Below, piece by piece: positions 1 through 64,000 of a stretch of 64,000 bases of DNA. Position 1 is the first letter of the stretch. Each line of letters opens with the position of its first letter. The DNA is from Bremia lactucae (taxonomy: Eukaryota > Oomycota > Peronosporomycetes > Peronosporales > Peronosporaceae). The translations under genes were made by a program, and so were the position numbers. The notes beneath the pieces are model-generated. The model saw only the letters and a list, made by a program, of their open reading frames with translations. It ran no database searches and was not told the origin of the DNA. The stretch covers positions 305,415 through 369,414 of the forward strand of contig NW_027152195.1 of assembly GCF_004359215.1 (NCBI RefSeq), in the 5' to 3' direction.

Positions 1-145
1 TCACCCCGCATGAATTGTTCCTTCATGCGATGGAATTTAAAATGATGGATCTGACCAATCAAAAACATTTTAAAAATTAAGTGGTCATTTAGCGACCACT
101 CCATCTAATGACATTCAGAGTGATTGTCGTTTAAGGGAGGGGTGA
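1..145 (+). mobile_element. 3' internal end of a family A Gypsy element, with polypurine tract
   Basis: This stretch matches the sequence just before the family A LTR at 39288 (shared blocks around the words ctgaccaatcaa and agagtgattgtc). It ends in a purine-rich run, roughly 133-145, directly against an LTR start, which is the usual polypurine tract before a 3' LTR. The element therefore lies on the plus strand and continues to the left, outside the window. No reading frame of note is left here. Confidence 0.75.
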
Positions 146-596
146 TGTAACGGGGTGTATCGTTACATGAAATTAACACTTAAAGGTTGTTAATTAATAT
201 ATCATCTAACAGGTAGATAATATTTGGAGGATATTACTTTATTTAGTAATATTCAGAATTCTTATCCATAAATAGGTATAGGCCATTATGTCTATTTATT
301 CCGCTGACTAATCAGCTGTAGAAGTAATCAAAGAGAGTTACAAGATAAGATAGATAAGAATTCATTTACATGTTTAGTATTAGTTTATAGTTAAGTCAGC
401 ATTTACAAAGATAGATTAAGAGACACTTAACTATATTAATACAGTTTTCATTTTACCCTCTTAATTTAACTTGTCTTGAGAGAAGTCTTCCTCTATACGT
501 ACAGTGTACGTCACCTAACGAAAGGCACCACTCACAACTGAAGCAGTGTGAAGTGGACTTGTACTGAAACAGTACAAGTCGCAGTGCCCCATTACA
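146..596 (+). repeat. Family A LTR (3' LTR)
   Basis: The LTR is 451 bp, begins TGTAACGGGG and ends CCCCATTACA, so its ends form an inverted repeat of about 10 bp, longer than the usual TG...CA. It aligns along its length with 24110-24563, 39288-39716 and 52463-52915. Near its 3' end it carries consecutive hairpins (about 496-512, 528-556 and 556-580). With the polypurine tract on its left it reads as the 3' LTR of the element cut by the window edge. Confidence 0.85.
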
Positions 597-719
597 CACA
601 CCCTTCCCCCTTAGATATAAAACACCCACTCCCTTCACAATGAAACAAATGTCTATCCCATTCTCATGAAAGCTGAAGCTTCTGTCCAGGTCCATGCTTT
701 ATCCGAAGGATTTACTGTC

Positions 720-1252
720 TGTAACGGACTAAAATTGCCCCTATGTGACACAGTCCCCGTTAAGTACACTTGGTGTACTTAATGGGATGGTTAATTACTA
801 AAATAAAGTTATTCGACCCACCACTTGGGTGTAGTTCACATTTTGAAATAACCTTGTGTATGTGATGCACATAGGTGCAGTCACATTAGGAGGGATGACG
901 CCTAGCGTCATCCGTTACGCGAGGTATTTAGAGCGATACGCTCGCAATACATATTAGTGTTATCTCCAGATATGACTTTTTTAATTGGTAAAAAAAGGTA
1001 ATTGTATTTAATACAATTAATAAAAAAATCATTCGGAAAACTACTTTCCACTAGGTAAGTGCGCACGACGAGCCGGGTTACCGCTCCCGTGACGACACTT
1101 TACTAGAGCACTTAGTGCGTTGGGTGAGGTCACTAACGCGCTTACCACAACTACCTCACTGCACGCAAGAGAAGACGGTCTAATCGCTTCCTCGCTGTGC
1201 TAGGGTGTGTGTCTAAGAAGAGCGTGGCCGAATTAGGACGTGCCCGCCTACA
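720..1252 (+). repeat. Family D 5' LTR (element 1)
   Basis: The LTR is 533 bp, begins TGTAACGGAC and ends CGCCTACA. It is colinear with 8035-8562. It contains short palindromes: aagtacac/gtgtactt near 762-780 and a 21-bp one at 893-913 with 9-base arms around cta. Leader sequence with the word ccttcccacgaccc follows and is shared with element 2. Confidence 0.85.
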
Positions 1253-1558
1253 CTTAGTAGCACTTAAAATCCTTCCCACGACCCGCATCTCTGCGTGTGT
1301 ACGTGAGGATAAGCCTCGATATCGATTTGACTCATTTCTCTCGCCTCTCCGAACATCATCGGGAGGTGGCAGGGCACTTGGCGCAGGGACTTGTGAAAAA
1401 GCCCTCTTGAGAAATTCTCCTGAGCAAAATGTTTCGCAGATGTAGCAGTTTAAGGCATTCGTGCTCGGACAGCGGAGAGCCGCGTCCGAGGCATGCGGCG
1501 GAATCCGTTTCTCAGACTCAGGATGAGGCGTGAGCCGCATTAGACGAGGCCCATTCGG

Positions 1559-4500
1559 ATGGACCCGCCCGAGTTCAATGAAACTGCAGCGCACACGATT
1601 CACCACTGGCTGTTAGCTATGAAGCAATGCGGTATCGCGCAGCTCATCGAGGACAACAGCCGATGGTGTCGTACGCCATGTCGCGCTTGCGCGGTAACGC
1701 CTCAGAGTGGGCTTACTCGGAGCTTATAGCGGACGTTAAGGCGTTCCCTACATGACGATCTCTAAGACAAAGATTCGCTCCATGTACCAGCCGCCGAACA
1801 ACGAAGTGCTGCTTCAGGCGCGGTTCTTTGGAGCGCAACAGGCGAAGCGATCTCTGCAAGAGTGTGTGCAGGAGATGCGGTCGCTGTCGGCGTCCATTAC
1901 CGTAGGTCCGATCCGGAGCACATTTAAGTACCACGTTAATGAACGGATTACGGCATGGCCCATCGCGAAGGGACCTTTTCAGAAAGGTGCCGTCGACGAT
2001 GGAAGAGGCAATCCAAATTGCCTTAGTTGAAGAGCAATCCTACAACAGTGCTTTGGCGACAGCTTGGTATCAGCCGTCGGCCGAGAGATCAGATGCCACT
2101 TCCATGGAGTTGGGCAATGCAGACGTTGTCTGCTATAAATGCGGCAAGCGCGGCCATACGACGGCTCGCTGCTATGCCATGCCACGATCCCTGCTGGGGC
2201 AAAGATGCCCAGCAAGAGGACTCCCTTTCGAAAGGGCGATAGCAAGAACCAGCGTGCGAGACGCATGAGTTCTGCATCGACCACTGAGGGGTCGAAAAAC
2301 GCAGGAGCGCAGTAGGGGCGGGACGCCCTACTGACGCGGACTTTGAAGCCTCCCCTACGTACAGAGTTGTCGAACAAATGGGTAGCATAGTCCCTGAGGT
2401 CTCGAAATGTCGATCCTCAATCCTGCTGGTCTATAGCGCTCAAGTACGAGGCTATGACCAGGTGATGACCCTCCTCGTGGATTCGGTTGCATCACAAAAT
2501 TTTGAAAACTTGCGGCTCTATGAAAGAGACCGGCGATGTTTGAGTTACTTTTGCCAGGATGTCAAGCGAGAAGAGGCGACCGTTCGTTTAGCGAACGGCG
2601 CCTCGTTAAGTCTGAGGAGTTCAGGCAGAACTCGCCTCAGCTTTAGTGACTTCTCTTGTAAAGAGAAGGTCGGAGTACTAGGAATGGAGAGTCCGTATGA
2701 CCTTTTCCTAGGCATGCCATGGTTGGCAAAACACCAACCATGGATAGACTGGCGTACACGCATAGTTGCGAGCTCTACGCAGGACACCGGAGAGGATGTG
2801 ATCCTGCGAGAGGAGTATGCAACTGATGTCGTGTCGAACACAGTTGAGGGATTGTTGACGGGATGTCAAACGTCAGCACTTCCTACCCAAGTCGTGGGGA
2901 CTGAGGTAGTGAAAAAGACAATGTCAAGTAGCCATGTGTCCCATAGTCCTGCACGGAGACGGGAGCCTGTGGCAGTAGACAGCGAGCTGATAGGAAGTCA
3001 AGAGTCGCATGAACCGGCACAGTGCCTAGAGCCTGGTGCGGTTTGCAGGGGTGCGTTAGCCAGGAGAGAAACGGCACCCGCTTCCCAGTCAAAGGTCGTG
3101 GTGACTCGAAGAGCGAGTACCCGACAGATTAGGACGATTAAAGGCACGTCTTAACGAGTGACCTTTGGATCAGCTCCTAATAAAGAGAACGGGCCTTCGA
3201 ACGAGGTGTTCGAGGCTGTCAAAGACGAAATTGCGGAGACATCCTCAGTGAGGTGCTCCGGTTAGTTTTTAAATCTGCCGAGATAGTAAATTTGCCGAGG
3301 AGATAGTAAATCTCCCGGAGATTTCGTGGGATCTGTTCGTTGCCGAATTAAAGGAAGGAAAGATTTACGAAAAAGGGTAACAAGTTCGAGAAGAGAGCTT
3401 ATTGGACTGTTGCTCGTCGTCCACAATGGACGAGAGCGTCCTAGAATGGGACAAAAATAAACGGTTCGCTGCTCAAGGCTGGAATTCCTTGAGAAACAGT
3501 CCGTTCTTTGAGGGTTCTGTGGAAACATCGCGATGTGTATACAGAGTGTGGAAACATCGCGATGTGTATACAGAGGAAGTGCCGAGCCGCCTACCAGCAG
3601 AAAGGGGCGTCGGTCACGAAATTGATTGGAACGTGGCACTAAGTATTGTGTGACCAGGAAATGGCCGTTGCCGAAAGAACAAGTCGATTATATCGACGAG
3701 TCCTCGACAAGCGGGACATGTACGTGAGAGCAAGTCGCCCCACTGCAGCCCCACCTTTTGTGTGCGAAAGTCCACAGGTGGATAGCGCCTGGCTCACGCT
3801 TTCAATAAGCTGAACACGGCGACCATACCGGCGCAAACGCCAACCCGCGGAAAGATGTTATGTTGAACTCCATGGGAAAGTCAACAATCTTTTCCGCGGT
3901 GGATTTGAGGGATGGCTACTATCAGGTATTCATGAGCGAGTCCAATGTAGCTAAAACAGCTGTAAGCACCCCAAGCGGTATGCTTCGGGAGCAACTTGTG
4001 ATGCGCCAAGGTTTGAAAACGCAGTAGCGACATTCAACCGAGTGGTGGCTCACGTGATGCGTCAGCACCGTGCCTACGCGCCCCATTACTTTGACGATGT
4101 ATTCGTGCATAGTAGAGCCGAGGAGAACGCAGCGCAATAGAATCGCACAAGCGTCATTTAGACGCTGTGTTGCAGACTTTGAAGGACGCCCAATTGTACG
4201 TCAACTTGCAAATGTGCGCCATAGGGGTCCCTGAGATACCTGTGCTGGGTTCCATCGTAGTTACACATGGTGTACGAGCGGGATCAGACAAGGTAAAATC
4301 GGTAAAGGAATGGACAGTCCCACGGCATGTGAAGTATTTGCGCCAATTGATAGGGCTCACTTATTCCTTGCATAAGTACAGCAAGAACTATTCTAAGCAA
4401 ACTATAACATTATCTGACCGACTTAAAACGGACGCAGAATGGGTTTGGTTAGAAGAACAATATAATGCGCTCACATCAGTGAAGCAATCTCTTGAAGAGA

Positions 4501-7029
4501 CACAGGTCTTGGCATTGCCAGACGCGGACTAGCCCTTAAAAGTCGTCTGCGATGCAAGTAATTTTACGATCGGCAGCGCGCTCATGCAGAAGGATGACGA
4601 CGGCGTTGACCGCGTCATCTCTTATCAGTCCCGGCTATTAAAAGCCGCGGAACTGAATTACCCTGTGCATGACAAAGAGCTACTTTCAATAAAGTATGCT
4701 TTTGTCAAGTTTCGTGTGCACCTATTGGGCACAGACCATTTGTGGTTTATACGGATCACGCATCACTGCGGACCGCAATAAACTCACCGCACTTTTTTTT
4801 TTCTCGCCTAGAATGGCAAGATGGCTTACATTCTTCTCTGAATTTAATTTCAAAGTTGAATTCAAGCCGGGTAAGTCGAATGTCTTGGCTGACGCTTTAT
4901 CGCGCAGACCAGACTTCGAGGTTAGACACAAGGAAAGTGTGTCTACTGCTAACGCACAATTTCAGCCGTCAGCGTTGGCAGCCATGAAGGCATACCACGA
5001 GACGAGCTCACTAACCTCTGAAATAAAAGAGAACTACAGTCAGGACGACCATTGTCGCCTGCTGTTAAATCACGTTGGTGGACGAAAGGTGATTCTTCCG
5101 TCGCACCTAAAAGCTAAGCTAAATCGCTTTAGCTACAGCGATGGCATGTTATGGCATCAGCTGTCACATTGTAATCCCTTGAGAACTTATGTGCCTCATG
5201 ACACAGATATCAAGCTGATGTCCTTTGGAGTTCCCCGATGTGCCATCTAGTGGGTATCTGGGCCGTGAAAATACATTCTTACGAATGTCAGAGGAATTTA
5301 GTGGCCACACCTATACATATGGGTGGCCAACTACATTCGCTCTTGCGAACAGTGTCACGCATTAAGCCTGCACCGCCCAGCCGTACGCCACTGAAGCCAC
5401 TACCGATTCCAACGGATTGTTTGAAGTCCGTAAGTCTGGACTTCATGTTGACATGACGCCCGATTATAAGGGTCGGACGGGGCTCGTCGCCTTTGCAGAT
5501 AGACTGAGAAAATAATGCATTTAGTACCATTTAAAACATCAATCACAAGCAAGGGGGCAGCTCTCTTGTTCCTGAATCATGTATACCGACTACACGGGAT
5601 GCTCGAGTTTATAATATTGGAGCGGGATCCACGTTTTACGTCCAGTTTTTGGCGACATGTGTTCGAGCTGCTAGGTAGCAAGCTCCACATGTCGACCGCA
5701 GATCATCCGCAGACCGATGGCCAAACAGAACGTGGCAGTCGAGTCGTGGCGGATGTCTTACACATGATAGCAACCCCCAATGAATGGAGCAAACAACTGT
5801 CCTTTGTGGATTTCGCTATAAATAACACGTGTCTACGCCAGGACGGGTGAGACCCCGTTTTATACTAACGGACTGCGCCATCCTCGGACACCAGTCTCGT
5901 TTGTGCGCAGCCCGTATTTTAGTGGGGGACGCCCCCCCACTATGCTCGGTACGAAAGAAGGACATAGTTTCGTTAATATGACGATGATCCATGAGGGTTT
6001 CATCTCAACGACAGAAACTTGTTTTAGCGACCCTGCCAATTTAGCAGTGGTCAATAGAACTACGTCCTAAGACCGACCTCTCGACGATGTCATAGGCGAG
6101 TTTGATGCTTATAGCGTGAGCGAGGCTCAACGCTTTGTGGATGAGCGATCAGCCATCACACGAAAAGGCCGTGACGCGATGGCAAGCGCACAGGAGAAGC
6201 AAAAAGAATATGCGGACCGAAATGGTCGCAAAAAGTAAACGCTTTCAGAGTGGGTAAAAAAAGAACTATTAAGTACTGCTACCCTATCTAAAAATGCAAT
6301 TTCTGTATTACCTAATGGTACTACGAAGTTGTCGCCGCATTTCATTGGGCCCTTTACAGTGGTAGAAGAGGTTGAAGACCTAAATTATCAGCTCACTCTT
6401 CCCCCGTATATGAAGACGCACCGCGTTTTTACGTGGGTCGTCTGAAACGGTATGCAGACCCAAATAAGGTCACATACCCCCATCCGTCTAAGGAGACCGA
6501 TGGTGACGCCGACTGTGATTCGAGCGTCGTTTAAGTGAGGGAGGCGGAGAAGGCGAAATGCTGTTGGACCAATCCTCCCACCACGAACAGGAATCGGAGA
6601 GCGAAGGACATCACGCGAGTAACGCGGATCCCTCAGCATTATCCTTTCAAAGAGGTCCAAGTGAGTCTTCAGGCGTTCATAACCCTGACGAGCCTTCGCT
6701 CGGACATCATAAAGATCCGAGGTCAGTCGCAAGGCTTGACCCTCGAGATCCACAATACGTCGTTCCGCATCGCTAAACTCCTGCGACTGAACATACGAAG
6801 ATAAAACAGCCGTTGTTGGAAAATTGCTTGCCCACCGCTCCGTGATAAAAAAAGGTATTAGATCCTTGTCCAATGGAGAGATTACCCGGAGAATTTTGAC
6901 TCTTGGGAACCGATCGATACGCTACATATTGATGTGCCCGGCTTGGCGGCTGCCTTTGAAAAGGAGCACCGGCTGAGTCCCGAGGCCTTTTCGCTAGTCT
7001 CAAATGGACTAGCAGAAGCAGCGTTGTGA
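1559..7029 (+). pseudogene. Family D gag-pol, broken (element 1)
   Basis: This is the former Gag-Pol polyprotein of element 1. Gag starts at an ATG at 1559 (MDPPEFN) and reaches a CCHC zinc knuckle, CYKCGKRGHTTARC, near 2130-2175. The protease active site near 2490 reads DSVAS where the intact copy at about 35560 has DSGAS, so a needed Gly is lost. The reverse transcriptase core near 4090-4110 keeps YFDDVFVHS. RNase H (VVCDASNF, HDKELL) lies near 4540-4690. Integrase has the DHPQTDGQTER region near 5700-5730, and a GPY/F-type region (GPFTVVEEV) lies near 6350. A chromodomain tail with DSWEP at 6898 ends in TGA at 7027-7029. Many stops and frameshifts separate these blocks. A 29-bp unit is tandemly doubled at 3518-3575, a local lesion absent from the other copies. 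Confidence 0.9.
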
Positions 7030-7903
7030 GAAGAAATAGGGGGCACAGTATCGCCCATGATTTCTTTCACACGCAAGCGGGCGCAATTAATATGCTGCGA
7101 CCGCTGTCTCATCGCATCGTAATGCGGATGAATGCGGCGCAAGAATTTCGCCTCGTATTGGTCGGGCATTTCATTTGAACGCAACACGACGGGGATCGAG
7201 AATATACGCCCAAGCGATTTTCCCTCAGCCTTCCACGAATTAAAGACGCCATAATAATTATGTGCATCTAGAAGAGCGACGCTCTTGGCCCGTTTAACCG
7301 AGGCCATCTAGATGGAGGGGGCATTAGGTGATATGCCACCCGTCACTTAGCTACGTTCTAAACGACTGTCTTGTGACACCGACTGAGCACGTTCACGTGT
7401 CGTCGGCGGAGCTTTAGGCTCCGAATCCTCTATGTCAGAACCATTATGGACAATGGTCTGCGCATAAGGCGTTGTGATTTTACCCAACGAAGAAGCAGCT
7501 GCGCCGTTATGGGCAGCATTAATGGTCGATGCGCTATCCAGCGCAGACGACGAGACTGCATTCGTAAATGTTGCTGTCTCCATATTGTGAGCAATGAAAG
7601 AAGTTTGGATGGGCAATAATGCGCCAATCATCCTTCCTGATGGGCTCGTTGTCCTTATCACTACTATGAGATGACAGCAACGATGTCGACTCAGTGTAGT
7701 CGACAATGAGCGACAGATCAACATCCTCACTGTTAAAATGGTATGGACCCTAAAGCCCCGTTAACGCGACAGCAGCAGTAGCTGTCGGCGTTTCGACTAA
7801 GGCATTGGACGCTGCCGGTGTGAACGCGGCGCGTGCGCTTAGTGCGAGGTTGAGTTGGCGTCTTTGCAGACGACCCACTAACATGGCCCCTTATAGGTGG
7901 CAT
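6488..7903 (-). pseudogene. Antisense ORF (aORF) of family D, element 1; unknown function
   Basis: A reading frame of about 472 codons on the strand opposite to pol, recoverable with a few single-base shifts. It starts at an ATG at 7903 (MPPIRG) with a basic stretch PRTKRTRR that could be a nuclear signal. An acidic/serine-rich part follows (SEDVDLSLIVDY, SSHSSD). Next is a conserved block near 7050-7200 (VVLRSNEMPDQYEAKF, then RVKEIMG), a predicted coiled coil near 6640-6790 (DVRAKARQGYERLK) and a Ser/Arg/His-rich end, RRSNHSRRHHRSP, stopping at 6488-6490. The last 540 bp overlap the pol linker and chromodomain on the other strand. The same frame is seen in elements 2, 3 and 4. I recognise no known domain; antisense ORFs near the 3' LTR are known in some plant Gypsy lineages. 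Visible lesions include one inserted base near 7650 and a one-base shift near 6570. Confidence 0.6.
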
Positions 7904-8034
7904 CTTTGGCGCCGTGCATGAAAACACAGGTCGCTAGAGTGAATGAGAAAATTAGCGGCTCGTAAAGCAGCTTGCAGTTCCTCCTTCCTCTTTGACGAAG
8001 TTTAAAATGAAAATTCGTTCTGAAAGGGGGATGG

Positions 8035-8562
8035 TGTAAAGGGCTGAAGTTGCCAAAATGTTACATAGTCCGCGTTAAGTGCACTTGGTGTACTTAAGGG
8101 GATGGTCAATTACTTAAATATAGCAATTAGACCCACTACTTGGGTGTGATTAACATTGTGAAAAAACCTTGTGTATGTGATGCGCATAGGTGCATTCACA
8201 TTAGGAGGGATGACGCCTAGCGTCATCCGTTACGCGAGGTATCTAGAAAGATACGCTCGCAATACATTTTTGTGTTATCTACAGCGATGACATTTTTGAT
8301 TAATAAAAATAGGAAATTATATCTAATGCGATTAAATTTAAGTTAGTCTGAAAAATATTTTCTAATTAGTGCGCACGAGGAGACGGGTTTTCGCTCCCGT
8401 GACGACACTTTATTAGAGTACTTAGTGCGTTGGGTGAGGTCGCTTAGGCGCCCACCACAACAACCTCACTGCACGCAAGAGAAGACGATCTAACCGCTTC
8501 CTCGCTGTGCTAGGGTGCGTGTCTAAGTAGAACGTGGCCGCATTAAGACGTGCCCGCCTACA
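8035..8562 (+). repeat. Family D 3' LTR (element 1)
   Basis: The LTR is 528 bp, preceded by the purine tract at about 8019-8034, and begins TGTAAAGGGC and ends CGCCTACA. It keeps the palindromes seen in the 5' LTR. The right edge abuts a truncated OTU-like coding fragment. Confidence 0.85.
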
Positions 8563-8818
8563 CCATATGATTAAAATAAACATTCTTCCGTTCACATTCG
8601 TTTCCAGCTCCGGCAACATATTTATAAAATTGAACGTGTTTTCTCCGTAATTCCGCTCTGAGGTTCTTTTGAACACTTTGGCATTCATCTTCTAATCTCC
8701 AAAGACTTATCGAGACGGTTCGGCAACCACAGTTTCCATCACCCTTGGCATCCTGAACCTTTTCAATGTGGGCTTTGGCAAACTTAGGGATATTAAAAAT
8801 GGATGCATGTTTTGACAA
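8563..8818 (-). pseudogene. OTU-type cysteine protease fragment, cut by the element 1 LTR
   Basis: The minus-strand frame (start at 8818) contains KGDGNCGCR, close to the OTU catalytic motif (Asp-Gly-Asn-Cys), followed by a charged helical stretch. OTU domains are deubiquitinating cysteine proteases and also occur in some DNA transposons. Only the N-terminal catalytic Cys region is present. The frame runs straight into the family D 3' LTR, and the matching C-terminal half (catalytic His) is not recognisable left of 720. It is therefore a remnant, of a host gene or of another transposon; I cannot tell which. Confidence 0.5.
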
Positions 8819-9829
8819 TGCCGAGAAAAAAAAGTTGAATTTTAAATGAAAATTCAGATTTTAAATCAATTTTGCTTACCTTTACTGAATTCATTACCAT
8901 TATATGGCGACAGGATAACCGACGATGAGATATTGGAGGAAGATGCATGTTCTGAAAATGCCAAAAGAAAAGGTTATTTATGGAATATGTCATCGGAATT
9001 TGAAATTGCCTTTCGTTTTGCTTACTGGGGATGATGGTGGTTTTGAAATTTTCGTGGGACTTTTTCGGATATCGTGTCCTCCCGACCACAACTTTTGCAT
9101 CGCCGTTTCGGCTTTATTGCGTGCTCGAATGCTGATGGTTCCCGCTTTGTTGATGGAATAGGACTTTATTTCTGGGAATTTAGTAAAAAGCAGGCAGGAA
9201 TTTATTGTAATAATATATAAATATTCGTGTTGCTCTACATTCCATTCAAATTTACCTACGGCAGGGGCATGTTATCGTTTCAGACGTAACAACCAATCAT
9301 TTTTTCAGATATTGGCTTTTTTCAATAGAAGTGACGTCGTATTTTGATTGGTTAGAGTCTACCTGGCTGGGTGGAAATAGCAACTTGGGTGGGTGGAAAT
9401 AGAAAGTCCCTAAAGAAACCCAAGGAAGCGAGATCGTGACTTTTGGCCGAACAGAAGCGGTCCAAACGCATACCTTAACTTAATGATTTACCTATGTATT
9501 GTTGAGAGAAGTGTAATAAGTGGCAACTTCTTCGTAGTTAGACTTCATGTTGAGATGCTCTTATACAGGCCTTTTGAGCTCTTGAAGCGTAAGAGACCTG
9601 CCTAAAGGCTTCTCAATATGTGCGTAATTGTTTTGTTGAATTGCAAGATGGTTATTCAACAAAGCTGACAAATACTGAAAAACTAGGAAGGTGTGGCTTG
9701 CTTGCGCTAACGGTGGGTATAAAGCAAGTGTGCGCCGATACCAAAGGAATGCTTTTAAGTCGATAATAGCTGCTGATTTTGCGATGCAGTAAAATGACTA
9801 ATACCATGAAAAAAGTTTATGTTGGCGTT
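8819..9829. other. AT-rich spacer between two family D elements; no gene seen
   Basis: Short open frames at 8846-9161 and 8793-9089 lie on opposite strands over the same bases and show no motif I recognise. The stretch may be more of the OTU-bearing sequence or plain intergenic DNA. Confidence 0.4.
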
Positions 9830-10416
9830 TGTAACGGGATAAAGTTGCCCTATGTTACACACACCCATTAAGTACACTTTGTGTGCTTGACCGGATAATC
9901 AATTACTTAATGTAGAGTACTTAGACCTGCCACTTCAGTGTGGTGCACATAGTGGATCACCCTTATGCCTGCGATACACATAGGTGCATTCACATTGGAA
10001 GCGATGACGACTAGCGTCATCCACGATCCGTGGTATTCAAAATTAGACGCTCGCAATGTAGGAATGCACATCCACAGAAGTGGCATCTATTGATTGGTTA
10101 AAAGTTTACATATTTAATTCGCTTAAACATAAATCAGTCTAATAAATTAAATATAGACGCTCGCAATGTAGGGGTGCACATCTACAGAGGTGGCATCTCT
10201 TGATTGATTAAAAGTTTACATATTTAATTCGCTTAAATATAAATCAGTCTAATAAATTACAATATAGATAACAAGTGCGCACGTGAAGTCGTTTCCGCTT
10301 ACGTGACGACACTTGTCCTTATGGGCACGTAATAGAAGACGGTCACACCGCTTCCTCACTGTGCTTGAAGGTGTGAGCATATTAGAGCGTGGCTGCCACA
10401 GAAGCGCCCGCCTACA
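9830..10416 (+). repeat. Family D 5' LTR (element 2) with internal 110-bp tandem duplication
   Basis: The LTR is 587 bp, begins TGTAACGGGA and ends CGCCTACA. It holds two copies of a 105-bp unit beginning agacgctcgcaatgtagg (10045-10149 and 10155-10259, period 110). The 3' LTR has a single copy. The 5' LTR in turn lacks about 40 bp near 10318 that the 3' LTR keeps. Confidence 0.85.
10045..10259. repeat. Two-copy tandem repeat, period 110 bp
   Basis: Two copies of one LTR segment differ by only about seven substitutions by eye. The repeat is in the 5' LTR only, so it arose after insertion or was lost from the other LTR. Confidence 0.85.
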
Positions 10417-10641
10417 ATTGGTAGCACTTGCAGTCCTTCCCACGACCCGCCTGTCCGAGCGTGTCAGTGAGGATGAGCCAATTTATCGATTGGGCTCATT
10501 TCCCACACTCTCCGAACATCATCGGAGGGTGGCAGAGCACTTGGTGCAGATACCTAGTAAGCAATCCCTGGCCAGACTATACGGCTTTCATAGCAACATG
10601 ATTTCCTGTTCAAATAGATTGAGGCATTTGTGCTTGGATTG

Positions 10642-13600
10642 TGTCGTACACCACGTCGCACTTGCGCGGTAAGGCCTCAGAGTGGGCTTACTCGGCGCTT
10701 ATAGCGGACGTTAAGGCGTTCCCTACATGACGATCTCTAAGACAAAGATTCGCGCCATGTACCAGCCGCCGAACAACGAAGTGCTGCTTCAGGCGCGCTT
10801 CTTTGGAGCGCAACAGGCGAAGCGATCTCTGCAAGAGTGTGTGCAGGAGATGCGGTCGCTGTCGGCGTCCATTACCGTAGGTCCGATCCGGAGCACATTT
10901 AAGTACCACGTTTATGAACGGATTACGGCATGGCCCATCGCGAAGGGACCTTTTCAGAAAGGTGCCGTCGACGATGGAAGAGGCAATCCAAATTGCCTTA
11001 GTTGAAGAGCAATCCTACAACAGTGCTTTGGCGACAGCTTGGTATCAGCCGTCGGCCGACAGATCAGATGCCACTCCCATGGAGTTATGCAATCCAGACG
11101 TTGTCTGGTATAAATGCGGCAAGCGCGGCAATATGATGACTTGCTGCTATGCCAGAGCACCTGCTGGTGTTAAGACGAACAGCAACAGAACTCCCTACTT
11201 TGCCAGGATGGCAAGCGAGAAGAGGCGACCGTTTCTTTAGCGTACGGCGCGCTCGTTAATTTTGAGGGAGTTCAAGTTAAACTCGCCTTCAGCTTTCGTG
11301 GCTTCTCTTGTAAATAGAAGTTCACGGTGCTAGGTATGGAGAGTCCATATGACCCCATCCTAGGCATTCAATGGTTGGCAAGACACCAACCATGGATAAA
11401 CTGGCGTTTACGCACAGTTGCGAACTCTACGCAGGAGACCGGAAATGATGTGCTCCTGCGAGAGACCTATGCAACTGATGTCGCGTCCGGCACAGTTGAT
11501 GTGTTGACGGAATGTCAAACGTCTCTAGGTCCTACCCAGCTCGCAGTGAAAAGGACGATGACGAGCAATCATGCGTCCAATGGTCCACCGAGCTCGGAAA
11601 GACTGGTGTAGTTAATAGGACGATGGCAAGTAGTGATGCGCGAAATTGTTCTGCACAGAGCCGAGAGCATATGATAATTAATACCGATTTGATAGGGAGT
11701 TAAGCGTCGCATGAACCGGCACAGAGCCTTGATCCAGGTGCGGTTGAACGTGGTGCGTTTGCCGAGAGAGCAACGGCACCCACTTCCATGTCAAAAGTCG
11801 TCGAGAGTCGAAAAAAATACCTGACAAATAAGAACGATCAAAGGCACGTAATATCGAGTGACCTTTGTAGCAGAACCGGCATAAGAGGACGGACGTTCGA
11901 ACGAGATGTTCGAGGCCGTCGAAGACAAAATGGCGGAGGCTTCACAGCCGAGGTGCTCCAGCACGTCTTGATATCTGTTTAAATGAGGGTCACGGTGATT
12001 AATAATTGTATCAAAAGAAATTGAAGCTTTTTCCTGTTTGTCTATCAGCCATAGTTATTCCTCTTTGACTACGACCTATTGGGATTAAACTGTCTACAGC
12101 TTTTGAGTACCTGTTTGAACACGTTCCTTACCACTTTCTCTAGGCGAGTTGATGGGTCAAACTCCCAGAGATATTGTGGGTTCCTGTCCAAACTTAAAGA
12201 AGATAAGATCTACGAAGTAGTCGCACTAGTTCCAGAAGAGAACTTGGAGAACTATTGCTCGTCGTCCATAATGGACGAGAGGGTCTTGAAAATAGACAAA
12301 GAGAAATATTGCTGCTCAAGGCTGGGATGCCTTGAGAGACAGTCCGTTCTCTGAAATTCTGTAAGAACACCGTGATGTGTTCCCAGAAGAAGTGCCGAGC
12401 CGCCTACCAGCAGATAGGGGCATCAGGTACGAGATAGACCTCGAACCTGGCACCAAGTATTGTGTGACAAGGCAATGGCCGTTGCCGAAAGAACAAGTCG
12501 ATTATATCGATGAGTTCTTCGACAAGCGAGCCAAGGCGTGTCATCTGCGTGAGTTGAAATCGCGTCACTGCAGCCCGACCTTCTGTGTGCTTAAGGCTAA
12601 AGATGGATGATGCGTATTCACGGTTACAATAAGCTGAATACGGCGACCATACCGGCGCAAACGCCAATCCCGCGGAAAGATGTCTTGTTGAACTCCACGG
12701 GAAAAGCCAACTATCTTCCGCGTTGGATTCAAAGGATGGCTACTATCAGGTACTCATAAGAGAGTCCGATGTAGCCAAAACGGCAGTAAGCAACCCCAAG
12801 CGATATGCTTTGGGAGTGGTTTGTGATGACCCAATGTTTAGAAAACGCACCGGCGGCATTTAAACAAATGGTGGCTCTCTTGATGCGTCAGCACCGTGCC
12901 TACTCGCCCCATAAGTTTGACGATGTATTCGTGCGTAGTAGGGCCGAGGACGTGCTGAGCGAAATAGAGTCACACAAGCGTCATTTGGGTGCTGTGTTGT
13001 AGACTCTTGGTGACACCCAAATGTACGTTTACTTACAATAGAGCGCCATAGGGGTCTCCGATATACCTATTCTCGGCTGCATCGTAGGTACACATGGTGT
13101 ACGAGCATACCCAGACAAGGTAAAATCGGTAAAGAAATGACCAGGACCCCGACATGTGAAGGATTTCCGCCAACTTCTAGGGCTCACTAATTACTTGCAT
13201 AAGTACATCAGTGTACTAAGCCCTAGTCTGAAATCCTTAAAATGATGCGGAATGGGTTTGGTAGAAAGAACAAGATAATGCGTTCTCATCAGTGAAGCAA
13301 TCTCTTGTAGAGGCACCGGTCTTGGCATTGCTAGACGCGGATAAGCCCTTTAGCGTCGTCTGCGATGCAAGTAATTTTGCGATCGGCAGCGCGCTCATGC
13401 AGAAGGATGACGATAGCGTTGAACGCGTCACCTTTTTTCAGTCCCGGCTTTTAAAAGCCTCGGAACTGAATTACCCTGTGCATGATAAAGAGCTACTTTT
13501 AATAAAGTATGCTTTTGTCAATTTCGTGTCCGCCTATTGGGCACAGACCATTTGTGGTTTATACGGATCATGCATCACTGCAGACCGCAATAAACTCACC

Positions 13601-14982
13601 GCACCTCTCGCCTAGAATGGCAAGATGGCTTTCATTCTTCTCTGAATATTGCTAAGGCACAAGTTGAGTCGTCAACGTTGGCAGCCGTGAAGTCTACCAT
13701 GTGACGAGATCGTTTGCCTTCGAAATAAAGAAGAGCTACAGTCAGGACGAACATTGTCGCCTGCAATTGGATCACTTCGGTGGACGAAACGTCTCCCTTC
13801 CGTCGCACCTGAACGCAAAGCTAAATCGTTAGCTACTGCGATGGCCTGTTATGGCGTCAGGTGTCACCTTGAGATCTCGTGGTGGATGTATTGCGCATGG
13901 TAGCGACTCCAAAGGAATGTTGCTAACAATTGACCTTCATGGAGTTCTCTATTAATAACATTGTCCACGCCAGTACGGGTAAGACACCGTTTAATATAAA
14001 CGGACTACGCCATCCTTGTACGCCAGTCTCGTTGTGCGCACCCGCGTCCTAGCGGGGGGGGGGGCTCACTACGCTCGGTGCGAAAGAGGGACACAGTTTC
14101 GTCAATATGACGATGACCTGTGAGGTTACCATGTCAACGACGTAAACTTACCCTGATGACCCTGCCTGTTTAGCAGTGGCCATGAAACCTAAGAGTGTTA
14201 GTATGGAGTCACGGCAAGTAATGCCTTTTTGCTCCTAAACAACAACGATGTTTCGTTATTGACAACTACGTTCTATGGCCGACCTCTCGGCGGTGTCATA
14301 GGCGAGTTCGATGCAAAAGCGTAAGCGAGGCTCAACGCTTTCTGGATGAGGTATTAGCTATCACACGAAAAGTCCGTGACGCGATTGCAAGCGCACAGGC
14401 TCATCCAAGGAGACCAATGGTGACACCGACTCTAAGTCGGGCGTTGATCATGTGGGGGTGGCGAGGAAGGTGAAAGATTTCACTCCGACAATCTCTTCCC
14501 ACTATGACATGACTTGGAAAGCGAACGATATCACGGGTGTAACGCAAATCTTTCAGCATCAGCTTTTCCACAAAGTCCAGTCGACGTTTCAGCTTTTCGT
14601 AGCCCTGGCGATCCTTCGAGCGAACATCGAGGAGATCCGAATTCAGTCGCGAAACTTGACTTTGAGATCCCCGATCCGTAGTTAGCAGCACTTAACGCCT
14701 GCAACTGAACGAAAGCAGGATAGGCTGCCGCGAGTAGGTGGACATGATCGCCTTTCCTATGGGTGCCGCCTGTATTTTCGTGGATGCTGCTGGGAACCAA
14801 CGCATTCGTGTTGGAAACTGCTTACCCACGGCTCCGTGAAGTAAAAGCTTCAGATCCTAGTTGAATGGAGAGGATACCCGGAGAATTTCGACTCTTGGGA
14901 ACCGGTCGACGCCCTGCGCGTCGACGTGCCGGGAATGGTGTCTGCCTATGAAGAGGAGAAACAGTTGGAGCCGCTCCGCTAG
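10642..14982 (+). pseudogene. Family D gag-pol, broken and internally deleted (element 2)
   Basis: Gag is recognisable from about 10642, near-identical to element 1 over 10690-11090. The zinc knuckle near 11100-11150 reads WYKCGKRGNMMTCC, where the first Cys has become Trp and the His has become Asn, so it cannot bind zinc. Gag then joins the middle of protease without an active site. Reverse transcriptase is well preserved in its first part (12377-12610) and near 12925 (KFDDVFVRS), and RNase H at 13292-13615. The integrase core and GPY/F are deleted. The last block is a chromodomain end, WRGYPENFDSWEP at about 14875-14915, with a stop at 14980-14982. There are stops throughout. Confidence 0.85.
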
Positions 14983-15931
14983 TTCCAAATTGACGAGCAA
15001 GAGTAGCGTGATTAGAAGAAGCAGAAAGGGGTACAGTACCGCCCATGATTTCTTTCACACGCAAGCGGGCGAAGTTGATTCGCTGCGACAGTTATCGCCC
15101 TATCGCTATGTGGTGAAAACGGCGCAAGAATTTTGCTTCGTATTGGTCGGTTATTCATTAGAACGCAACACGACCGGGGTCGGGGAAACACGGCCAAAGG
15201 ATTCCCCGTAAGAAGTCCATGAACCGCAGATGTCATAGTAAATATTTTCCTCTATAGTAGCGCGCTCTAGGAGCGACGCACTAGTTCCGTCCACACGAGG
15301 TCATTTGAATGGAGGTGACATCGGTGGTATGCCACCTGTCACATAGCCGCGTTCGATACGGCTAAATTATACTGACTGGAAACCCTCACGTGCGGTCGGC
15401 TGAGCTTCAAGCTCAGGCCGTTCCGCATCAAAGTCCTCGTTGTGGATGACAGTCTGAAATACATACGCTGGGTGTATATCCAGCTGAGAAGCAACTACAC
15501 CTTTATAAGCAATCTTTTAATGAATGGTCGCTGCGATAGCTAGCGCAGAAGACGAGACAGGAGCCTTGCTGACGTCAGGCAGGCTCGCCTTCGCAACATT
15601 AGGCGTCCCCATGTAAATAGCAATGGATGAATTTTGGATGGGCATTATAGCGCCGTCACCCTTCGCCATTGGCTCGCTGTGCTTATCACTACTATGAGGC
15701 GATGGCGGCGGTGTCGACTCATTGTAGTCAGCAATAACCGACGGAACTACATCACAGTGCAAGTGGGATGGATCATTAAGTCCGGTCAATGCGCGACAGC
15801 AGCAGCAGCAGTAACAGTCGGCGTTGTAACTGAGGCGACGGCAACGTTTTATCGCGGCGCGTGCGCTACGTGCGTGGTTGTGTGGGTTTATTTGCAGACG
15901 ACCCACCAGCTTTGCCCCTATGAGGTGGCAT
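14430..15931 (-). pseudogene. Antisense ORF of family D, element 2
   Basis: The same antisense frame as in element 1. It starts at an ATG at 15931 (MPPHRG) and continues through SSA and TQPRT. The acidic/serine part (LTGLNDPSHLH, SPHSSDKHSE) lies near 15640-15800, the PDQYEAKFLRR block near 15110-15160, RVKEIMGG near 15040-15065, and the coiled coil RQGYEKLKRRLDF near 14580-14630. In the coiled coil most changes from element 1 are conservative (Arg/Lys, Ile/Leu, Ser/Thr, Val/Ile). The final stop of element 1 is not kept, so the 3' limit is approximate. Function is unknown. Confidence 0.55.
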
Positions 15932-16091
15932 GTCAAGCGACGTGTGATGTCACCGGGTAGGTGCAGACACTGGTTGCTATAAAAGTGGCTGAATGGACTA
16001 AAGCGGCGCGACTTATGCGGGTCGCTGTCCCTCTCCTCCCGCTGACGATTTTACAAAATGTAAGATTCGTTTTGAAAGAGAGAGGGGGGGG

Positions 16092-16616
16092 TGTAACGGG
16101 CTAAATATGCCCTATGTTACACACACCCATTAAGTACACTTTGTGTACTTGACGGGATGATCAATTACTTAATGAAGTACTTAGACCTGCCACTTGAGCG
16201 TGGTGCACATAATGTACCACCCTTATGTCTGCGATACACATAGGTGCATCCACATTGAAAGGGATGACGACTAGCGTCATCCACGATCCGAGGTATTCAA
16301 AAGTATACGCTCGCAATGTAGCGGTGCACATCTACAGAGATGCCATCAATTCATTTGCTAAAAGGGTATCATATGTAGTTATATTGAATATAAATCAGTC
16401 TTAAGACTACTTTCTAGTTAACAAGTGCGCACGTGAAGCCGCATTACCGCTTCCGTGACGACACTCTTACTAAAGTACTAAGTTCGTCGGGCGAGGTCGC
16501 TTTGGCGCCCACTGACTACCTTTCTGCACGTGAGAGGGGACGGTCACACCTCTTTGTCACTGTGCTTCAGGGTGTGTGTATAGTAGAGCGTGCATACTCT
16601 AGAAGCGCCCGCCTAC
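16092..16616 (+). repeat. Family D 3' LTR (element 2)
   Basis: The LTR is 525 bp after a purine tract, begins TGTAACGGGC and ends CGCCTACA. It is followed by the target duplication gcgtt. Confidence 0.85.
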
Positions 16617-18149
16617 AGCGTTAATATGTAATTCTCATTAAACATACGGGGGGACGATACCGAAATGTGTGGCTATACTGGTTCCATTCTAAATTTCATA
16701 TCTTAGGTATCATTTTTTTAAGCGATTTCAACAAAAAAATACTATAGCCATTGGGGAGACAATTTGAGATCAGATAGGCCACAACGCCATAGCCCCTATA
16801 AAATCTGTAGAAACTGCAGCAGTTCGACAAATCTATTAAAATTTCTTTAAAGAATTTTCGTTGATTCGCTGCAATATTTCTCTTTAATCAGAAGCCACAA
16901 GATCCAATATTTTATTGATTACTATATTTGGGCTGGTTAATTTAACGGGGTGAAAGCCCGTTACCATCTTTCACTATAAAAGCTTTGAGGAAGCGCTATA
17001 TTGATAAGGAAAAATCAACTCTGTTCATATTTCTTTGTTTTTAGTTTAGTTTCGTACAAAGTACGATTTTTTATATTTGCTCTTGGGTACCACCTAACCC
17101 GTGCCAATTTATCATTGGCTAATATTATTGAGGCTGCCACCCCAACAATATAGACAGATAATCAATAATTTTTAGTATCCGCTAATCGGATACTGAAGTA
17201 TACCCACTTATGTAACCATGCATCGAACCTAAAGCTACTTATGCCCCATTACAATTAAAAACGTTAAGCTGAAAAACGATTCCCTCTTTGTAGTGTCTTA
17301 CCACGGAATGTGGCTATATTACATTAGAAATGGCTGAGGCGACACCCGATAGAGCACTCTGCAACGTGCATGGTATCATAGGCACTGAATGGTCCCGCCA
17401 TCTGTTGACACAGGGTGACATAGAGCATCTCGCTCGAATCGAAGCCATGGCGACGTCTCATCATACTAACTCAGGACAATATGCCGGCTCTTTTGATATG
17501 CCGAGCCTTTTTATGGTAACTACGCCATTTTAATTGCTCGTGATAACTCTCAGTTAAGAGGTTCGTGAAACTTTTAACGTTGTTTGCCATCGCAGGTGAA
17601 ATGTATTGATTTGCAAAGAAAATATCGCATTTGGAAATCAAGCGATAAACTTAGACTTTGCACGCAACAGACCCATAAAAGGTCATTGTCAGAAGTAAGG
17701 TCATATCCGTTAAATTATGCAGCAGATACTTCTGCAACAAAACGGTGAACGATTTCCCCGTGGCTCCTGTTATCACGATAAAGGAACGTTGAATAAGTGG
17801 TATCAATACAAGATTAAGGACACTAATGTGCTGATAGCAAGCCTAAAAACGTCTCACGGGCTAAAACAATTCACGGTGGTGACTATCAGGTCTTCATGAG
17901 GCCAGACTCGGTCCGACTTCATCCAAGTCTAGCTTAACACATTCATACAAGTTGCTTTTTGACATTGCTAGTAAAGCAAACGTATAGTCAGCTATAACCA
18001 TTTAGAAGATTTTGCTACGCATATAATTCAGTAAAATTATAAGCCTATGGTACTCGGCATTGCTCCGCGGCACCACGTTAACGACGAGATTCGTCTACAC
18101 GACGATGCGTGTAGGAGTGACGCTGTTTTTTCTCATTCTTCAATGGATT
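16617..18149. other. AT-rich spacer with faint transposon relics; no gene supported
   Basis: A 67-codon frame at 17330-17533 (plus) has no recognisable domain. Around 17860-17910 the words for GGDYQVF resemble the Gypsy reverse transcriptase segment that follows the catalytic Asp, suggesting a very decayed pol. Otherwise I see nothing but A+T-rich sequence. Confidence 0.4.
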
Positions 18150-18315
18150 GTGAAAATTTCATATTCTACCATTTCGCACCATTGAGGAAGGTGATATGAG
18201 TCGGTAGTTGCCATCAGACAAAAACAACGCAAATCACAACCGAACGGTTAGTTGTTTGAATTTCAACCCCAAAGAAGAAATGAAGCGAATGTGTCAACAG
18301 TCTGGAGGGGGAGGG
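18150..18315 (+). mobile_element. 3' internal end and polypurine tract of a family C Gypsy element
   Basis: It matches the reverse complement of 40454-40580 (shared words accgaacggtt/accaaacggtt and gtgtcaacagtctg). It ends in a purine tract (18302-18315) against the LTR. The element is on the plus strand; its 5' part is not recognisable. Confidence 0.7.
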
Positions 18316-18773
18316 TGTAAAGGGGCGCATTTCGATTTGTGAATGGTTGTTGTGGTACATTCACTTTACGGGTAGAATAACATTGTGTTCTAATTAAAAT
18401 GGTTACTCACTAAAACTCCATTAATTATGGGTAACGTTCTGGTGGCCGAAATATTTTTTAGTTTAGTAGAGTAAAGTTTTAGAATTAAATAATTAACTAA
18501 AGTTTAGTTCTCCTTTTGATCTTACAGCGTTTAGTGCCTTTATAAGGCTTGCGCATTGATCTACGAAAGAAAGAAACCTTTAATAAGGTATACACTCTCG
18601 GTCACTAGTTGCCACTTAATTTTACGAGCCCCTGAATTCCTTGAACTAGGATTCATTAAGCTCTACGAGCTTAAATGACTCACTGCGGTGAATAATCTAC
18701 TAGTTCTATAGAAAAAGTGACTTTGAGTCTATTGGTATTCCTCGGACTAAAGAACCGAGGTAGCTTCGCTACA
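18316..18773 (+). repeat. Family C LTR (3' LTR)
   Basis: The LTR is 458 bp, begins TGTAAAGGGG and ends CTTCGCTACA. It aligns with the reverse complement of 39986-40453, including the words tgcgcattgat and tacgagcccctgaa. Confidence 0.8.
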
Positions 18774-19730
18774 GAATAAGTCCTTGCTAAAAATATTCAG
18801 ATTTGTAGAATCATGTGGCGACAGTGTAGTCCAAGCTATCGGTAGCGGTGACATCGTCATGTCAACCAAGACCACGAAGGCCTTCGTGGAGCTTGAGAGA
18901 CGGGATGACCTCGCCGTCAAGTCGAAGCTCCACTCGGTCTTCGCGAAGGTGGCCGAGGGCATCGGTCTTCACCGACAGCGACGCGCACTTGGACGCATTC
19001 GTCTCCATCGTCGACCACTACAGGTATCGGTGGCAATTAGTGCTAAGAATATATACCTCTTCTCTAATCGATCACAGCGAATGTCTTAGGAAGGCACTGA
19101 ATCAAAAGGGGAACTTAACGTTAATTTTGCTCTTGAAATCAAATACCTACTTTAGTTACCTTGATTTAGATTCGGCGACAGATCTCTAACTGGTGGCTGA
19201 CGCGTGTGTTACCCAAGTTTATATGAAATGTAATGATTTTACCTATATCAATAAGTAGATTATGTTTCTCTAGTGTGTACCACACCAAACTATCGGTTAA
19301 ACAATTGAAGCGTACTCTGTTACATTTTGTCTATTTACCTCGTTTAAATATTAATGAAGCCACATCAGCTGTTCCCACTTCAAAAGTTCAACCGAGCCCA
19401 AATCCTGGACCAAAAAACCAAAATAAATGGTGATATGGTCAGAAATTTCGTGTTATTGGTAAACACTTGGGAATTAAGCGAAACTAAAAAGTAGTCATAA
19501 ATTTGATGGATTTACGCAAGTTCAAAAATTTGCGTAAACAGAGCGAAGGGCAATTGCTTCAGTTGTGAAGCATAGTTCAACACCTTCCTTTAATGGAAGG
19601 TTTGTAAATAAAGTGCGGTCAAACCAACTCATGCAATCGTAAACACAGTGATGATTTAAGCGGAAGCTAGGTCATCAATTAAAGGATAAAAGTAAAAAGC
19701 TATCAGGACAGGTCGAGATCCCGTTTATCC
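18774..19730. other. Spacer holding an unrecognised GC-rich coding-like fragment
   Basis: From about 18787 to 19020 the base composition rises well above the flanks and a plus frame runs open (AIGSGDIVMSTKTTKAFVE then ERRDDLAVKSKLHSVFAK). An overlapping frame gives VFTDSDAHLDAFVSIVDHY. It looks like a gene fragment with a frameshift. The IGSGDIVMS words faintly recall the region before integrase in Copia elements, but I cannot name it. From 19048 to 19730 I see no gene. Confidence 0.35.
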
Positions 19731-20273
19731 TTAAAACTTGACTTCTTTAAGACCCCATTTGATGTAACAGAAAGTAGGAGCTAAGGCGCCCTCAGGGTAG
19801 TAGGCGTAGGCAAGGCCAGCCTCCGAGTCGCAAGACTTGAACATGTAGAACTGCAGCTCCTTAAACATGGACACAAGATATTTGACAATTTCCGGAGCGT
19901 CGGTCTTAAATCGGTTCAACGTTTCTTCATCAACGCCGGTACTCTTTAGGTGCTTCATGATCTTACGAAAGTATGACTTTAAGTACGTCTTAAGCTCAGC
20001 CCTGGTTTCAAAGCCAGTCTCGATGTAGCCAAACCCAATGGAGTCGTCAATGATGTTGTTAACCGTCTCGACAGAGTCGTCGACCTGAGCGTCATCACCA
20101 CCGAAGGCGTCACCGCAGCCGATGTCAACGTTATCGGCGCCTTTAGCCACCATCTTAGACTCGACTTGGAACATGCCAGATATCTCGTTGCCTTCCATAT
20201 CCTTGCACGGGATAACTTTGTTCGAGTCAGACATTACCTCATCTTCTGTAAACACATCCTGCCACACCAGCAT
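19731..20273 (-). CDS. Translationally controlled tumour protein (TCTP) homologue
   Basis: A single open frame of 180 codons without introns. TCTP is a small, abundant cytosolic protein that binds calcium and tubulin and is linked to growth control and GTPase regulation. The start MLVWQDVFTEDEVMSD fits the family N-terminus. The conserved C-terminal signature is clear: FKELQFYMFKSCDSE and YYPEGALAPTFCYIKWG, ending LKEVKF. The central mobile loop (about residues 40-65) is acidic and Gly-rich (GCGDAFGGDDAQVDD). The length is close to the usual 170 or so residues. It is divergent from the bZIP gene, with about 350 bp between starts, so promoters probably share that space. I see no damage. Confidence 0.93.
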   Translation of the reverse strand: MLVWQDVFTEDEVMSDSNKVIPCKDMEGNEISGMFQVESKMVAKGADNVDIGCGDAFGGDDAQVDDSVETVNNIIDDSIGFGYIETGFETRAELKTYLKSYFRKIMKHLKSTGVDEETLNRFKTDAPEIVKYLVSMFKELQFYMFKSCDSEAGLAYAYYPEGALAPTFCYIKWGLKEVKF

Positions 20274-20620
20274 CTTGACAAGTTTTGGCTTGTTATATTT
20301 TGCGTCGGGAACAAGGGTCGTTTTTTACAAGCCACCAGTTTCAAAGGGTGTCGGAGGATTCGCACCACACAAATACTTTTAAGAAAATCAACAAGAATGT
20401 AAGAATAGCTTCCCATCGATATTATATTTTATCGCAATAAGTGATCTCTTTCTATCCAATCAGCATGCAGTGGACAGCAAAAAAAAGAAGCTCTCACTGG
20501 CAGATAAAAGCCCAACTATTTGTCGTGTGAGAGGCTGTTCCGTTTAATGTCGTTATCCCTGATTACGTATCACGACACCAGCCAATTAACCAGCGTCACT
20601 CGAAGGGCGTGCTGAACAGC
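20274..20620. promoter_or_regulatory. Shared upstream region of the TCTP and bZIP genes
   Basis: This 347-bp space separates two divergent starts. No repeat or transposon sequence is seen in it, in contrast to most of the window. An open frame in phase with the bZIP start runs back to a stop at 20528-20530 but has no earlier ATG. I cannot point to specific promoter elements. Confidence 0.4.
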
Positions 20621-23080
20621 ATGGTCAAAGCGCCCAAGGCCAAGAAGGCTGCGCTTCACTACCAGCCCTACCAAGCTAACATCGTACGTATCTTCAATGA
20701 AATAAGCATGTTCGTAAGGCTCTGATGTTTGTTTTGTTATCCTGCAGAGTAGTGAGAGTGATGAGCCGTCAATGGACCTTGGCATGACGGACATTCCTCT
20801 CCAGCTGGATCCAGTACTTTCGTAAGTCGTACTAGTCCAAGGACAATGCTGAGCTTCGACTATCGCTTTTTGCTTAATGTAATGTCATATTCTTTTAGAG
20901 GCCTGTCATCCAATATGAGCCGTAATTTGTGGGAAGATTGGAATGAAGGTGACGCAAGTTTCGATGTGAAATTTAACATGTTGACCGACAAAGTCGATAC
21001 TGCCAGTTCATCCGAAATTATGACTGATTTACATTCAAGCATCGGTTCTGGCTACGAGCAGCAACAAAGCGTATCGAACAGTACAATGCACCTGAACTTC
21101 TCGCCCAATTCTGAAAGCTCAGCATTTAGCACGACCGATGTCGCAGGAAAGCCTAGGCTGAACATTCAGCGGTCGCTAAGCGAAGAAATTGTCAACATGC
21201 TGGATGAAAACAACGAAGCGGCACTTTCTAAGCAGTTAGATGGAAATCAACGCGGTATTGCGCCCTCGCAGAGTTTAATGTTCAATGCAGACAGAATGAC
21301 CGCCCAGCATCAAAAGCTTCAGTCACAATATCAGCCGCATTCAAACACCCAATATTGGCAACAGTACCAACAGCAGTTACAATTACAGCAACAATTTCAG
21401 CAACAACAGCACATTCAGAGAGAAGCTTCAGACTTACACGTTGCTAACTGGATGAATAGCTTTGGCGTCAACCAAATTACTGCAGCTACGAATCCTGCAG
21501 CATCTACTAAATCGAGCGACCCATCCACTCACCGTGTTTTGCCAAACTCTGCAAATTATGACTATGCAGAAGCTGAAAAGATGGCAGCTGTTAAATCCAC
21601 CTCCTTCTCTTTCTCTCAGCAAAGTACAAGCTCCAACGGTGAGAGTAAAAAAGCCGTCGCCTCTGGACCAAAAACTAGCAGTGGTGGTCTCGCGTGCGGA
21701 AACGCCACAATTAAGACTAGCAATGCTGCCATCAACAATTCCTACATAAATATGACCTATCCACCACAGCATACAAATGGGCTAGGTCCACAAGGAATGA
21801 TGATAAATCCATTTTTAATGTTTCCTATGATGGGTCCACAAGCGATGAACATGATGGGAATGCCTATCCAAATGCCTATGGGAATAAATGTCAATGCTAT
21901 GAATTCTATGAATGGTGCAAATGCCATGAACAATGCGAGTGGCTTGACTGGTATGAACTATACGAACGGTATGCATGATTTAAGCGGAACGCCACTTTCA
22001 ATGCATTTGCAATTGCAGATGCAATTCCAAATGCAAATGGCACAAATGGCACAGATGAATGGAATGGGCTTGCATGGAATGTCAATGCCTTCAGGATTCG
22101 CAAATCTGCCCATGAGTCTGAACATGCAAATACCTTTGAATGTGCAGCATCAGATTAATCCTCAGAGTGGATTGGCAAATGACGCGAATACTACTTCTGA
22201 GTACTCGATGGGAATGTTTTCAACGGAGGGTAAATTGCCAAAACCTAATGGAGCTAATGAGGCTTTCGGAGGAGGATCTGGCTTTGTGAGCATTGCTAAG
22301 AAACCAGACGAGCCTGGAGTAAGTAGTATATTAAAATCGCTTATGACAGAAGAAGCCAAAAAGAAAGAAAAAAAGCTTGAGCGCAATCGAGACTCGGCTC
22401 GAGAAAGCCGCAAAAAGCAGCAAACCTACGTCGAGACGCTGGAAAACGGCATTAAGCGCCTGCAAATTAATCGTGAATTTGTCCGCTCGTATCAGTGGGG
22501 AATTAGTAGTCCAGGCTTCAGCTTTTTAACGTGCCCGAATTCTTTGCAGATGATTGATTGGAAGAATCGCATTAACGTAGTGACAGGTCAGACAGAGGCT
22601 TTTGCGAGTATTCAGAATCCCGCGAACTTTTGGTCTCTGATGCAGCTGAATCGACAGCGCCGAACTCTTGCGATGCAGCACGAAGATCGAGAGCGAGCGG
22701 TATGGAAATGCTTTGTATATGTGGGGCGGCAGTTGAATGGACTGCGCACTCGAGTTCTACAAATGCAAATGCTGCGTTCTTTATCTCAAAGTGCGTTGAC
22801 ACAAGAATTAGAAATGCTATTAAATTTATCAGCCGATCAGAAGTTTCACCTTCAAAGCCAAGCTCATCAAATTTTCAATCAAGAGGTTATGGAGCTTACG
22901 AAGCTATTTAAGATTTTTTTTGTGCTACGAAATGAAGCTCTTCGACTAAATATGGTGTCACCATTCTTGGAGGCCTACTTTCGCGAGGTTTGCTCATTTG
23001 ACCAGCTGCAAAAGCTTTTACAGTGGACAGAAACTCATCGTAGTATTATTTTGGAGGAGATTTCGCTGGATGAAACCTAA
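20621..23080 (+). CDS. bZIP transcription factor, Gln- and Met/Asn/Gly-rich
   Basis: A nuclear DNA-binding regulator. My model has three exons: 20621-20683, 20748-20821 and 20899-23080, giving 772 residues. Introns of 64 bp (gtacgt...ctgcag) and 77 bp (gtaagt...ttttag) keep the frame. The first ATG at 20621 is chosen because no in-frame ATG lies between it and the upstream stop. A Gln-rich stretch lies at about 180-225 and a Met/Asn/Gly-rich stretch at about 350-460, typical of activation regions. The basic region LERNRDSARESRKK has the invariant Asn542 and Arg550. Leucines follow at 560 and 567, so the zipper is short. The C-terminal 190 residues form a predicted helical domain (QLNRQRRTLAMQ to LLQWTETHRS) that I do not recognise by name; oomycete bZIPs often carry long extensions. 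Targets are unknown. Confidence 0.88.
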
Positions 23081-24109
23081 AAATACCGATTTGTCGTCAA
23101 TGTTATGAAGAATAGAATGGTATCGTAACGTCTTGCAAGATTTCTCAGCACATATGTATGTTGTGCAGTTTGCGCTATTTATTTTAGGTGATAAGAAGTT
23201 TCTTATTGTTGTTTAGGATCGACGATACGTTGATGTTGCCTAGTATAAGCCTACGAAGAATATCACAAGGTTGAAGAATGTTTGGATAGAAATAGTAGAA
23301 AGCGCTGGGTCTATAACTTAAACTCAAAATGAATCGGATTGAATTAATATGGAAGCCTCTAGCGAGTAGGTCAGACCTAATCAGGCTGATTTACTTTGTA
23401 GTGATTTATTGGAGAAACCCATAGAGAACCGAAGAGCCAATCTGTGCGTTCGCAAGGTGACAACTACATACGACGCCAAGACTTCAGCTATTCCATATAA
23501 AAGAATAGCTAGTGGTGACGCAGAGAGAGATTGAGCGATGTGAGTGATATAATTGACTTGCGAGAGAGACACATCGCTGATGTTTGACCATTAGAAGGCG
23601 TTGCGTGGCCGCAAATAAACATACCTTAAAAAGCTGGTAGTAAGTAATACACTAACGCTGCCTGAAAATACTAAGGCGATAGGGTAAAACTTGGAAATGA
23701 ATAAAATGAAAAAGAGATAAGATGATTATATACAAACGGGGTGAACGAGATAGGTTTATTTCCATTTTTAAGTCTAACAATGACGAATGAGCTAGGATTC
23801 ATTGGAAATCTTCGTGAAATGACCCAAGAGTACAGTGTCAATAAAAATTGTAAATGATATTCTCGATGTTCAAGCGTGCACCACGGTCGCCTCTTAGCGA
23901 ACGAGGGTAAAAAAAACGCTTCAGCTAATTAGGAGTACGTTGCCAAAGCAAACATAATTGACAGCAGGCGGAACGCGTAATTTTTTTTGAACATTGGATA
24001 TCACTGCGAAAATGAGTTACTAAGGATACCCAGAACACATTCCAGAATATATATATAATAATCCGATTCTAAATGGTCATGCATAAATTTGTTGTGAACA
24101 GACTGTTTA
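23081..24109. other. Intergenic region after the bZIP gene; no gene seen
   Basis: A+T-rich sequence with only short frames and no LTR or pol similarity noticed. It ends at the solo LTR. Confidence 0.5.
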
Positions 24110-24563
24110 TGCAACAGGGTGTATCGTTACGTGAAATTAACACTTATAAGGTTGATAATTAATATATTATCTAAAAGGCAGATAATATTTGGAGGATATT
24201 ACTTTATGTAGTAATGTTCAGAATTCTTATCCATAAATAGGTCTAGACCATTATATCTATTAATTCCGCAGACTAATCAGCTGTAGAGATAAACAAAGAG
24301 AGATACAGATAAGATAAAGATAAGAATTCAATTACATTTTTAGTATTAGATTATAATTAAGTTAGCATTTACAAGATAGAAAGAGAGACACTTAATTATA
24401 TTAATACAGTTTTCATTTAACTCACTTTAAGCTAGTTACCTTAAAGAGACGTCTTTTTCTGCACGTACTAGTGTACGTGAGATAACGTAAGGCACCACTC
24501 GCAACTGAAGCAGTGCGAAGTGGACTTGTACTGAAGCAGTACAAGTCGTAGTGCCGCGTTACA
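24110..24563 (+). repeat. Family A solo LTR with near-perfect target duplication
   Basis: The LTR is 454 bp, colinear with 146-596, with ends TGCAACAGGG and CCGCGTTACA. The flanks are gttta (24105-24109) and gtcta (24564-24568), four of five bases alike. No internal element sequence adjoins, so this is the product of recombination between two LTRs. Confidence 0.85.
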
Positions 24564-25369
24564 GTCTATTTACCCGTTATGAGTAGTTACAAATTTAGTT
24601 CATAAAAGTGCAAAATAAAGACTTGTTAATTAAGTTTAGGGAACCGTTAGTCTTCCATCAGTATCTGGTAAAATCCAAGCTAGAGACGTCTCGCTTGACT
24701 TGCTGCAAACGAAGCATTTGCACACTTCCCAACTTCTTGCGTAGCCGAATTTACGTCAAACAGGTACTGAATTAGCACAGCCGAGCTGCTTGTGGCAGAG
24801 TGACGTGCGGATGGAAGGGGGCCAAGACAGTCAAGGCTGTGGCGCTTAGATTCGATACCTCATTAAGGAAATTTCTGATCATTTTATTTCAAACAAAGTG
24901 GAAGCAAAAACGATGCTTCGTTTGAGAAGTAGGTCCATTAGGCCCGTCGCCTAGCAACATCTGGTCTCTTAAAGACTCTGCCAATGCAATTTACGTTCGT
25001 TTGGATTGAAAACACCGCTTTGATTTCGAAAAGCTTAATGCCAAAGGCCAGTTACGTCCGGCGTATACTGGCCTGCACTAATAATCCTTCGGTTGATTGG
25101 TGACGGCTATGCTAGTAGAATATGTGACACAACTAGAAAATTTGACATCGGAAGGTATATGATTGGCTAATTTTATGCATGAATATTGCAAACGTAGCCG
25201 AGCACGATATAATAGCACTGCCCCGTCGCTGCTTATCGACGTCAACTATTGGTGGTCGGCCCTGGCCTTTGCAGGGATGCTAGTGTGCAAAAAATCGTTT
25301 GTCAGGTGGTTGCCAAGACTAAGCAGACCGATCTGCTGTTTTATTCTGATGGCGACGCCTCGTTTCTTG
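24564..25369 (+). mobile_element. Relic of the family C antisense-ORF region
   Basis: From about 24900 to 25110 the sequence matches 41140-41310 in family C (shared words gccaaaggccagttacgt and gttcgtttgga). It is full of stops. The part from 24564 to about 24890 shows no clear similarity, though a minus frame with LGSVQMLRLQQVKRDVS looks coding-like. Everything from 24944 on is repeated at 30235. Confidence 0.5.
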
Positions 25370-25719
25370 TGTAGGCGGGCACGTCGTAATGCGGCCACTC
25401 TCTACTTAGACACACACCCTAGAAAATCGAGGAAGCGGTTTAACCTGCTTCTCTTGCGTGCAAGTGCGGTGGGCGCGTTAGCGACCTCACCCAACTAACT
25501 AAGTGCTCTGGTTAAGTGTCGTCACGGGAGCGGTAATCCGGCTCCTCGTGCGCACTTACCAAGTAGGAAGAAGTTTTTAGACTAATTTATATTTAATCGT
25601 ATCAAATATACTTACCTATTTTTACCAACCAAAATGTCATCTCTATAAATAACACTTAATATGTATTGCGAGCGTATCTTTCTAGATCTCTCGCGTAACG
25701 GATGACGCTAGCCGTCATC
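25370..25719 (-). repeat. Family D partial 3' LTR (element 3)
   Basis: It begins (plus strand) TGTAGGCGGGCACGTC, the reverse complement of the D LTR end, and follows the D LTR to the 21-bp palindrome region near 25700-25720. There it breaks off into antisense-ORF sequence. Confidence 0.8.
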
Positions 25720-25720
25720 G

Positions 25721-27136
25721 CGTCTAATGCCTTAGTCGAAACGCTGACAGCTACTGCTGCTGTCGCGTTAACGGGGCTAAAGGATCCATCCCACTTTAAC
25801 AGTGAGGATGTTGATCCGTCGCTCATTGTCGACTACAAAGAGTCGACACCGTTGCCATCATCTCATAGTAGTGATGCTGACAACGAGCTCATGAGGAAGG
25901 ATGATGGCGCATTATTGCCCATCTAAACTTTTCTCATAGCTCACGACATCGAGACAGCAGCATTTACGAATGCTGTCTCGTCGTCTGCGCTGGAAAGCAC
26001 AGCGACAGGTAATGAAAGCGCTGCCCATAAAGGCGTAGCTCCTTCTCCGTTGGGTATAACCACAACGCCTTATGCTCAGAATATAATCCATAATGGTTCT
26101 GACATTGAGGATTCGGAGCTCAAAGCTCCGCCGACGACACTTGAACGCACTCAGTCGGTGTCACAAGCCAGTCGTTTGAGCGTGGCTATTTGACGGGTGG
26201 CATATCATGATGCCCCCTCCAACTAAATGGCCTCGTTTAAACGGGTCAAGAGCGTCGCTCCTAGAGCGCGCTATTCTAGATGCACCTAATTATCATGGCG
26301 TCTTTAAGCCTTAGAAGGCTCAGGGAAATTCGCTTGGGCGTATTTTTTTCTCGATCCCGGTCGTGTTGCGTTCAAATGAAACGCCCGACCAATATGAGGC
26401 GGAATTCACGCGCCGCATTCATCCGCATTCCGATGCGATGAAACAGCGGTCGCAACGAATTTAATTTCGCCCGCTAGCGTGTGAAAGAAATCATGGGCGG
26501 TACTGTACCCCCTGTTTCTTCTCACAACGCTGCTTCTGCTAGTCCATTTGAGACTAGCGAAGGGGCATCAGGCCTCAGCTGGTGCTCATTTTCATAGGCA
26601 GCCACCAAGCCGGGCACATCAATATGTAGGGTATCGGTCGGTTCCCAAAAGTCAAAATTCTTCGGTAACCTTTCCATTGGACGAGGATCTCATCATTTTG
26701 CCTCACGGAGCGGTTGGCAAGCAACCTTCCAACAAGGAAGCGTTGATTCCCACCCGCATCCATTTGTGCAGGCGGTGCCTGATAGGAGTGGCGATCTCGC
26801 CCAGCTAATCGCGGCTGCCTTACCTTCGTCTGTTCAGTCACAGGCGTTTAGCGCTGCTGAACGACGTATTGCGGATGTCGAGGGTCAAGTCTCACGACTA
26901 CCTCGGATCTCGCTGATGTCCGGGCGAAGGCTCGTCAGGGTTATGAACGCCTGAAGACTCGCTTGGACTTCTTTGAAAGAATAATGCTGAGGGATCCGCG
27001 TTACTCGCGTGATGTCCCTCGCTCTCCAAGTCATGTTCGTGGTGGGAGGCATCAATCCGATAGCTTTTCGCCTTCACCGCCCCTTTCACCCGAACGACGC
27101 TCGACTCACAGTCGGCGTCACCATCGGTCTCCTTAG
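25721..27136 (+). pseudogene. Antisense ORF of family D, element 3
   Basis: The frame runs plus, opposite to pol. The N-terminal basic part is lost in the LTR deletion. Visible are LTGLKDPSHFNSEDVD, SSHSSDADNELMRK, VSSSALEST, the PDQYEAEF and EIMGG blocks, AERRIADVEGQVSRL with the following coiled coil RQGYERLKTRLDFF, and the tail SPSPPLSPERRSTHSRR with a stop at 27134-27136. Several stops and shifts break it (for example after 25925 and near 26315). Its 3' half is antisense to the chromodomain (pol stop at 26522) and linker. No known domain is recognised. Confidence 0.55.
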
Positions 27137-30100
27137 ACGGACGGGGATATGTGACCTCATTTGGGTCTACATACCGTTTCAGACGACCCACGTAAAATAC
27201 AGGGTGCGTCTTCATACACGGGGGAAGAGTGAGCCTATAATTTAGGTCTCCAACCTCTTCTACCACCGTAAAGAGCCCAATGAAACGCGGCAACAACTTC
27301 GTGGTACCTCCAGGTAGTACATAAATTTCATTTTTAGGTAGGGTAGCAGTACTTAATCGTACTTTTTCACCCACTCGAAAGCGTTCATAATTTTGCGACC
27401 AATTCGGTCCGCATATTATTTTTGCTTGTCCTATGCGCTTGCAATTGCGTCACGAACTTTACGTGCGATGGCTAATCGCTCATCCACGAAGCGTTGAGCC
27501 TCGCTCACACTTTTAGCATCAAACTCGCCTGTGATACCGCCGAGAGGTCGGTCACAAGGCGTAGTTTAATTGATCACTGCTAAACCACTAGGGCAAGTTT
27601 CGGTCGTTGAGATGATACCCTCATGGGTCATCGTCATATTGACGAAACTATGTCCCTCTTTCGCACCGAGCATAGTGAGGGACCCTCCCCCACTAAGACT
27701 CGGGCTGCGCGCAAATGAGACTGGCATCCGAGGATGGTGCAGTCCGTTTAAATAAAACGGTGTCCCACCCGTATTGGCTTGGACACTGTTATTTACAGCG
27801 GGCTCCACAAAGTACAACTGCTTGCTCCACTCTTTGGAAGTTGCTATAGTGCGTAAGACATCAGCCACGACTCGATTGACAAGTTCGGTTTGTACATCGG
27901 TCTGGGGATGATCTGCGCTCGACATGTGAAGCTTGCTACCTAGCAGCTCACACACATGTCGCCAAAAACCAGACGGTAAAACGTGGATCCCAGTCCGATA
28001 CTATGGACTCTGGCTTCCCGTGTAGTCGTTAGACATGATCCAGGGACAAGAGCGCTGCCTTCTTGCCTGAAATCGATGTTTTACATGGTGCTTAATGCAC
28101 TATTTTGCTCAGTCTGTATACAAAGACGACTAGCCCTGTCCGACCCTTATGATCGGGCGGCATGCCAAACATGAAGTCCAGACTTACTGACTTCCAACAG
28201 TTGGTTGTTATCGGTAGCGGCTTCAGTGGCGCACTGCTGGACGGTGCAGGCTTAATGCGCTGACACTGTTCGCAAGATCGAATATAGTTGGCCACCCATC
28301 TATATAGGTGTGGCCACCAAAATTCCTCTGACACTCGTAAGAATGTCTTTTCACGGCCCAGATGCCCACTAGATGGCGCATCATGGAGCTCGTGAAGGAT
28401 CATCAGCTTGAGATCTGTGTCACGAGGCACAAAGATTCTCAAGGGATCCCAAGGTGACAGCTGATGCCATAAAGGCCATCGCTGTAGCTAAAGCGATATA
28501 GCTTAGCTTTCAGGTGTGACGGAAGACAAAAATCTTTCGTCCACCGAAATGATCCAACAGCAGGCGACAGTGGTCGTCCTGACTGTAGCTCTCTTTTATT
28601 CCAGAGGCCAATGAGCTCGTCACGTGGTATGCCTTCATGGCTGCCAACGTTGGCGGCTGCAATTGTGTTTTGCTCTAGACACACTTTCCTGGTAACTTAC
28701 CATAAAAGCTGGTCTGCGCAATACAGCGTCAGCCAAGACATTCGACTTACTCGGCTTTTGAAATTAAATTCAGAGAAGAATGTAAGCCATCTTGTCATTC
28801 AGGCGAGCGGTTCGGTGAGTTTGTTGCGGTCCGTAGTGATACGTGATCCGTATTAACCACAAATGGTCTCCTTTAAATCCAACGCGGAAAAGATAGTTGA
28901 CTTTCCCACGGAGTTCAACAAAATATCTTTCCGCAGGATTAGTGTTTGCGCCGGTATGGTCGTCGTGTTCAGCTTATTGTAAGCGTGAACCAGGCGCCAT
29001 CTACAAAAGATCGGGCTGCAGTGAGGCGACTTGCTCTCACGTACATGTCCCGCTTGTCGAGGACTCGTCGATAATCGACTTGTTCTTTTGACAACGGCCA
29101 TTGCCTGGTCACACAATACTTGGTGCCAGGATCCAAATCAATTTCGTGCCTGATGCTCTATCTGTTCGTAGGCGGCCCGGCACTTCTTCTGGGATACATC
29201 GCGATGTTTCCACAGAACCTCAAAGAACGGACTGTCTCTTAAGGCATCCCAGCCTTGAGCAGCGAACCGTTTCTTTTTGTCCATTTCTAGGACGCTCTCG
29301 CCCATTGTGGACGACGAGCAACAGTCCACCAAGATCACTTCTGGAACTGGTGTGACTATTTCGTGAATCTATCCTTCCTTTGATTCGGCAGAGAACAGAT
29401 CCCACGACATCTCCGGGAGATTTACTATCTCCTCGGCAGATTTACTATCTTCTCGGCAGATTTACTATTTCCTCGGCAGATTTAAAGACTTACCGAAGCA
29501 CCTCACTGAGGATGCCTCCGCATTTTTGTCTTTGACGACATCGAACACCTCGTTCGAAGGCCCGTCCTCTTTAATAGGAACTGATCCAAAGGTCACTCGT
29601 TTAGACGAGCCTCGATGAATTTATCTATCCGGTATTCGTTCTTCGAACACCACGACCATTAACTAGGAAGCGGGTGCCGTTGCTCTCCTGGCCAACGCGC
29701 CCCTTCCAAACGGACCAGGCTCTAGGCACTGTGTCGATTAATGCGACGCTTGTCTTCCTGTCAGCTCGCTGTCTACTGCCACAGGCTCTCGGCTCTCTGG
29801 GACACATGGCTACTTGTCATTGCCCATCTCACTAACCCAGTCTACACGAGCTGGGTAGACATTCATGATGTTTGACATCCTGTCAACGCACCCTTAACTG
29901 TGGTCACTCGGCATCAGTTGCATAAGCCTCTCGCAGGAGCACATCCTTTCTGGTGTCCTGCATAGAGTTCGCAACTGTGCGTGTACGCCAGTCTACCCCA
30001 TGGTTGGTGTTTTGCCAACCATGGCATGCCAAGGAATAGGTCATACGGACTCTCCATACCTAGCTCTGTAAATTTCTCTTTACAAGAGATGTCACTAAAG

Positions 30101-30233
30101 CTAAAGGCGAGTTCTACCTGAACTCCCTCAGACTTAACGAGCGCGCCGTTCGCCAAACAAACGGTCGCCTCTTCTCGCTTGCCATCCTGGCAAAGCGACT
30201 CAAACATCGCCGGTCTCTTTCTTAGAGCCGCGA
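26522..30233 (-). pseudogene. Family D pol, broken (element 3)
   Basis: The protease C-terminal part (MESPYDLFLGMPW) lies near 30000-30060. The reverse transcriptase start (PSRL-type region) is near 29150. After FSALDLK (about 28880) the frame jumps to the RNase H end, so the YFDD active site is deleted. The integrase zinc region is intact in pattern (HELHDAPSSGHLG ... CEQCQ at 28250-28400). The catalytic part has SLDFMFGMPPDH, and later TDVQTELVNR where TDGQTERVNR is usual. GPY/F lies at 27200-27374, then a linker and a decayed chromodomain (FLVGRLL, VQWKGY) near 26700-26760, with a stop at 26522. It is not functional. Confidence 0.85.
29421..29484. repeat. 20-bp tandem repeat, three units, between protease and RT
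   Basis: Units of tttactatctcctcggcaga repeat three times. The same place has two units in element 4 (34712-34753) and about two in element 1 (3271-3318). Confidence 0.75.
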
Positions 30234-30234
30234 N
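30234..30234. other. Single N: contig join
   Basis: One undefined base separates the element 3 protease (ending in gccgcga) from sequence that restarts as an exact repeat of 24944 onward. It marks an assembly join and not biology. Confidence 0.9.
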
Positions 30235-33200
30235 CCGTCGCCTAGCAACATCTGGTCTCTTAAAGACTCTGCCAATGCAATTTACGTTCGTTTGGATTGA
30301 AAACACCGCTTTGATTTCGAAAAGCTTAATGCCAAAGGCCAGTTACGTCCGGCGTATACTGGCCTGCACTAATAATCCTTCGGTTGATTGGTGACGGCTA
30401 TGCTAGTAGAATATGTGACACAACTAGAAAATTTGACATCGGAAGGTATATGATTGGCTAATTTTATGCATGAATATTGCAAACGTAGCCGAGCACGATA
30501 TAATAGCACTGCCCCGTCGCTGCTTATCGACGTCAACTATTGGTGGTCGGCCCTGGCCTTTGCAGGGATGCTAGTGTGCAAAAAATCGTTTGTCAGGTGG
30601 TTGCCAAGACTAAGCAGACCGATCTGCTGTTTTATTCTGATGGCGACGCCTCGTTTCTTGTGTAGGCGGGCACGTCGTAATGCGGCCACTCTCTACTTAG
30701 ACACACACCCTAGAAAATCGAGGAAGCGGTTTAACCTGCTTCTCTTGCGTGCAAGTGCGGTGGGCGCGTTAGCGACCTCACCCAACTAACTAAGTGCTCT
30801 GGTTAAGTGTCGTCACGGGAGCGGTAATCCGGCTCCTCGTGCGCACTTACCAAGTAGGAAGAAGTTTTTAGACTAATTTATATTTAATCGTATCAAATAT
30901 ACTTACCTATTTTTACCAACCAAAATGTCATCTCTATAAATAACACTTAATATGTATTGCGAGCGTATCTTTCTAGATCTCTCGCGTAACGGATGACGCT
31001 AGCCGTCATCGCGTCTAATGCCTTAGTCGAAACGCTGACAGCTACTGCTGCTGTCGCGTTAACGGGGCTAAAGGATCCATCCCACTTTAACAGTGAGGAT
31101 GTTGATCCGTCGCTCATTGTCGACTACAAAGAGTCGACACCGTTGCCATCATCTCATAGTAGTGATGCTGACAACGAGCTCATGAGGAAGGATGATGGCG
31201 CATTATTGCCCATCTAAACTTTTCTCATAGCTCACGACATCGAGACAGCAGCATTTACGAATGCTGTCTCGTCGTCTGCGCTGGAAAGCACAGCGACAGG
31301 TAATGAAAGCGCTGCCCATAAAGGCGTAGCTCCTTCTCCGTTGGGTATAACCACAACGCCTTATGCTCAGAATATAATCCATAATGGTTCTGACATTGAG
31401 GATTCGGAGCTCAAAGCTCCGCCGACGACACTTGAACGCACTCAGTCGGTGTCACAAGCCAGTCGTTTGAGCGTGGCTATTTGACGGGTGGCATATCATG
31501 ATGCCCCCTCCAACTAAATGGCCTCGTTTAAACGGGTCAAGAGCGTCGCTCCTAGAGCGCGCTATTCTAGATGCACCTAATTATCATGGCGTCTTTAAGC
31601 CTTAGAAGGCTCAGGGAAATTCGCTTGGGCGTATTTTTTTCTCGATCCCGGTCGTGTTGCGTTCAAATGAAACGCCCGACCAATATGAGGCGGAATTCAC
31701 GCGCCGCATTCATCCGCATTCCGATGCGATGAAACAGCGGTCGCAACGAATTTAATTTCGCCCGCTAGCGTGTGAAAGAAATCATGGGCGGTACTGTACC
31801 CCCTGTTTCTTCTCACAACGCTGCTTCTGCTAGTCCATTTGAGACTAGCGAAGGGGCATCAGGCCTCAGCTGGTGCTCATTTTCATAGGCAGCCACCAAG
31901 CCGGGCACATCAATATGTAGGGTATCGGTCGGTTCCCAAAAGTCAAAATTCTTCGGTAACCTTTCCATTGGACGAGGATCTCATCATTTTGCCTCACGGA
32001 GCGGTTGGCAAGCAACCTTCCAACAAGGAAGCGTTGATTCCCACCCGCATCCATTTGTGCAGGCGGTGCCTGATAGGAGTGGCGATCTCGCCCAGCTAAT
32101 CGCGGCTGCCTTACCTTCGTCTGTTCAGTCACAGGCGTTTAGCGCTGCTGAACGACGTATTGCGGATGTCGAGGGTCAAGTCTCACGACTACCTCGGATC
32201 TCGCTGATGTCCGGGCGAAGGCTCGTCAGGGTTATGAACGCCTGAAGACTCGCTTGGACTTCTTTGAAAGAATAATGCTGAGGGATCCGCGTTACTCGCG
32301 TGATGTCCCTCGCTCTCCAAGTCATGTTCGTGGTGGGAGGCATCAATCCGATAGCTTTTCGCCTTCACCGCCCCTTTCACCCGAACGACGCTCGACTCAC
32401 AGTCGGCGTCACCATCGGTCTCCTTAGACGGACGGGGATATGTGACCTCATTTGGGTCTACATACCGTTTCAGACGACCCACGTAAAATACAGGGTGCGT
32501 CTTCATACACGGGGGAAGAGTGAGCCTATAATTTAGGTCTCCAACCTCTTCTACCACCGTAAAGAGCCCAATGAAACGCGGCAACAACTTCGTGGTACCT
32601 CCAGGTAGTACATAAATTTCATTTTTAGGTAGGGTAGCAGTACTTAATCGTACTTTTTCACCCACTCGAAAGCGTTCATAATTTTGCGACCAATTCGGTC
32701 CGCATATTATTTTTGCTTGTCCTATGCGCTTGCAATTGCGTCACGAACTTTACGTGCGATGGCTAATCGCTCATCCACGAAGCGTTGAGCCTCGCTCACA
32801 CTTTTAGCATCAAACTCGCCTGTGATACCGCCGAGAGGTCGGTCACAAGGCGTAGTTTAATTGATCACTGCTAAACCACTAGGGCAAGTTTCGGTCGTTG
32901 AGATGATACCCTCATGGGTCATCGTCATATTGACGAAACTATGTCCCTCTTTCGCACCGAGCATAGTGAGGGACCCTCCCCCACTAAGACTCGGGCTGCG
33001 CGCAAATGAGACTGGCATCCGAGGATGGTGCAGTCCGTTTAAATAAAACGGTGTCCCACCCGTATTGGCTTGGACACTGTTATTTACAGCGGGCTCCACA
33101 AAGTACAACTGCTTGCTCCACTCTTTGGAAGTTGCTATAGTGCGTAAGACATCAGCCACGACTCGATTGACAAGTTCGGTTTGTACATCGGTCTGGGGAT

Positions 33201-34741
33201 GATCTGCGCTCGACATGTGAAGCTTGCTACCTAGCAGCTCACACACATGTCGCCAAAAACCAGACGGTAAAACGTGGATCCCAGTCCGATACTATGGACT
33301 CTGGCTTCCCGTGTAGTCGTTAGACATGATCCAGGGACAAGAGCGCTGCCTTCTTGCCTGAAATCGATGTTTTACATGGTGCTTAATGCACTATTTTGCT
33401 CAGTCTGTATACAAAGACGACTAGCCCTGTCCGACCCTTATGATCGGGCGGCATGCCAAACATGAAGTCCAGACTTACTGACTTCCAACAGTTGGTTGTT
33501 ATCGGTAGCGGCTTCAGTGGCGCACTGCTGGACGGTGCAGGCTTAATGCGCTGACACTGTTCGCAAGATCGAATATAGTTGGCCACCCATCTATATAGGT
33601 GTGGCCACCAAAATTTCTCTGACACTCGAAAGAATGTCTTTTTACGACCCAGATGCCCACTAGATGGCGCATCATGGAGCTCGTGAAGGATCATCAGCTT
33701 GAGATCTGTGTCACGAGGCACAAAGATTCTCAAGGGATCCCAAGGTGACAGCTGATGCCATAAAGGCCATCGCTGTAGCTAAAGCGATATAGCTTAGCTT
33801 TCAGGTGTGACGGAAGACAAAAATCTTTCGTCCACCGAAATGATCCAACAGCAGGCGACAGTGGTCGTCCTGACTGTAGCTCTCTTTTATTCCAGAGGCC
33901 AATGAGCTCGTCACGTGGTATGCCTTCATGGCTGCCAACGTTGGCGGCTGCAATTGTGTTTTGCTCTAGACACACTTTCCTGGTAACTTACCATAAAAGC
34001 TGGTCTGCGCAATACAGCGTCAGCCAAGACATTCGACTTACTCGGCTTTTGAAATTAAATTCAGAGAAGAATGTAAGCCATCTTGTCATTCAGGCGAGCG
34101 GTTCGGTGAGTTTGTTGCGGTCCGTAGTGATACGTGATCCGTATTAACCACAAATGGTCTCCTTTAAATCCAACGCGGAAAAGATAGTTGACTTTCCCAC
34201 GGAGTTCAACAAAATATCTTTCCGCAGGATTAGTGTTTGCGCCGGTATGGTCGTCGTGTTCAGCTTATTGTAAGCGTGAACCAGGCGCCATCTACAAAAG
34301 ATCGGGCTGCAGTGAGGCGACTTGCTCTCACGTACATGTCCCGCTTGTCGAGGACTCGTCGATAATCGACTTGTTCTTTTGACAACGGCCATTGCCTGGT
34401 CACACAATACTTGGTGCCAGGATCCAAATCAATTTCGTGCCTGATGCTCTATCTGTTCGTAGGCGGCCCGGCACTTCTTCTGGGATACATCGCGATGTTT
34501 CCACAGAACCTCAAAGAACGGACTGTCTCTTAAGGCATCCCAGCCTTGAGCAGCGAACCGTTTCTTTTTGTCCATTTCTAGGACGCTCTCGCCCATTGTG
34601 GACGACGAGCAACAGTCCACCAAGATCACTTCTGGAACTGGTGTGACTATTTCGTGAATCTATCCTTCCTTTGATTCGGCAGAGAACAGATCCCACGACA
34701 TCTCCGGGAGATTTACTATCTCCTCGGCAGATTTACTATCT
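30235..34741. repeat. Second copy of the block 24944-29450 (offset 5291)
   Basis: All reading frames in this block match those in the first copy at an offset of 5291. By eye only four substitutions occur, at 33616, 33629, 33643 and 33647 (opposite 28325, 28338, 28352 and 28356). After 29450/34741 the two copies diverge by several per cent. The copy starts inside flanking relic sequence and not at an element end, so it is not a separate insertion. Confidence 0.85.
31012..32427 (+). pseudogene. Antisense ORF of family D, element 4 (duplicate of element 3)
   Basis: It is identical in all visible translations to the antisense ORF at 25721-27136, so it adds no independent evidence of conservation. 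It has the same truncated N-terminus, coiled coil, basic tail and stops. Confidence 0.5.
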
Positions 34742-36488
34742 CCTCGGCAGATGTAAAGACTTGTCGAAGCACCTCAACTGAGGATGCCTCCGCATTTTTG
34801 TCTTTGACGACATCGAACACCTTGTTCGAAGGCCCGTCCTCTTTAATAGGAACTGATCCAAAGGTCACTCGTTTAGACGTGCCTCGATGTCGTTATCTAT
34901 CCGGTATTCGTTCATCGAGACACCACGACCATTAAGTGGGAAGCGGGTGCCGTTGCTCTCCTGGTAAACGCACCCCTTCCAACCGCACCAGGCTCTAGGC
35001 ACTGTGCCGATTCATGCGACGCTTGTCTTCCTGTCAGCTCGCTGTCTACTGCCACAGGCTCTCGGCTCTGTGACGGAATATGGGACACATGACTATTTGT
35101 CATTGCCCTTCTCACTAACCCAGTCTCCGCGAGCTGGGTAAAAGTTCATGATGTTTGACATCCTGTCAACGCACCCTTAACTGTGGTCACTCGGCATCAG
35201 TTGCATAAGCTTCTCGCAGGAGCACATCCTTTCTGATGTCCCGCATAGAGTACGCAACTGCGCGTGCACGCCAGTCTATCCCTATGGTTGGTATTGTGCC
35301 AACCATGACATGCTTAGGAATAGGTCATACGGACTCTCCATACCTAGCTCTGTAAATTTCTCTTTACAAGTGAAGGCGATTTCTACCTGAACTCTCTCAG
35401 ACTTAACAAGCGCGCCGTTCGCTAAACGAATCGTCGCCTCTTCTCGCTTGCCATCCTGGCAAAGCGACTCAAACATCGCCGGTCCCTTTCTTAGAGCCGC
35501 GAGTTTTTCAAAATTTTGTGATGCACCCGAATCCACTAGGAGGGTCATCACCTGGTCATTGCCTCTTACATGAGCGCTATAGACCAGCAGGGTTGAGGTC
35601 CGAAATTTCGACACCTCAGGGACTGTGCTAACTATTTGTTTGACAACTCTCAACTTAGGGGTAGCTTTAGCGTCTGCGTCAGTAGGGCATCCCGCCCCTA
35701 CTACGCTCCTGCATTTCGCGACCCCTCAGTGGTCGATGCAGAACTCATGCGTCTCGCACGCTGGTTCTTGCCATCGCCCTTTGGGAACTGAGTCCTCTTG
35801 CTGGGCATCTTTGCCCCAGCAGGGACCCTGGCATAGCAGCGAGCCATCATATGACCACGCTTGCCGCATTTATAACAGACAACGTCGGCATTGCACAACT
35901 CCATGGGAGTGACATCTGACCTCTCGGCCGACGGCTTATACCAAGCTGTCGCCGAGGCACTGTAGGATCGCTCCTCAACCAAGGCAATTTGAATTGCCTC
36001 GTCCGTCGTCGACTGCATCTTTCCGAAAAGGTCCTTTCGCGATGGGCCATGCCGTAGTCCGTTCATAAACGTGGGCACCTTAATGTGCTCCAAAATCGGA
36101 TCTACGGTAATGGACGCCGACAGCAAGCGCATCTGTTGCACATACTCTTGCAGAGATTGCTTCACCTGTCGCGCTCCAAAGAAGCGCGCCTGAAGCAACA
36201 CTTCTTTGTTCGGCGGCTGGTACATCGCGCGAATCTTTTCCTTAAAGATCGCCCATGTAAGAACGCCTTAACGTCCGCTATAAGCGCCGAATAAGCCCAC
36301 TCTGAGGTCTTACCGCGCAAGTGCGACATGGCGTAAGACACCATCGTGCTGTCGTCCTCGATGAGCTGCTCGACTTCGCATTGATCCATGGCTAACAGCC
36401 AGTGGGCAATCGTGTGCGCTGCAGCTCCATCAAACTTGGGCGGGTCCATCCGAATGGGTCTCGGCGGATGCGGCTGGGCAGAGAGCAT
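31813..36488 (-). pseudogene. Family D gag-pol, broken (element 4)
   Basis: Gag starts with MDPPKFDGAAAHTI at 36449 (the frame is open from 36488). A shift near 36230-36290 leads into the second part (35701-36225), which ends in a good CCHC knuckle, CYKCGKRGHMMARC. The protease (35282-35653) has the intact active site LLVDSGASQNF, unlike element 1. The reverse transcriptase keeps only its first part and lacks YFDD because of a deletion near 34150. Integrase, GPY/F, linker and chromodomain follow as in element 3, ending at 31813. This copy is best for judging what the family Gag and protease looked like. Confidence 0.87.
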
Positions 36489-36654
36489 CTCAACAGTCCT
36501 GTTGAGAGCCTCTCTCCGGGCCTACCCACGACTCAGCTCATCCTGAGTCTGATTGACGGACCCCGCCGCAGCATGGTTCCGTGCTTCGGAAGCGGCTCTC
36601 CTCTCCGAGCACGAATGCCACAAACTGCTCCAACTGAGCAACATACTGCACTAC

Positions 36655-38182
36655 CAGAGTCGATCACGGTTTCGGGCTGTGCCCGGGTCTTTATCGACAC
36701 GGTTATTTAAACTCCACGGGTTACCCCGTGAACTGGTATCGAATAGAAATCCACGGCTTACGTCGGATTTTTGGCAATTCGTGTTCCGATCTCTCGAAAC
36801 ACTGCTGACTACGTCAACTTCTGATCATCCAGAGACAGATGGTCAGACGGAACGCGTAAATCGCGTCCTCGAAGAGATTTTTCGAGGTTACGTCCAATCG
36901 TATACGAATTGGACCGAGTTTTAACCGATGGTCTAATTCGCCATCAATAATTCGTGCATGTTTATACAAAGCATACACCGTTCTTCGTGAATGGCTTACG
37001 CCATCCACGAATATCCACCCAATTAGAAGGATCCTCTGGTTTAAGGGGCGGGGACTCGCACGAGCAAAATCATAACTGGCTCAAGTTCATCACGCGTCGA
37101 AGTAACCAACGACGCGAATGATGTCGATGTCGAAGTCATCGACATCGAAGATGAGAAAAATATCATGGCAGTGCGCACAAAGCACTGAAAAAGACAAAAC
37201 AAATGAGTCAGCAGAGGAATTTCTGCTGGCTCGAGAATCAGTAATCCGTTACGTATCGGATTCCATTGCTAACGCAGTAAACCGTCAGAAACGGAACGCA
37301 GACAAACATGGAAGAGCAAACATTCTTTCATTAAAAATTAATGACCTAGTACTACTCTCTACGGTAAACTTACCTGAGCGATTAGTCACTAATGTGGGTA
37401 GCAGTAAACTTCTATCCAAGTTCATTGGTCCTTTCCGTGTACTGCATCGCAGAGGCAATAAGTACACAATAGAATTGCCACTTAGGATGCGAACGCATCC
37501 TACGTATTACGTTGGTCGGCTCCGCCCGTACCATCTGTACGGGGTTTCTTCCGTGGACGTATCTGACCACCCTTTTCAAGAATCCCTAAAAGATTCTTGT
37601 GGTCACGAACCAGATTCTAATACTGAATCTGGAGGTTCTCATACTGGATCTGGAGATTCTCATGTCGGGTCCGAAGATCCTCGAAACCGCGATGAGCTGA
37701 CGACAGCTCATCGCGAACAGCATTATATTTCTGTTCGTACTCAAACATGGAGTACGGACTCTTCGAACGGTCTTCCAACCGTTCGATATGATGGGCCTGC
37801 TCCGTCTGCTCTAACGAGAGACGCTTACCACGGTTGTTATCAAGTCCATCCTCCAAATCATGTAGGAAGCGATCGAGTTTGTCGATCTTCGACTCTAGAT
37901 CCGACACATGAGTCATATCTAATTTTCCCTCCTCTACCACAACCATTGTTGGATTCTCATGGTGGTCAACGTTTCCTTGTGGAACGTATCCAAGATCAGC
38001 TTGATGTGAAGGGGCAGCGAACGAGTTATCTTGTTCGCTGGCGCGGTTATCCGCCTTCACATGACAGCTGGGAGCCTCGTTCCCGGCTGGTTGTTGACGT
38101 TGAGGGCCTCTCCGTCAGTATGACAAGACCCATCCAATGGATCAGAAGGTTCATCGAAAACACGCGCCCCTGGCGCCTGTAA
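36655..38182 (+). pseudogene. Family A pol C-terminal part: integrase, GPY/F, chromodomain
   Basis: The integrase half reads VSNRNPRLTSDFW where SDRDPRF is usual, so the second catalytic Asp of D,D,E has become Asn. The HPETDGQTERVNRVLEE block is intact. After a stop near 36922 the frame is open again from 37118 to 38182 (354 codons). GPY/F lies at about 37400-37530 (SKFIGPFRVLHRRGNKYTI, then THPTYYVGRLRPYH). A Ser/Gly/Asp-rich linker lies at about 37560-37960. A clean chromodomain at about 37965-38105 has FLVERIQ, YLVRWRGYPPSHDSWEP and VDVEGL. Chromodomains of this class are thought to steer integration to modified histones. The long open tail suggests recent activity or selection. Confidence 0.88.
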
Positions 38183-39026
38183 ATCGATTGCAAAACGTCA
38201 TTCGCATCGCGCATCTCGATAGAGAGGCGAGCCCTTCCCCAGGGCGAAGAAAGGAAATAGACATCCCCTTTTACTCGCTTCGCGATGTCAACACAACAAG
38301 GACAGGGATCACCCCGCGTAAGGCATGAAAGTCTTGCCTCACGTGACAACCGATGCAATTTATACCTTGCACCGGTTGGAGTTCGCTTCTCAAACTTTAC
38401 GCGAATCGCGTTAAGTCTTCGAAGCCAGTCTTCGCGTCCAATGTCTTTGACATTGCGAATGAACGCGCTCCAGGCTTTTATAAGCGAGACTTTATCTCGC
38501 TTATTGTTCGCACTATACCATCGATGCTTAAATAAAGCATCGAGATAAAAATCTTTCTCAGCGCAAAAGTTCTTCGCGCTGGGATCAAGGCCATGTAGCT
38601 TTGTCGCATAAATGAGGGATTTTTATTGTGAGGAGTAGTCTCTCCAGACAAGCTATTAATTAGCTGTTCGGGCAAAAGCCACGGCTTCTTTTCATGGGCA
38701 AGACTAATCATTCTAGTGTCTACGATCCCCTGAGAGCAGGGCTACCACAAGAACTTTTATACGATGGCTTACACCATAGTATCACTACACACAGAAATAT
38801 GTGCGGGTGACGGCACGGGAGACGGTGCTTGTGATGAGGGATCATCCTCATCGTCGGAACCGAACATGCTGTAGTGAATTTTACCAGCACGTCTTCTCGA
38901 ATGAGTGCCCTCATTCGAAGGCTCATAGTCAGCCGCCTGACGATGATCAGGCGACTGTTCTGTTCTCCCCGAGTCGGCCATTTTGACCGACTGCATTCGT
39001 AGTCGACCTCCAAAGAGGGGTCGCAT
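37617..39026 (-). pseudogene. Antisense ORF of family A (3'-half element)
   Basis: The minus frame opposite to pol, with breaks. The N-terminal part (39026-38769) is acidic/serine-rich (FGSDDEDDPSSQAPSPV). A conserved block at 38322-38484 contains AWSAFIRNV, IGREDWLRRLNAIR and KLHRLSREA. The last part (38060-37617, 147 codons open) is a strong coiled-coil candidate (VSDLESKIDKLDRFLHDLE, then DELSSAHRGFEDLRTRHE) and ends with the doubled unit YENLQIQY. The coiled coil is antisense to the pol linker. The 38322-38484 block lies beyond the pol stop at 38182 and is about 55% identical to the block at 47865-48030. Function is unknown; I recognise no family. Confidence 0.6.
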
Positions 39027-39287
39027 TCATGTGGTGTATCACCTCGTGCACCCGCAACGTTTTGAATTGCGGGAGAAGATGACAAGAGACAATAATGCGT
39101 CGCCCGCGGCTGCATGAACCGCAGCCGAAGTCGCTGCACTATTCGCATACCGCATGGACTTGTTAACCATGCGATAGAAATAAAAATGATGAATCTGACC
39201 AATCAACATCGTTTTTGATAAAGTGGTCTTAGAGTGACTACTCTTCCCAATGACAGTTAGAGTGATTGTCTTTTAAGGGAGGGGGGA

Positions 39288-39716
39288 TGCAGCGGGGTGA
39301 ATCGTTACATGAAATTAACACTTAAAGGTTTTTTATTAATATATTATCTGAAAGGTAGATAATATTAAAAGGATATTACTTTACATGGTAATATTCGTAA
39401 AGCTTTTCCATTGGTAGATATAGGCCATTATATCTACTTTCTCTGCGGTCCCGTCAGCGCTGAACGCGCGCGAAGAGAAAGACAGACAAGACTTTATCAC
39501 ATGTTTTGTATTAATTTATAATTAAATTAGTATTAAGTAGATAGACAAGATGAAATTAATTATATTAATACAGTTTTTAATTAATCGTCTTTGAAGCAAG
39601 TGTTTTAAAGAGAGTCTTCCTCTGCACACGTGAAGTGACGTGAGGCACCCCTCGCACTGAAGCAGTGCGAAGTGAACTTGTGCAGAATCGGTACAAGTCG
39701 GCAGTGCCCCGTTACA
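39288..39716 (+). repeat. Family A 3' LTR
   Basis: The LTR is 429 bp, preceded by a purine tract. It begins TGCAGCGGGG and ends CCCCGTTACA, and keeps the paired hairpins near 39650-39700. Confidence 0.85.
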
Positions 39717-39905
39717 GCTTCAGCATTACGAGACGTTTTGAATTGTTTGTGCGCGGTGCAAACCGCGGCATGTTGGGGGTCCATCACTAGTTTGCTCTCA
39801 ACGGCGTTATTAGTGGTCTTCATGGATGCAAAGGTTTCATGCGCTTCAAGCAGAAAAGTGTCCACCTCTTGGCTTGTTTGTGCATCACAATAGAAGCAAG
39901 TGCTG
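39717..39905 (-). pseudogene. Unrecognised coding-like fragment between two LTRs
   Basis: On the minus strand a frame of about 63 codons is open across this 189-bp island: CFYCDAQTSQEVDTFLLEA, then TFASMKTTNNAVESKLVMD and PQHAAVCTAHKQFK. Its composition is protein-like and unlike the Gypsy genes. It is bounded by a family A LTR on one side and a family B LTR fragment on the other, so it may be a sliver of a host gene broken by insertions. I cannot name it. Confidence 0.35.
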
Positions 39906-39985
39906 GATTGGGGTAGCTCGTTACAGAATTATTATTACCTATAAGAGGAACAATAAAGAATAATAAAAATATTATTTTCAAAAAT
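39906..39985 (+). repeat. Family B LTR fragment
   Basis: It starts cgttacagaattattattacc and resembles 46850-46930 and 56243-56310 (word cctataagaggaacaataa). It is cut by the family C LTR at 39986. Confidence 0.6.
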
Positions 39986-40453
39986 TGTAGCGGAGTTTCC
40001 TCGCTCCTAAAGTCAGAGGAAGACTTTTAGACTCAGAGAGTCTCTTAGTTCTATAGAACTAATGGGTTTAACAACTCAGGGAGTCCTACAAGCCATCAAG
40101 CTCAATGAGTCCTAGTTCAAAGGATTTAGGGGTTCGTAGAACCAAGTAACAACTAGAACCCAAGAGTATATACCTTAGAAAGGCTTGTATCTCTTACAGA
40201 TTAAATGCGCAAGCCTTAGGATGGCACCAAAAGGGAACTGCGCTTTATTTAATTATTAAATCCAAAACCTTACCCTAGCTAATTTAAATTAGATTTCGGC
40301 CGCCAGATTTATGTCTGGCGGCGACCACATTTGTTACCCATAATAAATGGGATTTAAGTAATTAACTATTTTAGAATAGGATAAAAGGGCATCTTAACCA
40401 AAAGGTAAATTAACCACAACGACAGTTCTCCAACCGATGTGTGCCCCATTACA
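39986..40453 (-). repeat. Family C LTR (3' LTR of a minus-strand element)
   Basis: The LTR is 468 bp. Its reverse complement begins TGTAATGGGGC and ends CTCCGCTACA, colinear with 18316-18773. The polypurine tract on the minus strand lies just right of it (40454-40465), so the element body extends rightwards. Confidence 0.82.
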
Positions 40454-40561
40454 CCCTCCGCCATCAGACTGTTGACACCGTGACAACAGTCACTTCATAA
40501 CCTCTTTGAGGTTGGAACCTTAACAGCCAACCGTTTGGTTGTGTTTTGCTTTCCTTTGTCT

Positions 40562-41440
40562 CATGACAATCAAGCGTGAGTCACGGACTCTTGGCACCTT
40601 CCTCGACGATGAGGGAATGGTGGACTTTGAAAGTCACACTCCATCAGAGGATGAGAAACAAGAGCGTCGCTCTTACACGCCTTCTCCTTCCGATGAACGT
40701 CGGCGAGCCCCGAATCCGTTTCGAGAACGTGGTGCCGCTGATGTCTTAACTACATTTAGCAGGACACAGGACCTGAGTCCAACATCATTGCGAACCGCCC
40801 GATGAAGAGCAAGAGCGGGCAATCCTCATAGAGGAACAAGCTCGTCGTCGAGCTGCCGAGATAGTGAAAGCTTAAGCTCATAGTGAATATAGATCATGCC
40901 GCTTAAGCGGAAGAGCTTCTCTAAGAGATCGCGGGTCACAGCTTTGCCATCTGGACCTCTGGTGACCCGGCGAGGAAGCCGGAGGAGATCGCTGCTCGCC
41001 ACGCTCTTCATGAGCGATACCTTACGCCAAAGATAATGGCGCGAGGTCAGTATCTGACGCATTTACGTGATCAAGCCCGTGGGGCTTCGGTGATCTCAAT
41101 GAGGAAAATGCCAATCGTTTTGTTTCTAAACGAAACAAGAAGTGAAAACGAAGTCTCATTTGAGAACTGGGTCGATCTGGCCCGCCGCCTCCGCAATATT
41201 TGAAATATCAGCGAGTCTGCGGATGTGGCTAATGTTCGTTTGGAACGGAAGCTCCGCTTCGATTTCGCCAAGCTTAAGGCCAAAGGCCAGTTACGTTCGG
41301 CATTTATGCCACAAAAAAAACGAAGAAAAGTTTAGCCGATATTTCAGTGCTTCGGTTGACCGTGCAACCATGGACCGAAGCCGCACTGTGGCTATAGATC
41401 CACCTAATCCCACTTCAATGGTGGGAAGCGTCGTTTGACG
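40562..41440 (+). pseudogene. Antisense ORF of family C
   Basis: A plus frame opposite to pol, broken by shifts. It starts MTIKRESRTLGTFLDDEGM, then an acidic/Ser/Arg part (SYTPSPSDERRRAPNPF). Further on are IAARHALHERYLTPK (about 40985-41030), FENWVDLARRLRNI (about 41160-41200) and a helical charged segment, VANVRLERKLRFDFAKLK (about 41225-41280). It lies wholly beyond the chromodomain end on the other strand, unlike the D and A versions, which overlap it. A decayed relative is at 24900-25110. Function is unknown. Confidence 0.5.
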
Positions 41441-41494
41441 CGAGTTGACCCTGAGCTTGGCGCTCAAATACGTCAACGGCGTACGGGCAATCTT

Positions 41495-42314
41495 GCCGAA
41501 GAGGTACTTCAAACTCCCAAGAGTTTTCAGAAGAGGGGTACGCCAGCCACTTTACAATATACTGGTATTGGCCTTAGGACGACGTCGCTTTAAAAATTTC
41601 TTCACGTGAAACTGAAGGTTCGCTCGCGCATCAAGCAGCGCGGGAGGGGGACGAAATCTCGACGGAAACATTTTATGCACTAAAGCGCGAGGTGCAACTC
41701 TTCGTGGGAGCCTTGCTCTGGTTGAGAGCTCTTTTGAGGCGGTTCAGAATCGTCGTCCGATGCTGGAGCGTCATCAACCTTGTTTAGAGGCCAGCTGGAC
41801 ATCCTGGTGAGGATGCAGCAATCTGTGGCACGACCTCCTGTCTCGGCGCAAGCGCTTTTAAGACCACGTGGGAAAAGTCCCGATATGGCTTATGCAAGCC
41901 AACGTAGAACATTGGGAGCTTGCTAAAAAGTTTAACGTGTAAGTAAGGCCCTTCTTGGCCACGACCGTAAACGTCCAATAAAGCGCGGGCGCAATTTGGT
42001 CTAGAAGACCGCGAAAATCAAGTTAGAAGGTATATTTTTAGCGTTTAATAAAATCGGTTTCCGACCACACAAGAATAAATACAGCTTCTGCCTTTGGCAT
42101 CTGCTTGTTCTTGTTTGTCTTGGCTATCAGCCATCGTGTCCCGTACATGTCTTAAGACACTAAATCGCGTTGCGAGAAACTCGCTTACTTATTTCCAAAC
42201 GGCAACAGGGCTGATATCAGCAAGCCTATCGGCTAATTATCCCACCACCAAGACCAGAACCAAGTAGTGGTATAGTTAAAGGAACGCGTGGGTGGTTGAG
42301 ACCGTTGGCATAGA
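41495..42314 (-). pseudogene. Family C integrase C-terminus, GPY/F and chromodomain
   Basis: On the minus strand from 42314: FYANGLNHPRVPLT, then MADSQDK with ADAKGRS, a decayed region matching the usual LRPRFIGPF, then LPMFYVGLHKPYRD near 41870-41930. An Asp/Ser/Pro-rich linker (DDAPASDDDSEPP) follows. The chromodomain near 41500-41570 reads QYIVKWLAYPSSENSWEFE. There are several frameshifts. Its 5' side is cut by the mitochondrial insertion. Confidence 0.75.
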
Positions 42315-42318
42315 ACGG

Positions 42319-43577
42319 AAAAATTGCTGTAACATAATATTTGATAATCACTAGTACCAACAGAATAAAATATAATTTCTATATTCAATTAATTTTTCGG
42401 TTCCTCTATGTAATAAACCTATGTGAGAATCGGCTTTTTGAACTACTTCCCCGTTTAACTCCAATATAAGTCTTAGAACTCCATGAGCCGCTGGATGTTG
42501 AGGACCAAAATTTATCAAACTTTTTTTTATTTTTTTTAATGGCATTATTTTATTTAATTTTTTTTCAAAANNNNNNNNNNNNNNNNNNNNNNNNNNNNNN
42601 NNNNNNNNNNNNNNNNNNNNNNNNNNNNNNNNNNNNNNNNNNNNNNNNNNNNNNNNNNNNNNNNNNNNNNNNNNNNNNNNNNNNNNNNNNNNNNNNNNNN
42701 NNNNNNNNNNNNNNNNNNNNNNNNNNNNNNNNNNNNNNNNNNNNNNNNNNNNNNNNNNNNNNNNNNNNNNNNNNNNNNNNNNNNNNNNNNNNNNNNNNNN
42801 NNNNNNNNNNNNNNNNNNNNNNNNNNNNNNNNNNNNNNNNNNNNNNNNNNNNNNNNNNNNNNNNNNNNNNNNNNNNNNNNNNNNNNNNNNNNNNNNNNNN
42901 NNNNNNNNNNNNNNNNNNNNNNNNNNNNNNNNNNNNNNNNNNNNNNNNNNNNNNNNNNNNNNNNNNNNNNNNNNNNNNNNNNNNNNNNNNNNNNNNNNNN
43001 NNNNNNNNNNNNNNNNNNNNNNNNNNNNNNNNNNNNNNNNNNNNNNNNNNNNNNNNNNNNNNNNNNNNNNNNNNNNNNNNNNNNNNNNNNNNNNNNNNNN
43101 NNNNNNNNNNNNNNNNNNNNNNNNNNNNNNNNNNNNNNNNNNNNNNNNNNNNNNNNNNNNNNNNNNNNNNNNNNNNNNNNNNNNNNNNNNNNNNNNNNNN
43201 NNNNNNNNNNNNNNNNNNNNNNNNNNNNNNNNNNNNNNNNNNNNNNNNNNNNNNNNNNNNNNNNNNNNNNNNNNNNNNNNNNNNNNNNNNNNNNNNNNNN
43301 NNNNNNNNNNNNNNNNNNNNNNNNNNNNNNNNNNNNNNNNNNNNNNNNNNNNNNNNNNNNNNNNNNNNNNNNNNNNNNNNNNNNNNNNNNNNNNNNNNNN
43401 NNNNNNNNNNNNNNNNNNNNNNNNNNNNNATCCAAATAATAATAAAATTAATAAAATAGTTGTTAAAAAAATCCGAAATAATATTTTAGAAATTATTGTA
43501 AAAAAACTTAGGTACAAAACATATTGTTAAAATATATAAATTTGAAAAATTTAAATTTAATAAAAAATCCCAAATAT
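42319..43577 (-). other. nad7: Mitochondrial DNA insertion (NUMT) with nad7 start, containing an N gap
   Basis: At 42540 down to about 42373 the minus strand encodes the N-terminus of NADH dehydrogenase subunit 7: [20 protein letters not shown], then [12 protein letters not shown] and [15 protein letters not shown], after which the match ends. The sequence is very A+T-rich, as is the right part (43430-43577), which encodes a hydrophobic run I cannot assign. Bases 42571-43429 are N (859 bases, size probably estimated). The flanks join perfectly into one Gypsy integrase (GYTP to FYANGL) with acgg present on both sides (42315-42318 and 43578-43581). Only about 55 codons of nad7 remain, so it is not functional. 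Confidence 0.88.
42571..43429. other. Assembly gap (859 N)
   Basis: A run of N inside the mitochondrial insertion. Frames called through it are meaningless. Confidence 0.98.
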
Positions 43578-43581
43578 ACGG

Positions 43582-44935
43582 AGTATAGCCTGTAGAGGCA
43601 AGGACAGCGTTATTTAACGCGAATCCACCACTGGGAGCATTGAGATCCAGCGCTTTGGTGTCTGAGCACCCAACCTGCGTAAAATGTCTTCAATGACGCG
43701 ATTGACCCATTCAGTTTGACCATCGGTCTACATACCATATCTTAAATTCCTTAATTAAGGAATAAAATGGATCCGTAGGATCTTAAAGATTGATGACCCA
43801 CTCCGTGCACTAAGTGCAGCTTTTGAGTCATCCAGGACAGCTTCGGCCAGAAGTGACGATGGGTTTAGCTCAATCGTTTGTCAAATGACCACCATCTCAG
43901 ATAAGTCGCCAGCCTTTAAGGCTCGGCCGCACTCATCAATATTCGTTTCGTCTAGCTCTAAAAGATCATGTTACGAACGGATTGCCGAAAGACCAACTTC
44001 TGCCTCGGTGTTACCGCTTACACCATTTACAGCGTATGCACTTGCTCGCTCGTATCACTTTGTGAGGGTATAGATGGTTCGCGTCTCCCCTGTCTCGAAG
44101 TAGAGACAACACGCCTCTTCGACGTCGGGACATTCACGTCCTCGAATTTTTCTGCCTGTATTGGTTCTTTACCATAGCTGGTGTATAATTAGACATCCAT
44201 CAAGTAGTTAGGTAGCTCAACTTCCTTATCCAGCGAGCGTTTACGTATCACTCCACGTGCATTAGAAGGGATTGACCCTAAAAGCCCTGGCAAACCGCCA
44301 ATAGTGTCGCTAACGACACTCAGTATGGGGCCACCTCGGCCGACCAAACTCGGTGGACTTAGACGTGCTACCCCACGTATCTCAGGGATATTGCACCCTT
44401 GATGACTCGGCCTTAAGCCTACAATGCTTTTAGCATTCATTGAATCGTTATTACAAACGAGTGTCACTTGACGGAGTACGTGCCGTTCCATCGTCTTTTT
44501 CTGAGTCGAGCTAAGAATTAATGTTCACAACATTGGAGTTTATTAACTCAGACGTTCCAATGTCGAAAACACTGCCAGACTCAGTCAATGATCCGCGCCA
44601 ATAGCGCTTTTGTTGCCTAGCAAAGTTGGTTTATGACTCTCCAAAACTTTGCTCGGAACACTGCGCGCTGCGCCTAAGGTCTTAAACCTCCAATCGATCC
44701 AAGGCTCATGGCATTCAAGCCAGGACATACCAAGGATAAGATTATATCTCAAATTGAAATCAAGGACGAGGCAGCGTTCCATACTGTCAATGCCCAGTCG
44801 CAAAGCAAACAATGATTGTATCACTTTCGTGCGCTTTAAGCGACTCAACGTATTGTTGATTTCCTTCAAGGAAAAGACGTCGAGCATAATAGCAAGACGC
44901 TCCTGAGTAAATTGAAATTGACCATTGATCATCAA
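43582..44935 (-). pseudogene. Family C pol remnants: protease and integrase
   Basis: The minus frame 44935-44585 has LRYNLILGMSWLECHEPWID, the C-terminal part of a Gypsy protease; the active site itself is not seen. Nothing recognisable as RT or RNase H lies between 44580 and 43870, although 44491-44189 is open for 100 codons without a known motif. Near 43720-43590 the frame reads QTEWVNRVIEDILRRLG and NAVLASTGYTP, the integrase part after the catalytic Glu region. The block is heavily decayed. Confidence 0.65.
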
Positions 44936-45189
44936 AGCCCTTCACAGCTGCTTAATCGACTAACAAGCCAGGCTTGTACTCACGCCCCGTGCCATTACGC
45001 ACCGAACTAATTGAGGCTAGGTCCTGTTTACTCTTACCTCCTAGAGATTAAACGGAGCTTAGGTCATCCCCTGTAAGGCGCCCCGATCCTACTGGGTATA
45101 GACATTTTACCGCACCGTACCAGATTTGTGGTATAGGTCGGAATTGGTGCTCTTTCGAGCTTTACGCGTATTTTGTAATCCCAGCAAGA

Positions 45190-45451
45190 TAAACTATCTT
45201 GCTGAATCTGTCTACAAAATCAAGGATGCCGTTGTTTCTGTGATCGTCTTCGGGAAATCCGAAGACGAAATCAATAGAGCAAGAGGATTTTCCAAGAGCT
45301 TGGCTAGGGCTTGTTCACCAAGTCCCTGCGCCAAGTGCTCTACCACCTGCCGATGATGTTCGGAGCGAGATGAAGAAGCTAGCCTCAATCGATATTGAGG
45401 CTCATCCTCACGTACACGCGCAGAGATGCGGGTCGTGGGAAGGATTTCAAG
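45190..45451 (-). mobile_element. Family D leader joined to an integrase fragment
   Basis: Next to the LTR at 45452 the minus strand carries the D leader (ccttcccacgacccgcatctctg). Near 45265 it continues as integrase, with DFVFGFPEDDHRNNGILDF and DRFSKIVYLAG. Everything between leader and integrase is deleted. Confidence 0.65.
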
Positions 45452-45979
45452 TGTAGGCGGGCACGTCTTAATGCTGCCAGACTCTGGTTAAGCACACACC
45501 CTAGCACACCGAGGAAGCAGTTAGGCCGTCCACCCTCGTGTGCCGTGAGGTAGTTGTGGTAGGCGCTTTAGCGACCTGACCCAACGCACTAAGTACTCTA
45601 GTAAAGCGTCTCGCAAGAGCGGTGATTCCGGCTCCTCGCGCGCACTTACCAAATAGGAAGTAGTTTTCAAACTGATTTATATTTAGTCGTATTAAATATC
45701 AATACCTATTTTTACCAACCAAAATGTCATCTCTATAGATAACACTTAATATGTATAGCGTACCTTCCTAGATACCTCGCGTAACGGATGACGCTGGGCG
45801 TCATCCCTCCTATTGTAGAAGGACCTATGTGCATCACATACAAAAGGGTAGGTCACAATGTGAATCACATCCAGGTGGTGGGTCTAATTGCTCTATTTTA
45901 GTAATTGACCATCCTCTTAAGTACACAAAGTCTACTTAACGGGGACTGTGTAAAATTAGGGCAACTTTAGCCCGTTACA
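45452..45979 (-). repeat. Family D LTR (5' LTR of a minus-strand remnant)
   Basis: The LTR is 528 bp. Its reverse complement begins TGTAACGGGC and ends CGCCTACA and follows the D LTR throughout. The palindrome near 45786-45806 is gatgacgc/gcgtcatc with one difference in the middle. Leader sequence lies on its left, so this is a 5' LTR on the minus strand. Confidence 0.85.
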
Positions 45980-46479
45980 CTTGACAAGATTGTTACAGTC
46001 GAGCTGAACATACTGCCCTTATAAAGACGGGGTCGCTTTCGACGGTCTGGGTGGATAAACGCTCGCCTCCGGATCAAATTTTTGAATCAAGGATTTGCTC
46101 GTTACTCAAGGATTGCGGGAATGTGATTCATGTCACAGGGTTGTGGAGTTTAGTACAAGATAGATCTTTTAACACAGTACAAAGCTCGAGGCAGTCGCCT
46201 CTTCCCGCGAGAGTAGTTCCATATAATCGACATGTCCCTTAAAGACAAGCATTAGGCGGGTCGCGTCATTTCGTTATTTAGCTATCACAAAATGGCGCTC
46301 GGAAACGAAATGGAAAACGGCAAATCGTGGACGCGTATAATATGAAATTCAGTTAAGATTACAGCCTAATGCCTAATATCTTGCAAGGGTGTCATATTGA
46401 AATGGTTCTATTATAGGAGCAGAGTTGCTATCAGGTCTTAACGACCCAAAGGTTGTTCCAATGTGTAACTGGGCACCTT
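45980..46479. other. Spacer; no gene seen
   Basis: A 63-codon plus frame at 46051-46242 has no motif I recognise. Otherwise there is no similarity to the LTRs or genes elsewhere in the window. Confidence 0.4.
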
Positions 46480-47085
46480 TCACGAGTACTGATCAGTACT
46501 AGTTAACCTTACACTGATTACAGTTTAGGTGAGGTGCCTCGAAACTTCACGTACACAGGGGGACAGAGGAAGATTTCTAAGTAGCTAAAGTAAAGGTAGT
46601 TCAAAAGATTATGACTAGGGAAAGTAGAATTGTATTAATATATATATATATTCCTACGTAACGATCTTCTGTATACTACTGAGCTTATTATTTATAAAAA
46701 CTAACTAAGTATGGCGCCCCCTTGCGCACCGCACAATCATGTCTTATAACGATTGGCGGGGTTGATTCAAGCTTAGACCAACCAAACAATCACCCTATAT
46801 CAGTCACTATAGTAACTGTTGGTTAGGGAGGGGTGATTTAACGGTAGTCCCATTACATAAGTTATTATTCCTGTAAGAGAAATAATAAATAGTATTTCCT
46901 ATGAGAGGAAATATTATAAGAAGTACAAAATTATTATCTTTATTTATTTTGACTTAATAGTTTAAATATTACCAAATTTGGTAATATTGACGCAATAAGA
47001 CATTAGTTCTACCAGAAATTCTATTATGTTTTTCTCTAATTTTGCATTATTGGTATTAATATAAAACCGATATATTTTCATTTAT
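46480..47085. repeat. Rearranged family B LTR: inverted second half, then direct first half
   Basis: From about 46480 to 46775 the sequence is the reverse complement of the later part of the B LTR at 56461-56675 (words cgtaacgatcttctg, gtcttataacgattgg and cacgtacac). From 46837 to about 47085 it matches the first part of the same LTR in the direct sense (56241-56400; words cctatgagagga and ttaccaaatttggta). A purine tract lies just before 46837. The LTR halves are thus in opposite orientations. Confidence 0.6.
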
Positions 47086-47105
47086 TGATTTTGACCAAGA
47101 TCAAC

Positions 47106-48800
47106 ATGGCGACTAAAAGCCTGTGCGCTTGGGCCGTGAGGCCGCAAAGCTGGCCGCTGCGCGGATCAGTGCAGCTGTTGGTAATGCAAATGTTTCAGTA
47201 GACGCTAATGCGTCTACTGCGAGGAATTCGTCACCTCCTACTCTCATTGGAGGTGACTGGAACATGTCATCTGTTGATGACATTGCAGGTAACGGTGACA
47301 AGTCACCTGCCACCCCAAGTGTAGGTGACTGGACCAAGTCACCGGCATCGCCTGACTCAGTGTCTACTGTAAAGGGCGCCGGATTACTTGGGTCGAGTCG
47401 ACAACGAGAGAGGTGATGACGAGGTTGTTCGACTCGTCGGACCTATTCGGTGGGGAGGCATCATCAGATGTATCCATGGGCGATGACCACTCTGGGGACA
47501 ATAGTATGCGTCACCAGTAACTAAGAAGTCGCGGAGGGAAGAGTGCTGCTGATGGTGCTAGTTTGCATCACCAGGAAAGAGTTGAGTCTAAGGATCCCTC
47601 AAAAGGCCAGGTTAACGTTAACGTTAACATGAGCCAACAGGAGAGGAACCGCAATACGTTGCGGTTTGCTCCTGAAAAAAGGCCTTGGTTGCCCTCTAGG
47701 ATAATCTTATTAGTTGGTGTGGTATGATCAACGATCGATATCATATTCCGCTATTCGACTCATCTAGGTTTCACAAGCCTGGTGAGGATGAAACGGAATT
47801 CTTCATCGATGCTTTTTTTTGGCATCGGTGGTACTCTTCTGAACGGGCAAAGGATGTCAAACCTTTGTTCCAAGCTTGGACAGCCTTTGTACAGAATGTA
47901 CATACATAGGCCGTGAGGTCTGGCTTGACAAGCTAAATGCTTACCGTGAACGGATCAAGAAACGGAGAGTAGTCGGTGGACGCGATAAGTTGAACCGTTA
48001 TTCTAGAGAGGCAGGGATTCCTTGCCTCTCGTGGGGGGGGGGACTCATGCCCATGTTGGTTTAAGGGTGCAGGTCATGCCCCAAAGGAAGCATATTCCCT
48101 CAAAGATCCTTAGTGGAGGACTCATATCTCTTACGAGATGCGTCAAGGGATTGAGAACCTCCAATCCTTTTACGAGCGCTTCCATGCTCGATCTTTGATG
48201 AGCCTTCTGCCGAGGAGGATGGGTCTCGTCGTACTGCAAGACGAGGCCCGGAACCTCCAACATCAGTTGGGAACGAGGTCCCCAACTATCATCCGACGGT
48301 GGATACCCTCGCCAACAATCGAGATAACTCGTTTGAACCGTCTTTACCCCACAGTGGTTTGAGAAGCTTTCAACAAGAAAACGATTCTCACCACTCGAAT
48401 CCGTCAATGGATGTGGAGGGGGAGAAATATCGGGTTCGCCTCGTTTAACGAACTCAAATGAAAATCGTAATTTGGATCACAACCTTTATTATTTGTGGGA
48501 GGATACTGATCACAAGTGATCCCGTCGCCGCGAGTTGGGGTGACGGTTGATAATGTTTGTCGTGACCAGTTGAGAAATTTTGCACAGGTTGCGACTGATC
48601 AACTAGCGAACGAAAAGACACATCAATTCTTCAAAACTAGCTGGTGACAGCTCGTCATAAGATCTCTTCCTTGGAGAAAAGAGTGGATCGTCTGGATCAA
48701 GAGAATCATACTTTGTTCCGAGACAATAAGGCTTTGGCAGAACCATCAGCCTTTGACGGATGCCCTAGACCATTCCGGTGTAATCCGAAATCGGAAGAAG
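47106..48800 (+). pseudogene. Antisense ORF of a family A-like element (opposite to minus-strand pol)
   Basis: It starts with an ATG at 47106 (MATKS), with a shift into the frame open at 47123-47416 (REAAKLAAARISAAVG, then short repeats around GDW and KSPA). A conserved block at 47865-48030 has AWTAFVQNV, IGREVWLDKLNAYRERI and KLNRYSREA, broken by one frameshift near 47905. A coiled-coil segment near 48655-48745 reads ISSLEKRVDRLDQENHTLF. The conserved block matches 38322-38484 on the minus strand at about 55% identity. The coiled coil is antisense to the pol linker. Function is unknown. Confidence 0.55.
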
Positions 48801-48954
48801 CCTCGTACTGATGGTACGGACGGAGACGCCCAACATAAAATGTAGGATACGTACGCATCTTAAGGGGCAGTTCGATTGTGAACGCATTACCTTGGCGATG
48901 TAGTACACGAAACGAGCTGATATACCGGGGCAGTCATTTATTACTGCCTACATT

Positions 48955-49049
48955 TGGTAATGACCTAATCCTACTGTCTACAGTAACCCTACCAAATCAC
49001 TTCGTATTTTGGTAGGGTTACCGTAGACAGTAGGACTAGGTCATTACCA
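48955..49049. repeat. 42-bp near-perfect inverted repeat (hairpin)
   Basis: Arms 48955-48996 and 49008-49049 differ at only two positions, around an 11-base loop. The right arm is real integrase coding on the minus strand (NDLVLLSTVTLPK). The left arm is an inverted copy of it that replaces the following integrase codons. Confidence 0.9.
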
Positions 49050-51845
49050 TTAAATGAAATATATTTGCTTTTCCATTTTTGGCAGAGTTCCGTTCCTGCG
49101 GGTCGACCGCATCAGCGATGGAATCCCGTACGAAAGAACGACTGCTTCTCTAGCCAACAGGATATTACCTGCTGACTCGGTTTTATTTTTGTTTTCAGTG
49201 CGACCGGCTCGCACTGCGGAGATATCAACCTCTTCACTATTGAGAGTATTCATCGTTCTCATTAATAATATTGTTTCCTATGTTGAGTCTTTCAGCATCA
49301 ATGTCAAATTCTGTAATAGCATTATTGTTATTACTATGTTAGTCCACTTCAGTTTATAATTAAATTATTATTAGTATCCTTCAGCTTGACTATAGTGCTA
49401 ATACGTGATGAGCAAGAGCTAAAAGGTTCTTTGCTCGAGCGAGTTCCTCCCGCCTTGAATAAGTGTCACTCTCAAACAAGGTGGGCATACGTGGGTGGCG
49501 TAAGCCATTCTCGAAAAATGGTGTATGCTTGTAGACGCAGCACTGAATTGTTGATGGCAAACTCAACCATTGGCAAGAACTCGCCACAACTCTTAAAAGA
49601 GTGGACGTATCCGCGAAGTATCTTTCAAGAATAGGGTTGCCCGCTTCGTCTGACCATCTGTTTCGGGATGATCAGAAGTTGACATTTTCAACAGCGTTTC
49701 AAGTGATTTGAACACAGTTTGCCAAAATTCCGCCGCGAATCGAGGGTATCGATATGAGACCAATTTGCGGGTAACCCATGGAGTCGAATATCGTGTCAAT
49801 CAAGACACAAGTACATCCTTTGGCTGTGATTAACTCCGTTACGGTAGCATGATGTACCATTTTGCTGAAATGATCAGCAAAAACAAGAACACCTTTATCT
49901 TGTGTTCGTCGTCGAAAAATTCGAAGACGAAGTCTATGAATACAGACTGCCAACATTATGCCGGAACAGGCAGGGGTTGTAATGGACCACATGATGAAGT
50001 ACTAGGCTTCACAAACTTCGCAAGGACGTATGTACTTGCGGACGAAATCATACTGGCGTGGCCAGTAGAAGTCACGACTTATCGTGATATCGTCTACGAT
50101 AACCACTGATTGGTCCATCGTGGCACTCATACATGATGCATAAACGCAAATTATTATGGGTGGGGACGACGACACGAGATGTGTCGTCAGCAATGGCTGT
50201 GCAATACTGTAACCCATTGCGTGTTGTGTATCGATCTGTTGAGGATCTTTACAAGTTCGACAACCCTCTAAAGTATTGTTGGGATGGATTTCTAAGATAA
50301 TCCATCAACCCTTTAGTGCCTTATCCTCTTGATACGCTCGTCTAACGTCGTCGAGTAATGTTGACGAGGGAATACTTTTAATTGCAACAGTGGCCCTATG
50401 CTCACTGTTGATTTGCGTTGCCAGCTCAAAATCGGGCCGGCGTGAAAGCACATCAGCGATAACGTTGAGTCGTCTTGGCTTATACTCCACCAAGAAGTTA
50501 TACTCCGCGAAGAAAGACAACCATCTCGCCATTCTTTGCGAGAGGTGTGGACTGTTTGCGGCCGTGCGTAAAGACGCACGATCCGTATATACAACGAACG
50601 ATCTATCTCTCAAGAGATAGACCCTAAACTTAGCCAGTGCGTATCTTATGGCAAGGGGTTCCTTGTCATGCACTGGAGAGTTGCTGAAAAATGGTTATAG
50701 CTGACGCGATTGATAACAGACGATGCGCTCTGCGCCATCTGTGTCATGTTGTTCTTACGCACAGCCGATTCCAAAATCGCTGGCGTCACAGACCACATGA
50801 AAAGGTCGGTCTTGATCAGCAATCGCCGGGATTGGCGATTGCATCAAGCTTTGTTTGATATCCTCAAAGGAACGCTGACAATCAGCGTTCCAGGACCGCT
50901 TTACTTTTTTCATCAATGAAGAAGAAAGATGTACTTTCATTTCGGCATAATCGCGTGGTACTTGTGCAGGTACGCCGCTAAGCCAAGGTACTTTCTAAGT
51001 CCCTTTACATCGACTGGCACAGGCCAATCTGTAATCGCCTTGCTCGTTTCCAGATCCGAGCGTACACCGTTTTAGCCACATGCACCCAAGAGGTGATATT
51101 TCGCTTGCAGTGAATATACACTTCTGAGGATTTGCATACAAATTGTGCTTACGCAGAAGTTAAGAATCTTTCGGATGCGGGTACGATGTACTTCAACATC
51201 CGACTTACCATTCATTGATTTGCTATGAACGAAGACGTCATCAAAATAGCTCGGTGCAAAATCTCGCATCGATCTCAACAAATTGCTTACACATTTGTTA
51301 AATGTCGCAGGGGCATTACTAAGTCCCTGTGGCAGGACTAGCCACTCCCATCGCATTCCGCATGAAATGCTTAATGCTGTTAACGGAATATTTTGTTCAC
51401 GCACAAGGATCTGATAAGACTCCATCCATCAGATCCATTGACAAAAAGATAATACTTTTTGACGTACCATATATGATTAGGTTTTTTCGTGGTATCGGCG
51501 TTTGAGCCGGTACCGTTGCAGCGTTCAATTTATTGAATGCATGCACAATCCGCCATCCTCCTGTTGCCTTACGCACACAGAAGGTCGGAGAGCTATGTGG
51601 GGAAGTTGATCCCTCAAATGATTTGCTGCTAAGCGATCGGCAAAGAATTTGTCGATCGCTTATACTTGTTCACGAGGCAGTGGCCATTGCTTCATGACAC
51701 AGTAATTCGAACCTGGAATTAGGTCAATCTCGCGTCGAGTGCCTTCATCATTAGGCAACTCCCACGGTACTGATTCAGAAAAGACATCCTTAAATTCTAC
51801 TAAATCCTTCTATAAAAGATTTGCTCTAAAGACTCCCAGGATTGG

Positions 51846-51903
51846 GACGTCAAACGTTCAGTCCGAGTCTTCTCGACGTCAAACGTTCAGTCCGAGTCTT
51901 CTC
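51846..51903. repeat. 29-bp direct repeat, two units
   Basis: Two adjacent exact copies beginning gacgtcaaacgttcagtcc lie in the protease-RT spacer of the minus-strand pol. Confidence 0.9.
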
Positions 51904-52462
51904 ATCGAGGACGCTTTCGCCCATCGATGAGCTGCTGAGAACCCGTTGGTTCTCAAGAAATACCATTGCCGACCGAATATCGACCACTTAGGTGTCATCG
52001 ATGACAAGTGTACGCAGATCTGCTTGACTTCGCCACTACGTAGATCACGCAAGAACCGTTTCGGTTTTAGCGTTGACAATTGAGTTATCTTCGAAGTTAA
52101 CTTCGAAGGCACTATTAGATCAAGTGTATAAGCGCCTATACTTGATCCATTGTTTACTAAGACATTTATTGTCTCAGTGTCCTCTTTGAAATTTATTTTC
52201 AAAGGTACCTGGGAACCTTTGACCACAAAATTCCGGGGACTTGTTAGTTCTTCTTTTTCCAATCTAGTTCTTATCGTAAAAATGAGAGCATTACGAATAT
52301 GAGACTGGATAAATGCACGGCCATGCGCTTAGAAGTTGCCAAGCTTTGAATAGTCGCAGCACATCACTAATCACAGGCAGCGTCAAATATCGACCACTCA
52401 AATACATTGAGTTGTGCGAAACAAGGAAAGTAAAAATTTTAGCAACATTTCATCAAAATTAG

Positions 52463-52915
52463 TCAAATGGGTGTATCGTTACATGCTATTAACACTTAAA
52501 GGTTGCTATTATCTATTTTTTGGATAATATATTAATTATCTTAAAGGTAGATAATATTTGGAGAATATTACTTTACATAGTAATATTCAGAAAGCTATTG
52601 ATAGATCCAGACCATTATATCTACTTGCTCCGCGGTCCAGTTAGCGCTGGATGCGCGCAAAGAGAGAAACAGATAAGACTTTATTACATGTTTAGTGTTA
52701 GTATTTTATTAAGTTAGTATAAATAGATAGAAAAACAAAAGAACTTAATTATATTAACACAGTTTACTTTTAACCTCTTTTAAAGCAAGTTTTTGAAAGA
52801 GAGTCTTCCTCTGCACGTACTTGTGTACGTTAAATGACGTGAGGCACCACTCGCACTGAAGCAGTGCGAAGTAGACTTGTAATGAAGCAGTACGAGTCGA
52901 CAGTGCCCCGTTACA
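52463..52915 (+). repeat. Family A LTR, probably solo
   Basis: About 453 bp, colinear with the other A LTRs, ending CCCCGTTACA. Its first bases are worn (tcaaatgggt). It points opposite to the pol on its left and no polypurine tract precedes it, so it is not that element's LTR. The paired hairpins are kept (about 52846-52900). Confidence 0.8.
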
Positions 52916-53102
52916 CCGATTGTAGTTAATTCAGCCTTTATTAATTAGGTTCATTGCTGTGTTTGTTATACTTAATTACTGTCAGGGTATTATGATGTCA
53001 AATCAATCTGACTTGTGCTAATGCGAAAAAGCTGTGAAACTGCATAAATAAAATCCATTATGACATCCAACTTTTAAGGTTATCCTCTACGTTTTCTTGC
53101 AG

Positions 53103-53732
53103 CTACTTTCTTAGCGCTGCAAGCCGCATGGAGAGGTCATCCTGTGATTTTTTTTCTCGTGCAGCTTCTGCGATAGGTACTTTAGTGCTAACGAGGCCTG
53201 CTGAGTCAAGCTGGCCTGCAATTTTCAGCCCGTTCTCGTCTGCTACCATCTGAATTAGGTCGTCGACCTGATCGGCAGGTGTTGAAAGCGACGTGTTGCT
53301 GCTCATGGCACCCTCCATGTAAGCGGAGCGCACATCCATGTCCTCGAAATGCTTCTCGAACTGGTCCATAGTCTGCGAGATGTTCTCCACATTCATCGAT
53401 TCCATGACCATATCCATACCATAGACTACACCGCTCATATTGGCCTTGAGGTGGCCCATACTAATTGCCGTCTGTACACGCGCGGCCACGGTATCCATGC
53501 GTGAAGACAACTGCAAGTAGCTAAGTGCCTGGTTCTTCTCGCGAATTGCGTTCTGTGCATAAATTTTAGCGCCCTCCATGTTGCCCTGCTCGATGGCCTT
53601 CTTCAGCTTAGCCTTCTGTGCTACCTGGTTCTTCTCGCACTTCTTGAAATTACGCATCAGCATCTTGGCTGTAAACTTCATATTAAAGAGTTCATCCTCC
53701 AGCTTATTCTTTCGAGAAAAGATATTCATCAT
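53103..53732 (-). CDS. ESCRT-III subunit CHMP1 / Did2 (Vps46)
   Basis: A 209-codon frame without introns. CHMP1 proteins form ESCRT-III filaments on endosomes and recruit the Vps4 ATPase to disassemble them in multivesicular-body sorting and membrane scission. The Snf7-type layout is seen: a basic N-terminal helical pair (residues about 9-65, FTAKMLMRNFKKCEKNQVAQ), a middle helix with KNQALSYLQLSSRMD, an acidic later part (MDQFEKHFEDMDVRSAYME), and a C-terminal MIT-interacting motif, DDLSMRLAALRK. The length is close to that of animal and plant CHMP1. Two adjacent Met codons open the frame; the first is used here. It is divergent from the SPX-EXS gene with 153 bp between starts. No damage is seen. 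Confidence 0.94.
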   Translation of the reverse strand: MMNIFSRKNKLEDELFNMKFTAKMLMRNFKKCEKNQVAQKAKLKKAIEQGNMEGAKIYAQNAIREKNQALSYLQLSSRMDTVAARVQTAISMGHLKANMSGVVYGMDMVMESMNVENISQTMDQFEKHFEDMDVRSAYMEGAMSSNTSLSTPADQVDDLIQMVADENGLKIAGQLDSAGLVSTKVPIAEAAREKKSQDDLSMRLAALRK

Positions 53733-53885
53733 GGCGCTCGTGGAAACTTGTGTCGCCCTTGTCTGCTTCCCAAGAAAAAAAAATTCGCTACATGATTCTG
53801 GAATAGGTTTATTTGGCTTATTGCTACTTCACAATAAAAATCCTAAACAGAACCATCTTTATTGACCAAAGCCGATCCACCGGCA
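53733..53885. promoter_or_regulatory. Bidirectional promoter region of CHMP1 and SPX-EXS
   Basis: Only 153 bp separate the two divergent starts, so both promoters and 5' UTRs must be packed here. It has an A-rich run (53774-53783) but no element I can name with confidence. Confidence 0.5.
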
Positions 53886-56027
53886 ATGGTAAATTTTGGC
53901 CTTCGGCTGCGCGATAATGCGGTTGCCGAGTGGCATGGTGATTACCTAGACTACGATCGACTAAAATTGCTGCTAGAGCAGCAGCAGATCGATCGAGCTC
54001 TCATATCTTCGAGCACAACATTGGAAAGACGAGCACCTCCGCCGGACGCTGAAGGCAATGTATTCGGAGGTCACAAATGGCGCCTTACGGACACGGCGCA
54101 CTTCGGCAAAAAAGTCAGCTGTAAACTTGCTTTCTTGCGTTGGCCTGAGTCACCACCCATTTCGGCGGAATTGGAGCAGCTGCAACCGCTTCTTTCCTCA
54201 CCTATTGCCTTTGAGGAGACGCTAGAGCACGAGTACATGAAGGTAGAGCATGCTTATGTACGCCACGCAGCTCAGCTATTGGAGCAGCTCGACCATTTGC
54301 GCGCACAGCATCGATCAGACGCACCGGCTACGGCTCAGGAATCGCTAAAAAATGCGCTTGTCGATTTGCATCGCTTGTTGCACTTGCTCCACAACTTTGC
54401 ACTGCTGAACTACACTGGATTTGTAAAAATTCTCAAGCGCTACGACAAAACTGCAAGCCCTCCGTCGGATAAGTACGAAGCGAAGAAAGCCAAACTTCAG
54501 ACATTCGAATTTGCCAAAGCCGAACAATGTTCCAAACTCTTAACGCAATTGGAAGAGCTTTTTGCCCATTGGTATTGTGATGGAAATAAAACTGTTGCAG
54601 TGGCGACGCTGATGACAAAGAAGGAGGACTTTGTTAACTGGGGTCATATTTACCTTGGCATCAAAGCTGGATCGTGCCTCATTTTGTTGATGTGGGTGTG
54701 CTGGGACTCGCTTGTGGTGCCTACGTTTCACAGTGGTCGGCGAAATCATCTGATTGACCTCGTACGTACTCGAGCTTATCCAGTCTACCGCGGCATTGGC
54801 TGCTTGCTCCTGCTTCATTGGCTAATAGGATTATCATTTTATGTCTGGCGAGCTGCACGGATCAACTATCGCTATATTTTTGAGTTAAACCCAAGGCGAG
54901 TGCAATCGTTCCCGCAGGTGTTTAATGACGCAACTAACATGGCAATTGTGTACTTGGCAAACGTATTGTTATATTACAAGGTAGTCAATGGCTACTTTCC
55001 CGAAAAATTGTTGCATCGTGGCTATTATCCACTCGCGCTGTTCCTGTATACATTTTACTTTTACGCCATTCGACCGTGGGGACAGCAATTTGGTTTGATG
55101 CGAACTGTGTGGGAAGTTGTCTGCTCGCCGCTTTATCCCGTCACGTTCTTCCACACTTTTGTGGGAGACTATCTCACGAGTACTGTTAAAGTTACGCAGG
55201 ATGTAAGCTGGTCGCTTTGCTTTTTCGCTACAAAAGAATTCTTACAAAAGGATTTCGTTCCACCTGGCGTAAAGACAACCGCATTGCTAGTAGAGGCTCC
55301 TTCCTGCGCTAAGAACGTGTATTACGTGAATGTTGTGGTGCCATTAGTCTGTGTGCTACCGTTGTGGTGGCGCTTTCTGCAAAATCTTCGCCGTGTGTAC
55401 GATACGAAAACATGGTGCCCACACTTGCCAAATGCGGCTAAATATGCTCTTACACAGGTCGTTGTACTCTTTGGCTTGTTCCATCCCCTGCGCAACAACA
55501 ATAGCGAAGAAGATGCGTCACAAGTGCGATTATTTGTAATCACGTGGCTTATCCTGTTCACAACAAGTTCACTTTATGCGTGGGTTTGGGATGTGACCAT
55601 GGACTGGGGACTTGGTCGCCCGCAATTTCATTTTTTAGGCGATTCGCAAATGTTTTCGCACAAATGGGTCTATTATGTCGCGATCGTGTTCGACCTTTTC
55701 TTACGATTTGCATGGACTTTAACGCTTATTCCCCCACGTGGAGCTACATGGTTGCCACTCTATTTGCAGCCTTTTACGATGGTAGTGGAATTATTCCGTC
55801 GGACATTCTGGAGCTTTTTTCGATTGGAGAACGAGCATCTGCGTAACACGCAGGGATTCCGTCGCGTTGACTTTATCCCGCTTCACTACGACCACGGGGT
55901 TGGTGAGCTTAATAAGAAGAGCGACGAAGTGGAACAATTAGACTTTCGAATATTTACACTTAAAATCTTGGCGGTGCTTTTCACTGTATTAGGACTAAGC
56001 GTTGTTGCGATCGTCATTGAGCGTTGA
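53886..56027 (+). CDS. SPX-EXS phosphate exporter (XPR1/SYG1/PHO1-like)
   Basis: A multispanning membrane protein of 713 residues that would export inorganic phosphate under control of inositol pyrophosphates sensed by its SPX domain. The start is the ATG at 53886 (MVNFGLRLRDNAVAEW), which matches SPX N-termini; the frame extends 24 bases upstream but only to a TTG. The SPX domain covers about residues 1-200, with DYLDYDRLKLLLEQ and the ligand-binding helix LNYTGFVKILKRYDK at about 174-188. Membrane segments begin near residue 257 (GIKAGSCLILLMWVC). The EXS domain follows to about 690 with the typical WVWDVTMDWGLG. There are no introns and no damage. It is paired with CHMP1 and followed by LTR debris. 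Confidence 0.93.
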   Translation: MVNFGLRLRDNAVAEWHGDYLDYDRLKLLLEQQQIDRALISSSTTLERRAPPPDAEGNVFGGHKWRLTDTAHFGKKVSCKLAFLRWPESPPISAELEQLQPLLSSPIAFEETLEHEYMKVEHAYVRHAAQLLEQLDHLRAQHRSDAPATAQESLKNALVDLHRLLHLLHNFALLNYTGFVKILKRYDKTASPPSDKYEAKKAKLQTFEFAKAEQCSKLLTQLEELFAHWYCDGNKTVAVATLMTKKEDFVNWGHIYLGIKAGSCLILLMWVCWDSLVVPTFHSGRRNHLIDLVRTRAYPVYRGIGCLLLLHWLIGLSFYVWRAARINYRYIFELNPRRVQSFPQVFNDATNMAIVYLANVLLYYKVVNGYFPEKLLHRGYYPLALFLYTFYFYAIRPWGQQFGLMRTVWEVVCSPLYPVTFFHTFVGDYLTSTVKVTQDVSWSLCFFATKEFLQKDFVPPGVKTTALLVEAPSCAKNVYYVNVVVPLVCVLPLWWRFLQNLRRVYDTKTWCPHLPNAAKYALTQVVVLFGLFHPLRNNNSEEDASQVRLFVITWLILFTTSSLYAWVWDVTMDWGLGRPQFHFLGDSQMFSHKWVYYVAIVFDLFLRFAWTLTLIPPRGATWLPLYLQPFTMVVELFRRTFWSFFRLENEHLRNTQGFRRVDFIPLHYDHGVGELNKKSDEVEQLDFRIFTLKILAVLFTVLGLSVVAIVIER

Positions 56028-56240
56028 TAACAAATCAATAAGGAATAGTGAGGTCATGAAGAATTAAGCAAGAATTGTCGATGAGAACCGTTCTAACGAG
56101 CCAGCCAAAATTATAATTTAGTTGGTATAAACTTCAAGGATTCGCTTGACTACTAGGACAGCATCTTACATAAGCAATTTCAATAAAAAAAAAGACTGAT
56201 CAATGGATACTAGTACAAACAGCAGGCTGAAACAGATTTG

Positions 56241-56675
56241 TCCCGTTACAGAAGTATTATTTCCTATTAGAGGAATAATAAATATTGTTTCCTATGAGAG
56301 GAATATATAAAGAAGTACAAAACTATTGTCTTCATTAATTTTGACTTAAATACTCCAAAATTACCAAATTTGGTAGTATTGATGCAATAAGACATTAGCT
56401 CTATTGATTAGTTGAAAGTGTAACGAAAATTGTTTCTCTATTGATTAGTTGATTTTAAGTATAAATCAACCGCTCCAATCGTTATAAGACACGATTGTTC
56501 GTTGCGCAAAGAGGCGCCATAGTTAGTTAGTTATTGTTATAATAAGTTCAGAAGATCGTTACGTTGGAAACTAAATATATTAATACAGCTTTATTTTTTC
56601 GCTATCCTAAAGCCTTAGCCTAGACCTTTAAGTTTTACTCCTTAGCTTCATAAGAAACCTTCCTCAATATCTTTG
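56241..56675 (+). repeat. Family B LTR, left part, interrupted by element E
   Basis: It matches 46837-47085 and 39906-39985 at its start and, inverted, 46480-46775 in its later part. It resumes at 63821 after element E (cttcctcaatatctttg joining tgtacgtgaaggttcgaggcac). It may be 5'-truncated by a few bases. Confidence 0.7.
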
Positions 56676-56996
56676 TGTAACGAAGCTAGAATATCCCGTC
56701 ACTAGCTTACACGAACCCTTAAGGAAGCTTTCAGCCTAAGTATTAGGTACCATATAAAATTCAATTTTATTCAATTTTATCATGATTTTAATCGTACTAA
56801 GACCGACCGTGTTCCCGCTTTTCGGGAACCTCTTATTCTCAAATAATTTATTAGTGGTCCATGTTAAATCTTCTGGCCCCCAATAATGAACCAATAATAA
56901 CTTGTTACGCTGTGCCCCTTCTCCGAGCACAGCACCTGCCTACAAATGTAATTATTTATTTTATTTTGTTTTAATTCTGTAATGTGGCCCATTACG
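56676..56996 (+). repeat. Family E 5' LTR
   Basis: The LTR is 321 bp, begins TGTAACGAAGCTAG and ends CCCATTACG. It is colinear with 63498-63820. Confidence 0.88.
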
Positions 56997-57143
56997 TCAC
57001 CCGTCTCAAAATCGCACACACCAACGTGCGTGCTCGATGTCTAAACTTTGACATTCACAACTGAAGCCATGATGACGGAGCACACGACCCACAACCTACG
57101 AGTACCCCCGACAGCCATCAGCGGGAGTGCGACCATCCACATG

Positions 57144-57700
57144 AAGGACCAACAACTCATCCCTTGGGCGCTTTACGACTTGTCCGAAACTCACACTCCG
57201 GACTCGCTTGCAACGATGCAGGACGACTTTTCGGCGTTCTCGCGGTTTACGCGAAAAATAGTCCTGAGAACGTTGCTTACGAACCTTTGGAAAGTTCCTG
57301 GTGCGCCTTCATCCAGCGTTGGAACCGGATGATCAAGGATGGAAGAAACGTTCCACAATGGCTTGCCAATCTAGAGGACATTCGCCCCGATCACTCAATC
57401 GAACCGGTGCATTACGCGAAAAAGTATGCGAGAAAACGCTTGGAATAAGGACCAAATGTACTATGTCCACGTCAACGAGGGGTGTCGCTCTTGCGGCTCG
57501 GTGCCACGTCCATCTTACGATGAATGTCAAAAACACCTCGCTTGTTATCCACTCAGCGAACGCGAGCAAGCCTGGATCGGCAAGTACGAGCGCAGTCGCT
57601 ACGAACGGCTTACTGCAGTTATTCGTAGCGCGCCTCGATGGCATCACCACTCTCGGCAGCGACATAAAGCCTTAGGGATTCAGCAGTTACCAACCTAGGC
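57144..57700 (+). pseudogene. Extra ORF upstream of gag in family E; unknown
   Basis: With two frameshifts a protein-like frame runs MKDQQLIPWALYDLSE, YAKNSPENVAYEPLESSW, CAFIQRWNRMIKDGRNV, PQWLANLEDIRPDH, then a Cys-containing part, GCRSCGSVPRPSYDECQ, and ERSRYERLTAVI. The pairs CRSC and, 10 residues on, DEC...ACY could hold zinc. The W-x-AFI ... WL-x2-L-x2-IR pattern recalls the conserved block of the family A antisense ORF, but the resemblance is short. Gypsy elements do not normally have an ORF here. The shifts lie near 57235 and 57440. Confidence 0.4.
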
Positions 57701-57716
57701 GCGAGTTAACCCGCGC

Positions 57717-57850
57717 CACGCTTCATCGGTCCGTTCAAGGTTCTTAAGGCGATCGGCGATGCCCACACGCTGGACATTTCCTCATCGTTGCGGCTTCATC
57801 CGACGCTCTACGTCGGGCGGCTGAAGAATATCGCCCGGCTACGTTTCACG
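57717..57850 (+). pseudogene. Stray integrase GPY/F segment before gag
   Basis: The frame reads RFIGPFKVLKAIGDAHTLDI, then LHPTLYVGRLKNIARL, a clear integrase C-terminal GPY/F segment. It is in the sense direction but upstream of gag, where it does not belong, and is followed at about 57880 by gag. It is a rearranged or captured piece of another Gypsy pol. Confidence 0.7.
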
Positions 57851-57879
57851 GGTTGGGCTGGTAAACTGAACTTGCTTCC

Positions 57880-58620
57880 CGCCTTGCTTAAAACAAGATC
57901 GATTGTCGGTAAATCGATGTTTCCATGAAGTCGACATCGCCATCGAATCGAGGCATCTCGAGACGCCCCAGTCGAAGGTCTGCTTCCTCCTTTCTCGTTT
58001 CACTGAGAAAGCCAAGGCATGGGCCCGTGGTAAGCTCGTCGTGGACGAGCACGCGTTCCCCACCCTGGATGCCATTCAGGATGACCTTCGTCTTGGCTTT
58101 GGGCCACCGCAAGAGGAGAAAATGGTGCGCTCAAAATTCCTGTCCATGCCCAGGGTAAAATGGCGATGCGCGACTGCGTGCGGATGGCTCGCCCTCTGGA
58201 ATCGTGTATCACGACACATCCCATGAACATTTACACACAGGTGAGTGTCTTCTTAGTGGGCGGCATGCGTGAAGGGCAGACCCGCTTATCGCTTGAGCGT
58301 GCGGAGCCTGCCACATTGGAGGAGGCCTTTGCCATTTTCCTCCGAGCGGACTTAAGGGACACCAAGGCTTATACAAAGCCATCGTATGTCACCGTCGCCC
58401 GGCCCTCTGGTCCGGAACCAATGGATATCGACGCGATCAAGTCGTCGGGGAGACCGACGACGTGCGACTCCCTATAATGGTGACACTCGCATCAGGCATC
58501 AAATGGTTGCTTTCGCTGTCGAAAGCCAAGGCATCGCGCGGCATTCATTGTCGGCGTATGTTGTAGACGCTCATCATGAGGGCACAACCCCAGCCGCACG
58601 TCCAAAATAACGGTCGGGAC
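57880..58620 (+). pseudogene. Family E gag, broken
   Basis: The capsid-like part reads [36 protein letters not shown] and [18 protein letters not shown], then after a shift near 58145 [19 protein letters not shown] and LEEAFAIFLRADLRDTKAY, ending EPMDIDAIKSS. That layout is typical of Gypsy Gag. A zinc-knuckle relic, CFRCRKPRHRAA, near 58510-58545 lacks its last Cys. Confidence 0.75.
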
Positions 58621-58699
58621 TAGTGGATGCAGGGCGCTCTACTGGTTGGAAGGAGATTTGGGCTCCCGGTGGCAGACCGACCTTCCAGTCCCACGTGCT

Positions 58700-61600
58700 G
58701 TGTGCACGGTTAAATGCCACCGCTACAAGTGGTAATTCACGTCTGATTATTGTCAATTTGCATTTCGCCGTGTCTGGCGACCTCTACGAGCGCTCCAGGA
58801 TTCAGGAGCGACGAGCAGTTTATTTTTGTGGAACCTGTTACGAATGCTGCATCCCTGCATTCAGGTCGACCGTACGGGGCCGAGGTGTCTGCGGTTATTA
58901 AGCAGCCTCCCGTCCAAACAGTGCCTGGGTGGGTGACGGGTCTAACTTGTATTGTAAACTTTGGCTAGTACCACCCCTGGGCTCGGCGCCGGAAGGAGTA
59001 ATGGAATACCCGGTAGCTGTGAAGGGAGCCGCTTCATCGTGTCACATAGCGTGGCACGATAAGAATACTGCCTTATCCCGGTTCCGGACCCGATAAGGTC
59101 CAAAGATACTGTGTTCACATACCCCCCACCCCGGGGGCGACTGGAAAGTATAGTACCCAGCATTCCGGCCTGCAATGGGCCTGTACAAGGGAACGTCAAA
59201 TTGGCAACCGGGTTATCACATCGCGTTTCGCGACGCGAAGTGTCATTGCCGTATCCGTTTGACGATTTTCGCAGTACTGATGATATCTTAATTATCGCGA
59301 TGAGCTATGCATTCGGTTGCATCCTGGGCATGCCGTGGTTGGCACGTTATAAGCCTCAGATCGACTGGTTAGCAACATCAGTGAGACGTCGATGCAAGCT
59401 CGACGTCAGTGAAGTGTTTACCCATCTCTTGGTATCCATAAGTAACTGGCCCACTGTCACAGTCGTGGAATGTAAATCTACGACGCCTGCGGTACACAGA
59501 GCGAGCGATGGCTCTTTCTGTACTGCTTGTTCTGTCCTTCTGGATACCAGTGACAGAGACTCCTCGCTTCACAGCGAGGAGAAAATGCGGATGAGCAGCA
59601 GCTCCCGCGAGAGGACGACGCGGTCGAGCAGGGTTTCTCTTGCGTCAACATGGCGATCAAACAGGGGTTCCCGCACGTCCATGCAGTGGTGGAACGGGGT
59701 TCCCATCTTTGCCCATCGTGGTTGAGCAGGGGCTCCCACACGAGAATGACGTGGACGGACAGGGATCCTTCGTGAGAACGTGATGGTCGAACCGGGGTTC
59801 CCATCATCACCCATTGTGGTCGAACCAAAGTTTTCACATGGGCAATTTGTGGTCGAGCAGGGGTCCCAAACAGGTTTATGGCGGTCGAGCAGGGGCTTTC
59901 GCATCAAGTGTCGACGGTCGAGCATGAATTACTCCCGTCACGTGTTTGCGGTATCATGGATGAGGACATGCAATGCAATAGAGGGGGGTGAGAGCTCATC
60001 ACCTGGCTACGGTTTGCCAGCTTCGAGTATCGAATCGAAGCACAACGGGGACACAAGCATCGAATATTTAGCGTTGGAATGTGTTTACGCTATTATTTAC
60101 GTGGAAGGGAGTCTACAAAGGCGCCAATACATTGAAGTCGCGAGTCCACCTCGTGATGCGCCATCGATTACACGCCTTCCAGGACTCTCCTGAAGCCTTT
60201 CCTACGTGACTTTAAGGGAGGCACTGTGGAACAGGTATGTTTGATCATCAACGAGGTGGTTACCGCGACATACGAAGAGCAAATAACGCGACCTCGAAGC
60301 GCTGAGCCAAGTCAGCGCGTGAAGCACAATTTGCGTCACGGTCGTTGGAGACTCTGCGAGAATCTGGTAACCCAGTCTACAACATTGCTCGTGAGTATGC
60401 AGATGTATTCCTGGACACGATTCCGGCTGAACTTCCTGCTGATCGTGGTGTTTGGCACGAAGTTGACCTCGAGCCAGGTTCGAAGTGTTGCATGAGACGG
60501 CAGTGGCCGTTGCCTTGAGATCAAGTCAAGGCTATTTGACGAATTCTTCAAAGGCCGCCACAAGGCGGGTCATGTGCGCAAAAGTACCTCGCCACATTCG
60601 AGTCCAACCTTCTGCGTAAAGAAGGCCACGGGAGGCTGGCATATCGTGCATGTGTTTAATAAGCTAAATGATGCCACTATTCCTGCACAAACACCTATCC
60701 CCAGGAAGGACATGTTGCGAAACTCCATGTCAGGAAGCTTCAACTTCAGTGCCATCGATCTAATCGATGGCTCCTATTAGATCCTGATGCGACCGAGCAA
60801 CATACCACTCACAGCGGTGAGTACCCCGAGTGGCATTTTATGGCAATGGCTGTCACAAGGGTTGAAGAATGCACCGGCCACTTTCAACGGCATGGTGTCT
60901 CAAGTGTTGAAACCACTCTGGGACTTCGCTTCTAGTTTCTTCGCTGATATCTTCGTCCATAGTCGTGCTGAGAACAATTTCAGCGATATCTAAGTTCACC
61001 TTCAACACTTGAAACAGGTGTTACAAGTCATGCGAGACAAAAAGTTGTACGGGAATCCCAAATAGTGTGTCTTTCGTGCACCGAAACTTCCGGTGCTCGG
61101 TTGCTATGTGAGTAAGTCGGGAGTTCGAGCTGATCCAGGAGAACGTGTCGTCAATCTGTTCTAGGCCAAGAACCTTACGGAGTTGCGTCAGTGGCTCGGC
61201 TTGGCCAATAACTTCATAAGTATACGAAGGATTATGCCGGTTCTATACAACCTTTGTCACCTCTTTTGAAGGAAGACGCCACGTTGTCGTGGCGTCCTGA
61301 GCACCAAACAGCCTTCGAAGCAGTATAGAAGAGCCTGGCTTCAGCGCCAGTGTTGGTCCTTCCAGACGACTCCAAGCCATTCCACGTGGTATGCGATGCA
61401 AGTGACTTCGCAATTGGCTGTGCCCTCATGCAATTTGATGATGGGGGCCGCGAGTCGAGATTTATCAGTCATGACAGATGAAGCCAGCGAAGAAGAACTA
61501 TTCAGTTCATGAAAAGGAGTTGTTAGCGGTACGCACTCATCAAGTACCGCGTTCACCTGCTTGGGAAACGCACCTATGCTTTGTATACCGATCATGCATC

Positions 61601-62864
61601 GCTGCGCACAACGATGAAGACTCCGAACTTATCCCAACGGATGGCACGGTGGCTGTCCATCGTTTCCGAGAACAACTTTGTCGTGCACTACAAACCGGGC
61701 AAGACCAATATCCTTGCTGATGCTCTATCACGACGTCCCGACTACGATCCTCGGACCGCGTTGAGTCGCCAGGTGACTAACGACGATGAAGAAAGATGTG
61801 CGATGTGTATATCGCTGAATTTAATTCGGGTCACCCCGAGCTGGGATTATTCGACGAAGTATTCCTTGCTTACGAGAATGATTTTGATTACGCGGATGTT
61901 ATCGCTTATCAACGCGCTCCCCCAGTGATGTTGCACGGGGAGCTCTGTCACGAAACAAGCGTGATCAATTCAACGGAACAGTTTAGACAGTGACTTGCTT
62001 CTGTACAGCATCGAGCACTTTGATGCTCGTCTTACAGTCGTCGCCAACGACTCAGATTTGCGTGCTCAGATTTTTCACGAGTATCACGATGTTCCAACTG
62101 GTGGCCAATTAGGCCACAAATAGACTTTCGCGGCTGTGTCTCGCGACCAAGTGGGTACGCAACTGGAATCGTACATGCGAAATCTGCCAACGGGTAAAGC
62201 CATCTCCATCGTCGCAGGCCCCCCTGCGATCATTGTCGATAGCACCTGAAGCTTGGCGTTCTCTTTCTAAGGACTTTATCTTCGGGCTCGCGCCCCATAG
62301 TCAAGACGAAATGGGTGTTCTGGTATTTGTCGACAGATCCAGCAAGATAACAAACCTGGTGCCTGTTCACGCTACGCTCACCGCGACAGAGACCGCGGTG
62401 CACTTCATTGACGCTGTGTTTCGCATCACGGCTTGCCGGATATTAATGTTTCGGACCTTGTTCCAAAATTCACATCCGCATTTTGGACGTCACTTTTCAA
62501 GCTTCTCGGGACGAACTTGCAGATGTCAACCGCGGCCCATGTGGAAACGGATGGGAAAACCGGGCGCGTGAATCCAGTCCTTAAAGATGTTCTTGGAGTT
62601 ATGCTACCTCCTTCACGAGTTGGAGAGCATTTTTACCACTTGCTGGTTCGCACTCAACAATGCTGTACACGCGTCAACAGGGTTGACGCCATTTTTATGA
62701 ACTCCGCTCAACACTCTAGAGTACCTTCTCTTCTTGCCGCTGGTCGCCCCACGGCGCCCCATGGCTCCACTCTGGCAGCCCACGGTATTTTAAGCGCGAA
62801 TATAGTTATCCGATCCAAGGCGAAGTCTGCTGTTTTGACCCCACGTGGTGTGGCGTCCCCGTAA
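58700..62864 (+). pseudogene. Family E pol: protease, RT, RNase H, integrase, broken
   Basis: The protease near 58780-58830 has RALQDSGATSSLF with the intact DSG site; its later part near 59320-59370 has ILGMPWLARYKPQIDW. The minisatellite follows. RT (60230-61000) includes VFNKLNDATIPAQTPIPRKD, and at its active site (about 60935) SFFADIFVHS replaces YFDD, losing one catalytic Asp. RNase H lies near 61375-61740 (YTDHASLRTTMKTPNLSQR). The integrase zinc region is near 62060-62200. The catalytic part from 62233 has DFIFGLAPHSQDEMGVLVF, but later ETDGKTGRVN replaces TERVN, losing the Glu. No convincing chromodomain is seen by 63497. Confidence 0.85.
59620..59943. repeat. 33-bp minisatellite, nearly ten units, in family E pol
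   Basis: Units begin gtggtcgagcaggggttccc and most are 33 bp; some are 31, 32 or 34. In frame they encode an 11-residue repeat of the form VVEQGFPHxxx. The array sits between protease and RT. Confidence 0.88.
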
Positions 62865-63497
62865 TCTCGATGAACTGCGCAGCCACTTATTGACCCGTCT
62901 TCGGATACGCGTTCACCTACTAGCTACTACGCGCCGATTGAGTCAGCGCGACCACTTGATGACATAGTTGTGTCGGAGGTTTATTCTCTAACGTCCAGTC
63001 ATCACCCGGTTTGTACGTGATGCACTGCAGTCTGCTGTGAATAAACAGAACGAGAATGCAGATAAACATCGTTAAAAACACATGAGTAAGTAAAGGTGAT
63101 CGTGAATTATTATCTCAAACTTCTCGTACGGAGAGGAACCTCGAGCGCCAGGTTTTTGGTCATGGGACCGCAGCCGCGTCCAATGTTATCGGTTACCTGA
63201 GGAGAAGGAGATTTCCATCTTCACGGAATCGTTCTGTGAAGATCGCGTTGGAGTTAAAGCTCGCGAGCCATGAGCTCACTCATGTATGGCGAGCTGTTGT
63301 GCGTCGGGGTCGCTGATCTCATCAGCGACGCGACGAACGCCTCTCCCGAGATCGCTGCGAGGCGACTGAGGGCATCCCACTCAGCACCAGTGAGATTGGG
63401 GAAGCTCGCATGTCCAGAAGCAAATCTGGAGCGTCGAAATATGATGATTCGCTCATCCCAAACTCGGGCATGGGAAGGACTACTAAGTGCTTACAGG

Positions 63498-63820
63498 TGT
63501 AACGAGGCTAGAACATCCCGTCACTAGCTCACACTAACGCTTGAGGAACTTTCAACGTATGTTTTAGGTACCAAGTAAAATTTAGTTTTATTTAATTTAT
63601 ATAAATATTTTTTTATTTTACTAAGTAAGAACGTGTTCCCGCTCTTCAGGAACCACTTATTCTTAGGTGATTCATTAAAAGGTCCATATTGGGTCTTCTG
63701 GCCGCCAATAATGAACTTATAATAATTTGTTTAGCTGTGCTCTCTATCCGGGCACAACAGCTGCCTACAAATGTAATTATTTATTTTGTTTGCTTTAATC
63801 CTGTAATGTGGTCTATTGCA
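63498..63820 (+). repeat. Family E 3' LTR
   Basis: The LTR is 323 bp, begins TGTAACGAGGCTAG and ends GTCTATTGCA. It is followed by ctttg, the target duplication. Confidence 0.88.
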
Positions 63821-64000
63821 CTTTGTGTACGTGAAGGTTCGAGGCACTCCAAGTTCAAGGGATTCAGGGATTCGTAGAATCAAGAAGCAATTAAAGCCCA
63901 AGAGTATGTACCTTAGAAAGGCTTCTATCTCTCATAGATCAATGCGCAAGCCTTAGGAAGGCACAAGACGCTTTAAGATCAAAATAGGAATTGCACTTTA
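63821..64000. repeat. Remainder of the family B LTR, then family C LTR sequence (minus)
   Basis: The first 27 or so bases continue the B LTR interrupted at 56675. From about 63848 to the window end the sequence matches 40095-40250 of the family C LTR in minus orientation (words cccaagagtat, ccttagaaaggctt and atgcgcaagccttag). It continues beyond the window. Confidence 0.65.

Follow-up and report, generated by a model that had tools for sequence, protein, structure and literature searches.

Chromodomain Gypsy retrotransposons of the oomycete Bremia lactucae probably carry an accessory protein gene on the strand opposite to gag-pol. The gene is a long frame beside the 3' LTR that, judging from the pattern of nucleotide changes among its copies, almost certainly codes for protein. 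Comparison of these copies shows that the frame has been under purifying selection. The frame is real and protein-coding in its behaviour, yet it is broken in all four copies found in the window, the 64,000-nt stretch of DNA analysed here.

The antisense frame of family D elements

The original observation was that elements 1, 2 and 3 of family D share one frame on the opposite strand, between the pol chromodomain and the 3' LTR. The shared frame was borne out, and a fourth copy was added. The frames were located by mapping from the reference copy L033, a locus outside the window. In element 1, the frame lies on the minus strand at 6488..7903, with its start at 7903 and its stop at 6490-6488. 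Read in the L033 register, it contains two stops and eight frame-breaking length differences, and its longest runs from stop to stop measure 177, 141 and 137 codons. The frame of element 2, a diverged family D copy that is 73% identical to L033, lies on the minus strand at 14405..15931 and contains nine stops and 11 length differences that break the frame, and no stop codon stands at the position mapped for its end. Element 3 (plus strand, 25720..27136) has lost the start by deletion. Element 4 (plus strand, 31011..32427) is a duplicate of element 3, detected by self-comparison (98% over 5.3 kb, offset 5291) and identical to it across the aligned frame. Both copies have three stops and seven frame-breaking differences, the missing start being counted among the seven. 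The open frame of about 470 codons that had been expected is present in none of the window copies; an open frame of 493 codons was found only outside the window, in L033.

The two 5.3 kb stretches containing elements 3 and 4 stand in tandem at 24944-35502, are 98% alike and have a single N at 30234 between them; the pair is either a tandem duplication or an assembly artefact. Positions 42571-43429 of the window read N. Probable host genes recognised by Pfam encode a bZIP protein (20846-23080, plus strand), TCTP (19731-20273, minus strand), an SPX-EXS protein (53862-56027, plus strand) and a Snf7-type (ESCRT-III) protein (53103-53732, minus strand).

L033 is the one copy among 58 aligned in which the antisense frame is open across all 493 codons. 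Nine of the 58 have no in-frame stop in the L033 register, and among these nine L033 alone has no frame-breaking difference anywhere along its length. L034 is likewise undamaged as far as it is readable, and the readable part of L002 has 461 open codons counted from stop to stop. With a native copy open throughout, the refuting outcome of a frame full of stops did not appear. Numbered along the antisense strand, the L033 frame opens with its ATG at 747, passes the pol stop codon at 1651 and reaches its own stop at 2226; about 900 nt of it lie beyond pol, and the last 575 nt lie opposite pol. The chromodomain segment occupies 1693-1834 and the antisense coiled coil 1947-2088. An alignment reading places antisense third positions opposite pol second positions. 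This position, antisense to gag-pol in the interval between pol and the 3' LTR and reaching 575 nt into pol, is that of the aORF-3R class described in plants.

In element 1, the antisense part beyond pol (6998..7903, minus strand), whose corresponding part has the dN/dS of 0.58 described below, comprises the basic N-terminus, the acidic/Ser stretch and the central domain. The part read on both strands is 6488..6997; the pol stop maps to 6995-6997 and not to about 7030 as had been proposed. The pol chromodomain segment lies at approximately 6814..6955 on the plus strand, placed by arithmetic from L033, where the Chromo match was obtained. The antisense coiled coil is at 6628..6768 on the minus strand; its residues are in frame, and the helix has a pLDDT of ~90 in the relative P0006. 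The 3' LTR (8035..8563, plus strand) was matched to 720-1253 (85%) and starts with TG at 8035 after a purine tract, 132 nt from the antisense ATG at 7903. The expected location between chromodomain and LTR holds for the first part of the frame, whereas the second part faces the chromodomain and the pol linker that precedes it. Element 1 is without 76 nt present in other copies, the difference falling at 6812/6813. An intron was considered as an explanation and dropped, as its length would break the frame. Between the purine tract and the antisense ATG, an inverted repeat of the ACGAATTT...AAATTCGT type is kept at 7990-8034 of the window, at the same place in L033 and other copies, and partially in element 2.

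The predicted product of L033 begins with a basic N-terminus (eight K/R and zero D/E within 30 residues), followed by an acidic/Ser stretch (20 D/E and 18 S per 148 residues), a central domain, the coil and a tail with 11 K/R and 13 S per 46 residues. This agrees with the fixed order originally described, namely basic N-terminus, acidic/Ser stretch, PDQYEAKF block, coiled coil and Arg/Ser/His tail. The sense strand has the domain order of a chromodomain Gypsy element, with the chromodomain after the integrase, as read from pieces of broken copies. Pfam matched RT_RNaseH, H2C2 and SH3_Tf2-1 in these pieces, while RVT_1 and the CCHC motif of gag were below cut-off; Chromo was matched in L033 (E 1.9e-8) and in family E. 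L033 itself is not intact, having a stop in the pol frame ahead of the chromodomain.

Selection beyond pol and along the overlap

Copies were collected from a genome of 115.9 Mb in 220 contigs. The DNA search gave at least 79 matches, with 40 of 2621 candidates scored, and the protein search at least 99 matches, with 92 of 6427 candidates scored. Since this frame was the query, copies lacking it would be missed. Thirty loci per search and the four window copies, less six duplicates, gave the 58 aligned copies. Left out before alignment were L031, L038, L041, L056 and L059, which lie at the same places as other loci, and L001, which is element 1. Stops were counted in 57 copies, with element 2 (W_el2) left out and element 4 (W_el4) counted though it duplicates element 3. 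Beyond pol, the antisense frame contains 71 stops in 16979 codons, or 4.2 per 1000, which is 10-20 times fewer than the 40-85 per 1000 of the other five frames. In the overlap, the counts per 1000 codons are 6.1 for the antisense frame, 8.0 for pol and 34-59 for the other four frames. Stop counts alone are weak evidence because the copies descend from a common ancestor.

The evidence for selection comes from the kinds of change. Variants of the antisense frame that occur in at least three copies comprised 104 replacement and 66 silent changes, compared to 470 and 164 among singletons (P 0.0011; W_el2, W_el4 and L017 left out). The same test on three other frames gave P values of 0.92, 0.92 and 0.15. 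The sense frame with coinciding third positions showed the same lowering among common variants; as a coding frame, it was ruled out by its stops (50 per 1000). For family D, all dN/dS values and the strand switch described below use element 2 as the sole outgroup copy. Compared with 56 copies (element 4 left out), it gave an antisense dN/dS beyond pol of 0.58 (95% 0.43-0.78), which is not near 1. The other five frames gave 0.65-1.00 in the same comparison, with 0.65 belonging to the coupled frame. Together with the open native copy, this value supports the original proposal that a third protein is encoded on the antisense strand. Third codon positions beyond pol were also more variable than the others (0.102 vs 0.083-0.090, permutation P 0.01), a modest effect. 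A tree model with one omega gave 0.94 for the antisense frame. The internal-branch omega was 0.78, with a lnL gain of only 2.1 over a value of 1, and other frames gave 0.85-1.32.

Within the overlap as a whole, the comparison of element 2 with the 56 copies gave a dN/dS of 0.90 for the antisense frame and 0.63 for pol; set against this pol value, the 0.58 of the antisense frame beyond pol is the conservation expected of an aORF-3R. A low antisense value within the overlap was confined to the coil. In the chromodomain segment, dN/dS was 0.33 (0.13-0.76) for pol and 2.05 (0.98-5.16) for the antisense frame. In the coil segment, it was 0.29 (0.13-0.60) for the antisense frame and 1.80 (0.93-4.43) for pol. 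The tail segment gave 1.14 for the antisense frame and 0.58 for pol. Coupling of the frames means that a strand with a low value tends to push up the value of the other. Read segment by segment, the substitutions show protection passing from one strand to the other along the overlap, with the conserved part of each strand facing a tolerant part of the other. The preservation of a different place on each strand points to working proteins on both strands, and these differing places of constraint make it possible to separate selection on the antisense protein from that on pol.

Family E, a chimeric copy and relatives in other species

A second family in the same genome, family E, repeats the pattern. 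Its pol end lies at 37118..38182 on the plus strand (SH3_Tf2-1 and chromodomain by Pfam), and opposite it are an acidic piece, a domain and a coiled coil. The domain and coil are carried by two overlapping open pieces in different frames (37620..38622, minus strand), which have an open 427-codon counterpart in locus L071. The acidic/Ser piece (38772..38999, minus strand), with a similar piece in locus L070, is probably the N-terminus of the family E antisense protein. The 427-codon frame of L071 overlaps pol by ~700 nt, both being open where readable, and its phase relative to pol is the same as in family D. Pooling the three pairs formed by L071, L070 and the window copy gave an antisense dN/dS of 0.51 (0.33-0.80) beyond pol. 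In the chromodomain, the pooled values were 0.30 (0.10-0.79) for pol and 1.01 (0.39-3.74) for the antisense frame. For the coil, these three copies gave 0.32 (0.18-0.60) for the antisense frame and 1.58 (0.85-4.14) for pol. A more distant E-like element is present on the other strand at 48048-48954 of the window, with remains of the chromodomain and a weakly matching antisense region. It gave 0.30-0.44 for pol in the chromodomain and, in the coil, 0.75-0.86 for the antisense frame and 0.85-0.92 for pol, with no clear signal.

No similarity between the antisense proteins of families D and E was found by profile or BLAST. As the proteins are dissimilar, a common origin of the two genes rests only on their equal place and phase. 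A chimeric copy, L023, joins the family E LTR and the N-terminal part of the family E antisense frame to the family D antisense frame at its ATG. The junction is near 1495-1501, within an open piece at 916-1668 on the plus strand, and the foreign part resembles window 38211-39627. By arithmetic, the two antisense frames agree at the junction, with a net 7-nt difference upstream.

Among the matches listed for the family E coil, 40 of 150 share the same score, identity (76%), open frame (239) and one in-frame TGA. They probably stem from a recent burst that spread near-identical copies in which the antisense frame is cut. Given the shared TGA, this recently spread subfamily seems able to manage without an intact antisense coil, which counts against the coil being essential; the copies might be helped in trans.

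Three protein searches returned 24 protein relatives (P0005-P0028), six from Peronospora effusa, one from P. farinosa and 17 unnamed. Identity to L033 in P0010 (P. effusa) and P0024 (P. farinosa) is 62% for the central domain and 63-65% for the coil, against 44-46% for the part opposite the chromodomain and 43-45% for the acidic stretch. The two closer relatives, P0005 and P0006, run against this pattern, resembling L033 more opposite the chromodomain than in the coil. A 71% match links residues 399-447 of P0024 to L033 read in antisense, at the place where the sense strand is the SH3 region of pol. Since this one protein continues into antisense pol, the P. farinosa gene also appears to be antisense to pol. 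Viral contigs, prokaryote genome contigs and phage records yielded no confirmed relative. The antisense protein had no significant match in Pfam, where the few coiled-coil hits were weak and below cut-off, or among PDB sequences, where the best hit had an E of 0.059. An AlphaFold model of P0006 built with 22 sequences had a mean pLDDT of 53.9 and was confident only in the central helices and the coil, and Foldseek gave no significant fold match for the model against the PDB and viral models.

Proposed function, rival readings and known antisense genes

We propose that the antisense gene begins just inside the 3' LTR, heads towards pol and ends facing the pol linker that precedes the chromodomain. 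Its last 575 nt in family D, and ~700 nt in family E, would then be read on both strands. An antisense mRNA, starting in or beside the 3' LTR and translated, very probably exists. An oomycete core promoter motif scored no better than shuffles. The product would consist of a basic N-terminus, an acidic stretch, a small helical domain, a coiled coil and an Arg/Ser or basic tail. It would probably be a self-associating nuclear protein that regulates expression of the element or handles its RNA or DNA, in a manner comparable to HBZ in HTLV-1 and to proposals for plant antisense ORFs. That it acts as a nuclear regulator has close to an even chance of being right.

The same coding gene could have another job, as a component of the particle or integration complex (nucleic-acid chaperone, nuclear import or target choice). 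The basic start and tail and the coiled coil would suit this role, and nuclear roles in transposition are proposed in excerpts of plant reviews (PMC7264820). The sequence does not separate it from a regulator, but a gag with CCHC is already present in sense, and we regard such a role as rather unlikely. Capture of a host gene in reverse by the element is a further step down in probability. LTR elements are known to capture genes (PMC7264820, in excerpt), but no relative with a known domain was found in a protein search of limited reach, and the P. farinosa relative likewise continues into antisense pol, which makes capture improbable.

Antisense transcripts of LTR elements with no coding role are also known (PMC7264820, in excerpt), and the in-frame stop common to the 40 of 150 listed family E coil matches would suit a non-coding RNA acting by silencing or interference, with the open frame as a relic. 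This is very improbable, because in both families dN/dS stays under 1 in the coil as well as beyond pol and because the protein is conserved across species. A regulatory antisense RNA is not required by the codon pattern and may be an added role. That the frame is open by accident, through pol coding and common descent, is scarcely credible: stop counts of related copies are not independent and silent sites are coupled between strands, but the ~900 nt beyond pol still give 0.58, and conservation of the coil falls exactly where pol lacks it.

The best reading is that the accessory gene belongs to a known kind, the antisense ORF beside the 3' LTR, here in an oomycete and with a long dual-coding overlap. 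Plant aORF-3R examples include maize Grande gene23, the product of which is reported to be nuclear, rice RIRE2 and PvRetro13 (PMC7264820, in excerpt). According to the same excerpts (PMC7264820), the plant genes resemble the present one in being antisense to gag-pol, adjoining the 3' LTR, occurring in many copies, and being conserved without a known domain. Compared by description, the differences are the oomycete host and the 575-700 nt overlap with pol and its strand switch, a pol overlap being a point on which the excerpts are silent for the plant ORFs. Retand ORFs carry a TRP28 domain with predicted DNA binding, and Retand is a non-chromovirus with a long extra region between pol and the LTR (PMC11963269, in excerpt). 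In contrast, Pfam searches of families D and E gave no TRP28 (PF04195) match. Outside plants, the antisense gene brtn of Boty in Botrytis cinerea, cited in excerpts of PMC8365987 and mentioned in those of PMC7264820, is similar by description in being an additional antisense gene of a Gypsy element. HBZ of HTLV-1 is made from the 3' LTR and ASP of HIV-1 overlaps env (PMC8781085, in excerpt). These are also antisense protein genes of retroelements, a likeness of working and not of kinship, but they differ in position, and Pfam searches of families D and E gave no bZIP match.

Among oomycete elements, the Gypsy group known as Chronos has a pol that ends in a chromodomain, as here, and carries a second, archaeal-type RNase H (PMC5348765, in excerpt), whereas only the Gypsy-type RNase H was matched in our pieces of broken copies. 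The Chronos description (PMC5348765, in excerpt) mentions no antisense ORF. At the level of titles and abstracts, where subscription journals are thinly covered, the literature yielded no oomycete antisense ORF of this kind.

LTR elements of plants and of one fungus are known to bear extra antisense genes of unknown function and origin. The present case offers a way to show from sequence alone that such genes are coding, and it predicts where to look elsewhere; gene callers that avoid large overlaps between opposite strands may miss one of the two genes. An HBZ-like sense/antisense switch also becomes testable in oomycete elements. More tentatively, and with somewhat less than an even chance, oomycete chromodomain Gypsy elements generally may have a long ancestral overlap, of several hundred bp, between pol and an antisense regulator, in which each domain faces the linker of the other strand and the N-terminal part can be swapped between families, as in L023. 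If so, an HBZ-like sense/antisense switch would exist outside animals and plants.
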